From NCBI GenBank assembly GCA_033182465.1, contig CP137324.1, positions 1 through 64,000 of the forward strand: 64,000 nt of DNA. Direction: 5' to 3'. The position numbers and the translations under genes were made by a program. The notes beneath the pieces were generated by a model, which saw only the letters and a program-made list of their open reading frames with translations, was not told where the DNA came from and searched no databases. Positions 1 to 64,000 of the stretch are shown in pieces. Each line of letters begins with the position of its first letter. Positions within the stretch are counted from its first letter, which is position 1. Source of the DNA: Sanghuangporus weigelae (Eukaryota > Basidiomycota > Agaricomycetes > Hymenochaetales > Hymenochaetaceae).

Positions 1-170
1 CCCTAAGCCTAACCCTAAGCCTAACCCTAAGCCTAACCCTAAGCCTAACCCTAAGCCTAACCCTAAGCCTAACCCTAAGCCTAACCCTAAAGCCTAACCC
101 TAAGCCTAACCCTAAGCCTAAGCCTAACCCTAAAGCCTAACCCTAAAGCCTAACCCTAAGCCTAACCCCC
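1..170. repeat. Chromosome-end telomere of alternating hexamers
   Basis: The window begins with about 14 alternations of CCCTAA and GCCTAA, so the G-strand unit is TTAGGCTTAGGG (12 bp). A few units carry an extra A (CCCTAAAGCC). C-rich repeats reading inward from the first base are what a left chromosome end looks like. Most filamentous fungi and basidiomycetes have plain TTAGGG repeats, so the regular alternation is unusual. The same mixed unit occurs at three internal sites between 9.29 and 9.87 kb. Confidence 0.93.
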
Positions 171-622
171 AATAGTACTACTCTCATGGCATTTCAAGTT
201 AACCTCGTATTATTACTGTAGTAACATGTATAGCATGTGTCGTAATTCGGTTTCTGAATAGTATTGCTACTGGGTGTCCAATTGATTCATGTAAGCATCC
301 TATTCCACACTAATTTTTAATGCAAAGAGAATAGTACCACTCTCATTATATTCTGTGCTGAACTTGTAATGTTATTGCAGTAGTATCTTTCGCATGTATT
401 ATATCTCAGTTTCTGCATAATATTGCTATCAGGTGGTTGATTCATGCATGTAAGCATTCTATTCTGCACCAAATTTTAATCCAAAAAGAGAATGATATCA
501 CAATTATAATATTCAGATCTGACCTCATATTGTTATTACAGTAACATACATTGCACATATTGTATCTTGGTTTCTGCATAGTATCCCTACCGAGTGTCCG
601 ATTTATGCATTACAGTACAATG
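171..622. repeat. Three degenerate tandem copies of a ~160-bp subtelomeric repeat
   Basis: Units start near 171, 330 and 491. Each begins AATAGTA/AATGATA, then has a CTCRTATT-like block, a 'GTTTCTGCATAGTAT' block, a 'GTGTCCGATT' or 'GGTGGTTGATTCATG' block, and ends in a purine stretch before the next copy. The copies are clearly related but diverged. The sequence is AT-rich with no open frame. The third copy breaks off at about 622, where CSE1-like sequence starts. Confidence 0.75.
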
Positions 623-3030
623 CTTACCGAAGCTGCTCCTCTTCTATTGCATAGATAAGGAAATCCGGTGTCAGTCCTTCCACATCTATAGCCATCGTAA
701 AGAAGAAGAAATAGATCAACTAATATATGTAGTTGCCCATGCGAGTTGTCTATAACCGCATGCTTACCATGCTCTTCATGTAGTGGTCAAGTGCAGCGTC
801 AGAATGTATCGAACTATCGCTTCAAGCAGCTCAAGGCCCCACGTATTCTTGATTTTGACGGGATTAGTTTCTGCTGCACAACGGCTAGAATGTTTGTGAA
901 TTGTCGCGTGGTTGCTAATTCTGCGGCATCTGTACGCAAGAAAGCTTTTAGGAGGCAAATGAGACCAGGAATACTACTTTTTTGCGCCCAGCTTGACGGT
1001 TGAAGAAGGAATGGTAAAAGGGCCCGGTAATCGGCAGGAATTCCTCCGCGATGTAATTCTAGCATTTGCGAGATAATCTGGAACACGTAAGGAGTGAATT
1101 CTATCTGAGCAGTCAGTGTGCGGTCAGGAAAATCGCAGGGGTGGTGATGACTGACTGACAGTCGATGTCCTGTTGTGAGATAATCGTGAACGGTCCGAAA
1201 AGATTTTTCTCAAAGGTCGAAAGCGACGCCAGAGATGTTGCGACGGTAAACGTATACACAGGTCTAGTACGATTTGTACGGAATCTCCATGTCCACGTAC
1301 CTTATCAGAGCAGATACGGCTTCATATTGGTAAAATTTTGGATTGCTCGGACTCTTCGCGATTGCTCCAAGAACGTCAATCAAACATTGCAGAATATTTT
1401 GGTAGGTGGGGACGAGCGTCGTAGGGGTAGTAAGTATGACACGCATGACACCTACACGGAGTAATTCAGATGGAGCCGGAGGACAAAAGCCACACACGCA
1501 CACTTCATAAAGTAGTCATTTTCCGCAATCTTCTCCAGCGACCCGCCTGACTCGACTCTAGAAGGTACAGCTTTTAAAACTTCGCGAATGTCTTCTTGAT
1601 TAAATCTAGAAAGTCGTTGAGTGGAGATGCGGCGGTGGCGAGCAAAGTTTCTTACAGCAACTGGGAGTTGCACTTGATGACGAGGATCTGGTCGATAGTT
1701 GTTGCGGCGTACGTATACGTGACACAATCGGAAGAACCGAGTCGGCACAAGAGTGGAAGGACGGAAACAAGCTGTTCCTTTGTGAGCTGCATCAATCCCG
1801 TCAATGAGACTCTTCAAAGGTCAAGAGGTGCTTAATAAACCTGCCTGATTTCGAAAACAGTATAAGAAGCAAATCGAGTCGACTTGAACGATCGGATGCA
1901 CGGTGTCGGATTCGGCTTATAGGTCCTCGAACATGTTTCGTGAAAAGGAGTCTACGACGTGAACTAGAGCATTTGTGCTCGTCACTCCTTCCTGCGAGAT
2001 GATTAAAGAATGAGGGCAGCAGGTCGACAGAATAAAGCATCTTACCTGAGCGGCAGCTCCGAGCGTTGCGACAGCAGCGAGAAGATATACACTCTGGTCC
2101 TTCCGCTTCCAGCTATCTTCACCTCGCAGATCGCACGCGTACTCCCGTACGCCTAATCCGATCCATCGGAGAACAATTCCTGTCGTAACTGCAGCATATC
2201 CGCTTGTAACAAGGGCACGCAGAACATCTGCAGCGGCTTGGCGCCGTGTCGTTCCTCCTGCAGTCGGACCATCGGCAACTGCAGCCGAACTCGCACTAGC
2301 AAATGTGAGATCAAGACGCGCATATTCGAGAGCATCGTCTTCAAACTGCTCTACTTCATAAGTCCCCAGCGACACATTCGGCACGACAACACCTTCAGCA
2401 ACGCCATCGATTGTCTCTCGGCTCTCGAAAATTCCGCGATAATTCCCAGAGCGGATAGCCGTACTAAGAAAATGGAGTGACTGGCTTACGAGGCCATCAT
2501 AGGCGACCCCGGACCGCCGACCGCCACTCAGAAGACCCCAGAGAGCACGAACGAAAGCTTCAACTGAATTTGAGCTAATAAGCAGCTCCGGATACCGATG
2601 AGCACACGCTTCAACGAGCTGAAAAATACCGGTCTTTACTTGAGAAGAAACACCAGCCGTCGGTTCATCCGTATCAGTTTGCAGCTCAGGGGGGGTCCCA
2701 CAGAAGAAACCGGATGAACATCCCGTTTTCTGCGCCGAAGAACTCGGTATGAGCGACCTCAAGCGCTGGAGGGAGGTCCTGACACACAAGGTCATCGGAA
2801 ATCTTCAGGAGGACGACCATTGCTCGTGCAACAGTCTCCGTGTCTTTGCTCGGAGGCAATGGGCTGTCGAGGAACATCCCTGCAGTGTAACGGAGAAATT
2901 GTAGGAACGGTTCTGCAAACTGGGCCGGGACGAAGTTGATGACTGTGCATAACTCGTCAGTGCGCATCTCAGACCGCCATCGTCCAAATATAGAGTGCGC
3001 AGTTTCAAGAATTGAGAGATTGATTGCATA
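623..3030 (-). pseudogene. CSE1: CSE1/exportin-2 pseudogene, segment 4 (longest, nearest the telomere)
   Basis: Conceptual fragments on the minus strand follow the order of exportin-2 (importin-alpha re-export receptor, a HEAT-repeat protein of ~960 residues) from about residue 150 to about 710. From right to left: ETAHSIFGRWRSEMRTDEL (near 3000), a 292-residue open stretch (2795-1917) with IFQLVEACAHRYPELL, YDGLVSQSLHFLSTA and VTTGIVLRWIGLGVREYA, then PSNPKFYQYEAVSALIR (1340), MLELHRGGIPADYRALLPF (1070), and TMAIDVEGLTPDFLIYAIEE (~650). A retained GT-AG intron lies near 1990-2045, so this is a DNA-level copy, not a retrocopy. Frames are broken at several places and the last quarter of the gene is missing where the subtelomeric repeat begins. 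Identification rests on recalled CSE1 sequence and is firm for the family. Confidence 0.85.
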
Positions 3031-3575
3031 TGACGCAATTGGAAGAACCGAGATGGCGCAGGAGGAGTGGAAGAACGGAAACCTGCCTGATTTCAAAAAC
3101 AGTATAAGAAGCGAATCGAGTCAATTTGAAGGATCGGATGTACCGCGTTGGAATCGGCTTATAGGTCCTCGAACATGTTTCGTGAAAAGGAGTCTACGAC
3201 GTGAACTAGAGCATTTGTGCTCGTCACTCCTTCCTGCGAGATGATTAAAGAATGAGGGCAGCAGGTCGACAGAAGAGAGCATCTTACCTGAGCGTCGCGA
3301 CAGCAGAAGATATACACTCTGATCTTTCTGCTTCCAGCTATCTTCACCTCGTGGATCGGGCACGTACTCCTGTAAGCTTAATCCGATCCATCTGAGAACA
3401 ATATTGTCGTAACCGGAGTATATCCGCTTGCAACAAGGGCATGCGGAACATCTGCAGTGGATTGACGTCGTGTCATTCCTTCTGCAGTCAAACTGTCAGC
3501 AATCGCAGCCGAACTTGCATAAGCAAATGAGAGATCGAGACGCACACGTTCGATAGGGTCGTCTTCAAACCACTT
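3031..3575 (-). pseudogene. CSE1: CSE1/exportin-2 pseudogene, segment 3
   Basis: A short minus-strand segment covering about residues 290-430 of exportin-2. It includes a degenerate ERVRLDLSFAYASSAAIAD stretch (~3530), a retained GT-AG intron (~3240-3293) and the exon reading GVTSTNALVHVVDSFSRNM (~3230-3180), then a FLYCF stretch near 3110. It is joined abruptly on both sides: at ~3575 to residue ~640 of the next copy and at ~3035 back to residue ~150. The right-hand join is near TGACRTCTGTACGCAAG; the left-hand join is the same one seen near 5440. Frame breaks are present. Confidence 0.78.
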
Positions 3576-5440
3576 GTGAATTGTCCCGTGCCTGCTAATT
3601 CCGTGACATCTGTACGCAAGAAAGCTTTTAGGAGGCGAACGAGACTAGGAATGCTTCCTTTCTGCACCCCGCGTGACGATTGAAGAAGAAATGGTAAAAG
3701 CGATCGGTAATCGGCAGGAATTCCTCCGCGATGTAATTCTAGCATTTGCGAGATAATTTGGGACACGCCAGGAGTGAATTCTATCTGAGCAGTTAGTGTG
3801 CGGTCAGGAAAATCGCAGGGGTGGTGATGACTGACTGACAGTCGATGTCCTGTTGTAAGATAATCGTGAACGGTCCGAAAGATTCTTTTCAGGGTTCGAA
3901 AGCGATTCCGGAGACGTTGCGACGATTAACCTACACACAGGTCTAGTACGATTTTTGCAGAATCTCCGTGTCCACACACCTCATTAGAGCAGATATTGCT
4001 TTCAAATATATATTGGTCAAAATTTCGATTGCTCGGATTTCTTCGCGATTGCTCCAAGAATGCCAATCAAACGCTGCAGAAGTTTTTGATACATGGGGAC
4101 GAGCGTCGTAGGGGCAGTAAGTATGACACACATGACACCTACACGGAGTAATTCAGATAGGACCGGAGGACAAAAGTTGCACACGCACATTTCATCCGCT
4201 AGTCATTTTCCGCAATCTTCTCCGGCCACCCGCCTGACTCGACTCTAGAAGGTACGGCATTTGAAACTCCACGGACGTCTTCTTGATCAAACCTAGAATG
4301 ACGTTGAGTCGAGATGCGGCGATGGCGAGCAAAGCTTCTTACAGCAATTGGGAGTTGCGCTTGATGACGAGTATCCGTTGAACGATAGTTGTCGCAGCGC
4401 GCGTATAAGTGATGTAATCGGAAGAACCGAGATGACGCAGGAGGAGTGGAAGAACGGAAACAAGCTGTTCCTTTGTGAGCTGTAATGGTGGCGCCAGAGA
4501 GACTCTTCGAATGTCAAGATGTGCTTAAACAACCTACCTGATTTCGAAATAGTATAAGAAGCGAATCGAGTCGATTTGAAGGATCGGATGTACCGCGTCG
4601 GAATCGGATTGTAGGTCCTCGAATACATTCCGGAAAAAGAAATCTACAACATCAACCAGAGCATTTATGCTCGTCACAACTTGCTGCGAGATGATTAAAG
4701 AATGAGGGTAGCAGGTCGACAGAATGAAGCATTTCACCTGAGCGGTAGCTCCAAGCGTTGCGACAGCAGTGAGAAGATATACACTCTGATCTTTCCGCTT
4801 CCGACTATCTTCACCTCGCAGATCGCACGCGTACTCCCGTACGCCTAATCCGATCCATCGGAGAACAATTCCTGTCGTAACTGAAGCATATCGGCTTGCA
4901 ACAAGGGCACGCAGAACATCTGCAGCGGCTTGGCGCCGTGTCGTTCCTCCTGCAGTCGGACCGTCAGTAACTGCAGCCGAACTCGCACTAGCAAATGAGA
5001 GATCGAGACGCACATATTCAAGAGCGTCGTCTTCAAACTGCTCTTCTTCATGAATCCCCAGCGACGCATTGGGTACGACAACACCTTCAACAAGACCATC
5101 GACGGTCTCTCGGCTCTCGAAATCCCCTCGATCGTTCCCGGAGCGGATAGCTGTACTAAGAAAACGGAGTGACTGGCTTACGAGGCCATCATAGGCGAAC
5201 GCGGGAGGTTCTGGCACACAAGGTCATCGAAAATATTGAGGAGGACAACCATTGCTCGTGCAACAGTCTCCGCGTCCTTATTGGGAGGCAATGGGCTGTC
5301 GAGGAGCATCCCTGCAGTGTAACGGAGAACTTGTAGGGGCGCGAACTGGGCCGGGACGAAGTTAATGACTGTGCATAACTCGTCAGTGCGCATCTCAGAC
5401 CGCCATCGTCCAAATATAGAGTGCGCAGTTTAAGAATTGA
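3576..5440 (-). pseudogene. CSE1: CSE1/exportin-2 pseudogene, segment 2
   Basis: Minus-strand exportin-2 segment running from about residue 150 (MRTDELCTVINFVPAQF, ~5393) to about 640 (SLVRLLKAFLRTD, ~3640). The part encoding the PELLISSNSVEAFVRALW stretch, present in segments 1 and 4, is deleted: a fragment ending near DLVCQNLPRS runs straight into AYDGLVSQSLRFLSTAIRSG at ~5200. A retained intron is visible at ~4690-4738. A long open stretch (5217-4534) survives, but the middle (4.0-4.4 kb) is broken in several frames. It is ~90% alike by eye to segment 4 over shared parts. Confidence 0.82.
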
Positions 5441-6281
5441 GAGATTGATTGCATATGACGCAATTGGAAGAACCGAGATGGTGCAGGAGGAGTGGAAGAA
5501 CGGAAACAAGCTGTTCCTTTGCGAGCTGCAACAATCCCGTCAATGAGACTCTTCAAAGGTCAAGAGGTGCTTAATAAACCTGCCTGATTTCGAAAACAAT
5601 ATAAGAAGCAAATCGAGTCGACTTGAACGATCGGATGCACAGCGTCGGAGTCGGCTTGTAGGTCCTCGAATACGTTTCGTGAAAAGAAGTCTATGGCATC
5701 AACCAGAGCATTTGTGCTCGTCACTCCTTCCTGCGAGATAATCAAAGAATGAGGGCAGCAGGTCGACAGAAGAGAGCATCTTACCTGAGCGTCGCGACAG
5801 CAGCGAGAAGATATACACTCTGGTCTTTCCGCTTCCAGCTATCTTCACCTCGCAGATCGCACGCGCACTCCCGTCCACCTATTCCGATCCATCGGAGAAA
5901 ATTTTCTGTCGTAACTGCAGCATAACCGTTTGCAACAGGGGCACGCAGAACATCTGCAGCGGTTTGGCGCCGTGTCGTTCCTTCTGCAGTCCGACCGTCA
6001 GCAATCGCAGCCGAACTCGCACTAGCAAATGTGAGATCAAGACGCACATATTCGAGAGCGTCGTCTTCAAACTGCTCTACTTCATGAGTCCCCAGCGACA
6101 CATTCGGCACGACCACGCCTTTAACACCGCCACTCAGAAGACGCCAGAGAGCACGAACGAAAGCTTCAACTGAATTTGAGCTAATAAGCAGCTCCGGATA
6201 CCGATGAGCACACGCTTCAGCGAGCTCAAAAATATCGGTCTTTATTTGAGAAGAAACACTAGCCGTTAGGTGATTCATCCT
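5441..6281 (-). pseudogene. CSE1: CSE1/exportin-2 pseudogene, segment 1 (joined to SAC3)
   Basis: Minus-strand exportin-2 segment covering about residues 200-430. It starts at the SAC3 junction (~6281) with VSSQIKTDIFELAEACAHR, lacks the YDGLVSQSL block after RALWRLLSGG, continues through EQFEDDALEYVRLDLTFAS, KDQSVYLLAAVATLR, a retained 48-nt GT-AG intron (~5740-5787) and the exon with TNALVDAIDFFSRNVFEDL, and ends at ~5440, where LLLHHLGSSNCV passes directly into the residue-150 region of segment 2. The N-terminal ~150-200 residues of exportin-2 are absent from the whole array. Confidence 0.82.
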
Positions 6282-7325
6282 TTCCTCTTTGATCGTCGTA
6301 GAACTCCTTCAGAGACAGCAGAGCTTTTGCAGACGTAAAGATTCAGACAACAAAGTGGTGACAAGGTCGAGGACTCACAATTCATAAGCCGCTGGACCTC
6401 CAAAGCTCGATCGAACGTAGGTACGTCGTATATGAGATGGAGTGAAAGGATTTGAAAACGTGTGCATTGTTCGTGACACTCGATAGCTATTGGTCCGCTG
6501 TCTTGCTGAATCGTGAAATCGTTGCGTACAGCTCGAGAGCGATCCCGGACAAATGCCTGAGTCTCCGCGAAGCCACCTCTTGGAATGAGGTCATGGAAGA
6601 GGTAGTCGAGAGTTCCGAAAGTCTAACGCCCGCAAGCAAAATAGCAAAGTCATAAGTGCAGCTTAAAGTCAACATCATTCAGGAGTTAGCATGGACGCAC
6701 GCATTCCCATTTATCAAGGTTGTTCTCCCATTCTCGCCGGTAGCGTTCGAATTCGGGACGCATCTCTTGACAGGTTCCGACCATAGTGATAGCTTCCTCG
6801 AGTCGTTTCGGTTCGTCGGTTCGTCCATCTTGCCTTCACATACGGCTCGAGCACGTTCTTCTTCCCGCGCCTTGAAAAGCTAAAGTTCACGAAAGCAGTA
6901 TTCAGCAAGCACAATAATCAAAGAAACGTGTAGCACGCACTCCTTCCCATGTCTTTCCAGTACCGTTCGACATAGGAGGAGCAGGTGTCGACAAGCGCGA
7001 AGGACCTGCGTCGGAAGCTGAAGCAGCACCGTCATCTTCGTCCTCCGTTGCATTTGTCGGGGGCACAGCGCTATATGAACTGTGCCCATTCACACCCGCA
7101 TTCGCTCCTCGTTCACCCCTCACTCTCGCTGAGCTTCCGCCTCTCCCTTTCTCCCATCTCCCGTCCGGTGCAGGCGACGGGCGTCTAGTATCACTCACCC
7201 AGGTCTTGTTCTTTGAATGAGAAGGTGTGGTTCCACCTCGGTCGCCCTGCACAATCGTCGCCGTCGCCCGAATCTTTTGGGGTGCAGGCGCGCCGCCGTG
7301 CTTCGCCGGTGCGTAGACGCATCCT
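6282..7325 (-). pseudogene. SAC3: SAC3/GANP-family mRNA-export protein, 5' fragment
   Basis: Minus-strand fragments match the start and the first part of the SAC3/GANP domain of the nuclear mRNA-export (TREX-2) scaffold. From right to left: a low-complexity N-terminus (7252-6902, with SHSKNKTWV and a Ser/Ala/Asp-rich tail), a likely intron, then MDEPTKPKRLEEAITMVGTC-QEMRPEFERYRREWENN (~6820-6710), TLDYLFHDLIPRGG, AFVRDRSRAVRNDFTIQQ, IAIECHEQCTRFQILSLH (~6620-6480), and LSLKEFYDDQRGK (~6310) after a GTGAGT...AG intron. The linker between WE and LDYLF is degenerate and the Cys usual in the GTCQDMCPE motif is Arg. The fragment stops inside the SAC3 domain and is fused to CSE1 at ~6281. Intact copies of both genes would be expected elsewhere. 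Confidence 0.8.
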
Positions 7326-7441
7326 GCACGTCACGATGAGAACGTGGACCAGCGTTTATGACTACGATTTCTACTTGCAGGCTCACACGCGCAGACAAGC
7401 AGGGCTCTATATGTGATCGTGGGAACATCTTCAAAAAACTC

Positions 7442-7457
7442 GGATGCGTACGCATCC
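7442..7457. repeat. 16-bp perfect palindrome at the edge of the G-run array
   Basis: GGATGCGTACGCATCC is fully self-complementary and lies directly beside the start of the G-rich minisatellite. It may mark a break or rearrangement point between the SAC3 fragment and the retroelement; no function is evident. Confidence 0.7.
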
Positions 7458-7690
7458 ACAGCCCGGGGGGCACAGCCTGGGGGGGGCACAGCCTTGGGGG
7501 GGGCTGGGGGATGCACAGCCCTGGGGGGGGCACAGCCCTGGGGGGGTGCACAGCCCTGGGGGGTGCACAGCCCTGGGGGGTGCACAGCCCTGGGGGGTGC
7601 ACAGCCCTGGGGGGTGTTGCCTAAAAAGGGTGGAGATAACCTAAGCACATTACCCAAAGAGGGAGGGGGGCTGTTTAGGGTGGGCTGGGG
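7456..7690 (+). repeat. G-run minisatellite (GGGGGGTGCACAGCCCT-like units)
   Basis: About nine head-to-tail units of 14-19 bp, each a run of 6-8 G followed by (T)GCACAGCCCT, fill 7456-7616; the last four units are nearly identical. A looser G-rich tail with GGAGGGGGG and GGGCTGGGGGG follows to about 7690. The plus strand could form G-quadruplexes. The proline-rich open frames on the minus strand here come from the repeat itself. It separates the SAC3 fragment from the retroelement. Confidence 0.85.
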
Positions 7691-7720
7691 GGCCCTTCCT
7701 AAAGAGGCAGGAGCCCCAGG

Positions 7721-9022
7721 ATGTTGACCAAGATCCCAGGAGGAATATATATAGTGTACGACATGTATATTAACCATTATTGGCAACAAATGTTAGACAA
7801 TCGCGAACCTACGTTTTTCGTAAAAGAACAACAAGAGTTCTTTAAACACGCTCTTTATTGTGCTAATACCGATCTTGTATTGCAATTTCAAGAACAGTTT
7901 TACCTTCAAATTCGCGGCCTCGCAATGGGTGTCGCAGACTCACCGGATCTTGCTAATTTATTCGGTTGGTTCTTTGAAAGTAAAGCTAACATTCTTACCC
8001 ATCCGTCAATTCCATTTTACGGAAGGTACATCGACGACTGTCTTGCACTAGTATATGCTGATAGCGAAACTGAAGCATGTAATCTCGTCAGCAGTCTTAT
8101 AAAGTTCGATGGTTGCACTATTGAATGGTCCGCGTCTGCCTACGGGCAACCCTTCCTTGACATGTATATTTATAGAGACCATTATGGTCTTCTCCAACAC
8201 ATGCCATACCGCAAAGCACGGAACCATCAAGAAAGAATTCCATTCATATCACATCACCCAATGGATGTCAAAAGAGGTACCTTTATTGGCGAAATGTCGC
8301 GATTAGCCACACTCAGCAGTACATGGTCACATTACTCTGATGCACTTCACGGATTAGTCTCCTTATATGTGCAACGTGGCTACCCGCGTGAACTTGTTAT
8401 GTCATGGCTTAAAAATAATATCCAAGAACGATGGCAAAATCGGATCTCTTCCAATGGTCCTAAACGGGAGCCCGCAAACGTTCTTGTTCTCAAATCAGAA
8501 TATAACATGGTCTGGAATTACTTTTCAGCTACAGAATTATCAAAAACTATCTTCGGATACTGGGTCGAGTGGCTCGAAAGAGCCGAACGATGTGAACCTT
8601 ATAATATAGAGTTCCCAGCACCGATGTCGTTGGTTGGTGATGATATCTCAGGGTCTACGGCCGCCTCTACGGGGGTTCGCAATGCGACTGGGACGGAGCA
8701 AATCTTCGTACCTGACGTGCGTAAGCTAGATATCCTTAACCGGAGAATCCTTGTCTCACGAAAACGAACAAGGAATTTATTTGATCTCGCATCATTATGG
8801 AAAAAGACAGTTTTTGAACACTTGGATGAGTTAGTAGCCAAGGACGAAGGAGGGATAATGGAAACAGACCCTCCTCCCGCTATTATCGCTAAACCCTCCA
8901 ATACTAGTATACCTCCTGGCACGCCGCCCCGACGAAGGGCTGACGGTAAGCCGATCGAAGACGGAGACGAAATTATTATTGGACGGGCCTCACCCAAAGA
9001 CAACTCTACAGCTTGGCGATGA
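7721..9022 (+). CDS. Penelope-like reverse transcriptase, C-terminal part
   Basis: The open frame of 433 codons carries RT palm motifs: RGLAMGVADSPDLANLF (residues ~65-81, motif B-like), FYGRYIDDCLALV (~99-111, catalytic YIDD), then GQPFLDMYIYRD and the Penelope-typical FISHHPMDVKRGTFIGEMSR region. A thumb-like and linker region follows, and a hydrophilic tail ends in SPKDNSTAWR. The N-terminal fingers and motif A are absent, so the visible ATG is probably not a genuine start but the first Met inside a 5'-truncated copy. No endonuclease domain follows. The enzyme would copy RNA primed from an exposed telomeric 3' end; this copy cannot do so alone. Confidence 0.82.
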   Translation: MLTKIPGGIYIVYDMYINHYWQQMLDNREPTFFVKEQQEFFKHALYCANTDLVLQFQEQFYLQIRGLAMGVADSPDLANLFGWFFESKANILTHPSIPFYGRYIDDCLALVYADSETEACNLVSSLIKFDGCTIEWSASAYGQPFLDMYIYRDHYGLLQHMPYRKARNHQERIPFISHHPMDVKRGTFIGEMSRLATLSSTWSHYSDALHGLVSLYVQRGYPRELVMSWLKNNIQERWQNRISSNGPKREPANVLVLKSEYNMVWNYFSATELSKTIFGYWVEWLERAERCEPYNIEFPAPMSLVGDDISGSTAASTGVRNATGTEQIFVPDVRKLDILNRRILVSRKRTRNLFDLASLWKKTVFEHLDELVAKDEGGIMETDPPPAIIAKPSNTSIPPGTPPRRRADGKPIEDGDEIIIGRASPKDNSTAWR

Positions 9023-9293
9023 AAAGCAGGTGTGTAGGTGAACTACAGACTCCTCATAGTAAGGGCATGGGTCACCCGAAACGTGTGAGCGACGAGGTGA
9101 GCCGTATTTATGCATTTGTTAATTGTTGTTGAGTTACCGGATCTAGCCGTCAGTAGGTAAAAATACCCTCCGAGCGCCGTTAGAGAAGGAAGAGTAAATC
9201 TCTGTGTATTCTGTAGGACAGTCACATTCAGTCGGTAGGTACTACGGTACTATTTCGTTACGGTTTTATTAATCGTGGTCTTTTAGAGCCCCC
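7721..9293 (+). mobile_element. 5'-truncated Penelope-like (Coprina/Athena type) telomeric retroelement
   Basis: The open frame encodes the distal half of a Penelope-type reverse transcriptase, and no GIY-YIG endonuclease domain is visible after it. Endonuclease-lacking Penelope elements of this type (Coprina in basidiomycetes, Athena in rotifers) are known to sit at telomeres, with the 3' end joined to telomeric repeats. The geometry here fits: the sense strand runs away from the chromosome end, the truncated 5' side faces the telomere, and the 3' side abuts telomere-like repeats at 9294. About 270 bp of 3' untranslated sequence follows the stop. It is a broken, truncated copy. Confidence 0.82.
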
Positions 9294-9320
9294 AAGCCTA
9301 ACCTGAACCTAAGCCTAACC
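9294..9320. repeat. Interstitial telomere-like tract 1 (3' junction of the Penelope element)
   Basis: AAGCCTAACCTGAACCTAAG-type sequence, in the same orientation and the same CCTAA/GCCTAA mixture as the chromosome end, immediately follows the 3' untranslated part of the Penelope element. It is degenerate, four to five units. Confidence 0.75.
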
Positions 9321-9380
9321 GTATGTACTATACTTAATCGTATATAAGTCAATTATTCTGACATGTTCTTGATATCCTTA

Positions 9381-9410
9381 GCTAATCCTAACGCTAAGCC
9401 TAACACCTAA
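9381..9410. repeat. Interstitial telomere-like tract 2
   Basis: GCTAATCCTAACGCTAAGCC followed by TAACACCTAA: a decayed telomere-like tract, same orientation as the end. Sixty bp of unrelated sequence separate it from tract 1. Confidence 0.6.
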
Positions 9411-9842
9411 CTCCTAGAGGTGCTAACCCATGTTTTGATAGTGCGTGACATACACTGTCAGGTGATTCCATTAGATTACGTAACTCGGATCAAATCGGAC
9501 ATCACTCAGATCTGCACCGGCATGATAGGATCAAGATCCGATCACAAACCCGTGATCGGAAAAAGGTACGCGGCCTTACTAAGTGTTTACACTGACGATA
9601 TTACGTTTCGGCCCGTTCACATGACAGCACGTGATGCTCCAACCAATCGGAAAGATCGGTGAGTAATAATTTTTGACAACTGACTGACTAACCCCGACTC
9701 CGACACGGAGCGGACTGACTAACATGACTGACTAAGTACAGCCTGACGAGCCTTATAAAAAGGCGAAATTGGAGGTGTGTGTTCCCCCACTCACCAATAG
9801 CTGATTAGTCTTTTAGCTCGCTTTTGGGATATTTGCTTCACC
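9411..9842 (+). other. Sequence between telomere-like tracts; likely 3' remnant of a second Penelope-type insertion
   Basis: This 430-bp block is bounded on both sides by telomere-like tracts. It holds an 80-codon open frame (9420-9662) with no recognisable family, GACTGACTAA repeats at 9680-9737, and a hammerhead ribozyme. Hammerhead ribozymes are known in Penelope-like elements, which together with the tract on its right suggests a heavily 5'-truncated element. It shares the short string GTCTTTTAG with the end of the first element (9279-9287 and 9808-9816), which is weak support. Confidence 0.5.
9730..9810 (+). ncRNA. Type-I hammerhead self-cleaving ribozyme
   Basis: All core elements are present in order. 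Stem I 5' strand GACTAA-gta-CAGC (9730-9742); core CTGACGA (9743-9749); stem II GCCT/AGGC (9750-9753 with 9761-9764) closed by TATAAAA; core GAAA (9765-9768); stem III TTGG/CCAA (9769-9772 with 9794-9797) closed by a 21-nt loop, plus the A-T pair next to the core (A9768 with T9798); cleavage triplet ATA, so the cut would follow 9799; stem I 3' strand GCTG-a-TTAGTC (9800-9810). Stem I pairs 4 + 6 bp around an asymmetric internal loop. Every helix is perfectly complementary. Open stem I and closed stems II and III make it type I. It ends 33 bp before telomere-like tract 3. Confidence 0.85.
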
Positions 9843-9873
9843 GCCTAACCCTAAAGCCTAACCCTAAGCCTAG
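9843..9873. repeat. Interstitial telomere-like tract 3
   Basis: GCCTAACCCTAAAGCCTAAC followed by CCTAAGCCTAG: near-perfect copies of the terminal unit, including the CCCTAAAGCC variant seen at the chromosome end. It is the best preserved internal tract and the innermost one. Confidence 0.85.
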
Positions 9874-10593
9874 ACGCACGCTATGTCGAAGTGAAGGTAA
9901 GTAGAATAGAAAGACAAGGAGACGAAGGAGTCAATCTAGTTACTTATATACACTTTGAACGTGTGAAAGGTCTACTCTAATAAGGAATCACATAATGAAG
10001 GAATGGAGTGATTAGTGAGTGTCTTAGTCGGAAGGAACAGATTTAGTCATGGTGAATGAGTAAGGATGAATAAGCCATGACGGAGTGAACGGGATTAGTA
10101 AAAATGGATGAGTAATGTAAAAGAAGAATACTAAAATGAATGATGACGTAGTAAAAGAAAAGGAAAATGTTCAAGTCCTAACAAGGACCATGTAAACTCG
10201 TGCACAGACTTGACAGTGCTGAAATGCCAGTGAGGTCTCCATAAACCTTATTAGCCTTTAGCCTTTTAGTGTTTAGGCTTTAGTAGTTGTGCTTCTGGAC
10301 TTCTAAGAAGTTTGATCGCTTCTTTTGATTGAGGTCGCTCTGGTTGCTTGGTCGGCGGCGTTAGAGTGGTAGTCCGCAGTAATAGGCGGTCGGTGGTATT
10401 AGCTGTTAGCGGGATTACGTATCCGCTTCAGTACTTCTAGCGCTCGGGTGGTAGCGGGTTACTGTTGCCTAGGCCGCTCGATCGCTTGGGCCCGTGATAG
10501 CTGGCTTGGTTACTGGTCGCATTTGGAAAGCTGATCGTGTGGATCTGCTGATTGCGTCGATCCTGATGCGAGATTTTGAGCGGATCCTTTCAA
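9874..10593. other. No gene seen
   Basis: No open frame or family resemblance. The sequence has many ATGAATGA/GGATGAATAAG-like purine stretches (9960-10180) and TTTAGCCTTTTAGTGTTTAGG around 10255-10276, which is faintly telomere-like on the other strand but too weak to call. Confidence 0.5.
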
Positions 10594-10921
10594 TATGCCA
10601 ATGTGGCTGGCTTGGCATGTCCTGGGTCCCATGCACAAGTGTCCACGAATCGGGGACACTTTCTGCACGAGAGGAAGGACATGCCAATGTGGCTGGCTTG
10701 GCATGTCCTGGGTCCCATACACAGGTGTCCCCGAATCGGGGACACTTTGCTTGAGAGAGAGGCCATCTCAGCTTATTTTAGTATGTCCTGCCTCCCATGA
10801 CCAGGTGTCCCTGAATCGGGGACACTTTTTCTGAGAGGGAGGCTATCTCAGTGAATTTTGGCATGTCCTGCTTCCCATACACAGGTGTCCCCGAATCGGG
10901 GACATTTGACATGCTCAACTG
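10594..10921 (+). repeat. Four-copy ~82-bp minisatellite with palindromic core
   Basis: Units begin at about 10594, 10681, 10765 and 10845. Each has a (G)GCATGTCCTGSSTCCCAT block, then CACAGGTGTCCCCGAATCGG and GGACACTTT, then a GAGAGGGAGGCC-like tail. The centre is an inverted repeat (GTGTCCCCGA / TCGGGGACAC, one-base spacer) that is perfect in units 2 and 4 and has one change in the left arm in units 1 and 3. The open frames that cross it are periodic and have no independent support. Confidence 0.85.
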
Positions 10922-11031
10922 TCTTATGCTGAAGTGTCCGGATTATCCAGACAGCCAGGCAGTAGCCTCAGAGCCTGGTCTGTCTCCTCTGAAGTCCAAC
11001 CCTACGACCCTACTCAATTTCACCTTCAACC

Positions 11032-11310
11032 CTACTCCCTAACACTGATGCCTCTGACTTCAAGTGTACAGTACAACCAATGTGTTAGATTTATATCAAG
11101 TTGGGATAGACAGAATAACTGGTAACAAAGACTAGGATTTATGATCAGCAGGGTTTTTGGCGAAGCCGAAAACACAAGTTGCTGGTTACATGGATTCAAC
11201 AGATTCCACCTCACGGGGTTTTCCTGATGTATAATAAACAACCCGTCTGTTCTACCTTGGGCACAGATGAAGATGGTCAAAGTAGCGAGAACGTGAAGTA
11301 AGCTGACCAT
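11032..11310 (-). CDS. Possible small secreted protein (unrecognised)
   Basis: From the ATG at 11310 the frame gives 92 residues. It begins MVSLLHVLATLTIFICAQGRT-, a plausible signal peptide with cleavage near residue 19, followed by a short Asn/Leu-rich mature part with three Cys. No family is recognised. The frame continues upstream without a stop to 11433, so the start is chosen only for the signal peptide. It could be chance coding. Confidence 0.25.
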   Translation of the reverse strand: MVSLLHVLATLTIFICAQGRTDGLFIIHQENPVRWNLLNPCNQQLVFSASPKTLLIINPSLCYQLFCLSQLDINLTHWLYCTLEVRGISVRE

Positions 11311-12392
11311 TTTGATCCTCCGACCATAGCTCTGATCTGTCTCGGCATTCAGGAAACAGTGGGTGTCAGGAGACAACCATGTTACGAGTCGTCCTATTGA
11401 TTTTTGATCATGAATTGAAGATATTGATGTCATTCCGCTATAACGTTATGCCTGTGATGATGCACAAGTACTTTACTTTTAATCTTCTGACTCTGTTTAT
11501 TGTATTGATGGTTTTAAATTGTATCAACTTTGTCTCTTCTCCTTGCATACGTATGTACAGAGGTCGAGGAAGAGTAGACGGAATGTCTCGGGTGGTATGT
11601 ATAGAAGGAGATGTGATATCATGTGAGATTGAACAGGAACAGTCTTGCATATTCACCATTCAGCACGACTAGAACAACAAGCATATCTTCATCTGCATCG
11701 ACTGTTACCGGGAGGCTTCGGTGAATTTGATTCTATGTCCAACGATGGATTGCTTTACGGCACCCACGGGTACCATACGAACGGAGCTTGCGGAAGTGTG
11801 CCCGAAGTCAAAGTTGCGAATCTTATTGACTTCGACATGTCTTTCGATGTATGATTCCGAAGGGAGCCTTATAATCGACACCCGAGATGCGCTCGCAAGC
11901 TTTTGCTCGAATCAGGCCATCCCAACGATAGACCTCTCGTACGTATGTTCCTTTCGGACAGCGGAGGATGACGTCATTAAAAGTCGGAAACCGGATTCAT
12001 AGATCAAATACATAGAAAACACTAGGAGGGAGAAGCATCAAAAGCGAAGGAATCAAACAAGGTAGAAAGTGATCATGGCGAACAAAGCTCATTATAAGGC
12101 GCGTGACGTGAGATAGTTTGCAATCAAGATGCGAGATGGAATAAACAATGCAGTTGCGTGTGGAATCAGAGCGAAACGAATCAAAACGACAAGACGCGTA
12201 AAACCAGGCTACGCGCATCGAAACGAAAGGAGAAAAATGTAAGTTTGGCGCAAGCACCGAAGGAACAGATGGCTAAAAAAAAAAAGGAAGATCGCCGACA
12301 AAGATCGGCAGATCACGTTTATTCATCCATAGATCACTCTAAATAATGAGATGTCAGACCCTCTTCTGCAACGCTTTATAGGGCCCACAAAC
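11311..12392. other. No supported gene
   Basis: Short open frames on both strands (for example 11379-11672 plus and 11997-12257 minus) show no domain, no splice pattern and no resemblance I recognise. A poly-A run lies at 12276-12286. Confidence 0.45.
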
Positions 12393-13296
12393 TCACCCTC
12401 GCGAAGTGGTAGTTACTGGTTGGAAGTCTACTCTGCCCGCTTCCGTGTAACGAGCAAGAATGTCAGCCCAGTCTTCTCGCGCATCCCACGCGATTCGACT
12501 CGGGGAGTCGCATTCCACAGGCATAACCTGGCTCATGCCACCTGATTGAACGAGGATGACCGCGGTGCCAATGCCGCCACTCCGACGGCAACGCTCTTCG
12601 CGACGATGGATGTCTTGCGTGACGAGTGGGTCGTAGGACTCGACGAGCGAGCGCTGGACGATGCGCACGGAAGAAACTGTAAACCTACATAAACAATGCG
12701 AAGGAGTCAGGAATGAGACAGGGGAATCAAGTTCGGAGTGACGTACCTCCGTGCCGGGTCGGAGTGACTTCGATACTGCAATTCCACGTGCAAAGCGAGG
12801 GAACGAATGTTTGCCGGGACGCGACGGAGCTGGAGGGCCTGGAATGCTGCCCAGTTCAGTAGTGTTTGATGTGCCGAGACGAACTTTCGTAGGTTCTTCG
12901 CAATGACTTCCTCGGACAAGGATTCGCCCACAGAAGCATGGTCATGCTTTGCCGAGGTAAGTATGTCCGAGGTATGTTGGCATATGGCCTTGTGAGATGG
13001 CCAGTGGCGCTTCTGGCATTCTTGGGAGCAATACTAAACGTAGGGAAGAAGGTTTGAGTAAATGGCAGGCTTTGGAAAAATGCGGAGTGGGAGACATCGG
13101 AAGCGTCGGAAAGAGGCGAGCGTGGACGTACTTGAGTGATCATGCAACCACCGCACATACGGAAACGCTGACCAGACTGTTCGATAGTTCCGCAGGTGTC
13201 ACAGACGCGGTGTCCTCGGGGCTTGGCATACTGGTGCGAGTACATTGAGGGCGTCGGGTTGGCATAGTAAGAGGTCGCGGAAGCAACGGCAGCCAT
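12393..13296 (-). CDS. MYND-type zinc-finger protein
   Basis: Three exons on the minus strand (13296-13132, 13033-12747, 12684-12393) give 247 residues; the exon sum (744 nt) is in frame and both introns (98 and 62 nt) are GT-AG. The MYND finger lies near residues 34-75: CDTC, then CGGC across the first intron, then YCSQECQKRHWPSHKAIC, giving the C4-C2HC ligand set. A C-terminal region of ~170 residues (VSAHQTLLNWAAFQALQL, VMPVECDSPSRIAWDA) resembles the lineage-expanded MYND proteins of Agaricomycetes. MYND fingers bind protein partners; the target here is unknown. The first gene inward from the telomere that looks intact. The start at 13296 is the first Met of the open frame. Confidence 0.8.
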
Positions 13297-15795
13297 TGTT
13301 GCGGAGGAAGTGAGTCAGGCTGGATAGACAAAGGGTCGAGGTAGCGACGGATGCAAACGCAGATGAGTCGAGACAAAAGAGGGAGGCCCGAGCGGAGGAG
13401 ATGTGAGCCATCCTAGTCAGAAAAATGGAGGACTTTATAGTCGCAAGGCGTCTGGGAGAGGAGAGGCGGGTATTCATGGACCCTGATCAGGCAATGGCAA
13501 AGGAAAGAAGAGTCTGACTGACGAGCAGTCGACGTAAGCATCGTATCATCGTATCGTATCTCGCGAAGGGCGCCTTGAAGGAATTAGCCCGCGCCGCCGA
13601 GCGCCAAATCCTCCTCCTGGAGAGTCCAATTGTCGAATACCGTACCCGTCACGGTCTAGTTTCCGTCTCTTGTCTCCAAGGGTAGACCGAATACAATTGT
13701 GTTTTTTTGTTATGCATACCGAAGAAGCTGATGGTATTCGAATGCTTTTTGTCTCTGAGGACGGACGAGAGAGCACAGTACAGTCCAGTAGCTTTGCACA
13801 AACAAACAATAGCGATGCGATGGGCACAGACAAAAGGACCAAGTCTGGCAATATCAACGACCTCCCGTATATTCCCACGACTCCCTGGTCACCCTTCATT
13901 GAATTCATTCGAAGCTCTGCATTTCATTTCCTCCATCTTGCATGTAACTTTCGCTTTTTCTTTTTTAGCAAACACGTTTCATCGTGAATGCTTGCATCTT
14001 CAGATTCAGTCCGCCTCGAGGCACTCCTCAGCTCGTCAATCGGTTCGGGTAAACCACCTCTCCAAGAGTCCCTGCAACACAAGACCGCATGAATCCCAAA
14101 CGCGTGCTCAAAGTGAACTATTTATTCATTCAGAGCCTGCAGCGAGGCGAGGCTTCCTCGAATCGATTCTAATCACTCCAATTCAATCTTTCTTTTCTCT
14201 GCCGATGTCGCCGATGTCTTCGGGGGCCCGCACCCGGTACTCGTGCTGACTAATCTTCTCGTGCTTTTGTCTTGAGACTTCGTCGTTGCTATTATTCCCC
14301 AGAACAATTGTAACTTGCGCTAGCCGTTTCTTCGATTCTTTCATTTTTTAATTATCGCTCTTCAGTCTCGAGATTCGGTACCCTCCAGGGAACTGATCCT
14401 TTCCTTTTTGGCTACTTCTTTCCGAAGCAACCTTCCCAATTGTCTTGTCCGTCTGCCATGTATATATCACGTCTTGGTCTACTTAGCAACGAGGAAATTG
14501 GGTTAGTTACGTTCCTTCTTTACCGCCGGAAGTGCTCTATATGTATGGACCTTTTGTGGTGCAAAATAATAAGCCTATCTTTAAAGGTAGCGCTTAAACG
14601 CTGAAACACCCAGGAAACCCTCCACGGTGATAACTCTATTCTCTTAAACGCCGATCCGTTCCTTGTCCCGGTCTTCTGGTCTTCCATTCCTCTTTACAGC
14701 ATCAGCAAAGGTTGAGATCGGCCAATAGATACATTTCTTCTTTCGAATCCGTAGTGCTGCGGACGAAACAGACGAATTACTGCCGGACGCCAGGATGTTA
14801 ATCACAATCGTGATGGCCTTTTGGTATGAACCTGGATTGTACGTTTTCCCTTTTCTGAGCAGATAGTCTTCTTGTCTTATCGCGGCTCGAGCAGAAACAG
14901 TTTCGTATTTGATGGGTAACCTCGTCTCAAGAAAGTGGCGACATCTGCTATCTGGAGTATTGTTCAGATCTTGTTCAAACCAGGCCCTATAAGGACCCTG
15001 ATTGAATCTATTGCTCGTGAACGGAATTTCAGACGCAGGAGAGCGTCTATCTATAAAACAAGAGCGCCCTAGTCAAACAAGAGCAAGCAAAGATTCTTCC
15101 GATTATTGTAACGCCTGCGCCAAGAATACTCAATTTCAATTATAGAGTCCCCTGTACGAATGACCAAACAAACTCTGAGTCTGAATCTTCTACAACCGAC
15201 CAGATCGATTCACGAGCGCCTGAAGCGCAAGAGCATAGGCGGAACTATCTTCCGACGTTGTCTGATAGATTCTAGCGCATCTTTTTCATCAGGTTGTTAA
15301 ACTCCCTTTAGTCAGTCTTGATTGAAAACTTACAATCACGCATCAATCGATTCGAAGCAGCGGGACACGTGTTGAACAGTTATGCATATCGAGTTCAAGA
15401 CGCTGTAAAGCGATGCTCGATGTACTCACCAGTGCTTGATGACTCCAAATCGAGTTATTACCGCATCAATCCAAGTAACGCCAACTTACGGCGTCTAGCA
15501 GCTACACTTTGTTTTTAGCATCCGGCTCCCACCGCTAGTACATCAGCTATTGGATTGATTGGTCCTTACTTCCACTTATCGCCCAGACAAGGTGATGATG
15601 ACATTAACGTGAAATCCATGAATTGCTTCTAACTAAGTCGATCCGTTGAGAGATAATGCGACACTGCCCGTATAATCATTACTGCATACGCCTATACTCC
15701 TGATTGGGATTCTCGTGCGCATCATACTAGTTCGATCATAATGATTGGGGCAGTTTCGTTACTCAAGATATCTGCCATTACTTAGTCAGCGGAGA
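13297..15795. other. 2.5-kb gap without a supported gene
   Basis: The frames 13546-13908 (minus) and 13707-14249 (plus) overlap each other, lack domains and start in ordinary sequence. From 14250 to 15317 there is no sizeable frame on either strand. A pyrimidine-rich stretch at 13880-13980 looks like leader or intron sequence. Nothing else is visible. Confidence 0.45.
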
Positions 15796-16140
15796 CTATT
15801 TAGGTCCTTCGTTTCTTGACAAGGATAAGTGCTTCCAGACATGATACGCGGAACGTCGGGTCCACCTGCCGAAACCATAGCGCAAGCGCAAAGGAAGTTG
15901 GCCTGTGACGAAAGGGAGAAGGAGGATCTTGCCGACAGCTAGTATGCAGTTGACACCGATATTTATACTTGTCCAGAAGAGCTCGCTCCATGAAGAGGAG
16001 GGTCGCGCGCCCGGCTGGTGCATGAGATCCATATTGTCTGGTAGGAGGAAGGGCAAGTATCTTCCCTTGCCCATGCTCAATCGCAAAATGAAGATCCCGA
16101 TAAGAGCTACATTGATCCCAAAGAACAGGAGAAATGCCAT
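15796..16140 (-). CDS. Possible membrane-protein fragment (unrecognised)
   Basis: The frame from the ATG at 16140 gives 114 residues with two hydrophobic segments: AFLLFFGINVALIGIFIL (residues 2-19) and INIGVNCILAVGKILLLPFV (about 59-78), then an Arg-rich tail. A second frame of the same strand (VDPTFRVSCLEALILVKK) continues more naturally after QLPLRLRYGFG, which hints at an unseen splice or frame change near 15860. Upstream, MPLSENDITFEEVDQDTLIL (from ~16336) could be a first exon. No family is recognised. It may be a decayed gene. Confidence 0.3.
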   Translation of the reverse strand: MAFLLFFGINVALIGIFILRLSMGKGRYLPFLLPDNMDLMHQPGARPSSSWSELFWTSINIGVNCILAVGKILLLPFVTGQLPLRLRYGFGRWTRRSAYHVWKHLSLSRNEGPK

Positions 16141-16402
16141 GCTCGACGAAAGTTTGCGTAAGATATAAATGGTCTGCGAGTGCTGGAGAACCTACAGTTT
16201 GTCCCAGATGGACGTTCTGTCCATATGCATGATGAACATTCCTCGTTTTCCTACTCAATGCCGATCCAATAAACGTAAAATCAGGGTATCCTGGTCTACC
16301 TCCTCAAATGTGATATCGTTCTCCGACAAAGGCATTGCGGACCTGGAAAAAATCAAGTGCTCGCGGACGACAGAATCAAACGTTCGCGAGGGGGTGTTCT
16401 AG

Positions 16403-18724
16403 CATTTCTTATCGGCCCCGTCGGGTTCGTGTGCTGGGGCTAGCCCAAATGTTTAATACGACCTGTCATTGTCCAGGCACATTTGTTCATAAGCGGAACA
16501 AACGATGAAACAGGCTCGGAGGGCGTCCAACGCATCGCCCAAAGGGTAGAGCCTAGAGGTATTCATCGCGCTCAACGATTACCCGATGTGGTCAAAATCC
16601 GAGTGAATGAATACCATTTAGTGTTCCCTCGAGATTGTAATTAAAACGTGAAGGCTGGACTCGAATACTGCTCATATTCAGGCTATCTGTCGGGTGTGAT
16701 TGATCACCTTTCAGTATATTGATTTGCATCCCAACAGGATCGGCGTCATGGTGGGCCGAGTCTTGAGGTAGCAACTGAACGATGAATAAACTTATTCTAC
16801 ATTCAGTATTACGCTAGCGTGGAGAGTGATCAGAAGAAATTTGACCTACTAGGCAATTACCAATCGAACGAGGCGAATGGAGTGGCTATCCTGTATCCAA
16901 ACTTAGAAGCTAAATTGAAGCGCTTTATGAGGCGCCACGTATCACTTCCAGATCGTAACGGAATAATGACAAGTATGAACGTCGTTCAGTGTCTTGCGTC
17001 TTCGAGAGTTCTGGGGAAGCTATGCTTCAGAACAGAATCAGATTGGCATTAAGGAGTTATCCATCTCATCACGCCCCGAGATCAGGATGGCATCCTTTCA
17101 TGATTGGCTATCAAATAAAAGAGCGAGATATAGAGTGGATTGATGGCAGTGATGAAATTGAATGAAGGCCATGTGGGGCTGCCAGTGGATAGCCTTTTCA
17201 ATGGCAAATGCGATGCACGATGCACACAGAAGCAGAAATTTACGAAAAAATGTTCTCGCCACACCAAGGAGAGGAGAGGCTCAAGGAAAGCAGTCGACGA
17301 CGAATCTGATTGATTCATGAATAGAATACAAAGCTCCACTCACTCGTGCTTATCAAGAACTCTCGGTCAGACAACTAAGTCAGGTTGAGAAGCGTTTGGA
17401 GATGAGGTATTGTACTTACAGACGAGTTAGTTTTTCGCAGCCATCAGAGGCAGTGTCGACGATGCCGTCTTTCGACTTCTTCGAGAATGGCAATGAAGCA
17501 ACACAGCTTCCAGGAAGGACGGCATATGAGCAACGGCGGTGCAAAGAGCGCAAAAAACTTTTTCTATATCCAGTTGTGCGTGTACTGTACGGTAAAATAG
17601 GTTTTTGATCACGTGCCCAGGAGATTGGAGACGCCGATCACTATTTATTTAACTTTACGTTATACATTGTTGGTGCGCTGGTGTCACAAGGGCCTACTAA
17701 CTTTGATCTCCTTCCTCTTCTCACCTCCCACCACCTCCATCTTTTCTCATTTTCGTCGTATTGCCCGGACGAAAGGTGATGATACTCCTCTGTTAAATGC
17801 TGAAGCTAGAACTGAAGTCAACGCGTCTCTCTTCAGGTACTGGAATACGGCTCCTGTAAATATTCTGGCGGGTCCGTTCTTGTCGCAAGTACTCGAACTT
17901 TGTCCTCCGTCGTCGTCGGAGAGTCTTAAATTACTGCCAGTCCAGTCGGCGCCTCTCCCTGGCTTCCAACTCATCTTCGTCGACCTTACCTCACCTCTTT
18001 TCAGACTCTAAATTGAATACGGGTACGTGTCTCTGACTGTTCCCCGTTTCTTCCTTCATTTCCAGCTACTCATCTTTCCTTACCTTCAGAAACCTGACGC
18101 GGCCGGAGCTTATCAACCAACATACTCATCTAGGAAGACACGCTTCCTGCTTTGGCAAAGCAGTGAAGGGGAGAGAAAGAAATCGCCTGCCTCGTGTCGA
18201 AGCTCATCTTCGTCCGGCGCTGTTGTGAATGTCAGTGTCATTTCTCACAAACAATTCGTTGTTAACGAGCTTTCTTCGCGTCTGCCAATCTTCCATCAAT
18301 TTTGTTGGTGTCGTACCTTTTCCATGCGATCAGACTACGAGTCGACGCTGTGGCATTGCTTCCCTCCCTTCGGCGAATTCTTAAAGCCGTAAAGGCGTGC
18401 TAGTGGTGGGAATCCGTGTCGCTTCCCAATTGTAAGCGGTCTTTTGCTTTGTTTCAGATATAGAATACTTTTGCGCGGATGCTAGAGTGGATCAAGGGCC
18501 TTGTATTGACAAACGGTCTCTTTGTCAGACTTTCGACTGATACTAATCTCAGGCAACCTTAGGAACCTACTCAGGTGCTCATAACATAGCACAGAATCGT
18601 ACAGGGTGCCGATTCGAAATTGCTACGCTACGATTCGGAGCTAAGGTTCGTTGTTTCAACGGTTCATCGTCCTGTTCGACGCGAACAGCCAATTGACAAG
18701 GTGCTGCAGGAAGACTTTGGTGTG
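16403..18724. other. Gap before the Zn2Cys6 gene; pyrimidine-rich leader
   Basis: From 16.4 to 17.6 kb there are only short frames without support. From ~17.7 to 18.45 kb the plus strand is rich in CT blocks (CTCCTTCCTCTTCTCACCTC, CCCCGTTTCTTCCTTCATTT) typical of fungal promoters and long 5' leaders with introns, and probably belongs to the transcription-factor gene at 18725. Confidence 0.45.
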
Positions 18725-21700
18725 ATGTCAGAAGCATCGGCATCTTACTGGTCTGTTCATCCCCCGCAGATGGTACAGAATAATCAGGGGCAAAATGCGC
18801 AGCATTCTCTTCCAAGTTCTTCCCAGCGCCAGCTCCATGCTCAGGATCACTTTTTGCCACCTACGACATCGCATCAGTTTCACGCGCAGTATAATACTTC
18901 TCAGCCGGAGCTCCAACTTGAATACTTCCACGAACGTGGTGGAATAGATGGATTTGGTGTGCCTCCGTTTGGCGCGTTACAGCCTCAGAATATCTCACAG
19001 AACACTGTAATTGGGATAGGACAGGGCCCCGGAAATGCTGAACCTAAGTATACAGCTGCAACTGCGACCGCCCTCGCTGCTGATGCATGTCCTCCCAAAG
19101 TTTTTCAGTTCGGGCAGCAGGCTGGTGGCTCCTCCCGTGGCTCGAATACAAGCCCGAGTTCTGTTCTTGGAAATCAGCAGGCAATTGGCGATAACTTTAG
19201 CTTCTCTGCGACCGCAGTTTCGGAAGGTGTCTCACCTCATGACAATTTCCGAGGGCAAGTACAGACATCACCGCATCACGGACAAGTCTATCTTGACACG
19301 ACTAGTTACATTCCGCACCAGAAGCGAAGTCGCACTGACGCTGGGATTGACAGTTATTCTATAGTAGATGGTTCTGGTTCGGGTGATGAAGGAGATTTAG
19401 CTGAACAATTCGGGTATAGCGTGGGGGACCAGCTCGATCCATTCAGCCACTCGAACTTGGCTGGACAGTCGCCTGAGATGCTTTCGCAGATTCACTCTGG
19501 CCTGGATCCCATGCTTGCAGGTTCAGGGTACGTCGGAAATTCGGTTCAAAGGAATGGGCAAGGCGACCAAGATCAGCAGATGGGACCAGATGGAAAAATG
19601 AAACCGTGTGTTCCTCTACTCAATAACGTGTATTTTGACTGTCTCGCTCATGTTCTTTGTCTCAGTGTACACAGAGCTGCGTGTGTGCGATGCAGGAATC
19701 TCAAGGTCAGATGCGAATTCACCACCGACCCCAACACATGTCGCCGATGCGTTAATGGCGGCCATGAATGCGCTATTCCCGGAAGAAAGAAACGTAGGCA
19801 GCCTCCGTGAGTATTTTCTGTTGCTTTTGCCAGACCGTGATTCTGACGGTTCGCTCAGGAAACGCGAACACTTGCTCAATCAAATAAGAGATCAAGCTGA
19901 CCGCATTGACAAGCTTGAGCGCCAACTAGAGGAGCATCGACGTGCCCGTCTCCACAATGGTATGTGTCGGACAAGCTAACATTCTCATGTAACTGATGAC
20001 AAGATTAGAACCTGCTCGACTTTCCTTATCCAATACACCGCTTCCACGCCCGGGTGCTGTCACCGTTGGCACCCAATCGTCATCAGCATTGGGTCCTGGA
20101 CCCGTACCTCAGCCAGATGTCCAGGCATGGATTGAGCGAGCTCGTGAATCGATTCAGGCTCTTGGGGCATTCGTGGAGGGCGAAGAGGATATCGAAGAGC
20201 AAGAGGAAGGGGATACGGAAGACGACGAGTATCTAGATAGCCAGGAAGAGGAACATTCTTGGAGAGACCTTCCGGCTGACCAAGATACGGACACCGAAGA
20301 AGGTGGGATTGCTGTTGAAGAACCGGTCGATGTTGATCTGGTCGATAGACGATCCCTGCGGGAAAGTTCGCCCGCGACGACCATTCGTAGCGCATCACGC
20401 GAAGGTTCAGCTCCCCCTCAAGCTTCAAAGGCAGTCAGTCGTGGTGTTCGTCGCAGAACACCACAGCCTGGCCGTCTTGCAAATCTTCCTGAGACCCCTG
20501 CTGCGCCACTCAAGTTAATTGCGGACCTCAGTATTTCAGCTGCAGGAAGTAATCGACAAGGCAGCAAGAGCCCGAAAAGTGCACCGCTGTCGGGAATGAG
20601 TAACGGCAGCAGAGGCAGCAGCGTTGGCGTTGAACAACCCGATGGACCGGCCGCAGACGTTTCATCTCCTCGGTCTGCAGGCACGATGACGGGAAAGGGT
20701 AGACTTGGCGAAACAATACTGGATGAGTCACGGGTTGGACATGGGCAGGAATCAACAAGTGACGGGGAATATGGAGCTGTGGCGCCTGGTTTTTTTGCGC
20801 CTAGAAAAGGTAGTGTCCCTGATCCAACACGATTGGCACCAGCAAGACATCCAGTCCCCCACATCCTTATGCGTGGAATTGCCACTCCTCAAGAAGTTGA
20901 GAGCTTGTTTAGAATGTGCGTCCAGGTATCATCTAGTGACTGTTGTTGGCAAAACTAATATCAGAGCTCAGATACTTTGACAAGATGAACTTATCTTGCT
21001 CATTGTTGGATCCTGTTCTGTACACGGCTCAGACCACGTACTGGCGTTCACCTTTCCTTTTCACCGTCAGTAAGTAACTAATTGCTTTGATCCATGGATG
21101 TGATTCAAGCATCAGGACAGTATGTGCGGTTGCATCACGTTATTACTCGGAGCGCCCCGGACTTTATGAGGAACTTATAACGTATGCTCAATTAGCTGCG
21201 GGAACCGCTCTTATCAGTGGTCCCAAGACCGTTGAAACGGTCTCTGCTTATATTCTTTTGAGTTTATATCCCGTGCCCATGCGACGGTGGGAAGAAGATC
21301 GTACCTGGCTCTATCTTGGACTTGCTATCCGTGTGGCGACAGACCTAAATTTGCATCATGCAAGCTCGGCACGGCCACGTAACGAACAGCACGAGCGTGA
21401 ACTACTAAACAGAACTCGTGTTTGGCTCAATTGTTGCAACTTGGACATATCGACGTCTAGCTGGCATGGGAAGTCTAGCACAATCCCGGCGCGCGATTAT
21501 ATCGCTTGTCATTCCGAGGATTGGTATGAATCCTCCCCATACAATCTGCCCAACTTTGACATACACTTGTCCGGGTACAACTTCGAACTTAGACTGATGA
21601 GGGCATTCACGGAGAAGATTTATAACAACCCGAACAATCCGACTGGTTTGAATAAGGTACTCAGTCAATCGTTCCCGTTGATAGACTGGTACACTGACAT

Positions 21701-23058
21701 GCATATCCAGGATGTCGATTTTATCAGCTTATCGTCGGAAACTGATGAAACACTCGTGGCCAAGGAGCAGGAATGGAGCGAGCGGCTGCGTCAAAAGACT
21801 GACGCAAATGATCCTCAGGGGCGATTCAGAAATAGCCTGCTTAAGCTTGCGTATCGGTACGCGCGTCTTACCGTGTTGTCCTTCGGTTTCCAGCATTCTT
21901 TCGGTAAGGGTGGCGCTGGAACTCCTGAACAGGTTTCCTTCTTCGATCGGGTAGACAAACTCCTTGTTATCCACAATCGTTATACTCATTTATCTTTCCC
22001 AGTGCTATCGTGCGGCTACAGACGTTGTGCGTGTCTTTATTGACGAGCTGTCTACGCAGAAGGAGTACATTAGGCACGGACCAGAAGCACAGTGTGTCTT
22101 TGTCACCTTTGCTTCGGCCTTCTTAATCAAGGTTGGTGTCTTCCGGCTGTTAGTTGAAGCCTAATTTTGATCTTGTCAAATCACAGTTGCTTCATCCAAA
22201 ATATGCAGCTTATCTAAGGATGGAACAGCGGAAGGAAATCGAACGATTAATACGAGGGATAATAGATCTATTGAGTTCTCCAGAAGTGGTGGTAGATGAT
22301 AGGCACAGTCAAAAGCTCTGGTCCCGTTTTCTTAGTGGTCTTCTCTCTACACCTACAGCAAAAATTGAACTATCGCCGAGCAGTATGAAAGGTGGAGGGT
22401 CCCTTCCTCGTCGTCCTGCACGTCGTCCGACAGGTAATCCGGGAGGCGGTCCTGGTAGTGGACGAGGCAGTCCTTCCTTGGCTACATCCTCATCTGGCTC
22501 AGTCAGTCCTGCTCTTCCTCTCGGAAGTACTCCCAACACGTCGGCAGAGATTCACACGAGCCCATCGGCATCAGTTTACAGTGGGACGCTTTCTCCGGCA
22601 CCTCCAGTACTTCCCGCTTCTACACACGAGGACCGCTATCCAGCGCTCTGTAACGAGGCTCCTAATGCTGCATTCGATGTTCCGAGTGTTCGATCTGGTA
22701 CCAATTACCATCCCGAGGCGAATGTCGGGATATTTCGCTTGCAGAACCAGCAAGGGATGTATGATACGCAGAATACGCTTCAGATGGATGTTCCAGAATT
22801 CTTCCATCCACCTCTGCCCTTTGATAGCGATTTGTTACATTCCTTAGGGTCAATGCCGGACTCATCAATCTGGCAGAACATGCCTGGTGAGTTATCACGA
22901 TCTAATGTATACATTACGTTTCTGACCGTTGCGCAGGTTTCAACTGGATGGGTATTCTTCAATCAAGCGACCAAGACTCCGCCATGCAGGACATGATGAC
23001 CTCTAGCACAACGCCTTATGATATCAGCACTATGCAGACCGAAGGGATTCGTTTCTAG
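18725..23058 (+). CDS. Zn2Cys6 transcription factor with fungal-specific domain (PriB-like)
   Basis: Nine exons: 18725-19605, 19666-19806, 19859-19959, 20009-20915, 20972-21069, 21121-21950, 22003-22131, 22187-22886, 22937-23058; all introns are GT-AG and phases agree. Order of parts: a Gln/Ser-rich N-terminus (~290 residues), the binuclear cluster CVRCRNLKVRC + CRRCVNGGHEC (CX2CX6CX8CX2CX6C) with basic tail GRKKRRQPP, a coiled-coil linker (KREHLLNQIRDQADRIDKLE), an acidic region, the fungal-specific transcription-factor domain (exons 5-8; MNLSCSLLDPVLYTAQTTYW, WLYLGLAIRVATDLNLH) and a Gly/Ser/Pro-rich tail. The cluster, tail and coiled coil closely resemble Lentinula PriB and relatives. The start at 18725 is preferred, but the frame is open to 18620. 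A nuclear regulator; targets unknown. Confidence 0.88.
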
Positions 23059-24068
23059 TTTCCTATTTTCTTCCTGTTCTGATTGTGTGTCACGAGATGC
23101 TGTTTCCAATCATTGTTTTTTTCCTTCTATCTCGGCCTAGGTTGTAGCAAGATATTCCTTTCGCAAATATATTTACTGTATTTTATAAATCCCTCTGAAT
23201 GACAAATGCCTTGCTTGTATCATGGGCTCGTGGGATCGTCGAATAGGCCTCCCTCCGTTAGGCTGGAACTAATTAATTGGTCCATTGTCAATCTCACATC
23301 GAATTATGCAGTCCTCTCGTGACCATCCTGTCAAGAACCGCCTGCCAAGGACTTCCTTCCACTAAGTCGTTTGGATAGACATACAATATGCAGTCGTCAT
23401 CTTGAGCACTGGCCGTACAAGATGGTCGGATTTCGAATATGTCGCGCTCTGTTGCGATAGATCAGTACTTGTTAGAGGGGACCTAGAAAACAGGGACCTC
23501 ACGTCTCCGCACACAGCGCTGGTCGTCTGTTCTCTATCAAGTTCGCGTGTGCGTGTGCTTAGAAGGCAGACTTAGTCCCGTCGCAAGCCAATTGATCCAC
23601 GAAGTCGTGAATGAAGAATGCAAATTGAAGTTGTAATTCTGAGTCAGGGAAAGCGTTTGGTAGTGTATCTAATCCAGCCAAGCACGACAAGACGCCAAGA
23701 GAAAAGCGAGTGCATTGTCATTAATATTATTGTCAATGTGCATTCGTGACTGCGACTGCTCTCTCTCTCTGTATTATCTGAATATCTACCTCAGGCTCAG
23801 GCAGGGCAGCTTCGGGTCCTAAACATCTAACATCGTCGGTCGATCGGTCTTTGTTGTCGGCAGCCGATCACATGACTTTTGTCTGAAAATTTTCAGGCTA
23901 GGGTTACATAATATAAGTAACATAACGGAAACAAATGATCACCGCGCTGATTATACTTAGTGGAGTTGTGATCAAACATGGTGCGTCTGGCACTGTTCAT
24001 AAAACTTACTTTCGTCCCCCTCCCCCCTTCGTTTGCACGCAGTAGTAGCCACTAACCCAGCGTAGGTC
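23059..24068. other. Intergenic, no gene seen
   Basis: Contains the 3' end of the transcription-factor gene and the promoter of the transporter. A short (CT)n run lies near 23757-23770 and a C-rich run CCCCCTCCCCCC at ~24017. No coding frame. Confidence 0.5.
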
Positions 24069-26205
24069 ATGACTGACCAGTTGAAGCCTTCGGACTCGCG
24101 TCGCGACCAGTTGGAGACTAGACGTGTTCATGTCCGCTCCGGTCTCGAAGAATACGAGAGGAGTGCTGAAGGAAGACCACCATGGATGCTTACTCTCCCT
24201 GAAATAAAGCTTCTCGGTATCGCTGGAGTCGGCTTCTTTCTTGATGGTGTGTTATTTGCTCGCATGTATAAATTAATGGTTCGATTGCCTGAACTTTCTG
24301 CTTAGCCTACGATTTGTTCATCATTAACGTGAGTCTAGAAGCTGTTCCGAAGTCAAATCTCATAACACAGTCGTAATAAGCCCGTCGCAACAATGCTCCA
24401 ATATCGCCTGTACGGAGGCGATTCTCTTCCCCCGAACCTTGAAGGTTTTGTGAAAGCAGGTGCAAACATTGGAAGTGTCATTGGGCAATTCCTTTTCGGC
24501 TACCTCGCAGATGCACTGGGTCGGCGTCGCGTTTACGGAAAGGAACTTATGCTTATCATCTTTGCGACTATTCTCTGCCTCACAACGCCAACTGGTTCTC
24601 TCTCGCCAAATGGCTCTCTCATTTACCTCAGCATGTTCCGCATTTTGCTCGGGGTCGGCATCGGCGGCGACTACCCGATGAGCGCTACCATCACAAGCGA
24701 TCGAACGACGATACGGAGACGTGGCACACTGCTTTCATACATCTTCGCAAACCAAGGGTGGGGAAGCTTTGTAGGAAGCATTGCTACGATGATCGTCCTT
24801 CTATGCTATAAGAACGTGATGCAGGAAGGCAAGACAAGCAAGGTCGACGGCGTCTGGAGAATCGTCGTTGGCCTGAGTCTGATCCCTGCCTTTGCCACTT
24901 TATATCAGAGGCTCACTCTTCCAGAAGCTCGCCGCTACGAAGCAGCACGGAAGATGAATGACAACGACGAAGAGCTGACGCGTGAGAAGAAGGCCCAATT
25001 GCATGAGGAGGAGGCCAGAGAGAAGGCTGAGAAAGGTGAAGCAGCAGTCGAAAAGACACTATCGGTAACCAATAGCGAACAGAACAGCGAGGCATCTACG
25101 CCGACCAGATTTTCGCCGCGACACAAAACTGACACAGACTCCCCGGAACAAGTCATTGAGGAAGAGCAAGGAGTCGGTACGCGCGGGCTTGCTCGCCGAA
25201 AGAAATCCCACTTCCTTGAATTCTTAGAGTATTTCAGCGAATGGCGTCACGCGAAACTACTACTCGGAACTTCGCTCTGTTGGTTCTTCTTGGACATCGC
25301 TTTCTACGGTATCAACTTAAACCAGAACGTCGTACTTGAGCAAATTGGATTCGATGGCAAGACCGGCACACCATGGGACAAGCTCTTCAAGATCGCGACA
25401 GGCAACCTCATTATCACGGCCCTTGGATTCGTTCCAGGCAAGCCCCGCGCTGTATTCTAACGTACATTTATTTTTTCTAATAAACTGCATCACGAAGGTT
25501 ATTATGTGACGGTGCTCACTATCGAGTGGCTTGGTCGGAAATGGATACAGATCCAGGGATTCTTATTATGTGCTCTGTTATGTGCGCTCCTACACTCCTT
25601 TTATAGCCATTTTGAACTGAAGATATATATATATATTTTGTAGTGGCTGTCCTTGCTGGAAAATTCACCTCAATGGGAACGGTACCATTCATTGTGTGCT
25701 TCGCCCTTCTGCAGTTCTTCTTCAACTTTGGGCCTAATACCACAACTTACGTAGGTATTCCGTGTCTATTCCCGACATAAATTACTTCTAATGCATATTT
25801 TCACGGCATTATATCATCAATACAGTGTTATCCCGCGGAACTCTTTCCAACGCGGTTCAAAGCGTTCGGCCATGGGCTGAGCGCAGCTTCCGGAAAAGCC
25901 GGCGCTATCATATCTGCGCTAGCTTTTAACACTCTATCGAAGAAAATCGGCACCCCCGCGGTATTATGGAGTACGTTCGGCCTTTTACCCGAGTGAATAA
26001 GAAAATATTGATCGTATTTTCTCCAATGCGCTAATCTATAGTATTTTTTGCATGTTGTATTGCAGGGGCTGCCTGTACACTGCTTCTCCCTGAAGTAAAG
26101 GGTCGGGATGCAGATGAAATTGATGCGGCTGAGATCCATGCTAGACGTGAAGCGAGGAGATACATTTACTGTGACATCCGACATTCTATCACTTACATAT
26201 CATAG
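24069..26205 (+). CDS. PHO84: Inorganic phosphate transporter, PHO84 family (MFS)
   Basis: Seven exons: 24069-24246, 24306-24328, 24381-25437, 25498-25581, 25644-25750, 25826-25970, 26042-26205. The protein follows the PHO84 (H+/phosphate symporter) pattern: [20 protein letters not shown] built across two introns, the MFS loop [40 protein letters not shown], a long charged central loop ([18 protein letters not shown]), then [56 protein letters not shown] and [15 protein letters not shown]. It would sit in the plasma membrane with 12 helices. Exon 2 is only 23 nt. The intron after exon 3 starts with GC (CCAG|GCAAGC, GC-AG); the usual GT choice leads to an early stop. Confidence 0.92.
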
Positions 26206-26607
26206 TTAATCCGACCCGGTAATGGATTGACAATTCACGATGTACTGTTACGTAGAGAAATAAATCGCAAGCGGTAATGGCATGGGATATAAATTCTCGT
26301 TCTTCAGTGAAGGTCTTTTCAGGCTGTCCTACAACACAGCAAACTAGAAAATGTTCGCATGCGTTACATGGTATCTCCACCTTAGTGACTGCGTCAAACC
26401 TCACGGAAGAGGAGCCTATCAATACTCATATATGTCGAGTTGCAGTTTAGTACTCTCAACCTCGCCAAGAATTTTTGACAGATTATTTGTACGCCCGTTA
26501 CATAATTTCATTTATTCCAGGGAGAACAGGCTCTCCAAACCTTGATTACTCTCGATCACGCCATACAGTTCTGCATTACATGAACTAGCTATTCGTAACT
26601 GAAGGAT
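26206..26607. other. Intergenic, no gene seen
   Basis: Convergent gap between the phosphate transporter and the small basic protein; no coding signal. Confidence 0.5.
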
Positions 26608-27066
26608 TCAATGGAAGTGCGCCTTAATCGTATTGATATCATCACCAGTGATCTCGCGGTCCTTGGGAACCAAATTGGCAATGCCTTTTTCCGCCATGAC
26701 CCTCTGGGCCTCCTTTGTCAGGTTGCCCTCAAGACGATTAATCCACTTCTGATACATTTTCTGTTCTGCGGGCCTTGTCGTCTCCAGCGAATGTCCCAGC
26801 TCTTCTTCTAGCTGAGGTTGTCCGCGCATACTAGCTCTCTCGATTTCATCAGGTAGATCGCGTATCTCGTCCCTGTTTCTTTCGACACCCGTTTGCGCAG
26901 TGCCTATTTTCTTCTCGTAATCTGAGAACGCTTTCATGAGCCGGCTGTTATTCTTCGCGAGTCCAAGACTTTGTATGACCTTGACAGTGTTTCTAGCCTG
27001 CTGTGTCGTCACCTTGTTAGATGCAGAAGACCTGCTGCCTCCTCTGGATCCTCCCCTGCCTGACAT
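26608..27066 (-). CDS. Small basic hypothetical protein
   Basis: A single-exon frame of 152 residues from the ATG at 27066, beginning MSGRGGSRGGSRSSASNK (RGG-like, basic), followed by a mostly helical charged region (NSRLMKAFSDYEKKIGTAQ, LPDEIERASMRGQPQLEEE) and ending NTIKAHFH. No signal peptide, membrane segment or known domain is seen. The frame is open upstream to 27174, but the RGG start is preceded by an ordinary leader and is the likelier start. An RGG tract can bind RNA; that is only inference here. Confidence 0.5.
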   Translation of the reverse strand: MSGRGGSRGGSRSSASNKVTTQQARNTVKVIQSLGLAKNNSRLMKAFSDYEKKIGTAQTGVERNRDEIRDLPDEIERASMRGQPQLEEELGHSLETTRPAEQKMYQKWINRLEGNLTKEAQRVMAEKGIANLVPKDREITGDDINTIKAHFH

Positions 27067-28223
27067 TATCTTGAAGAACGAGTGTTGTGCGTGTGACGAA
27101 AACTTAGAAACTAAAGGCGATGTACGCACAACCCACTCAAAACCTTCACCTTTTATAATGGCCGTTTGCTGCATCTATGCACCGAACTTGAAGACGACAT
27201 TCTCCAAGCCAGTTCAGTTTGAAGCCTCAAAGGCGGAGCTCTAAGTGCCAACGACTGTTAGTGGTAGCAAACGTGTCCATCAGCAGGAAAGCTGCGCATA
27301 GCTGCAGGCAAAGGCGCTTCCATTGTCGTGATACAAGCATCTGATTGCTGAATAGTTTGCATTGTCCGATACACTGCAGCGCAATTGAACACACTTTGTA
27401 GCGTCCATAAGGTAGCAGTCATCATTGACAAACTTTCAGGGAAGAAACAGAAGTAACATATGACGCGATCCAAGTTGCTTGGTGTTTGTGCCAAGGTCCT
27501 GATTCGGCAATGGCAAATGCAGAAACTTTGCAATGACTGGGAATTTGACATTGCTTTCGCAAAGTGCACTAAAAGATTGGTCAGTTCGAAAGAAAATCCC
27601 AGTCCAATGCAATATCAACATACCATATAAGCCAGTCATCACCACCGAAGGAGGACGGTACAACAACAAAGAAAGGCACGTGCAAGTACCTCGCGGATGC
27701 GACAATACTTTGTCTCACAATCTGCTTGATGTTTGGCATGTTTTGCTTGACACTGTTTTCAGCATTGCAATGCATACTATACTTCAAGCAACATGCACTG
27801 ACACCATTGCGCATAAAAGTAGATGTTGCCTGTTCTTTGGGAGTTATGCGAGACTACTTTCCTGCGCAAAATATATAATTCCTTGAGGAATCCGAATAAG
27901 CGGAAGATGATGGAGACATAAACACTCGATTGCAAGATCAAACCTATGCATGATCAGATAGGAGCATAGTATTACATGCAAATTTACACTTGTCCTTCAG
28001 TCGATTATGCTTTTGTGGAGAAAGTAGTCACAGTTGTCTTGCGAGCCTCAAGCCAGACGCAAAATGCGACAATCTTGCATCAACAGCGAAGCCCTGTATC
28101 GTTGAGAGCCAATGAATCGATACACATCCCTTCCAAGAGCCTGCAACTCACCTTCCGGTCATACTCTGAACCAAATTCAAATTGCAGTCAGTCCTTGAAA
28201 CCCGAGTATACAACATTCCGGGA
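27067..28223. other. 1.1-kb gap, no supported gene
   Basis: Overlapping short frames on both strands (27436-27705 minus, 27533-27886 plus, 27976-28236 plus) have no domain or splice pattern. Confidence 0.4.
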
Positions 28224-29111
28224 TTACGGACCCTGAAGTTCATCATACAGCCTGGTCAGTTCCACAACACGTTTTGTGATATGTTCTCCGTCATCCAGTT
28301 TTGCTTCGCTTAACTCAAGTTCATCGGGAAAAGTGACGCCGAGAACGATGTGTTTCATGTTCGCCGTGGTCATACCTTGCGAATACCATTAGTCTGACCA
28401 TGAGAACTACATCAAATGGCTTACCGGGATCATTAACAACTATAGGAGACGATTCGATGACCTTGTCAGCTTTGAATCCGGTTTCTTCTTCAAGTTCGCG
28501 GAATGCAGTTTGTTCTGGTGTCTCGCCTTCGTCGATCAGACCTGAGACGGTGCCGCAGCGTGAACATGATTGTTGAAGCAGTCAAGCCAGGTCAGCGATA
28601 CTCACCAGCTGGAAGTTCTGAGATTGCAGATAGTATCGGTAATCGAGAGCTTGACGTCGCACGAACTGAACTCACCAACTACATACTTGCCGATCGGTGG
28701 TCGGAACTGCTCAATAATGACGGTTGAGGTGGGAAATGAGCCCTTGGCGGACTTGATAACTGCGAGAATGGCAACAGCTTAAATGAATCAATCAATCAAA
28801 ATCAAGGGGATGGACCATTAATGAATATGAAAAGCTTGCCGTCAATGCCAGTGGATCCGCGGGTCTTCCGTTCTGCACATTCCCACTTCCTCTGCCCAAA
28901 CGAATGAGAGGCGGAGATGGGATCAGAAAATAAGTTTTTGGATACCTTCTTTCCTTCCTGATCGACCCACTCGAGCTCTTTTAGGGTGATCCATCTAGAT
29001 TGAACCCATGATTTTCCGAATCGACTGTACGTTTGATGATGTACGACGCGCTTACTTTGCTTCTGAGGCGGGAAGTTCACGTGTATTGAGTATTTTCGGC
29101 TGACCGGACAT
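28224..29111 (-). CDS. YSA1: ADP-sugar pyrophosphatase, NUDIX hydrolase (Ysa1/NUDT5 type)
   Basis: Seven exons on the minus strand: 29111-29056, 28994-28946, 28891-28840, 28777-28676, 28617-28606, 28541-28425, 28375-28224; total 540 nt, 179 residues. The NUDIX box is complete: [23 protein letters not shown], matching GX5EX7REUXEEXGU. Upstream motifs [25 protein letters not shown] and [20 protein letters not shown] are those of ADP-ribose pyrophosphatases, which split ADP-ribose and similar ADP-sugars to AMP and sugar phosphate with Mg2+. Exon 5 is a 12-nt microexon (ELPA), and intron 3 is GC-AG (GACG|GCAAGC). Upstream in-frame Met codons exist to 29234, but homology starts at 29111. Divergent from the DsbA-like gene across a 429-bp promoter region. 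Confidence 0.92.
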
Positions 29112-29540
29112 TTTTGTGAAATTTCTGCGAGAATAGCGAGGGAGGAAGAGCAATCTTTTGGAATGGTTCATGTGTGCAGTTCCTCCAATGAACGCGTCGC
29201 GTTTACCCACCGAGTCACGTGTAAGCCTATTCATACGAGGTAAGCCCGGGCCGGGAGTCGGCTTGGGTCGGTGGTGATAGCCGAGCGTCAGAAGCTGTGA
29301 CTAAGCGCCCCATGAGTGCTGAGTGAGACTTGAATTGATGCTTCCAGCTCAGCTCAGCTCAGCTCAGCTCAGCTCCCGTGTATTGTATTATTATATATCC
29401 CATCCCTCGCTCGTCTCGTCTCTGTATCATACATCCACTACTAGCCAGCCCTACTGAAATTCACTTCAAGCCAGGCTATCGCTTACGTCAATACAAAGCT
29501 TGAGCTATCGGATCGGGCTCTCTCTCTCTCTCTCTCACAT
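29112..29540. promoter_or_regulatory. Shared divergent promoter region
   Basis: Lies between the NUDIX gene (minus) and the oxidoreductase gene (plus). It contains six AGCTC units, a TATTATATAT stretch at ~29384-29398 and a (CT) run at 29519-29536 directly before the plus-strand ATG. No specific factor site is recognised. Confidence 0.5.
29346..29375 (+). repeat. (AGCTC)6 microsatellite
   Basis: Six perfect AGCTC units in the divergent promoter region. Confidence 0.95.
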
Positions 29541-30811
29541 ATGGCATCTCAAAAGACGATAAAAATCGATGTCGTCTCTGACTTTGTTCGTGTTTGCCTA
29601 TTCTCAGCTCTTCCAACCCTCACATAGTAATGCCCATCATTAGGTATGTGCGTGGTGTTACATCGGCCATTTAGAGCTCCTCCGTGGCATATCCCTTGCC
29701 CGCTCGCGCGGTCTTCCTGTCGAGTTTGTCATCCAGTACCACCCCTTCGTCGTAAATCCGAGTCTGTCACAGGATAGGCCAATCTCGAAGGACCAATATT
29801 TCCTGCGCAAGTTCGGCTCGCTTGAGAAGACCCATGAGATTCTCGAAATGGTTCGTTTGAGGGCAAAGGAGGAGGGTCTCGACCTGTAAGTGCAATTCTT
29901 CCAGTTCCATCTCGGAGCCGTTTGCCTTCATCGCGATGCGTCGGGACTATCGAGATATTGTTTGCATGTCTTCTCACGTATCCCGTCTTTGGCCGCCGAG
30001 GTGTCTCAATGAATGCAGATTCCGTATCGGAGATGACTGTGCCTGGCTGAGAAATTGTCCACCTAACTTCGACGGAATGACTGAGCTTCCCGAAGCTTGG
30101 CGCTGTTTGCTTATCCATGCCGGAATTTCATTCACGCACAGTTAATTGATGCTTCCTTTTCTACTGTAGTTCATTTCGTGGGTGTGTCCGTCAGACGACG
30201 CGGGCTCACCGTCTACTCCAAAAGGCGTACTTCTACGGAGGACAGAGAGCCCAATGCGCAGTCCTACGACGTCTCTTCCGCGCATTCTTTGAGGATGAGC
30301 AAGATATCGGAGACCCTCGCACTCTCGCAAAGATCGCCTCTTCGCAGGCTTACCCTTTCTCTTCTCCAAACAAGGCAGGATCAAACGGATTACCGGAGAT
30401 TACGGTGGAAAAGTCGGGAGCAGAAGCGGAATTTGATGCTCACGCTGACGACGATGCCGCTGCGATCTTTGATAGTGAAGAGGAAGCACTTGCATGGGTA
30501 GAGGGTAATGAGTTGGAAAAGGAGGTTCGTACCATGGCCGCAGATGCCGCTCGAAAGGGCGTTGCTGGCGTGCCGTTCACCGTTATTGATGGACGCTGGG
30601 CTGTCAGTGGATGCCAAAAGCCTGAATGCTACTACAAGGTGCGTTTTCCTGCTAATAAGAACTTTACAAGCTCGACGAACTGAGCGTAACATAGATTTTC
30701 GCGAAGCTTGCATCATCGGAATCATGCCCGCACTCTACCGAGTCAAACGGAATACAGAAGATGTGCACGGGCGAGTCGTGTCAGGCGGAGTCGCCACAAG
30801 ACTCTATTTAG
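29541..30811 (+). CDS. DsbA/FrnE-family thioredoxin-fold oxidoreductase
   Basis: Four exons: 29541-29585, 29644-29885, 30170-30638, 30695-30811; 290 residues. The start MASQKTIKIDVVSDF joins VCAWCYIGHLELLRG across the first intron, giving the thioredoxin-fold active site at residues ~17-20. Later motifs match FrnE-like 2-hydroxychromene-2-carboxylate isomerase/DsbA proteins: VIQYHPFVVNP, FRGCVRQTTRAHRLLQKAY, RALFRAFFEDEQDIGD-type (here RLFRAFFEDEQDIGD), AARKGVAGVPFTVIDGRW (cis-Pro) and AVSGCQKPECYYK. The active-site CXXC is CAWC where the family usually has CPWC. The second intron is 284 nt, long for this locus. The C-terminal exon is Ser/Glu-rich. Probably a soluble thiol oxidoreductase; substrate unknown. 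Confidence 0.87.
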
Positions 30812-30899
30812 CATCCACTTTTTGAAAGAACGGCCTTGTGACTCGCCATCACTCATTCTTTATTTATTTATTTTCCTTCCTTCTTTACTTCTTTCCACG

Positions 30900-31292
30900 A
30901 TGTACATGTTAACCTCTTTATTGCTTTTCCTTTCTCTCTTATTTTCTTGTTTATATGTTGCTTTTCTTCAATACAAGCTACTTTATTATGTCATCTGGCC
31001 TTACGTGCGACTACTTTGGACTGCATTTTTGCGATTTCGCCTCGTCAGACCACCACCACGATGCCACGCAGTGCAAAATCGTAGCTCAAACAAGACGAGG
31101 AAAAGAGAAGGATACGGAAGGAATTTTGCTAAGTTGAACGGCTTCCGTCAGTATTATTGCTTATTCCTGGCGTCTATCCGACGCCTCGCCATTAGACGAC
31201 GGATGTCGCAGCAGTCTGAACCGTTGCATCATGAACAAGAAGCCCGTTTCTACAGGAGACGATGGATGGATGAGCATGGATCTGAGTCGTAG
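30900..31292 (+). CDS. Possible small membrane protein (unrecognised)
   Basis: From the ATG at 30900 a 130-residue frame begins with a long hydrophobic segment (LLLFLSLLFSCLYVAFLQY, residues ~7-25) followed by aromatic and then Arg-rich sequence (RRLAIRRRMSQQSE). The frame is also open upstream to 30708, overlapping the 3' end of the oxidoreductase gene, so it could be 3' untranslated sequence that happens to be open. No homolog is recognised. Confidence 0.3.
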   Translation: MYMLTSLLLFLSLLFSCLYVAFLQYKLLYYVIWPYVRLLWTAFLRFRLVRPPPRCHAVQNRSSNKTRKREGYGRNFAKLNGFRQYYCLFLASIRRLAIRRRMSQQSEPLHHEQEARFYRRRWMDEHGSES

Positions 31293-31660
31293 TGACGTCC
31301 AGTGATTCATCAATCAGCGCCAATTCTCGAGTCCTCAACGCAAGAAGAAAACGAACGCGTTAGGAGGCATCAATGGACCAAATGAATGGTGAACTTGAGA
31401 TGAGGGTGCGCCGCCTCCATTCTTCTGGGACTACGGCGGCTATGTAATGAATAGTAAACAAGATCAGCTTCTGAAAGCTGGACGGCGACGACTTGCGTTG
31501 TTAGGCTGTGCGATCTCCGAGATTTGTGATGTCTGGTTACTATTTCGAATCCTCTTCTATAAAGAGATCGCTGTCGGTCGTTGCGAGAGATCTTGGTTAT
31601 TCTCCGTTGACTGACTTGTCACTTCGTACTTTGTCAGAGCATATAAAACTGCCCTTCCCT

Positions 31661-32358
31661 ATGCACATGGCTACCACCACCACTCTTTTGCTCCTCGGAC
31701 TCGCTGCTCTTAAAGGCACGTTCTTTTGGTGTTTCCTTCCGGTGCTTTTACTGATGGATAGATTTCAACAGGCATCAATGCTCAGCAGGCGACGAACGCG
31801 ACAATTGCTCTTCTACCTGAATTCAGCGGCCTGCCCATCTCCGGGGAAGTGATAGGAACGGGAGCAGATGGTACAACGTATGTTCTTTCTGCTTCGGGCA
31901 CTGATGCAGGTGACATTCCTTTCATGAGTACGTCCTGCGTTCATCACCTCACCTCTTCTAATCCTTGCTGATTGATGGTTGCGATCTTAGTGACCGTCGT
32001 ACAAGATACCTCGCATGTCTCAGAGGCTGTATCGCTTGCTACGGGTTTAGGCGCAGACGTCCAATGTGCTTACGACTCACAGGGCATCGGGGCGTGCACG
32101 CTTGTGACCGAGGGTACAGGAACGGATGCAAACGGTGACGCTGGACCTCAGACGACTGTCATCTCCGCGTCACTCTCGTTGGTTGCTGTTCCGGTGACTA
32201 CGGCCAGTTCCACATCTACTCAGCCTTCTGCTGGTGGTTCTGCGACCAGTTCAGGTTCGGCGGACTCTTCCAGTAATACCTCCGGCACTGTGCACAGCTT
32301 CGCACTATCCCTGTCAGCAGTCTTTTCAATCATCCTTGCTGCTATCGCTACAGTTTAA
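31661..32358 (+). CDS. Small secreted, probably GPI-anchored Ser/Thr-rich protein
   Basis: Three exons: 31661-31715, 31772-31927, 31991-32358; 192 residues. MHMATTTTLLLLGLAALKG-INAQQATNA is a signal peptide cut near AQQ. The mature part has a short globular domain (LPEFSGLPISGEVIGTGADG, DTSHVSEAVSLATGLGAD, Cys pair in VQCAYDSQGIGACTL). A Ser/Thr/Gly tail follows, with a hydrophobic end (FALSLSAVFSIILAAIATV) fitting a GPI-attachment signal. Such proteins are common in basidiomycete cell walls. The first intron begins with GC (AAAG|GCACGT), because the only nearby GT puts the rest out of frame. Confidence 0.75.
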
Positions 32359-32525
32359 AGTATTGGCTTCTCTTCAATCGTGTTATTGTCTGTTGGAAAC
32401 TCGACGCGTTTCTGGGTCGAAGGTATTTATCGCTTTCACAATAATGTCCGATAATGTATGGGTCCGGTTGGGCATTGAAATTACATACTTGTGTTCGGCA
32501 TCATAGACATACAAATCGCGCTGAT

Positions 32526-33528
32526 TCAAATTACATCGAGGCTGTACTCCGCTCTGAGGAAGCATCAGTATCTGATCGGCGACAAGTGGAGGAAAGCCTT
32601 ACACAGTCAAGGTCCCAGATCCCAATGTCACTTCAGTACCAGCTTGCGCCGCCTTCAGAACATGCGACTGGTCTAGTCCGTTATTTAGAATCAAGAACTA
32701 ACGAGGGACTCCATGAAACCCTGCTACCCGGCAAAGTGCTATCGACGCACCTTCACGAAAACGTTCAAATCGGAGTTGAAACTTTGGATTGTTCCATTTG
32801 TCGGTAAGAAAGAGAAGATGCTGGATGTTCCATTCGAGCCAACAAATAAGTTCCTTATTTGTGTTCCACCACGTCAGTCCTTTCTGGGTCGTTGACAGGA
32901 AAAGCTCTTACCAAGTAGACCCGTGCGCGTTGATATTCCGTATAACTGGCTCCGGATTGCCCTGCTCGTCGATCGTGGATGAAATCGGCTGTGCATTGAA
33001 TGAAGCAAGCCAGATTAAGATCTCGTTTATATCATCTCCGTCAACTGACGTGGATGTTATCAGTTCATAAGCAACATTGGCAATTGATGAGTTGTCAATG
33101 TCGTATGTCCATTCAAATGAGGTCTGCCAAAGGTTCGTAAGTTCTCTACAAGGAAGGTAAACAACGCGACGCCAAATGCATACTGGAAGATTTGTAATGC
33201 CTCGTATTTGACGTCCTACAGCCGTGTCAAGGTTGACATTCGAGAAGCTCTTCACGCTATCCCCACCAGTCCACGTCCAATTCGTCGTCCAGCTGATTGT
33301 TGAGCCGTTAAGTGCGTTAACTATGATGCATTGTGAACCATCTGTAGTGTTCCCTGCTCCGAGCTCATTGGATGAAATAGTAAAGGGACCTTCTTTTTCA
33401 CTGTCTGTCTTTCCGCATAGAGTGGATGCATCGATTCCTCGACGACTCTGAGCAATTGGAAGTGGCGAACTCAGTTGACGAGCAGCAGCAGTGACCGCGA
33501 GGAAAGCTGTGAGCAATGTGAGAATCAT
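32526..33528 (-). CDS. GH12 glycoside hydrolase (endoglucanase/xyloglucanase-like), copy A
   Basis: Five exons on the minus strand: 33528-33184, 33123-32912, 32853-32751, 32697-32603, 32553-32526 (345, 212, 103, 95, 28 nt); 260 residues. Signal peptide MILTLLTAFLAVTAAARQ. GH12 marks: STLCGKTDSE near the N-terminus, [35 protein letters not shown], the nucleophile region NEILIWLASFNAQPI (Glu in EILIWL), NLFVGSNGTSSIFSFLP, and the acid/base Glu in AQAGTEVTLGSGTLTV, ending AEYSLDVI. It would be secreted and cleave beta-1,4-glucan or xyloglucan. The first intron (60 nt) is a multiple of three and open, so retention would leave the frame intact. Tandem paralogue of the next gene. Confidence 0.9.
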
Positions 33529-34180
33529 GGTGTTGACGACGACATAGCTGAGCGACTCACAAGGAATATATGTCCATCGGAACTACTTGAGAATATGCCC
33601 ACATCCTTTAGTCTGGGAGGTTTGCGGGGAGCCCTACTACTCGGACCTTAAAAGAACCAAGGTCAGAAGATCCATACCTCAATAGGAAGAAGCGTTTGCC
33701 TTGAACCGGACAACAACTACGAATCAACGAGGAAGTAGCCTGGTGAGAGTATGTCGAATGTGATTAAGCACTGTCACTATTGCTTCCTTCTGTCAGAAAC
33801 TTGAGAGTTTCGCTCAGAATCTCAAATAATTTGCGTTCTCAAGTGTAGGACCAGGAGCAAGAAATTGATACCGAAGAGTTTTCGAGGGTTGCCTTTTGAA
33901 ACTATATATTCTTGGTTCGGGAAAAGAAGCCATTCATGTTCGTTCTAATGGGGATGCGCACCTCCCATTCGACGTTAGTCTACTCCCAGCGAATTGGGAA
34001 TAGGCTCCGTGAATGATGTAGGTTTGTGTATAAAGTTTTCTACACGCCACGAACATGACCAGCTAATATTACTCGCAAATCGGAGCTTCACCGCATGGAG
34101 TCTCAACAGGAGCATTCACTCGGTCTACGTCGTCAGCAAGCCAAGCTAGGAGACTCATAGAGAGTGCCGGAGGTTGCTTT
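33529..34180. other. Spacer between the two GH12 genes
   Basis: 652 bp between the start of copy A and the end of copy B on the same strand; serves as promoter of copy A. No other coding signal. Confidence 0.6.
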
Positions 34181-35188
34181 TCAGTTGAGAACAATACTAA
34201 ACTCCGACCTGGTTTGGGGATATAGTTAGCAGGCCGCCGCTTCCAGTAGGACGAGTACTTACACTGTCAAGGTCCCAGTACCTGATGTTGCCTCTGTACC
34301 TCCTTGGGCTGTCTTCAGGAATTGAGTGTCCGGGAGACCTTCGTTCGCAGTGAGGAACTTGCCAAGAGCTAGATCAGTCGCTTGATAAGATTGAAATAAT
34401 TCGTAAGTTACCCTCAAGAATGAGTTGATCTCTGCACTGAAACTCTGGATCGTCCCGCTGGTCGGCAGGAATGAGAAGACATTGTTGACGCCGTTCGATC
34501 CGATGAACAAATTCCTTTGCAATTTGAGCATCAGGTGAGCGCTGTCAATCATTTTGAGACTTGTTTTATGGATGGCATTCACCAAGTATGACCCTCCAAA
34601 CTGATGTTTGTTACAGCCGGAACCGCTTGTCCCTGAGCATTAAAGACAGCAGAGATAGGCCCAGCATTGATGTTCGCTAGCCAGATCATGATCTCATTGA
34701 TATTGTCACCATTGGGAGAAGTTGATGTGAAGAGGTCGTAAGCTACGTCTGCGACGGAGGTACTCGTGATACCATAAGACCATTCCCAGGTGCTCTACCA
34801 TCAAGATACCATCGCGTCAGGAAACCGTAGAATGAAGAGACATACTTACCTGAAGGCTTTGGATCTCATTCAGCTGGCGGCCAATATTCGCATCGAGATT
34901 GATGTTAGAGAAGCTCTTCACCCCGTTTCCACCAGTCCAGGTCCAATTGGTCGTCCAAGAGATTGCTGACCCGCTAAGCGCAGTGACCTGCGCACACTGC
35001 GAACCGCTCGTCGCGCCGGAGGAACCGAATTGGTCAAGGAAGAGTGTATAGGGTCCTTCAATAGCGCTATCGAATTGTCCGCACAAAATAGAGGTATCTA
35101 TCTGGCGTTTGCCGGGACTTGGCGACGCTGTAACAAATGCAGAACGAGCAGCAACAGCCAGTGGGATATAAAGCATCCGCCAAACCAT
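34181..35188 (-). CDS. GH12 glycoside hydrolase (endoglucanase/xyloglucanase-like), copy B
   Basis: Five exons on the minus strand: 35188-34850, 34794-34583, 34514-34412, 34357-34263, 34208-34181 (339, 212, 103, 95, 28 nt); 258 residues. Signal-like start [21 protein letters not shown] followed by a KR site ([10 protein letters not shown]). Catalytic regions: [18 protein letters not shown] (nucleophile Glu) and [16 protein letters not shown] (acid/base Glu), ending SEFSIVLN. Substrate class as for copy A. Exons 2-5 have exactly the lengths of copy A, so the pair arose by tandem duplication. Intron 3 is 54 nt, open and in frame, as an alternative read-through. An upstream in-frame Met lies at 35212. 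A TATATATA stretch lies at ~35218-35225. Confidence 0.9.
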
Positions 35189-37296
35189 GGTCCTCGGTCG
35201 TTTTCTCTTCATGATAATATATATAACTTCTGAACGAAAGCCCTGCTCGTCACATGAGGTGCACGATGTGAATCTTGATACATAAAATGCTCACCAGAAG
35301 AAACAGGAGGTAAGAAAATGGAGCCTTAAGGAGACATATGAAGAGTGCTTAAGCATGTAAACGAAGATCTAGAATCGCCATGAGAAATTACCATGGGAGG
35401 TTCGACAGCGAAATGTTACTCACGGCAAAGGGAATACAGCATATGAGGTGGCCTCGAGAGCAACAGCTGCATACGGCTCTGGAACCGCCGAGGATTGAGA
35501 AGACCGTTGTCTGGTACTTATTAGCAACCGCTCTTTGCATCTAGTATCGAAGACATGTCGTTGGGAATTGTACCGCGTAATTGATTATAGAATTACGCAG
35601 TTGAGTTATTTTTATTGGATTAGAAATTGCTGGAGCAAGAAGGATAAATCTTGGCTGCGGTACAAGCAGATGACTACACGTGAAGAATTGAGAAATGACT
35701 TGGGTGTTGATAAATTTACAGAGAATCTGTCTGCTTACTAAGATCCCCACTGCGCTTTCAACGCTTCCCATGGCGGTCCGGATTCAAGGATCCGCCAAAG
35801 AAGAGAAGTATGGCGCATCCCAGAGCATTCCGAGTCATATTGAGCCTCATGATGATGCACAGCACGAGGTTCGCATTGGACCCTTATTATCTTCGCGTCC
35901 TCTCGAGCAGAGTAGAACAAAAGAACCGATTACATTACATGTAAGTACAATGAAGCTTCACTGACAAAGTAAGTTCAAGATTACTCACAGAAATTGATAC
36001 ACTCAAAACCGGCAAAAATACAAGGTCCAGATACACATCGCTGAAGGGTGCAACGCATCGACACGTTGTTTTGGAGTTTCCCAATCATCGAGAGTGATAT
36101 AAACGGGCATCCCGTGGCAACATTGATGGAAAGTGTAACGGAAGTCTAACATCTCGGGTGCGTGGGACTTACTGATCCGCCAAGCTTCTCTATCTCCGCA
36201 AAGCCGCAGAAGTCTATAGGACTAACAAAGACCAGTGAGGCTGGCTTTTGAGTGAGACCACTGATGTTTGCTTGTGTATATCATCGGCCGCGACGGGACT
36301 CCGTCAAATACAAATAGACACGGACAACCGTCGATATCTCTGCAAAGCGTGAATTCGAATTCGAGACGTCTTCGAGAGCTGCAATGTCTGAGTCATGAGA
36401 TATGGCGGCCTTCCATGTTGCCCATCGCCGAAAGCAGCGTTGATTGCGGACACGACCCAGCCGTGGACTGAAAGCCTGAAAGCAAATAATCTGACTTTTT
36501 TTTTCATCTTATTATGGAATGCCACTAGTACGGTTTCCAATCCAATTCTTCAAGTATGAATAGAAGTCTAGACGAGATATAATTTCTCGGTGGTGTAGAA
36601 CAAACCGCGATTGAAGCTTCAAAATTGAAGACAGCACAGAAAACGATCGTGTGAATGTATTACGTCATAACAGCGTGTCCCCCTTATGTCGGAGATTATC
36701 GACCCGGATTTGCCGCTCTGCATAACAGACCTGATCTGGACTGATTTTGATTATGTAAACTCCAAAATATGTTAATATCTATGAGTTAAGAGCAAAGGCA
36801 TTGTAAACAAAATAGCCCTCATGATTACGGCGAGTCATACAACGATACATATTTGGCGGACCCTCGGCAATCCGCTCAACTGGAATCATGCTTTTGTGCG
36901 CGTATGCGGCAACAGATACACCGCAGTCCGTGATCTGTCGGGCTGTGCTGCTTCGCCGCTGGGCTTTTGTTCACGAATTATATGTCTTGATAATACATTC
37001 TAAGAAATAGGAACACGATGATTGTTCAAAAAGCGCTCGATAGAGCTGTAGGGTAACACAACATAGGTAATCTGGTCTGGGGAATTCTGCAATATGGTGT
37101 CCAGTTACAAATCAAATTGAAGGATTTCGATAGGAGACAATTCAATCACATGCAACGGCATTAGAACGGATCACGTGCGATAGGATCATTCATTTAAATG
37201 CCGTCTCTCCCGTTCCCGTACTGTCGCTCATCCGTTCTATTTCCTCCCTGTCCTCGTCCATCATCCCAGTCTACACGTATCACTTATTGCATCAAG
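35189..37296. other. 2.1-kb gap, no supported gene
   Basis: Between the GH12 pair and the fumarate reductase. A minus-strand frame at 35738-35920 ends RILESGPPWEALKAQWGS, which looks protein-like but has no partner exon I could find; it may be a gene remnant. Other frames are short. Confidence 0.4.
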
Positions 37297-39735
37297 ATGG
37301 CTCAGGTTATCGTCGTCGGTGGTGGTCTCGCAGGTCTTTCTGCCGCGCACACTCTCCTTGAGCGCGGCGCCAACGTTCTCTTACTCGACAAGCAACCGTG
37401 AGTGTCTCGTGTTGAATATGCCATCTCTTATTCCTTCCTTTCTCTTCGTGTATCATTTCATATGTCACTTGCAAGTGCGAGAATTAAATGGGCCGGATCA
37501 CCAGTCGTGTCCTACCTTGACGGGTCAGGTGGCATTGTGCTGATGCGGGGTGCTTTTGGGCGGAGGCGCATTACACTCTCAAACATCTCGGGTTGAAATA
37601 TTTTGTGTCGCTTTAAGACAGTCGTTAGTATGCAAAATGAATGACGCCGTTATATTTAAGGCGGTCTCTTGGATTCCTGTTTCGCGTTGATCTCATTGTT
37701 CGTCCATTGATTTCAGGCATATGACCTTCGTCACGGAATCTTCATTGCTGATCGCTTTATTCGAAACGGTTATACTAACGACCAATTCTTTAGCTTCATG
37801 GGAGGAAATTCTACGAAAGCTACGTCCGGAATCAATGGCTCGGGTACAAATCCACAGCAGGAACTTGGCATCCAGGACAGCGCGAAAGTATTTTTTGAGG
37901 ATACCAAACGATCTGCGAAGGACCTTGCACGAGATGATCTTATTCGCGTACTTACCGGGCGCTCGGCTAGTGCAGTTCATTGGCTGCAGGATACGTTTGG
38001 ACTTGACCTAAGCAAGGTGTCCCGTCTCGGTGGTCACAGCCAGCCTCGTACGCATCGTGGCGGTGCTCAGTTCCCTGGTATGGTCATCACCTATGCACAG
38101 ATGGAACGCCTTGAAGATCTAGCGCAGAGTATACCCGAGCGGGTCCAGATCCGCAAGAAGGCCAAGGTGACGCGACTATTAAAGAACGACAGTGGAAGCG
38201 TTCTCGGTGTCGAGTATGAAGTTGATGGAAAGAAGGACGAAGCATATGGACCAGTCATCCTTGCAACAGGAGGATATGCAGCAGACTTTACGAACGACTC
38301 ACTACTTAAGAAGTTCAGACCGGAGCTATGGGATCTTCCGACAACGAATGGTGAACATTGCACCGGTGACGGACAGAAGCTTGCGATGGCCATTGGCGCC
38401 TCGGGGATTGATCTTGAGAAGGTTCAGGTGCATCCGACAGGTCTTGTTGACCCGAAGGATCCGGATGCGAAGGTGAAATTCCTTGCTGCAGAAGCTTTAC
38501 GTGGTGTGGGTGGATTGTTACTCGACAATGAGGGCAAGCGATTCGTCGACGAGCTTCAGACTCGTGACTATGTTACTGGCAAGATGTGGGAGAACGGCAA
38601 GGTGAGCATTTTCTGCACGCTTTAACTGTTTTTATTCATTATTATTCTGCAGTTTCCCATCCGTCTTGTGCTGAACGGCGGTGCATCGAAAGAAATTGAA
38701 TGGCATTGTAAGCATTACGTTGGTCGCGGACTGATGAAACGCTTCGAGTCGGGTGCCGCTTTGGCGAAGGAGATTGGCATTCCGGAGTCTACGCTTGCAA
38801 AGACTTTCACCGAATATAGTGCTGTCGCAAAGGCCAACAAAGATCCGTTCGGTAAGAAGTTTTTCCAGCATTCGGATTGGAAGATGGATGACATCTTCCA
38901 TGTTGCGATCATGACGCCCGTGCTGCACTACACAATGGGTGGTCTTGAGATCGACCCGGAAGCTCGCGTGCTGGCATCGGGGGAGCATGGCCCAATTCCT
39001 GGTCTGTTCGCTGCTGGTGAGGTTGCCGGCGGTGTACATGGCGCTAACCGACTTGGAGGGAGCTCCTTGCTTGGCTGTGTTGTTTTCGGTCGCGTGGCCG
39101 GGGACAGCGCAGCGGCGTACCTTTTACAGAAGGGCTTAGGCGACGCTGACAAGGCTCAGGGCCGCCTCGGTGCTGTTGCAAGCCATCTCGGTGCTCCGTT
39201 GTCGACGACAATTACGATCAAGCCGGAACAGAGTAAAGTTGAACTTTCGTTTTCATGGGCAGGCTCTGGCTCTGCTCCATCTTCAACCCTAGTTCCTACT
39301 TCATCCGCACCCGTACCCACCACCTCTTCGTCTTCTGGTTCGTCGATGCCATCTACTGAGCCGGTTCCTGGAGCCTCCTCGAGTCCATCTGTAACTCAGG
39401 AAAAGAAGGAAGAGAAGGTTGAGGAGTCGAAGGCCGCAAGCGGCTCGTACACAGTCGAGGAAATCGCAAAACACAACAAGAAGGAAGATTGCTGGGTCAT
39501 TGTCAACGGACAAGTGTTGGACGTGACGAAGTTCCTTCCTGAGCATCCTGGTGGGGAGAAGGCAATCCTACTCTACGCTGGTAGAGATGCTACTGAGGAA
39601 TTCAACATGTTGCATGACCCTAAGGTATGTCAACTTTAGAGCAATGGTGCAATGTACGCTTCAGGTGCTGACGTTTCTTTTCAGGTCATTCCACGATACG
39701 CCCCAGATGCAGTGATTGGAACGCTCAAGCAGTAA
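37297..39735 (+). CDS. Fumarate reductase (soluble, FAD) fused to cytochrome b5 domain
   Basis: Four exons: 37297-37397, 37794-38601, 38653-39624, 39685-39735; 643 residues. Residues 1-34 hold the FAD Rossmann motif [35 protein letters not shown] follows after the first intron, then the fumarate-reductase features [67 protein letters not shown]. After a Ser/Pro/Thr linker (~530-570) comes a cytochrome b5 domain: [31 protein letters not shown] (haem His) and FNMLHDPK (second His). It would reduce fumarate with flavin or haem electrons to reoxidise cofactors at low oxygen. Related yeast enzymes (Osm1/Frd1) lack the b5 domain. The first intron is 396 nt, far longer than its neighbours. Confidence 0.92.
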
Positions 39736-41307
39736 ACAAATCTGAATTTCGGGCGATTGGATTGTAACGTCTTTTGCTCTGCCTTTCTTCGCGTTACCAA
39801 ATTTAATGTATATCATTCCGCATTTTTTACTCCTGATGTGCTATGGTCAGATTGAAAGTATTTTCGTATCCTTCGCTCGCCGAATACAGTGCAAATCATA
39901 AACTTGGAGTCTGTCTATGAGAAGATCGATTACGAACGTGTCAGGTCGATTCCCCTTTACATATAGTGCACTCTTAAGCAATATTTGAACCTACATATAA
40001 CAGTAGACACTATCTTCTGGGCAGGCCTCATATCTCTCTTCTCCAAAACTTATGTCTTCTAAACCCGCACCTTCGATGCTTGTGGTTCTGTAAACTGTCA
40101 TAACCGAGACTTTCCACTCCTAGCCTGAAGTGACTCCCTATCCGCCCCTGAGCCTGCGCCATTTGCTACCGCAACTGATTCATTAGCCTTAGAATCGCAT
40201 TGAAATCAATTAGGTAACAGTATGTGATGTAATCGAGAGGTCGCGACTAAGAATCAAGGATGGTTATTGCAGCTGTATATATTTTCACTCTCTGAAGCTA
40301 TACTCGATTTAGGTCTTGATATAAGCATTGAATCGAAATTGCTTCCTGCGAGACCAGTTAAAAATTCAAAGCATTCCCAGGAAAGAAACATTCGAGCCAA
40401 CTTCCGATGACATGACTTTCTTCATTCCGCGAATCCACTGGCAGGAGATGCTCGCGGCAGGGCTCGCATGACAACGTACTATCTACAGCACGAGCGTGTA
40501 CTACCATATACCTTTTCCTGAAGCTGAAGGGAATCAATATAAAACCCTGATAAGATCGCTATCTTATCAGACTCCTCGAGAAACGAAAATAGTTTCGAGT
40601 TCTTTTCGAGTTCTAAACTCTTTACATGTTCTGCTTCGGCCCTGGTTCCATTATATCTATAATTCAGATTCGCGGGAGGCATGTAGCTGTACATATCGGT
40701 GCAAACTATGGGAACTCGTTCTCGTGCGTCGCATCACTTCGTCCGACTCAATGGATTCTACAACAACGTCCGCATTGGGCATCCGATGATACTCCCCTCT
40801 ACCGTGCTCTACTCTTGGGGAACCCTGAAATAGTTGGTTCGAATAGAACATTTTATTCGTAATATGTTTGGCATCTTCAAATTTCCCTCCAACCATCTCA
40901 GTATTACAACCATCTTTTTAGAATTGGCCTGCATTCTCATCCAGTCACAGTGAAGAAACTTGTTGCATGGCAGCAAAAAATAAAAGAAAGTATGTTTGAT
41001 TCTATTCAGGGTACAGCACCTTGTTTATCTGTAGGAAACGCATTTTGTCTCGCAAATTTTTTAAAAGATGACAGTCCTACGTTCCGTTGAATAACGAAAC
41101 ATGATGTCGTTAAATAAAGCTAGCTGATGTTACACAAGGCATCCGAGAAACTCAGTCACCCAGCGCCCCACTCGAACGAAGAATACAGAGTGAAGTCAGA
41201 TACGTTGATAATTTACGTCTAAATTGTCTAGGGAAACGGTTAGACTGGGAATGACTGTCAGCTATTTGCATTCATCGCTAAGTATTAGCGATACTCACAT
41301 CACGTTG
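39736..41307. other. 1.6-kb convergent gap, no gene
   Basis: Between two convergent genes. Apart from the inverted repeat at 40547-40570 only short frames are present. Confidence 0.5.
40547..40570. repeat. Perfect inverted repeat with two GATA motifs
   Basis: CTGATAAGAT, four bases (CGCT), ATCTTATCAG. Both arms contain TGATAAG, the core bound by fungal GATA factors, facing each other. It could equally act as a hairpin. No gene start lies close by. Confidence 0.6.
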
Positions 41308-42857
41308 TCAAAGCGAGATCGTTCTTGGCCAAGGACCACTCTGGGCAGGTTCCCAGGACATGAACGAGTCCTTCCCAGAGCCTGGTAGTCTATCCGAAGC
41401 GGACTGATCTCCTCCCCATGCGGGACGGAGGTTGCTACTGCGCCAAGTATCTTTGACAGACGCAGTAGTGGGCATCTGTGATGCAGATCTCGCTGGATTA
41501 GGCGTTCCTGCGAGCCCTGCCCTGCGCGCAGCGATGACGCGTTGCAAAGGAGAATCCTCCGCGCAGGCGCCCGATGGCAATAATGCATTACTTTGAGGGC
41601 GTTGGCTTTGTGGAGCGCAAGACAGCGGGGAAGAAGAAGTACCCGGCGGCGACTCAATGATGGAGCTAAGGGAAGACACAACCAATACGTCAATCATTTG
41701 GTATTAAACCAGGAGAATCTACGTACGAAATAGCATCGGTGAGGCTCTGCAGCTGACTTAGATAGAAGCATGGAGAACTAAACTCGGATACCTGCTCATG
41801 GTGCTCTGGCGCAGAGCGTAGTGCGCTCAATGCCCGACGTAAATGTGGAGCGAGTTCGAAGATGGAAGAATACGCTGAATGATGCCTGACACAACCACAA
41901 TCGCGATTTGATGTAGCATCTTGTTCTATTATGCGAGCAAACACACGTTCGAGTGTATCATTGTCATCGCACATAAGCCCTGTGCTTCCGAAGTCAAAAG
42001 TAGAGTCGATGTCCATGATGCAGCCTGAGCCCGTCTTCGCCGGATCTGAAGAAGTTGTTAACGTCGCGAACCTATTTGAGGAGGTAGATGGGCTAGAAAG
42101 AGGAGACGTAGCGCAGCCTGTGCTCGTAAGCAAGACTGTTTCATTCTCCAGCGCTGAAGGAGTGCGAGGGTCATTATCGGACTCGGAGGAGCTCTCTATA
42201 GGAGACGAAGTTCGGGAGGCAATAGTCGTCACCGAATGACGCGAGTCCTGACAAGAATCGCTATCGCCGCCGTTGTCTGATCCGGGAAGAGATGAAGCAG
42301 TAGAGTCGGCCCGTTTTCGTCGAGTGATAGTTCTAGGATGAGGTTTTCTCTTGAATTCTCGAATGAATCCTTCGAGCTCCGCGATTCTGTTTTTGAGCAG
42401 CAAGACTTCATCTTGAGTAGGATCCCTAGAGAGAATGTGTCAATGGCTGGTCTCAGGAAGAGTATTGAGGCATACCTTCGATTTAAATCGTCGACTTCGT
42501 AAACGCAGGTACCGCTCTAGAGAAATAATTCTAGTCAGTGACATGGAGACCTGAAGTGGACCGCAGACGTACGAGCCCGAGCTTGGTGCAACGGCCACAG
42601 GCTGGTCGCCGCCTGCCCGCACAGCCTGAGTCAGATCTGGACAACATATAAAAAGCTATGTTCAATGTACCTGTCGCACTTTTGGGGTGGTTAGAGATGG
42701 GGAGATACTCTGAAGTGGAACAACAGACCATTCGCTTCGAACCATGACAGTTCAAGCAGGAGAGCGTTGTCCTGTTACGGCGTCGCTTGCGGTGATCGAC
42801 TTGTTCCTTGGCATCGTCATCAGAGATCCGCTTTTTAGTTCGATCTTGGGACGCCAT
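41308..42857 (-). CDS. Zn2Cys6-like transcription factor with short coiled coil
   Basis: Minus-strand exons: about 42857 to the intron near 42725, 42625-42573, 42516-42476, 42425-41727, 41665-41308. MASQDRTKKR then a basic stretch HRKRRRNRTTLSCLNC, HGSKRM, then C-AGRRRPACGRCTKLGLSGTC, VYEVDDLNRRDPTQ, a leucine-rich coiled coil (EVLLLKNRIAELEGFIREF), and a long Ser/Thr/Pro-rich region without a fungal-specific domain. Cysteine spacing outside the first intron fits a binuclear cluster (CX2C..., CGRC..., X8-C). I could not place an intron that yields the canonical CX2CX6C and keeps phase: the frame is open straight across it, and a GT-AG intron in phase exists only further in (near 42671-42626). 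Exon 1's end is therefore unsettled. A nuclear DNA-binding role is likely; targets unknown. Confidence 0.72.
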
Positions 42858-45245
42858 GAAAGCGAGAGCCAAGAGGGGAAGACAGAGCGATTCGTTGGGT
42901 AGAGCACAAGGTCTCTTAGCTCCCGTCTTTATATCACCGGGGAAATAATGCTGCATGCTGGTAGGACCTGAGTTTCCGCCAAGAGAAGCCGTGCGAAAGG
43001 AAGAAGTTGATCCCAGTACAAGGGAAGATAGAAGCATGTTTCTTGTTGGATGCGATAAACTGAAAAGCAGAGAGTTTTTTTCCCACCAATGGCATTCAGG
43101 GCAACGGACTCCAACTCAATATAACACCGCGCACGAAAGTTATGCCAAACTAAGGCTCATCAAGTTGTCCTAAGCATTCTGATGCATGGTTTACCTCGGA
43201 AGAGGACGTTACGATGTCCCCATGACGCAATGCGAAGTTGTTAATGCTATCCCGATCACCCGTATTTGTATTAGAAACGAACGTTTATAAACATTGATGG
43301 CGTGCTCCGTTCTGGACCCTCTTCTGAAGTTCAACGCGGGAAGTATGTAAATCGATATTATTGGGTGACCTACCGGTTACGAGCAAGGACAAGGGTACGA
43401 TCTCCTTTCGGAGACACTCTTCCGTGTATTCAATGCCAAACGCTCCGCGGCATCATACTAGGCTAGATATCATCAGGACAAACGCAATTGAGAAAATTGC
43501 GAAGTACACTCCCGAAGCTTGGCTCAGACAATTGAATGCTAACGCAGCTCTGAGAAAAAACTCAACTTTATCAGACACTGTTCCGCTGCATTTGCGCACA
43601 GCATGCCAGCCCTGATTCACAAGACTAGTACCAATAAAGACGGATCGATCTCCACTCTCGGATCAGTCACTTTGCTGTCAATACTCGGGTGATCATTAAG
43701 CTGGGGTCGGAGAGTCGGGACGAAGCTACACGGAAGAAGTCGAAAAGAGTTTATTGATTAAACAAGAAGTTTCTCCTGTCACTGCATGATATGTCCTGTA
43801 GGATATCAAGGTGCAGTGTATGCCTTAGTGGAGCAGCCAGTGCTTCTATCGAGCGCTCCTTCGTCCGTTATGCGAGTCTTTATACTTACCGAGGAAACAC
43901 AACCACCCGGATACAGTTCGGAGGAGAGTCCGTAACAGATTCTTCCTCCAAGCGAAGCCAAAGCATCTCCGTTCATCTCGGAATAGAAAGAAGTACCTAG
44001 AATAAAGATTGATGGACCTTATCTGAAGTGGTGATGTACGTACACGGATGTCGGCGTACTGCGAAAGGGTGAGCCCGTCGAATGCTGTTGCGAAAGCGCT
44101 TTGTCTCCACGATAGACAAGTCTTGCTCGCATAAGTAACCGACTTCATAGGATTAGAGAAGCACGACCCTGACGGATAAAATGAAGGATGGAGGGAACGA
44201 AGTCAAATCAACGCGTGACGGCGCTCCGTACCTAGCAAATCCTCGGTGACGCCTTTGTGCATCAAGGATTGAATCAATTGAGTCTATAAATAGTATAGCG
44301 AGAGGCAATTATCTCGTATAGATAGAAAGACGAAACCTAGTGAAACGTGTCGTGGTCTCTCGGAGCAATACGGATGCTCTTCTGAGTCTTCGTCCAACGT
44401 AGCTGGCCAGCGCGAAAGCTTCCGAAAGACGAGCGCCTGCCGTGATTGAACAAAAATGAAATAGGCAAACGCATCGTTTGCCTATGCAAGTTACTTTGTT
44501 TGCGCAAAGACTATCCGGAAACCCTTCATCACAAAAGAGAGGGCCCCAGAAGTATAATACGCCACGGTCGGAAGCAGAAGCACGCTAGAATCACGCTGGA
44601 ATCATAGAAGCTAATCGTGGAATCCCAGGCCTCGGAAAACATGAAGCGGAACAGGTCACTAAGGCGCGGACCGAACCAGTAGATATCCTGATCAAATCAA
44701 TTCAGTCATTTTCAGCGAAACAAAAATAGGATGAGTGTATCGAAAGATTGCTGGAAGAGGCTGAGACCTGCGTAGACTCTTTATCTGAGCTGAGAGAGAC
44801 TCTACATGCGACCGTGTCCGATCCGGTGCTACACGCCCACTGCACACCACACAGGGCAACGCCAAGAGTTGCTCTGAAGAGAAGACTGTCAGTACGTGTC
44901 CCTTCCATTCTACCAAGCCCGTGGATTGCTATGCACACCAGACATCTTGGTCTTGGCTGGTGCTCATCGCTTTCAAAAACAGAGCATAGAACACTCATTG
45001 GTTGTTCAGAGGACTTTGCAGTGATGATGGAAGTCCGACCATTAGAATTGATTTCTAAGCACGTTATTACATAATAATTCATTTGACATAGCGGGTCAGA
45101 TACGTGACGTCAAGCTTATCTTATTTTTCACCACAATGTCTTGCGTGCGCAGTCGGCCACGGCCACGCATAATACAGTCAGCATTTCAAAATTATCTTTT
45201 TATGTCGCATGCGGCTCGCGACCTTTCCTTCTCGCCAATAGCACA
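42858..45245. other. 2.4-kb gap, no supported gene
   Basis: Divergent region between the Zn2Cys6-like gene and the membrane-protein gene. Short frames (43361-43615, 43846-44148, 44748-45074) lack domains. It contains one perfect hairpin at 44461-44485. Confidence 0.45.
44461..44485. repeat. Perfect 11-bp inverted repeat (hairpin, 3-nt loop)
   Basis: ATAGGCAAACG, CAT, CGTTTGCCTAT. It is followed by a related GTTTGCGCAAA sequence at ~44499. It might be a factor-binding palindrome or a mobile-element footprint; no coding context. Confidence 0.65.
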
Positions 45246-46221
45246 ATGAACGAAGAGCAGCGAAATGGAGGACCGCACAAGTCTCATCATCATCACATCT
45301 GGTACATCTGGATACCACTCGCTGCTACCGTCATGTGGCCCTCGACATTATTAGCGATGCTTATAACCTGGTTGGCTCAAGGGAGGCCCTTCTATGTCTC
45401 CATGAGTGATGGTCAGACTATCGGTAAGAGTCAAAGTGCATCGCATGGCTATCTCTCTTGAACCCTAGACAGCTTATATATCGGATATCGGCGCGGACAT
45501 TTTGAAACCGTTGTTCATCGTTGGCTCCTCCATTACCGCGGCTGGGTTCTTTTTGAGTCTGACAATTGAAAGATGGGCGAGACATGATGGGAGGTGAGAT
45601 CTATCGCTTCCGAACTCAAACGCCGGAATAACGCTTGTAACACAGGTTAGTCCCAAATATGCGCCGTCGTGAAAAGGTCATGTCGTCGTTGGCAATCGCT
45701 TGGTCTTTCGTCGGTGGCGTAGGCCTGATTTTGCTTTCGATTTTCGATACGAAACGTCATGAGAGACTCCACCGTGTCTTCCTTCTCGTATTTGTAGCAG
45801 GAACAGCCCTATCAGCAATCTTCACAATAATAGAAGTGAGTTTTTTATTATTATGTCTGATCACTTTACCAAATATAACTTCTGTCCCCAGTTTCGTTGG
45901 CTTGACAAAACCTTCGGATATACGTTCCGCAAACTGCGGGTTGCATATATATTCAAAGCCGTTTACGCCACGGTGCTTATCATCCTCGCAATTGCCTTTG
46001 GCATCCTCCTCGGAAGAAATCAAAACGCTGGAGCCGTCGTGGAATGGGTTATCGCATTCCTCTTTACGTTCTATTTGCTGTCGTTCTGGTACGACCTTCG
46101 ACAGAGCCGCAACTATTCAAAGGGAGAGCTGACACGAGAACGGTTCGTGAATGGGAACGGGCGCATGGACGGACACACAGACCCCAGAATCGAGATGGTG
46201 GAAAGGGGTCCTCAGATGTAA
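45246..46221 (+). CDS. Frag1/DRAM/Sfk1-family membrane protein
   Basis: Four exons: 45246-45423, 45473-45593, 45646-45835, 45892-46221; 819 nt, 272 residues, all GT-AG. About six hydrophobic segments are visible, including HIWYIWIPLAATVMWPSTLL near the start, FIVGSSITAAGFFLSL, AIAWSFVGGVGLILLSIFD, VFLLVFVAGTALSAIFTII, AVYATVLIILAIAFGILL and VEWVIAFLFTFYLLSFW. The patterns IFDTKRHERLHRVF and FWYDLRQSR are those of the Frag1/DRAM/Sfk1 family. In yeast Sfk1 works at the plasma membrane with the Stt4 PI4-kinase in phosphoinositide and lipid-asymmetry control; DRAM relatives act in autophagy. Which applies here cannot be told. The C-terminal tail is hydrophilic and cytosolic. The N-terminus has a KSHHHHI run. 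Confidence 0.8.
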
Positions 46222-47156
46222 CGACCAAGGCGAGGACGGACTCTTTGTGTATAATTGTCATTTCTGAAATCATTATCTGGATATATACTGAGCCTATCCC
46301 TAATAATAATGCATCCTTGATTTAGCTTATCATCGTCCTGCCGCAGAATGTATGACTGTAGACGAAAATGCCCGATGAAATGCCTTCTTCTATCGTATTC
46401 CCTTCATGAATAAGTGTGTACGCTTGATTTCGTACTGTTATATCAGCCATTGTAGAAGGACGGGATATATTTGCTACTTCTAAAACAATCCGATTGTTAC
46501 GATTGAGCTTCGTCCGCTTTAGCGGTAATGAGGTCAATGATGGAGCAAGATAACGAAGATACCGATATTCTCTAGATTCGGTGAAAGTCAGCAACAAGAA
46601 CCTGGTATATTTGTTTTCTCGTCTCACTCTAGGAAACTGCAAGCCCATCGGAGAAAAGAGCCGCATAATGTGAACGCTCATAGTGAGGAAAGTCAACTTA
46701 TCCGATCATGATTCAGATGAAAGAACAGGACTAGTACTAGGACTTCATCGGCTTCCGCTATCAGTGACAACTTGCTCTCAAGATATACGTATATTCCGGA
46801 TTCCAGAAACGAGAATATGGCGCATTGGCACATATGTACATGCTGAATTTAACCCATGGAACTTCAAGTTGTACTACTCGACACTTTAAACCTCTTCAAG
46901 CTACCGTCCACCGAAGAGAACGGCTGAACTGGGGACATTAGACACGATAGGAAGGAACCGGCTAAGAACGATATTTCGGCGTCTGAGAATCGGCGAGCAA
47001 ATCAAAATCGCGAACAAAGAGAGAAAAGGAAAGAAAAGACATAAAAAAAGGATCCGTTAGTTAGATAATCTGATTAGATAACAGATATATCACATCACGC
47101 ACTACTTACACACGTCCTTCCCTCCCTTGATACTTACCATACCACGACATGCGACG
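46222..47156. other. Intergenic; promoter of the siderophore transporter
   Basis: No coding frame with support. The last 100 bp hold paired GATA sites. Confidence 0.5.
47061..47082 (+). promoter_or_regulatory. Paired GATA-factor sites upstream of the siderophore transporter
   Basis: Two AGATAA motifs (47063-47068 and 47076-47081) with ATCTGAT between them, 76-94 bp before the ATG at 47157. Fungal iron-responsive GATA repressors (Urbs1, Sre1, SreA, Cir1 type) bind ATCWGATAA-like sites before siderophore genes, so iron control is plausible. The match to ATCWGATAA is close but not exact. Confidence 0.5.
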
Positions 47157-50100
47157 ATGTCCGGTCATCACTACAGACGCTTAAAGCAGTCAGACGCTGA
47201 CTCTGGTACGCATGCTGTACATATTTGTGCGCTCAGAACCACAGATTGACTCATATCTCATCACAGATCAAACTAGCCCAGTTAGCGAGTTTAGTCGACG
47301 GACGCACTCGCGCCTTAGGTCTCTCGATGAACCCCAACTCCTCGATGAGCGCACGCATGGTGAGGTGATTCGGGAAATAGATGCCCATGCTGGTGTCGTT
47401 CAGGTAGAGGCGACCGAAAAAGTGTACACGCCTGCTTCAAAGTGGATTCTGTTCGTCTCGTACGTGTTACGCCCTATATCTGTGTTTAGGGTAGTTTCCT
47501 GATCAATTATCGCTATACTTCAGTCTTGGGATGGCATCGTACGTATACGCACTTGATAGTAGTACTACCAGCAACTATCTGTCTTTCGCCGCGAGCGCAT
47601 TTGGCGAACATTCTTTGATCTCCACCGTGGGTGTTGCCCAGTCCGTCTTCGGTGCGCGTCTTTCGAGCCCCTCTCGAGTATTATCTGATCAATTTCACCC
47701 ATGAAATGCACTTGGGGTGTGTTACGACTACTACCACGCCTTTCACCGCCACATCAATCTAAAACTATATTGTCGCGGATGAAATGTTATTCTCCACATC
47801 AGTCGCAGTTGGAAAGCCCGTCATTGCGAAGGTAGCAGACGTTACTTCCCGTGCTTACGCATACTCAGGCGTCCGTGCGTTGTGGTCCGTTCTCTAATAA
47901 GAATCTAACTCATCCCTTCAAATACGTAGTCGTCTTTTACGTGATTGGCTATATAGTCATTGCCGGATCTACCGGAATCGGGTCCTTCTTCGCAGGCATC
48001 ATATTCTATGCGATGTCAGCAAGTTTTTCTTGCTTCTGCTGCTACTCTTCCAGCTGACTTCGATCTTCAACTTTGTTTGATATGAATCTCCCTACCTTGA
48101 CACTATCTTGCAATCGATCGTACTTTGCTCATGTCGTCTCATGTCGTCCACGCCCCTAATACGTGTATCCCGGGATCGCCATTTGATTTGCAACGTCAAC
48201 TCATCGTTAATGCTATTGACACATCTCATTCTCACATTTTCATAATCCTGGCTTGTGACGGATCTCGTCTCGATGATCGTGGTGTCTTTCCATGAATTCA
48301 ACTCGTTAAAAAAATTGCCTGCATTGCGATGACACGAACAGCGGATACACGTGAGTCCTTAGTACGGTCTCCGTCTTGTCCATCAGCTAACGGCATCGTT
48401 ACTATACCTTTCCCCTCATTCCCACGTTTTGGTCTCCCTGGTGCTCCAGAGGTCTGCAGCTGTTAACGCAGATCGTAATCGCGGATCTTACGACGCTCAA
48501 GTGGCGGGCACTTGTTTCATCGTTAACTAGCCTTCCGTTCATAATCAATGGCTTCATCGGGCCAAATATTGCCAATGCTGTTTTGGAGAGAGCCAACTGG
48601 AGAGTCGGATGTATGTTTTTATGCGCTTCGTACTATAGATACTTACTCGTAAGCTTTCGATTTGACCAAAGACGGCATGTTTGCTGTCATCGTTCCCGCT
48701 ACGCTGCTTCCTCTCATTATCACCCTCTTCTGGGCCGAACGGAAGGCGAAACGACTAGGAATGGTGGATGAAGTATTGGCAGCAGAAGGTGTGACGAGGG
48801 AAGCCCTCGTTTCCGGTATGAAGAACTTTTCTTGCATAAGCCATATATCTTCTGATAAGCCTTTAGAACTGAGAGGTAGCTTTATAGCTCGCGTGCACCA
48901 CTATGCCGAGCAGCTCGATCTTGTCGGACTAATCCTCCTCGGAGGTGCTGTAGGATTGATTTTGCTGCCGCTTTCTCTTTCAAAAAATGGAAAATATACC
49001 AGTAAGTTCGTACACACATCGTTGATGCCTCAACACTGACATCCTCCCTCCTCCCTCCAGCATCCATAATCTCTCTCCTCGTCGCAGGCTGTGTGCTACT
49101 ATGTCTCTTTGCCATCTGGGACTTGCGACATGCAAGTCGCCCAGTTATAGCTCCTCGTTTCCTGCGTAATCGTACTGTCGTCATAGCCAGCTTAATTGGA
49201 TGCTTTGACTTCGTGAGTGCGCTGGGCACTGTCCCGAAACGGCGGAACTCATACTACGCTTACACAGCTTTCGTACTTCCTAACATTCGTCTACCTTTAT
49301 TCCTTCGTACTCGTCGTCAAACCTTGGACGCAATTGGAAGCGACTTACTTCTTGCAGGTGCAAACAATTGCGCTGACCGTGTGTGGCTTTTTCGCTGGCG
49401 TCATAATGTTCCACGTTAGGAGATGTAAACTCATCTTGATAAGCGGACTTTGTATCCGTCTTCTGTACGTCATACACCGTCACATTAGTATCGACTGCTA
49501 CCGCTCACCTTTCGACGAATAGTGGGTGTGGTCTCATGATACATTCTCGAGGTGCGAAAGGCTCGACGGTCGAAATTGTCATGACCCAGGTTCTTCAAGG
49601 ATTAGGAGGCGGATTTGCTGCTGTGGCTAATCAGGTCGCTGGCCAGGCGAGCGTGCCTCATGTTGATCTTGCTATCGTAACAGCAGTGTTACTTCTCATG
49701 ACGGAAATCGGTGGTGGCATAGGGAATGCCATGGGTACGTCTCTTGCACTCGTGAATAGAGGTGATTGAAGCTGACTTTGGTGGCTAAGCCGGCGCTATG
49801 TGGAGATCGACCATGCCTAAAAACTTAGAAAAGGAGTTGCCACAATTAACAGAAGCAGAACGGAAGGCGTTATTTGGAAGTATAACTGATGTGCTCAGGT
49901 ATCCGCGAGGTGATCCAATACGTGAGGGCGTTATCACAGGTTCGTCGCTATTCTAACTATGCTGTGGCTTCTCTGGGATCGATTAATTTACAATCTTTGC
50001 CTTCATACAGCCTACGATGACACCATGAAGAGTATGGTCATCATTGCCACTATTCTCTCCGTGGTACCGATTATACTGTCGCTGGGTATGCCGAATTGGT

Positions 50101-50195
50101 ACCTTGGGGAGACTCAGAATGCAGTCGATGATTCGGCCTTTGATGATGAACTATATGACCACGATAGTTCCCGGAACTCTTTGATATCTTCCTAA
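47157..50195 (+). CDS. SIT-type siderophore-iron transporter (MFS), middle unresolved
   Basis: Start MSGHHYRRLKQSDADSG; exons 1-5 at 47157-47205, 47267-47459, 47524-47651, 47803-47868, 47930-48018; then blocks from ~48451 to 50195. Matches to the SIT/ARN family (H+ symport of ferric siderophores): GMASYVYALDSSTTSNYLSF, AVGKPVIAKVADVTSR, FYVIGYIVIAGS, LQLLTQIVIADLTTLKWRAL, FIGPNIANAVLERANWRVGY-GMF, PATLLPLIITLFWAERKAKR, AEQLDLVGLILLGGAVGLIL, FLRNRTVVIASLIGCFDF, QVLQGLGGGFAAVANQVAGQ, LLLMTEIGGGIGNAMAGAMW, ending SSRNSLISS. Intron 4 appears to be GC-AG (CTCAG|GCGTCC). Between 48018 and 48451 no in-phase junction joins YAMSA to GLQLL and the gap is ~430 nt, so the gene may have a long odd intron or be damaged there. 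Confidence 0.82.
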
Positions 50196-51366
50196 TGATA
50201 TGCTGTGCATCTATCTGAGTTATGTACGAATCTTTCATCACTAAACTTTTTTCATTCGGTATTTCTTCACGATTTCTTCGCGAGAATGCAAGCAGAGAAT
50301 AGAATAACGATATTTACCTCCTGTTGCACATTCAAACAGTGTTGTAATAGTATGAAGTGTAAAAAATGTCTCAACTGCACTCACAGCTCACCAGTGCCAA
50401 GCCAGTACTGTGGAGCAGATAACAATGCTCTGCAAAATAACGAGGATTAGAGGGGGTCGCGCTTGGTTGGTTGAACAGGACGCTGGCCAGAGATCACAAA
50501 AGATGGCTGGCTGCAAATTTAAGGGAAATAGAGGTTTCCCATGCTGGACATTCTCAAATGAAGCAGCAATAGTCTCTCGGCCTGTTTCAGGCAGAGATGA
50601 TATCAGACAGAGACAGATACTATACTTGTTTGAGACAGAATACAAGCAGACACTGGCAGACGGCAGACGATTTGAAAGCCCATAGGCTTCTTCTTATTAC
50701 GACGATATGATCGCAAATCAAAGAGGATCTTATCGGCTCGAGAAGCAGCTACTTTCTTTGTTAGATCGGAAGAGCAAAACCCTTTCTTCAGAAAACACTC
50801 AGTTCATCCAAGCGAAGATCACCGGCATGCAATTCGACACGGTCTTCATGCATGGCTTACGGCATACCCGCTGGAGACTGAGTACCGCGCGCATATGTAC
50901 TACTGGTAGCAGGCTAGAATAATGAGCGTGTGTCGATATTGGTTACAATATACACGCAGCACACAGTAGAGAGCCAGTGGCAAAGTAAGCCGTTTTGAAT
51001 GAGGAACGACCGGTTCGGAAACAGCTTCTGCACGGATCGAGCGAGGACCTCCCGTATCGCTTATTAATTTTGTCAGGAGAGATAACCTGAACGACAGTCC
51101 GTCTTTCATCTTTAGGCCCGAATAATTGCTCGCCACCTGTTGCATGCATTCATACAGCAAATCGGTACCCCTTGCAGCCTGAACCGGAATTTCGTAGCTG
51201 CGCAACTTTGCTTCACAGAAGTACGCGGCAGAAAATACGAGGAATTAAATATCCGGTACGTGCGTATAAAGGCGGAAGGAATCTACAACTGTCATCCCCA
51301 TCCTCTCCCAGACCTAAAACACTAGAGTCAACAAGACAAATCGAAAACCAGAAAGCGAACAAGAAA
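50196..51366. other. 1.2-kb gap, no supported gene
   Basis: Only short frames on both strands without domains or splice patterns. Confidence 0.45.
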
Positions 51367-51848
51367 ATGCCTTCAAAACAAAGGAGTCGAACGAACGGGA
51401 GAACGCGGTGGTCGTCCGGAAGTCAAGGCAGAAGCAGGACGACTGACCTACAACATAGTAGAGATCCTCAAACAAGCTCCGCATATTAAGAATCCAGGGT
51501 CTCATAAGTCCACCATCAATGCTGAGGCATCCACACTGCAGCGTCAGATAGAAGACTGCCAGGGAAGATATGACTCTGCTCAAAACTCTCAATGAGCTCA
51601 GTGCCGTAGTCAAGACTCAATCCGGGGATACCAAAAAGAAGACGGATGATGCAATGGTAGCCAGGATGAACACTGCCACGACTGCATGTGACAGGGCAAA
51701 TGACGATTTCATTGGGAAGGGTACCGTATTGAACATCAAATCAGATCTCGAGCGCCAGTTTCCCTCCCTGGGTGATCTGAAGAGCAGAATGCTTTCTGTA
51801 GATGAGATTAAGAACGCGATCAGCTCCAGCTCATCCTCGTCCCATTGA
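51367..51848 (+). pseudogene. Possible broken small gene (charged, helical)
   Basis: Two protein-like stretches in different frames: one with RPEVKAEAGRLTYNIVEILK and ASTLQRQIEDCQGRYDSAQN (~51405-51590), and one (51570-51848) with LKTLNELSAVVKTQSGDT, DLERQFPSLGDLKSRMLSVD and a Ser8 tail. The ATG at 51367 is in a third frame that soon stops. Either introns too subtle to see or frame breaks separate them. No family is recognised. The composition recalls the small basic protein at 26.6-27.1 kb, but I cannot show homology. Confidence 0.3.
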
Positions 51849-53631
51849 AGATCATGAGAAAGACACGAAGTCTTCGATGATCATGGTATGCCTGCTGGTG
51901 GGCTGGCGTTAGAGACCCATGTGTCTGGATAGAATTACTGGAAAGAAAGTCTAGATAGGAATAGTTTTCGTATGCAAGCTCCCAGCATGCTCGTTAATTG
52001 TTAGACTTCGTAGAATCGATCTACCAGAATGCCAGACAAGTCTGAACTTCATCAATGAGAAGACAACCAAGCCAATTGCTCTGTTTGAAGATATATAATA
52101 GTAAATTCTCCATTTGAAAGTCACGGAAAGCCCTTAACCATCGCCACGCGGCTTCTTTCGCGCAGCAATGCGTCATTCGATATTGCGACTTTCGGCTGAG
52201 CACCAGCAAAATCATTCGTTCCTAGATAATATCTACCCTGTAACGAGGACACATCATTTGATAGAAGGAGCCAAAGGATGGGCAACGCGCCCTCTGCCCC
52301 ACTTTCTCTACCACTCCAAAGTTCTTCCGAGAGAAGGCAGAAGTAGATGCCAGCTTCTTGAGGCCTTGAAGTTTCCGTCCGCATATTACGTATGCGACTT
52401 CCTGTCGACACCGTGCGGTCAATGGATCGCCCACATCCTTCCAGAATATACCAGATCTTTCGAGATAAGGTACGTATGTTGGCGACGACGAGGCAAGCCA
52501 CGGTCCTTGGGTGAACTGATCGTTGGCTTCACAAGACTTTCAGCCGTTAGGAGATATGTAGGGTGCCGGGCTTATTCAGTACTTTACCGTTTCAGCAAAG
52601 AAGTCCAACCAGCAGCCAATGTCAAGGACACCAAAAAAAATCGAAAGTGCGATACGGCGACCGGCTGACCTTTGTTCGAATTCAAGTGATTCCAACTTAA
52701 GCCATTTCGTCATGAATAAGTACGCGAGCCTCGGAACGACGATGGTAAGTACTTGTACCGAGACGTCGTCTATACGTGAGGACAACTAACGGCATGGAAG
52801 CATAAAGTAGGTTTCAATTCCAATAAAATTCATCATGAACTCCTGTGTGGGTGATATTTCTGGATATTTGACGTCATTGTCTCTGTTGGGAATGCTGTAA
52901 ACCACATATATCTGCACGAACCAACTTAATTTTGATGGGATGAGTTCTCGCACCTGCGACGGTGTTGTCATATTCATACATACGCAACTACTTAGGCTCG
53001 ATCCGGGACTGTTTACTTAGAGATGACGAAAGAGACTGATGGAGTGGTCTTCAATGAAGGCCGGAGGGAGCTGAACTTTCACGGGGTTCGCGAATCGAAA
53101 TACTGTTAGATATTTGAGCCTAGATTGTAATAGATGCATAGGGAGCTTGAGTGAAAGCTTCGCGAAGAGTCATTGAAGAGTACGCACAACGAATGTTTAT
53201 TCCGAAGTCATCGCGAGAGTCGATGTGTTCACGACTGGTGGCCGTTTCCAATGGTTTGATGGTGGAGACTCCGCGACGGTGAAAATTCATTCAAATCAAA
53301 TGGAACAGAAGAGTCACATCGACAAGAGGACCATGACGACTGTCACTGTCACTCTCCACGGCAAGCTATGAGATGTAGCACTGAGAAAAAATGGTAGTTG
53401 TAGTCAAGAAAGGAAGCTTTTGGACGTTTGCGGGGGAAGGAGTCGGAATCGCGGAGAGGTGAAGCGATCATGTGATGACAAGGCCGCATGTTTAGCCGAT
53501 TCATATATATATATATATATATTCTATCTATTCTTCCCCAACGTAGCAGCAAATATATATAGTCTCAGCTTCAGCACTTTATTCCTTCCGCATCTCGCCG
53601 CAAAGCTCTCTCTCTCACTCTCCCTTCCTCT
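51849..53631. other. 1.8-kb gap, no supported gene
   Basis: The 166-codon frame at 52168-52668 is opposed by equally long minus-strand frames and has no domain. A minus-strand stretch at 52576-52977 looks partly hydrophobic but has no recognisable exons. An (AT)n run lies at 53503-53522. Confidence 0.4.
53503..53522. repeat. (AT)n microsatellite
   Basis: About ten AT units ~110 bp before the small mitochondrial-protein gene. Confidence 0.85.
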
Positions 53632-53955
53632 ATGATGCTGCGTCAACTCGTTCGCAACTCGTCTCGTACTTCTGTTACGGCCACTCGAGTCCAAACGCGC
53701 TCCCTTCATTCACCCTTTGCCGTTCTTTCCTCAGAATCCGGCTCAAAAACAACAGCAGGAGCTGGTCCTGAAGCACCAAAACCTAGTGTGGTTGCTACTC
53801 AGTCCAATACCGTAGAGAAGACAGAACTCGACGCATCATATTCCGAGTCCACAAATTCTCGCGTTTACGTCGTGAGCTATCCAGACCCAGCTCTCGGAGC
53901 ACCGTTTGGCGTGCAATTAGGTGCATACGCAGTCGGCGAGCCATTCTCACGTTAA
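53632..53955 (+). CDS. Small conserved-looking protein, probably mitochondrial
   Basis: A single-exon frame of 107 residues. The start MMLRQLVRNSSRTSVTATRV is Arg/Ser/Thr-rich without acids, as in a mitochondrial presequence, with a likely cut near TRSLHSPF. A Ser/Thr/Pro-rich linker follows, then VYVVSYPDPALGAPFGVQLG-AYAVGEPFSR, a pattern I associate with short uncharacterised fungal proteins. A CT-rich leader (CTCTCTCTCACTCTCCCTTC) precedes the ATG, as usual for expressed fungal genes. Function unknown. Met1 or Met2 may be the start. Confidence 0.6.
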   Translation: MMLRQLVRNSSRTSVTATRVQTRSLHSPFAVLSSESGSKTTAGAGPEAPKPSVVATQSNTVEKTELDASYSESTNSRVYVVSYPDPALGAPFGVQLGAYAVGEPFSR

Positions 53956-55286
53956 ACTCCTGAGCGATGATAACGTCTGTACGTATGTGACTTTCTCGGC
54001 CTAGTCAACCGATTCTTAGCTGTCTGGTACAGACGTCGAGTTTTCGCAGCTGCTAAATGAGATTTCCCATTACGTACCCCGCTGACTTTTGAACCTTTTC
54101 CTGTTGTCCATTGCCTTATGCTGCCCGCTTTCGCACTTTTTTCCCTTATATTTCGTCCGATTTGTCCGCACCCAGTATCCTCGATCACACAGAACGAATG
54201 ATGCGCAGTCTCATGTAAATCTCGTGTACAATATTCTGTCTTTCATCTTGTTCTGTGTAACAATTATTTCATTCTTGGAGTCTCGACCCGAAGGGACTAT
54301 CATCCTTCATTCTGTGTGAGAGGGACGTAGGAACGTGCGGCCATTTTTAATGCGAACCTATGAACGTTCGCAGAGTGATCCGGTGCTGCTATGATTGCTA
54401 AATCATAGGAGGATCGTCGATGATCGACACGTTGTGAGCTTGTTGCTGTTGATCCTCTCTTTGAAGGATCAATGTGAATTTCCGCGTTGGAATCAATCTG
54501 TAAATTCATCAAAAGTGAAATATCTATGATTAAGACTTTCGTTGGTCGGAAAAAATATGAACCCATTTTATTTGTATTAAAAGCTGCACTGCCGCGCGAA
54601 TCATTAAGGCAGTAAATGATCATTCTCTCAGTCAGTACTAGTGGGCTCAGGGTGGCATACATTTCATGGTTTTCATTGAGCCATTGCGATCCAAAGCAAA
54701 TAATAATAGGCAAACAACAGGGATGTTCGTAAATGTGTTTGAACAAACATAGAACCCCATCAGTCGTCTTCGGAATTTCGGACACCTCGCAAAAGCCTCT
54801 TTCTCTTATGTACAGTAATTACGAACCGAAGCCCCTCTGAGAGAATAAATACAATAGCTTGAGCTTTGCGGTTGAGCCAGATGAGTATCATTGGCTTTGG
54901 AGGAGAACAAAAGACTCGGCGACATAATACCCGTAGCCACGCAACGTGTTTGCTGCAACTGCAAGAATTACCGTAAAAGGAGGGATCCGAAGTGCGATTC
55001 CCGCCAGATTTGTAGCACCAACACCAACAGTCGGGCCCCGGATTGTGCTTCCGACACACACACAAAACATAAATAAAGACAAGATACTGTGAATGGCGTT
55101 TTATTTTATTTTATTTACGATGAATTAGCTAATTAGAGCGGCCGGCAAGCACCGAAGCGAGGTGAGCCGGTTCTGTTCTGTTTGTTCCTTTACCTCCGTA
55201 CTCCCTCCTTCCTCGCTCGTCCTCGCCGTCTTCCGCCCTCCCTCCTCGTCGTTCTTTGCTATTTCATCCAGCGTCGGGCGGGTCAC
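53956..55286. other. 1.3-kb gap; 3' end of one gene, promoter of the next
   Basis: Minus-strand frames at 54300-54785 and 54760-55065 have no domains. TTTTATTTTATTTTA lies at ~55100-55115. A strongly pyrimidine-rich leader (55170-55280) precedes the kinase gene. Confidence 0.45.
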
Positions 55287-57541
55287 ATGTCGCAGACGCA
55301 CGTTATCACTTCGTCTTCTCAGAATTCTTCAACGAGCTCATCGACCGTCGTCGGCGGCCACTTTCGCGTCGATAAAAAGATTGGCGAGGGCTCTTTCGGT
55401 GTCGTTTTTGCCGGTCAGTTCATCTCCGTTTCTTTTCCCTGCTGGGTGGCGCTGGAATTTACTGCTTTGAATTGCAGGCGAAGACTTGCGCCAAAGGGGT
55501 CGTCTAGTTGCGATCAAGTTTGTATGTGCACCCTTGTTCTGTCCCGAACGCAACTTCTTACTGGTTATCGTCGTCCAGGAACCTCGAAAAAGCGATGCGC
55601 CTCAGCTCAGAGATGAATATCGCAGCTACAGAACATTGAGAGGTCTAGGTATGTCTGCCTGATCCATCAACATGAGGAGCATTCTAACGCAGCGCTGGGC
55701 GCATCAGAGGGTATCCCCCAGGTCCATTTTTTCGGCCAAGAAGGTCTTCACAATGTTCTCGTCATCGACTTGCTCGGGCCGAACCTGGAAGACCTCTTTG
55801 ACATGTGCAACCGCAAGTTCTCGTTGAAGACTGTGTGCATGTTGGCCTTACAAATGGTACGGAACCACATCTCGCTTGATCCGTTCAGAGCGCTGATCCT
55901 TGATCCCACCACCTGCCCAATTCTCGCTCCTCGTAATGCCTACGCCACTGCTCACCCCACGACAGATAACGCGCGTTGAGAGTGTGCACAACAAGTCTCT
56001 CATCTATCGCGACATCAAACCGGACAATTTCCTCATTGGTCCGCCGGGTACCAAGTACGCGAACACAATTTACCTCATCGGTAAGCTATTGGTTACTCCG
56101 CATCATTCTCGCAAGGTTATCTGAGCGTTTTGATATTTTCCCTCTGTCATTGTCACTTCTTCCGGCGGCTTTGGAACCTAGACTTCGGCATGGCGAAACA
56201 CTACCAGGATCCGAAGACGAAACAGCATATACCTTACCGAGAGCGGAAGAGCTTAAGTGGCACCGCTCGATACATGTCGATCAACACGCACTTGGGGCGA
56301 GGTACGTCCGTTTCAGTTCCACGTACCGTGCCACTCTAAGAGTGGACCTGCAGAACAATCGCGCCGTGATGATTTGGAGAGTCTCGGCCACGTCTTCATG
56401 TAAGTTCCGGACCTTGATCTCCGTCACGTTCGGATTCATGCTAATTGCACGAAAGGTACTTCTTGCGAGGTGGTCTGCCGTGGCAGGGCCTTAAGGCAGC
56501 GACAAATAAACAGAAGTATGAAAAAATCGGAGAGAAAAAGCAGAGCACTCTCATCGATGAGCTTTGCGAAGGATTCCCTGGTCCGTCTTAACCCTTGATG
56601 ATGTACAATGGCATGCTTATGAAGTCATCTTGTCCCCAGAGGAGTTCTCGATTTACATGAACTATGTTCGTAAACTGGGCTTTGAGGAGGCTCCTGACTA
56701 TGGTTTCCTTCGAGATCTGTTCCTCAAGGTCCTAAAGAACCTCAGCGAATCAGATGATAGAGTGTTTGACTGGTGTCTCCTTAACAATGGGAAGGGTTGG
56801 GAATACGGAAGTGTGAGTCGTGTCACCCTTCTCTCCTTATGTACTCTGTATTGACTTTCTCAGCGTGCGCAGAAAACCCAAGCAAACGTTGCTGCATTGC
56901 AAGCCACTCAGCACCGTGAACATCGACATCGCGAGCATCGCCACCGTTCGCGGCCCATCGACGGAAGTGCTTCGCCTCAAACTGGCGCAAACGGTTCGCC
57001 TGTCATTTTGTCGCCAGCGGCGGCTCAGATCAAGGATCGTGAGCGTGAACGAGTCCGTCGCACTCAGTCAAACCAGGCTCGCGAGCTCTCTATGAGCGTC
57101 CAGCCTATCGCTCCGACGTCGAGACAGGGAAGCCATCTTAACACACGGGACCGTGATCGTGAAGCTACCAATGGTGCTCTTACACCTACACATCCCTATG
57201 CAAGTGCGACGCCAACACCAACCACGCCAAACGGTCACGCAGTGTATCCACGGACTACGTCAAACTCCCCTTTACCACCTATTCCTGGAGACGAAAGAGA
57301 AAAGAATGGTCTGGCTACGTCAAATTCCAACGTTGCGCTAGCTACAACGAGTGTTGGGCAAGGGCAAGGGCAAGCGTACTCCTATCCTAATGGGTCTGGA
57401 TCAGTGCCGACCATGTCGCGAGGCATGAGCGTGCCGCGGATGGATGGACTCGGGTATGCTGGCCAAGGTGCAGGTGGAGTCATCGAGGAGGAGCCACAGC
57501 ATCGACGTGGCTTCTTGTCGTTGCTGTGCTGCAGGGCATAA
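55287..57541 (+). CDS. Casein kinase I, plasma-membrane type (Yck1/2, Cck1-like)
   Basis: Ten exons: 55287-55413, 55478-55521, 55579-55648, 55708-55856, 55966-56080, 56182-56301, 56354-56399, 56456-56580, 56640-56812, 56864-57541; 548 residues, all GT-AG and in phase. Kinase features in order: [14 protein letters not shown] (Gly loop), LVAIKF (Lys), [34 protein letters not shown] (catalytic loop), DFGMAKHY, and the CK1 signature [41 protein letters not shown] Ser/Thr/Arg-rich tail (~200 residues) ends FLSLLCCRA; the paired Cys near the end fits the palmitoylation site that anchors yeast Yck1/Yck2 to the plasma membrane. Such kinases act in glucose sensing, endocytosis, wall integrity and, in Cryptococcus, virulence. 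Confidence 0.93.
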
Positions 57542-60500
57542 ACACCGTTCTCTAGTCTCTTGGGTTTCGCTAGTTAATGCTGTCGCGTGCGTTGTTTTTG
57601 CTATCAAATATGAATCGTTTTTTTTTGTTGATTGTGGTGTTTGCCATAGACTTTTCATACCGTTCTGGCTTTCTGTCATCTCTGGGCGACTATTTTGCTC
57701 TCGCGCAAATGGTCGTGTCAAAGACCATATAGTCCGAAATAAGCGAGCCGGTCATACTGCATCTTCCTTGGGTCTCCTTGTGTATCGATACTTGGTCCCC
57801 TCTTTGCCGTCTCTCGACTCTCGAACAGCAACTTCAAGTTTCATTATACCTCGAAGTGACATACGAAGCGTTCAATACATCGTGTACTCTAGTATAAATC
57901 CCTTTTCTTCCTCTTCTTGGACTTTCTCAAACGTAATGCTGGTCACGAGTGTCACGGTGCACGTTCCTTCAATTGGCGCTAATCTTTGGCATTAATTTTT
58001 CTCTTTCGGGGCATCTCTTCTTGTCCTCCCTCTTGTGTTACATGGTCCATTCCTACTTTCAACGCTCTCTTCTCCCATCTCCTATTATTTCTTGACATTT
58101 ATCTTTCATGCAAAGCGTCATGATCTACATGACGCCATTGCGATACAAAGCAGACTGAACAGGGTTTCCTTCCAGGTGTTCATATACATCTAGATATCTT
58201 ATGTCTCATCTACTCGTCCCGGGTGGCGATAATAGAGTTGTGCAATAGACGAAACAAGGCTCTTTCAGTTTTTTTGTGCGTTTGATATGGATTGTTCAGT
58301 ATCAGACATGGTTGTGAGTGCTGAATGCTTTGTTTATATTAAGTCTTGTCTAGTCAGGATCTTCGTGGATTGTAGGAGCGGTCTAGCCTGAACGGATGCT
58401 ACGCTACTTCTTCGCAATAAGCTGTGATTGGTAAACACCCGTGTTATACTTCAGTACCCGCATGGCACGTTGAGAATTCCGAGATATCCTCGCAGAACGT
58501 AGTCGCGCTTCAGGTTATATGGATTTACATTTTTTGCGATATAAACAAGGCAATCCATGATACTGTGTCAAACGCGGTACTGAGGTCTTGATCACTCATC
58601 AGACACTAAAATCTAGGTGGGTTAATCTTTCATTCAAGTTGAGTTTCCCACCATTTTACATGTAAATCATGGACATACACGCGTATGCTCGAAATTTCTA
58701 AAATTTTATATACATACAAGCATATAAATATGCGCAAATACTTTGGCTGTTTAAGCTGATGAACTAACTGCGTGACCTTCGCTCTAGTCTGGAGTGACAC
58801 TGCTTTGCTTTTCAGAATAAGCAACTTTGCACGAATAGTCGTAAAATTTGACCGTATAGGACTTTCCATGATATCGCTTTACATTTTGTTGCGCCTGCAC
58901 TGGCAGGTTTGCTTGAAGCATAGCGTCTATATCGTATACAATACAATAGCTCGTTTCAGTGCCTGGAAGCTTCAAATAATACGAAGGGCTGGAACTGGGT
59001 GCACACTTGATGGAGATGATCAAACGAGGCTGAAGAGAGCAAAGCCCAGCCTAGATCAATAGATGCAAGAAATGCTTGATCTTTGCAGGCGAGCTGACGA
59101 CCAGCGAAAAGCAGAAGTTGATACAAACCTCGAGCATTTACGAGAAGAAAAAAGAATGCCATCTACGAAGTAGAAATCCATGATGCACATTTCCGTGCGG
59201 ACGTACACATACACAACGGTCAGTAGCCAATGTTCTGAGCAGCCAAAGTCAGGCCCAAAGTCAGGCCGCTTGGACCCGAGGGATAGCTCAAAATGGATGC
59301 CTCAGACTCTGGAAGTGCAACTTGAACAGGTAATGATCCTCAGGTGAGCGATTGGGAGATGTGTTCATGAACAATGACCTTCTGTCCATGGTCAATTATT
59401 CTGAAAGAACTGAGGCTTACAGTTCCCTCATTCACGGAACATTTCATCACCTTGACGCATCCTCGAAAGAACGGCTCAGACCTCAAGACAAAGGCGGAGA
59501 GCTCTGGTACATTCGCACGTCACCGGAACGTTCATTTTAAGAGTTATGTGGACCAGAAAACTGTATCGGATACATCTGCAAGGAATCCCACCAAACGCAT
59601 AGATCGATTCTGGGAGCCATCAGTCGTGAACGGGTCTGCATCTGCAGTTTACTTCAGAAATGAAATACTTACAATGTCTTGAATCTCACAGCAGGCGACA
59701 CTGCTGGTGATGTTAATTGCTATCGGGGACAACCAATAGTAACTAAAGTAACATGTCTCGATCGAAGAAAGTATTGATCGCGCGGTGCGACTTGATTGCT
59801 AAATGACTTATATTAATAATCTTGGCTTAGAAATAGTTTCATATCTCTCTTGTATGATGGCATAGGCAAAATCAAAGTCTAAAGAAGAGACGCGGCAGCA
59901 GTGATTCAAGACAGTCGTGATCAATTCCTTGCTCAGTAAGCTAAGCCTGCAGATATATCGGTCTATCTCAGCTCAGAAGAACGAAGTGACTGAACTGGCG
60001 ATGCTCAATAGACGTTCGCATCTGCCCCATCCATCACCCAAATCACTTCATGCAAAGGTGTTCGTCTGCATAACCAGGCCGCGAGAATTGTACCACAGTC
60101 CCAGACAAGAAGAAACGACAGAGAAGAGCGTAAAGAGGCACGTCATATACACGATCACTTGTTCAACGCGGGATGGAGTGGCGAAGGAAGAGCGAGTTTG
60201 CTTACAGCTTTCCGACTTGGGAAAACCGAAAGCTACTTGTTCACCTGCAAGAAACCAATGGATACTAAATGCCTGTCTATCAATGGAGGAAAAACAATCA
60301 CGAACCGAGGTATCTCATGGAAGTGGACTCGATAGGCCCAAGGATCCGATAGTCAGTATAAACAACCACAATATTGACTCTCAGAACGTGGACTAATTGC
60401 TATTTCGGTAGGTCTTGAAGGTCAAAGTGAAGGAGTGCACGGTCGTACTAACCAAGGATCTATTTCCGACATTATCTAAGAAACAGGGAAAACATGACAA

Positions 60501-61347
60501 CGGCTACAAAACAATCTGTGACCTAGGAGGTTGGTTATCGGCGGAAGATAAATCTACAGCCTGTGAAAACCGTATTTAACCATTAGATACAGTGGTCCCG
60601 AAATAGCGACTTGCCGATGCGCCAAAGCAGGGGACTCAAAAACTCCTTGTTCTTCCGTTCATAATGAGACACGGCAGCGATCTGAAGAGAGGTGTTAAGC
60701 CAATTAGCCAGTTATAGTCGTTCGTTGAATGCCGTAAACCAATAGAATACATTATCCGTATCGTATAATTAAGTTGCAGTCGTCTCATCTCTTGTGGCTG
60801 GAGCTGGACGTGGTTATGACATTATTTGGAAGCATTTCTGCAGTAAAATAAAGCGAATGCAACCTCCAGAAAGATGAATCTAAGAGATGCTGGAAGACAG
60901 CCAGTTGTAGGTACCCAGCTTCGACCGAGACCATAAGTCAGAATGTTCAATCACTTGGCTTCATGCTCTAAATCACGACGGAAAGAATTTTGAGTGACGA
61001 TGTTTGATACCGCACGTGGATGCACGAGTCACTCTTATCCGTATTACGTCATGACCTCCAATGATAATCTTCTTCCGTACGTACGTCATCCGAACCTCAA
61101 ATTTTTGTCGTGCGCACATTTTCTACGCAGAGCGGGGAATATGTCAATAGGAGGCAAAAATGCATGAAAGCATGTTTACATGTTGCGTCCCGTAATGTAC
61201 TACTAGAGTAATAGAAGAAAGCAATATTTTGCAAGGGAGTGCGGCGGGTCTCTATGAACGTTTGCAAGGTCAGGCGTATACGGGAAGGACAGGGTCCAAT
61301 CGAGAGGATGCAAGGGGGTACGGAAAGGAGGAGAGTGCCAACGCAAA
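57542..61347. other. 3.8-kb gap, no supported gene
   Basis: The first ~700 bp look like 3' untranslated and downstream sequence of the kinase gene. Further in, the frames at 58772-59062 and 59917-60396 are open by chance: no domains, no splice sites in sensible positions, and rival frames. No RNA gene or repeat was recognised. Confidence 0.4.
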
Positions 61348-61917
61348 TTAAGAAGAAGTCTGTAACGCGCCATGTCAGCATTAACTCCAACATTTCGACT
61401 CAGAGACAAAACTCACCTCTGCCTTCAAGTGCGCGATGAGGTCCCAGCGATCCTTCTCCTTCTTCAGACCCGCAAAGGCCATCTTCGTGCCCGGGATGTA
61501 CTTCTTCGGGTTCTCGAGGTACTCGAAGAGTGTCTGGTCGTCCCACACGATGCCCTTGTTCACGTTAGCAGCAGTGTATGAGTAGCCATCGGCCTGGCCA
61601 GTTTTACGACCAAAGAGACTGAAATTTGCGAGTAAAAGTTCAGTTAAGGCAAAAGAATTGGAGCGAGAAAGAGCGAGGACAAACCCGTGGAGATTTGGTC
61701 CGACCTTGTGCGGTCCGCCCTTTTCGAGGGTGTGGCACTGTGCGCAACGAGTCTTGAAGAGACCAGCACCCTTCTTAGCATCGCCCTCTGTTATTATTGC
61801 CGTTCGTGAACAAACAAATATTTGAAGACACAAGAAAAAATGTGCGACGTCAGCAACCTGCGCCTCTGACATCTTGAATGGATCATGCAAGAGAACAATC
61901 CACTCACTGTCAGCCAT
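61348..61917 (-). CDS. CYC1: Cytochrome c
   Basis: Four exons on the minus strand: 61917-61908 (10 nt), 61787-61685, 61618-61417, 61359-61348 (12 nt); total 327 nt, 108 residues, the usual length. [38 protein letters not shown] carries the haem-binding CAQCH (residues ~18-22). [40 protein letters not shown] and [20 protein letters not shown] follow, with the axial Met in KMAFAG. It ends HLKAETSS. It carries electrons between complexes III and IV in the mitochondrial intermembrane space. The tiny first and last exons would be missed by a simple frame search: reading through the introns gives a spurious longer frame. Confidence 0.94.
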
Positions 61918-62820
61918 GTCTATATAGTGTCTAATGGATTAACCGAAGAGTATGTAGTTGGGACACAAAAAGAACCAAGAGGTGCAACGCCGACGCTAAG
62001 CTCGTCGAGGTTTGTTGAGACTTTAACAGAGAAAAAAAGTGTTGATCGCGCTGGCACCTCCGCACTTTATGAGCTCACCGCATCCCGGCCTGTCCCGAGC
62101 CGTGATCATCTCTTTCAACTTATGTCATCACCTCCGATGCCAATTCCATTTATTTCTATTGGTCCTCAATATGGATTGGTCAACCGGATAAAACGGAGGT
62201 CCACGGGCCTATTGCGGCGCGTGTTTTACGCCCGCTTTCCGTTATCCCGGAGCTTGCTTCCCCTGCGTTGTTATTGGCGCTATATCGTTGCGATAGTTTA
62301 GCGGGCAAACTACTATAGTAAGGAAAACACAAACACTGAGGGAAAATGGTGAACAGAAAATTTATACGAAAAGATTGCATAATTGTACAAATACAAAAAC
62401 TATTCAAAAAACCGAGATGATCGGAAGTAGAGAAAACCCTATTGAAAAGAGTATAGCGTAAAATACCGTGTACGTAGGGTACCAAGCGTATCATAAAAAC
62501 GCACGAATCAAGGATTGACTTTAACCAAAAGACGGGAGGGAATTAGACCGGTGATACTAGTAATGCACAACTCTCCCCAGAACATGAATTGAGAAAAGTA
62601 ACGAAAGCATAGAACTAGGTATATAATATAAGGTGGAATAGAATAAGAGAATAGAGGAAACTTGTGAGGAGGGCTATAGTATATATCAGAACCAACGAGT
62701 CGGACAGTAAAAAGAACGAACGAGCTTCATAATGCGAACTGATATACAGCAAATGAGCGTTTACAGAAACGAGCATATAAAGAAATCAAACGCGGATAGA
62801 AACGATTGTTAGGTGCCTAT
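61918..62820. other. Cytochrome c promoter and downstream region of the GATA-factor gene
   Basis: About 900 bp between the start of cytochrome c and the stop codon of the GATA gene, both on the minus strand. No gene seen; AT-rich from 62.3 to 62.8 kb. Confidence 0.5.
62158..62179 (-). promoter_or_regulatory. Two CCAAT boxes upstream of cytochrome c
   Basis: CCAAT on the minus strand at 62162-62158 and 62179-62175, about 240-260 bp upstream of the cytochrome c ATG and 17 bp apart. The Hap2/3/5 CCAAT complex controls respiratory genes, including cytochrome c, in fungi, so the placement fits. Evidence is motif only. Confidence 0.45.
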
Positions 62821-64000
62821 TCACGAAGACACAGATCGCACCGTCGCCGGCACAATACCAGGGGTGCCCGACCCTCTCAAAAAAGACGAAGTCTGGCCAA
62901 TATCCGCTTCGGTATACGTCCGCCAGTTATCCAGCGAGCTATTCGAACCATTCGAAGACATTGCAGTAGGCGCAGGCGCAGGAGTAATCATCCCAACCGC
63001 ATTCCCACTCCCCTTCCTTTCCATACCGGCTGCATTATCACCAGCTTCGTTCCCGCTTGAAATGCCGTTTGAGCCTGTTTCCAATCTCAATCCCAGTTCA
63101 AATTCCATTCCTATTCCTCCTTGTTCCCCTCCATCCTCTGATTTCTCCGCAAGACCAACTTTTTCTCTCTCGCGTCGCTCCTTCTCACGTTCCGCTTTCA
63201 ATTGTTCCCGTTCACTTGCAGCGCGCGTCGATGCACGGAGCGTCTCCATGTCGATATCAATACGTGCTTGTGAGCCGTCTGTAGAGGCTGCAGCTTGTTT
63301 ATCTCGCTTTCGGATGAGCTTCGCGTAGTCTGGATAACACAATGAGAATAAAAAAGACGAGAAAAAGCAGATAAGATGACTTACGCAATCCACAAGCATT
63401 GCACAAGGTCCTCGCCCCATCAGGCCCTCGCCTCCACTCGGGCGTCTCGCGAATATTGCAAGAATGGCATTTCCCAGGGGGCGTCGCACGCTGCTTTCAC
63501 CGAGTCAAGCAATCATCAGTATCCAGAAAGAGTCCATCAAAGCAAATTGAAATCACTCACACTTCGTTTGCGGTATTTCCCCTTCGGCGCTCCAGGGCCC
63601 AAGGTCCCCACATTCGTAGCACGTTTACTGCGAATCAAAGCCATGTCCTTCTCCGCTGCAGTCCTGACCTTATCCGTCTCCACACCTCTTCCTCCCATTC
63701 CGCCCATCATAGGCGCTCCTGCAACCATCGGACCCGTTGAAATTGATTCCTGTTTAGATATCGATTCTCGCGCCGAACTTCCTCCAAACTTCGGGACTGG
63801 AGCCGAAATTGAAGCTGGGACAAAGGCATCCTCATCGCTCTCCTGTGCAACGTCCTCCCAAGGTCTCTTCGGGGCCCGCATCCCTCCACGTTCTCTATCG
63901 GCTTCGTGCTCCTCAGGTGCAGGAGATGGTAAACCCATCCCAACACCAGGATAGGATTGCGAATAAGTATGCGAATGTGCATAAGGATGAGGATGATGTA
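62821..64000 (-). CDS. GATA-type zinc-finger transcription factor, C-terminal part (runs off the window)
   Basis: Three exons visible on the minus strand: 64000 (edge) to 63561, 63493-63385, 63329-62821. The first carries His/Ser/Tyr- and Pro/Glu-rich sequence, then [13 protein letters not shown] and KGKYRKRS. The second encodes the finger: [36 protein letters not shown], i.e. CX2CX18CX2C, the spacing of the white-collar-2 and plant-like GATA class rather than the X17 class. The third continues [11 protein letters not shown], a charged coiled region ([20 protein letters not shown]) and a Gly/Ser/Asn-rich tail ending TVRSVSS. Whether the missing N-terminus has a PAS domain, as in WC-2, cannot be seen. 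Likely a nuclear regulator binding GATA motifs. Confidence 0.88.

Follow-up and report, generated by a model that had tools for sequence, protein, structure and literature searches.

A complete type I hammerhead consensus between a reverse transcriptase fragment and an interior telomere tract near a fungal chromosome end

The window, that is, the whole 64-kb stretch of DNA that we analysed, begins with a terminal telomere array at 1-168 (+), which is built of the 12-mer unit CCCTAAGCCTAA rather than plain CCCTAA. The gene content is fungal and includes Zn2-Cys6 and fungal-specific transcription factor domains. Immediately inside the array, two diverged direct repeats (~71% identical, offset by ~160 bases) occupy 171-610. 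At 894-6266 (-), a gene region resembling CSE1 (importin-alpha re-exporter) is present in several diverged copies, in blocks that are ~82-96% identical; Pfam Cse1 was matched by three frames of this region, one of which also matched yeast Cse1 in the PDB. At 37711-39636 (+), a soluble fumarate reductase-like frame is separated by a single stop from the cytochrome b5 domain that follows it. The tRNA scan returned none.

The frame at 7703-9022 (+) is predicted to encode a reverse transcriptase (RT) fragment, as judged from its translation, tblastn matches to bacterial RTs and a profile score. The frame is open from 7703 and similarity to RTs starts near 7.8 kb. Its translation contains RGLAMG-x3-SPDLAN, followed by YIDD 27 residues past SP. 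None of the earlier RT motifs was found upstream, and therefore this copy looks 5'-truncated near 7.7 kb. By its motifs the enzyme is a putative Penelope-type RT, with AMG in place of QG and a thumb pattern of FLD, YRK, HP, KRG and GYP. A G-rich 17-bp minisatellite (CACAGCCCTGGGGGGTG) lies at 7457-7616, immediately 5' of the truncated frame.

When 72,556 plasmid records were searched by tblastn with the residues encoded by 7757-8719, 10 places were returned at E <=10. Seven of them are annotated as reverse transcriptase (six group II intron, one Drt3a), and the remaining three, including the best match (E 0.005), carry no annotation under the match. All 10 cover, at least largely, the SP...YxDD part. 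Six of the 10 plasmid records were taken for a profile, in which five RT proteins were aligned and the unannotated one was left out. This bacterial RT profile matched the window protein over 74 columns with a probability of 79.1 and an E-value of 1.6e-05, which is optimistic because the profile members were picked by similarity to that same protein. The RT frame scored 45.0, compared with 22.4 for the next of 85 window frames (stop-to-stop, at least 120 codons, throughout the window) and 27.6 for the best of 100 shuffles; the rank among the 85 frames is a fairer measure than the E-value, yet it carries the same selection bias.

Other searches with the fragment gave little. No Pfam family matched the RT frame at the thresholds used, and at E <=10 three RT pieces stayed unmatched while the C-terminal piece gave one weak DUF. 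The PDB sequence search returned no RT chain, and its two weak isomerases were rejected as unrelated. A pattern search for relatives picked out 2 stretches from viral_contigs as well as 8 from genome_contigs, but tblastn confirmed none of them; the RT signature pattern had no match in viral_contigs, and tblastn against phages gave 3 weak places, none with an RT annotation. A single-sequence structure prediction of the fragment (mean pLDDT 38.9) was set aside. In the rest of the window, no RT family was matched at E <=0.001 in six frames of 18001-64000, searched as 90 chunks (36, 30 and 24). No GIY-YIG endonuclease was found in the plus-strand frames of 1-9002 or in six frames of 8701-18401, in a copy that is itself 5'-truncated; the minus strand of 1-8700 was scanned via its four frames of at least 150 codons.

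Just 3' of the RT frame are three interior telomere tracts, all C-strand and within 600 bases of each other. They were the only interior tracts above background in a C-strand repeat scan (200-base stretches, 100-base steps), in which the next stretch scored 22 and simulation (30 sequences of 20 kb) reached at most 21; the opposite strand gave no score above 19. Two degenerate tracts, at 9291-9323 (+, score 36) and 9382-9410 (+, score 41), lie in the interval between the RT frame and the ribozyme motif described below. The third (GCCTAACCCTAAAGCCTAACCCTAAGCCTA; 9843-9872, +, score 53) lies 3' of the motif, and two stretches within the terminal array match it at 100% identity. This orientation is the one that would be expected if the 3' end of an element had been joined to an older chromosome end. 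About 0.7 kb inward of the third tract, an 80-bp unit is repeated in tandem ~3.7 times (10598-10904).

On the same strand as the RT frame, and 0.7 kb downstream of it, a complete type I hammerhead consensus was found at 9730-9812 (+), where 83 bases were read base by base. Stem I consists of a distal helix (GACTAA 9730-9735 with TTAGTC 9805-9810) and a proximal helix (CAGC 9739-9742 with GCTG 9800-9803), thus 4+6 pairs interrupted by an asymmetric GTA/A internal loop. The core CTGACGA (9743-9749) is followed by stem II (GCCT 9750-9753 with AGGC 9761-9764), which has 4 pairs and a possible fifth, T-A. The GAA at 9765-9767 leads into stem III (ATTGG 9768-9772 with CCAAT 9794-9798), which has 5 pairs and is capped by a 21-base loop. 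H17 is A9799, and the predicted cut falls at 9799|9800. The conserved positions are all present (CTGACGA, GAA, the A15.1-U16.1 pair and H17 = A), and the motif has the features of type I: the core CUGANGA...GAA(A), an NUH cleavage triplet, an open stem I, and loops that close stems II and III. The internal loop of stem I could serve as a contact partner of loop II.

An earlier note on this DNA had described a hammerhead here with perfect helices and a complete invariant core, next to an internal telomere tract. The base-by-base check found each element where that note had placed it, with Watson-Crick pairing in 19/19 counted pairs and every core base present, and 32 bases separate 9810 from the start of the tract at 9843. 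The observation made in the note is confirmed at the level of the consensus. The GACTAA arm of stem I is present three times on the plus strand (9686, 9717 and 9730), so that TTAGTC at 9805 has alternative upstream partners; TGACTGACTAA is found at 9681 and 9725.

Taken together, a Penelope-like element, endonuclease-deficient and 5'-truncated, was probably joined to the end of a fungal chromosome, and the motif is probably the hammerhead at its 3' terminus; this reading is drawn from a single copy in the 64-kb window. We likewise regard it as probable that the RT and the ribozyme form one unit. The earlier proposal of a telomere-targeting element is borne out to this extent: an RT fragment lies upstream on the same strand, and the tracts are oriented as they would be for a 3' end joined to a chromosome tip.

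Alternatively, two units may be stacked here, which we consider rather unlikely. The RT element would then have its end in a telomere tract at ~9290. The ribozyme would belong to a separate, more truncated unit at ~9411-9842 that ends on the tract at 9843; even so, it would mark the 3' terminus of a telomere-attached element, although one of unassigned family. Two degenerate C-strand tracts do separate the RT from the ribozyme, and published telomeric elements are described, in the sections of a review available to us, as head-to-tail arrays truncated by short telomere repeats (PMC6431247). However, the outer junction of such a stack is expected to be the younger one, but it is there that the more degenerate tracts lie (scores 36 and 41 vs 53). 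Moreover, the RT unit would be left with no ribozyme of its own, since 9001-10300 contains no second hammerhead even when one core mismatch is allowed with helices of 3/3/3 pairs; under these settings the motif is still the sole match, where 0.005 to 0.01 would be expected.

It is improbable that an ordinary telomeric element lies here next to a chance likeness of a hammerhead, or next to a structure that has decayed and is inactive. In favor of this explanation, no Rfam model accepted the motif: Rfam 15 gave no hammerhead over the whole window at the gathering score or at E <=5, nor in the segment 9000-10200 at E <=10. The covariance-model check proposed in the earlier note thus came out negative, with the best score, from the Hammerhead_3 model on a 91-base input, at 16.6 bits against a cut-off of 48.5 and covering 9725-9774 only; these scores are uncalibrated against known Penelope hammerheads. 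We give this negative result little weight because every position of the hammerhead consensus is present. The segment is unusually stable when folded (z-score -3.37; 0/200 shuffles as stable). Its minimum-energy fold (-24.9 kcal/mol) differs from that of a hammerhead and pairs part of the core; it is better by 3.2 kcal/mol than the hammerhead fold with the core kept unpaired (-21.7 kcal/mol), under an energy model that includes no tertiary contacts.

Pattern counts argue against chance. Over its two strands the window contains a single match to the core when the helices have at least 3/3/3 pairs, and simulated windows (first-order Markov sequences built from the window) gave 4 matches in 150, or 0.027 each. 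The strict hammerhead pattern was found in 0 of 150 and 0 of 600 simulated windows, even though it leaves the distal helix of stem I uncounted. In addition, the intact core and the uninterrupted Watson-Crick pairing speak against long decay, and the motif sits where such elements carry hammerheads. A search of viral_contigs with a hammerhead-half pattern gave 1 stretch, which was rejected as the bases between its core and GAAA form no stem II.

Hammerheads occur in fungal viruses. That a retrozyme-like or virus-derived hammerhead was inserted here independently of the RT is nevertheless very improbable: a stable helix III is reported for invertebrate retrozyme hammerheads in the text available from PMC7761336 and PMC7229834, but the motif is not embedded in tandem repeats of a few hundred bases and no second hammerhead motif is present in the window.

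Returning to the Penelope-like element as a single unit, we infer both that the RT and the ribozyme belong together and that the chromosome end primes synthesis. The element RNA would have the order [RT]-[hammerhead]-[CCCUAA-type repeats]. Its C-rich tail may anneal to the G-strand overhang, such that reverse transcription would be primed by the 3' end of the chromosome. An early stop of synthesis would leave a 5'-truncated copy whose 5'-to-3' direction points away from the telomere. The ribozyme would most likely cut element transcripts that do not serve as templates, such as read-through or excess RNA, and its fold may also keep the C-rich tail separate.

The position of the predicted cut bears on this role. 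The cut at 9799|9800 lies 43 bases 5' of the tract start at 9843, and upstream of the C-rich tract, so that the coding RNA would lose its tail and the tail would go to a separate downstream piece. The copy runs 43 bases beyond the cut into the tract, and thus, if it arose as one unit, its template was probably uncut or religated. The earlier note had suggested that self-cleavage trims the RNA to define the end of the template; this is not supported, since a cut 5' of the tract detaches the tract and the inserted copy extends across the cut. In the portions of the work at hand on a lizard Penelope element, insertion in vitro was unchanged by ribozyme mutants, with unprocessed RNA as the main substrate (PMC11167929). 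In a review, as far as its accessible text goes, the Terminon authors suggest that cleavage is auxiliary for template preprocessing (PMC6431247), which is also the view taken in the earlier note. The geometry of cut and tract in the window copy casts doubt on the simplest form of such preprocessing.

We tentatively raise a speculative reading, which we regard as doubtful, that the full-size hammerhead of a fungal telomeric retroelement acts by itself as one unit and that its cutting would detach the element's own telomere-annealing tail, as a brake that decides whether the RNA serves as message or as template. If true, this would be the opposite of the suggested template-preparing role. Telomere-attaching Penelope-like elements are relatives of telomerase. 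If active, the window copy would be a self-contained, full-helix hammerhead in a fungus, and for simple trimming its cut is on the wrong side of the tail that pairs with the telomere. It would then allow a test of whether the ribozyme promotes or restricts the joining of such elements to chromosome ends. The role of PLE/Terminon hammerheads is called unknown in the part of PMC7761336 that we could consult. The titles and abstract openings searched contain no mention of a hammerhead from a telomeric Penelope-like element of fungi, although an earlier report may exist.

Known systems resemble the window element in different respects. With the type I invertebrate retrozymes it shares a hammerhead of type I whose helix III is stable (PMC7761336, available text), whereas retrozymes are short tandem repeats in many copies, which were not found around the window motif. 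Poseidon of Anolis carolinensis also has a hammerhead within a Penelope-like element; unlike the window element, it carries a GIY-YIG endonuclease, and its hammerhead, which overlaps the beginning of the frame, required protein for cleavage in vitro (PMC11167929, in the sections at hand). The fungal endonuclease-deficient Penelope-like elements, namely those of the Coprina type and the putative telomeric family of Mycosphaerella graminicola, share an RT without an endonuclease as well as 3' telomere repeats and a direction away from the telomere (PMC4522978 and PMC3846280, excerpted text). A 2013 paper, in its accessible portion, states that the Penelope-like elements of fungal genomes are exclusively endonuclease-deficient (PMC3846280). 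By contrast with the window element, a hammerhead goes unmentioned for both in the excerpts of these papers (PMC4522978, PMC3846280).

The closest arrangement is that of the Terminons/Athena of bdelloid rotifers, where the available sections of the review describe the same order of RT, hammerhead and reverse-complement telomere repeats at the 3' end, as well as 5' truncation and a location at chromosome ends (PMC6431247); this order is restated in the text seen of PMC12477314. Several differences remain. The host is fungal rather than a rotifer, and the repeats are placed 'immediately downstream' in Terminons (PMC6431247), whereas a 32-base spacer is present here. No accessory genes were seen near the truncated window copy: exonuclease, esterase and Rep families were absent from the domain matches in the frames scanned over 1-18401, in a copy truncated near 7.7 kb, and we therefore do not file the window element as a Terminon. 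PLE/Terminon hammerheads are reported, in the portion consulted, to be minimal and to lack helix III or loop-loop interactions (PMC7761336), whereas the window motif has a helix III of 5 pairs. The order of the parts of the window element has already been described in rotifers; what sets it apart from the published cases is the full helix III and the fungal host, and we regard the window element as a variant of a known arrangement.
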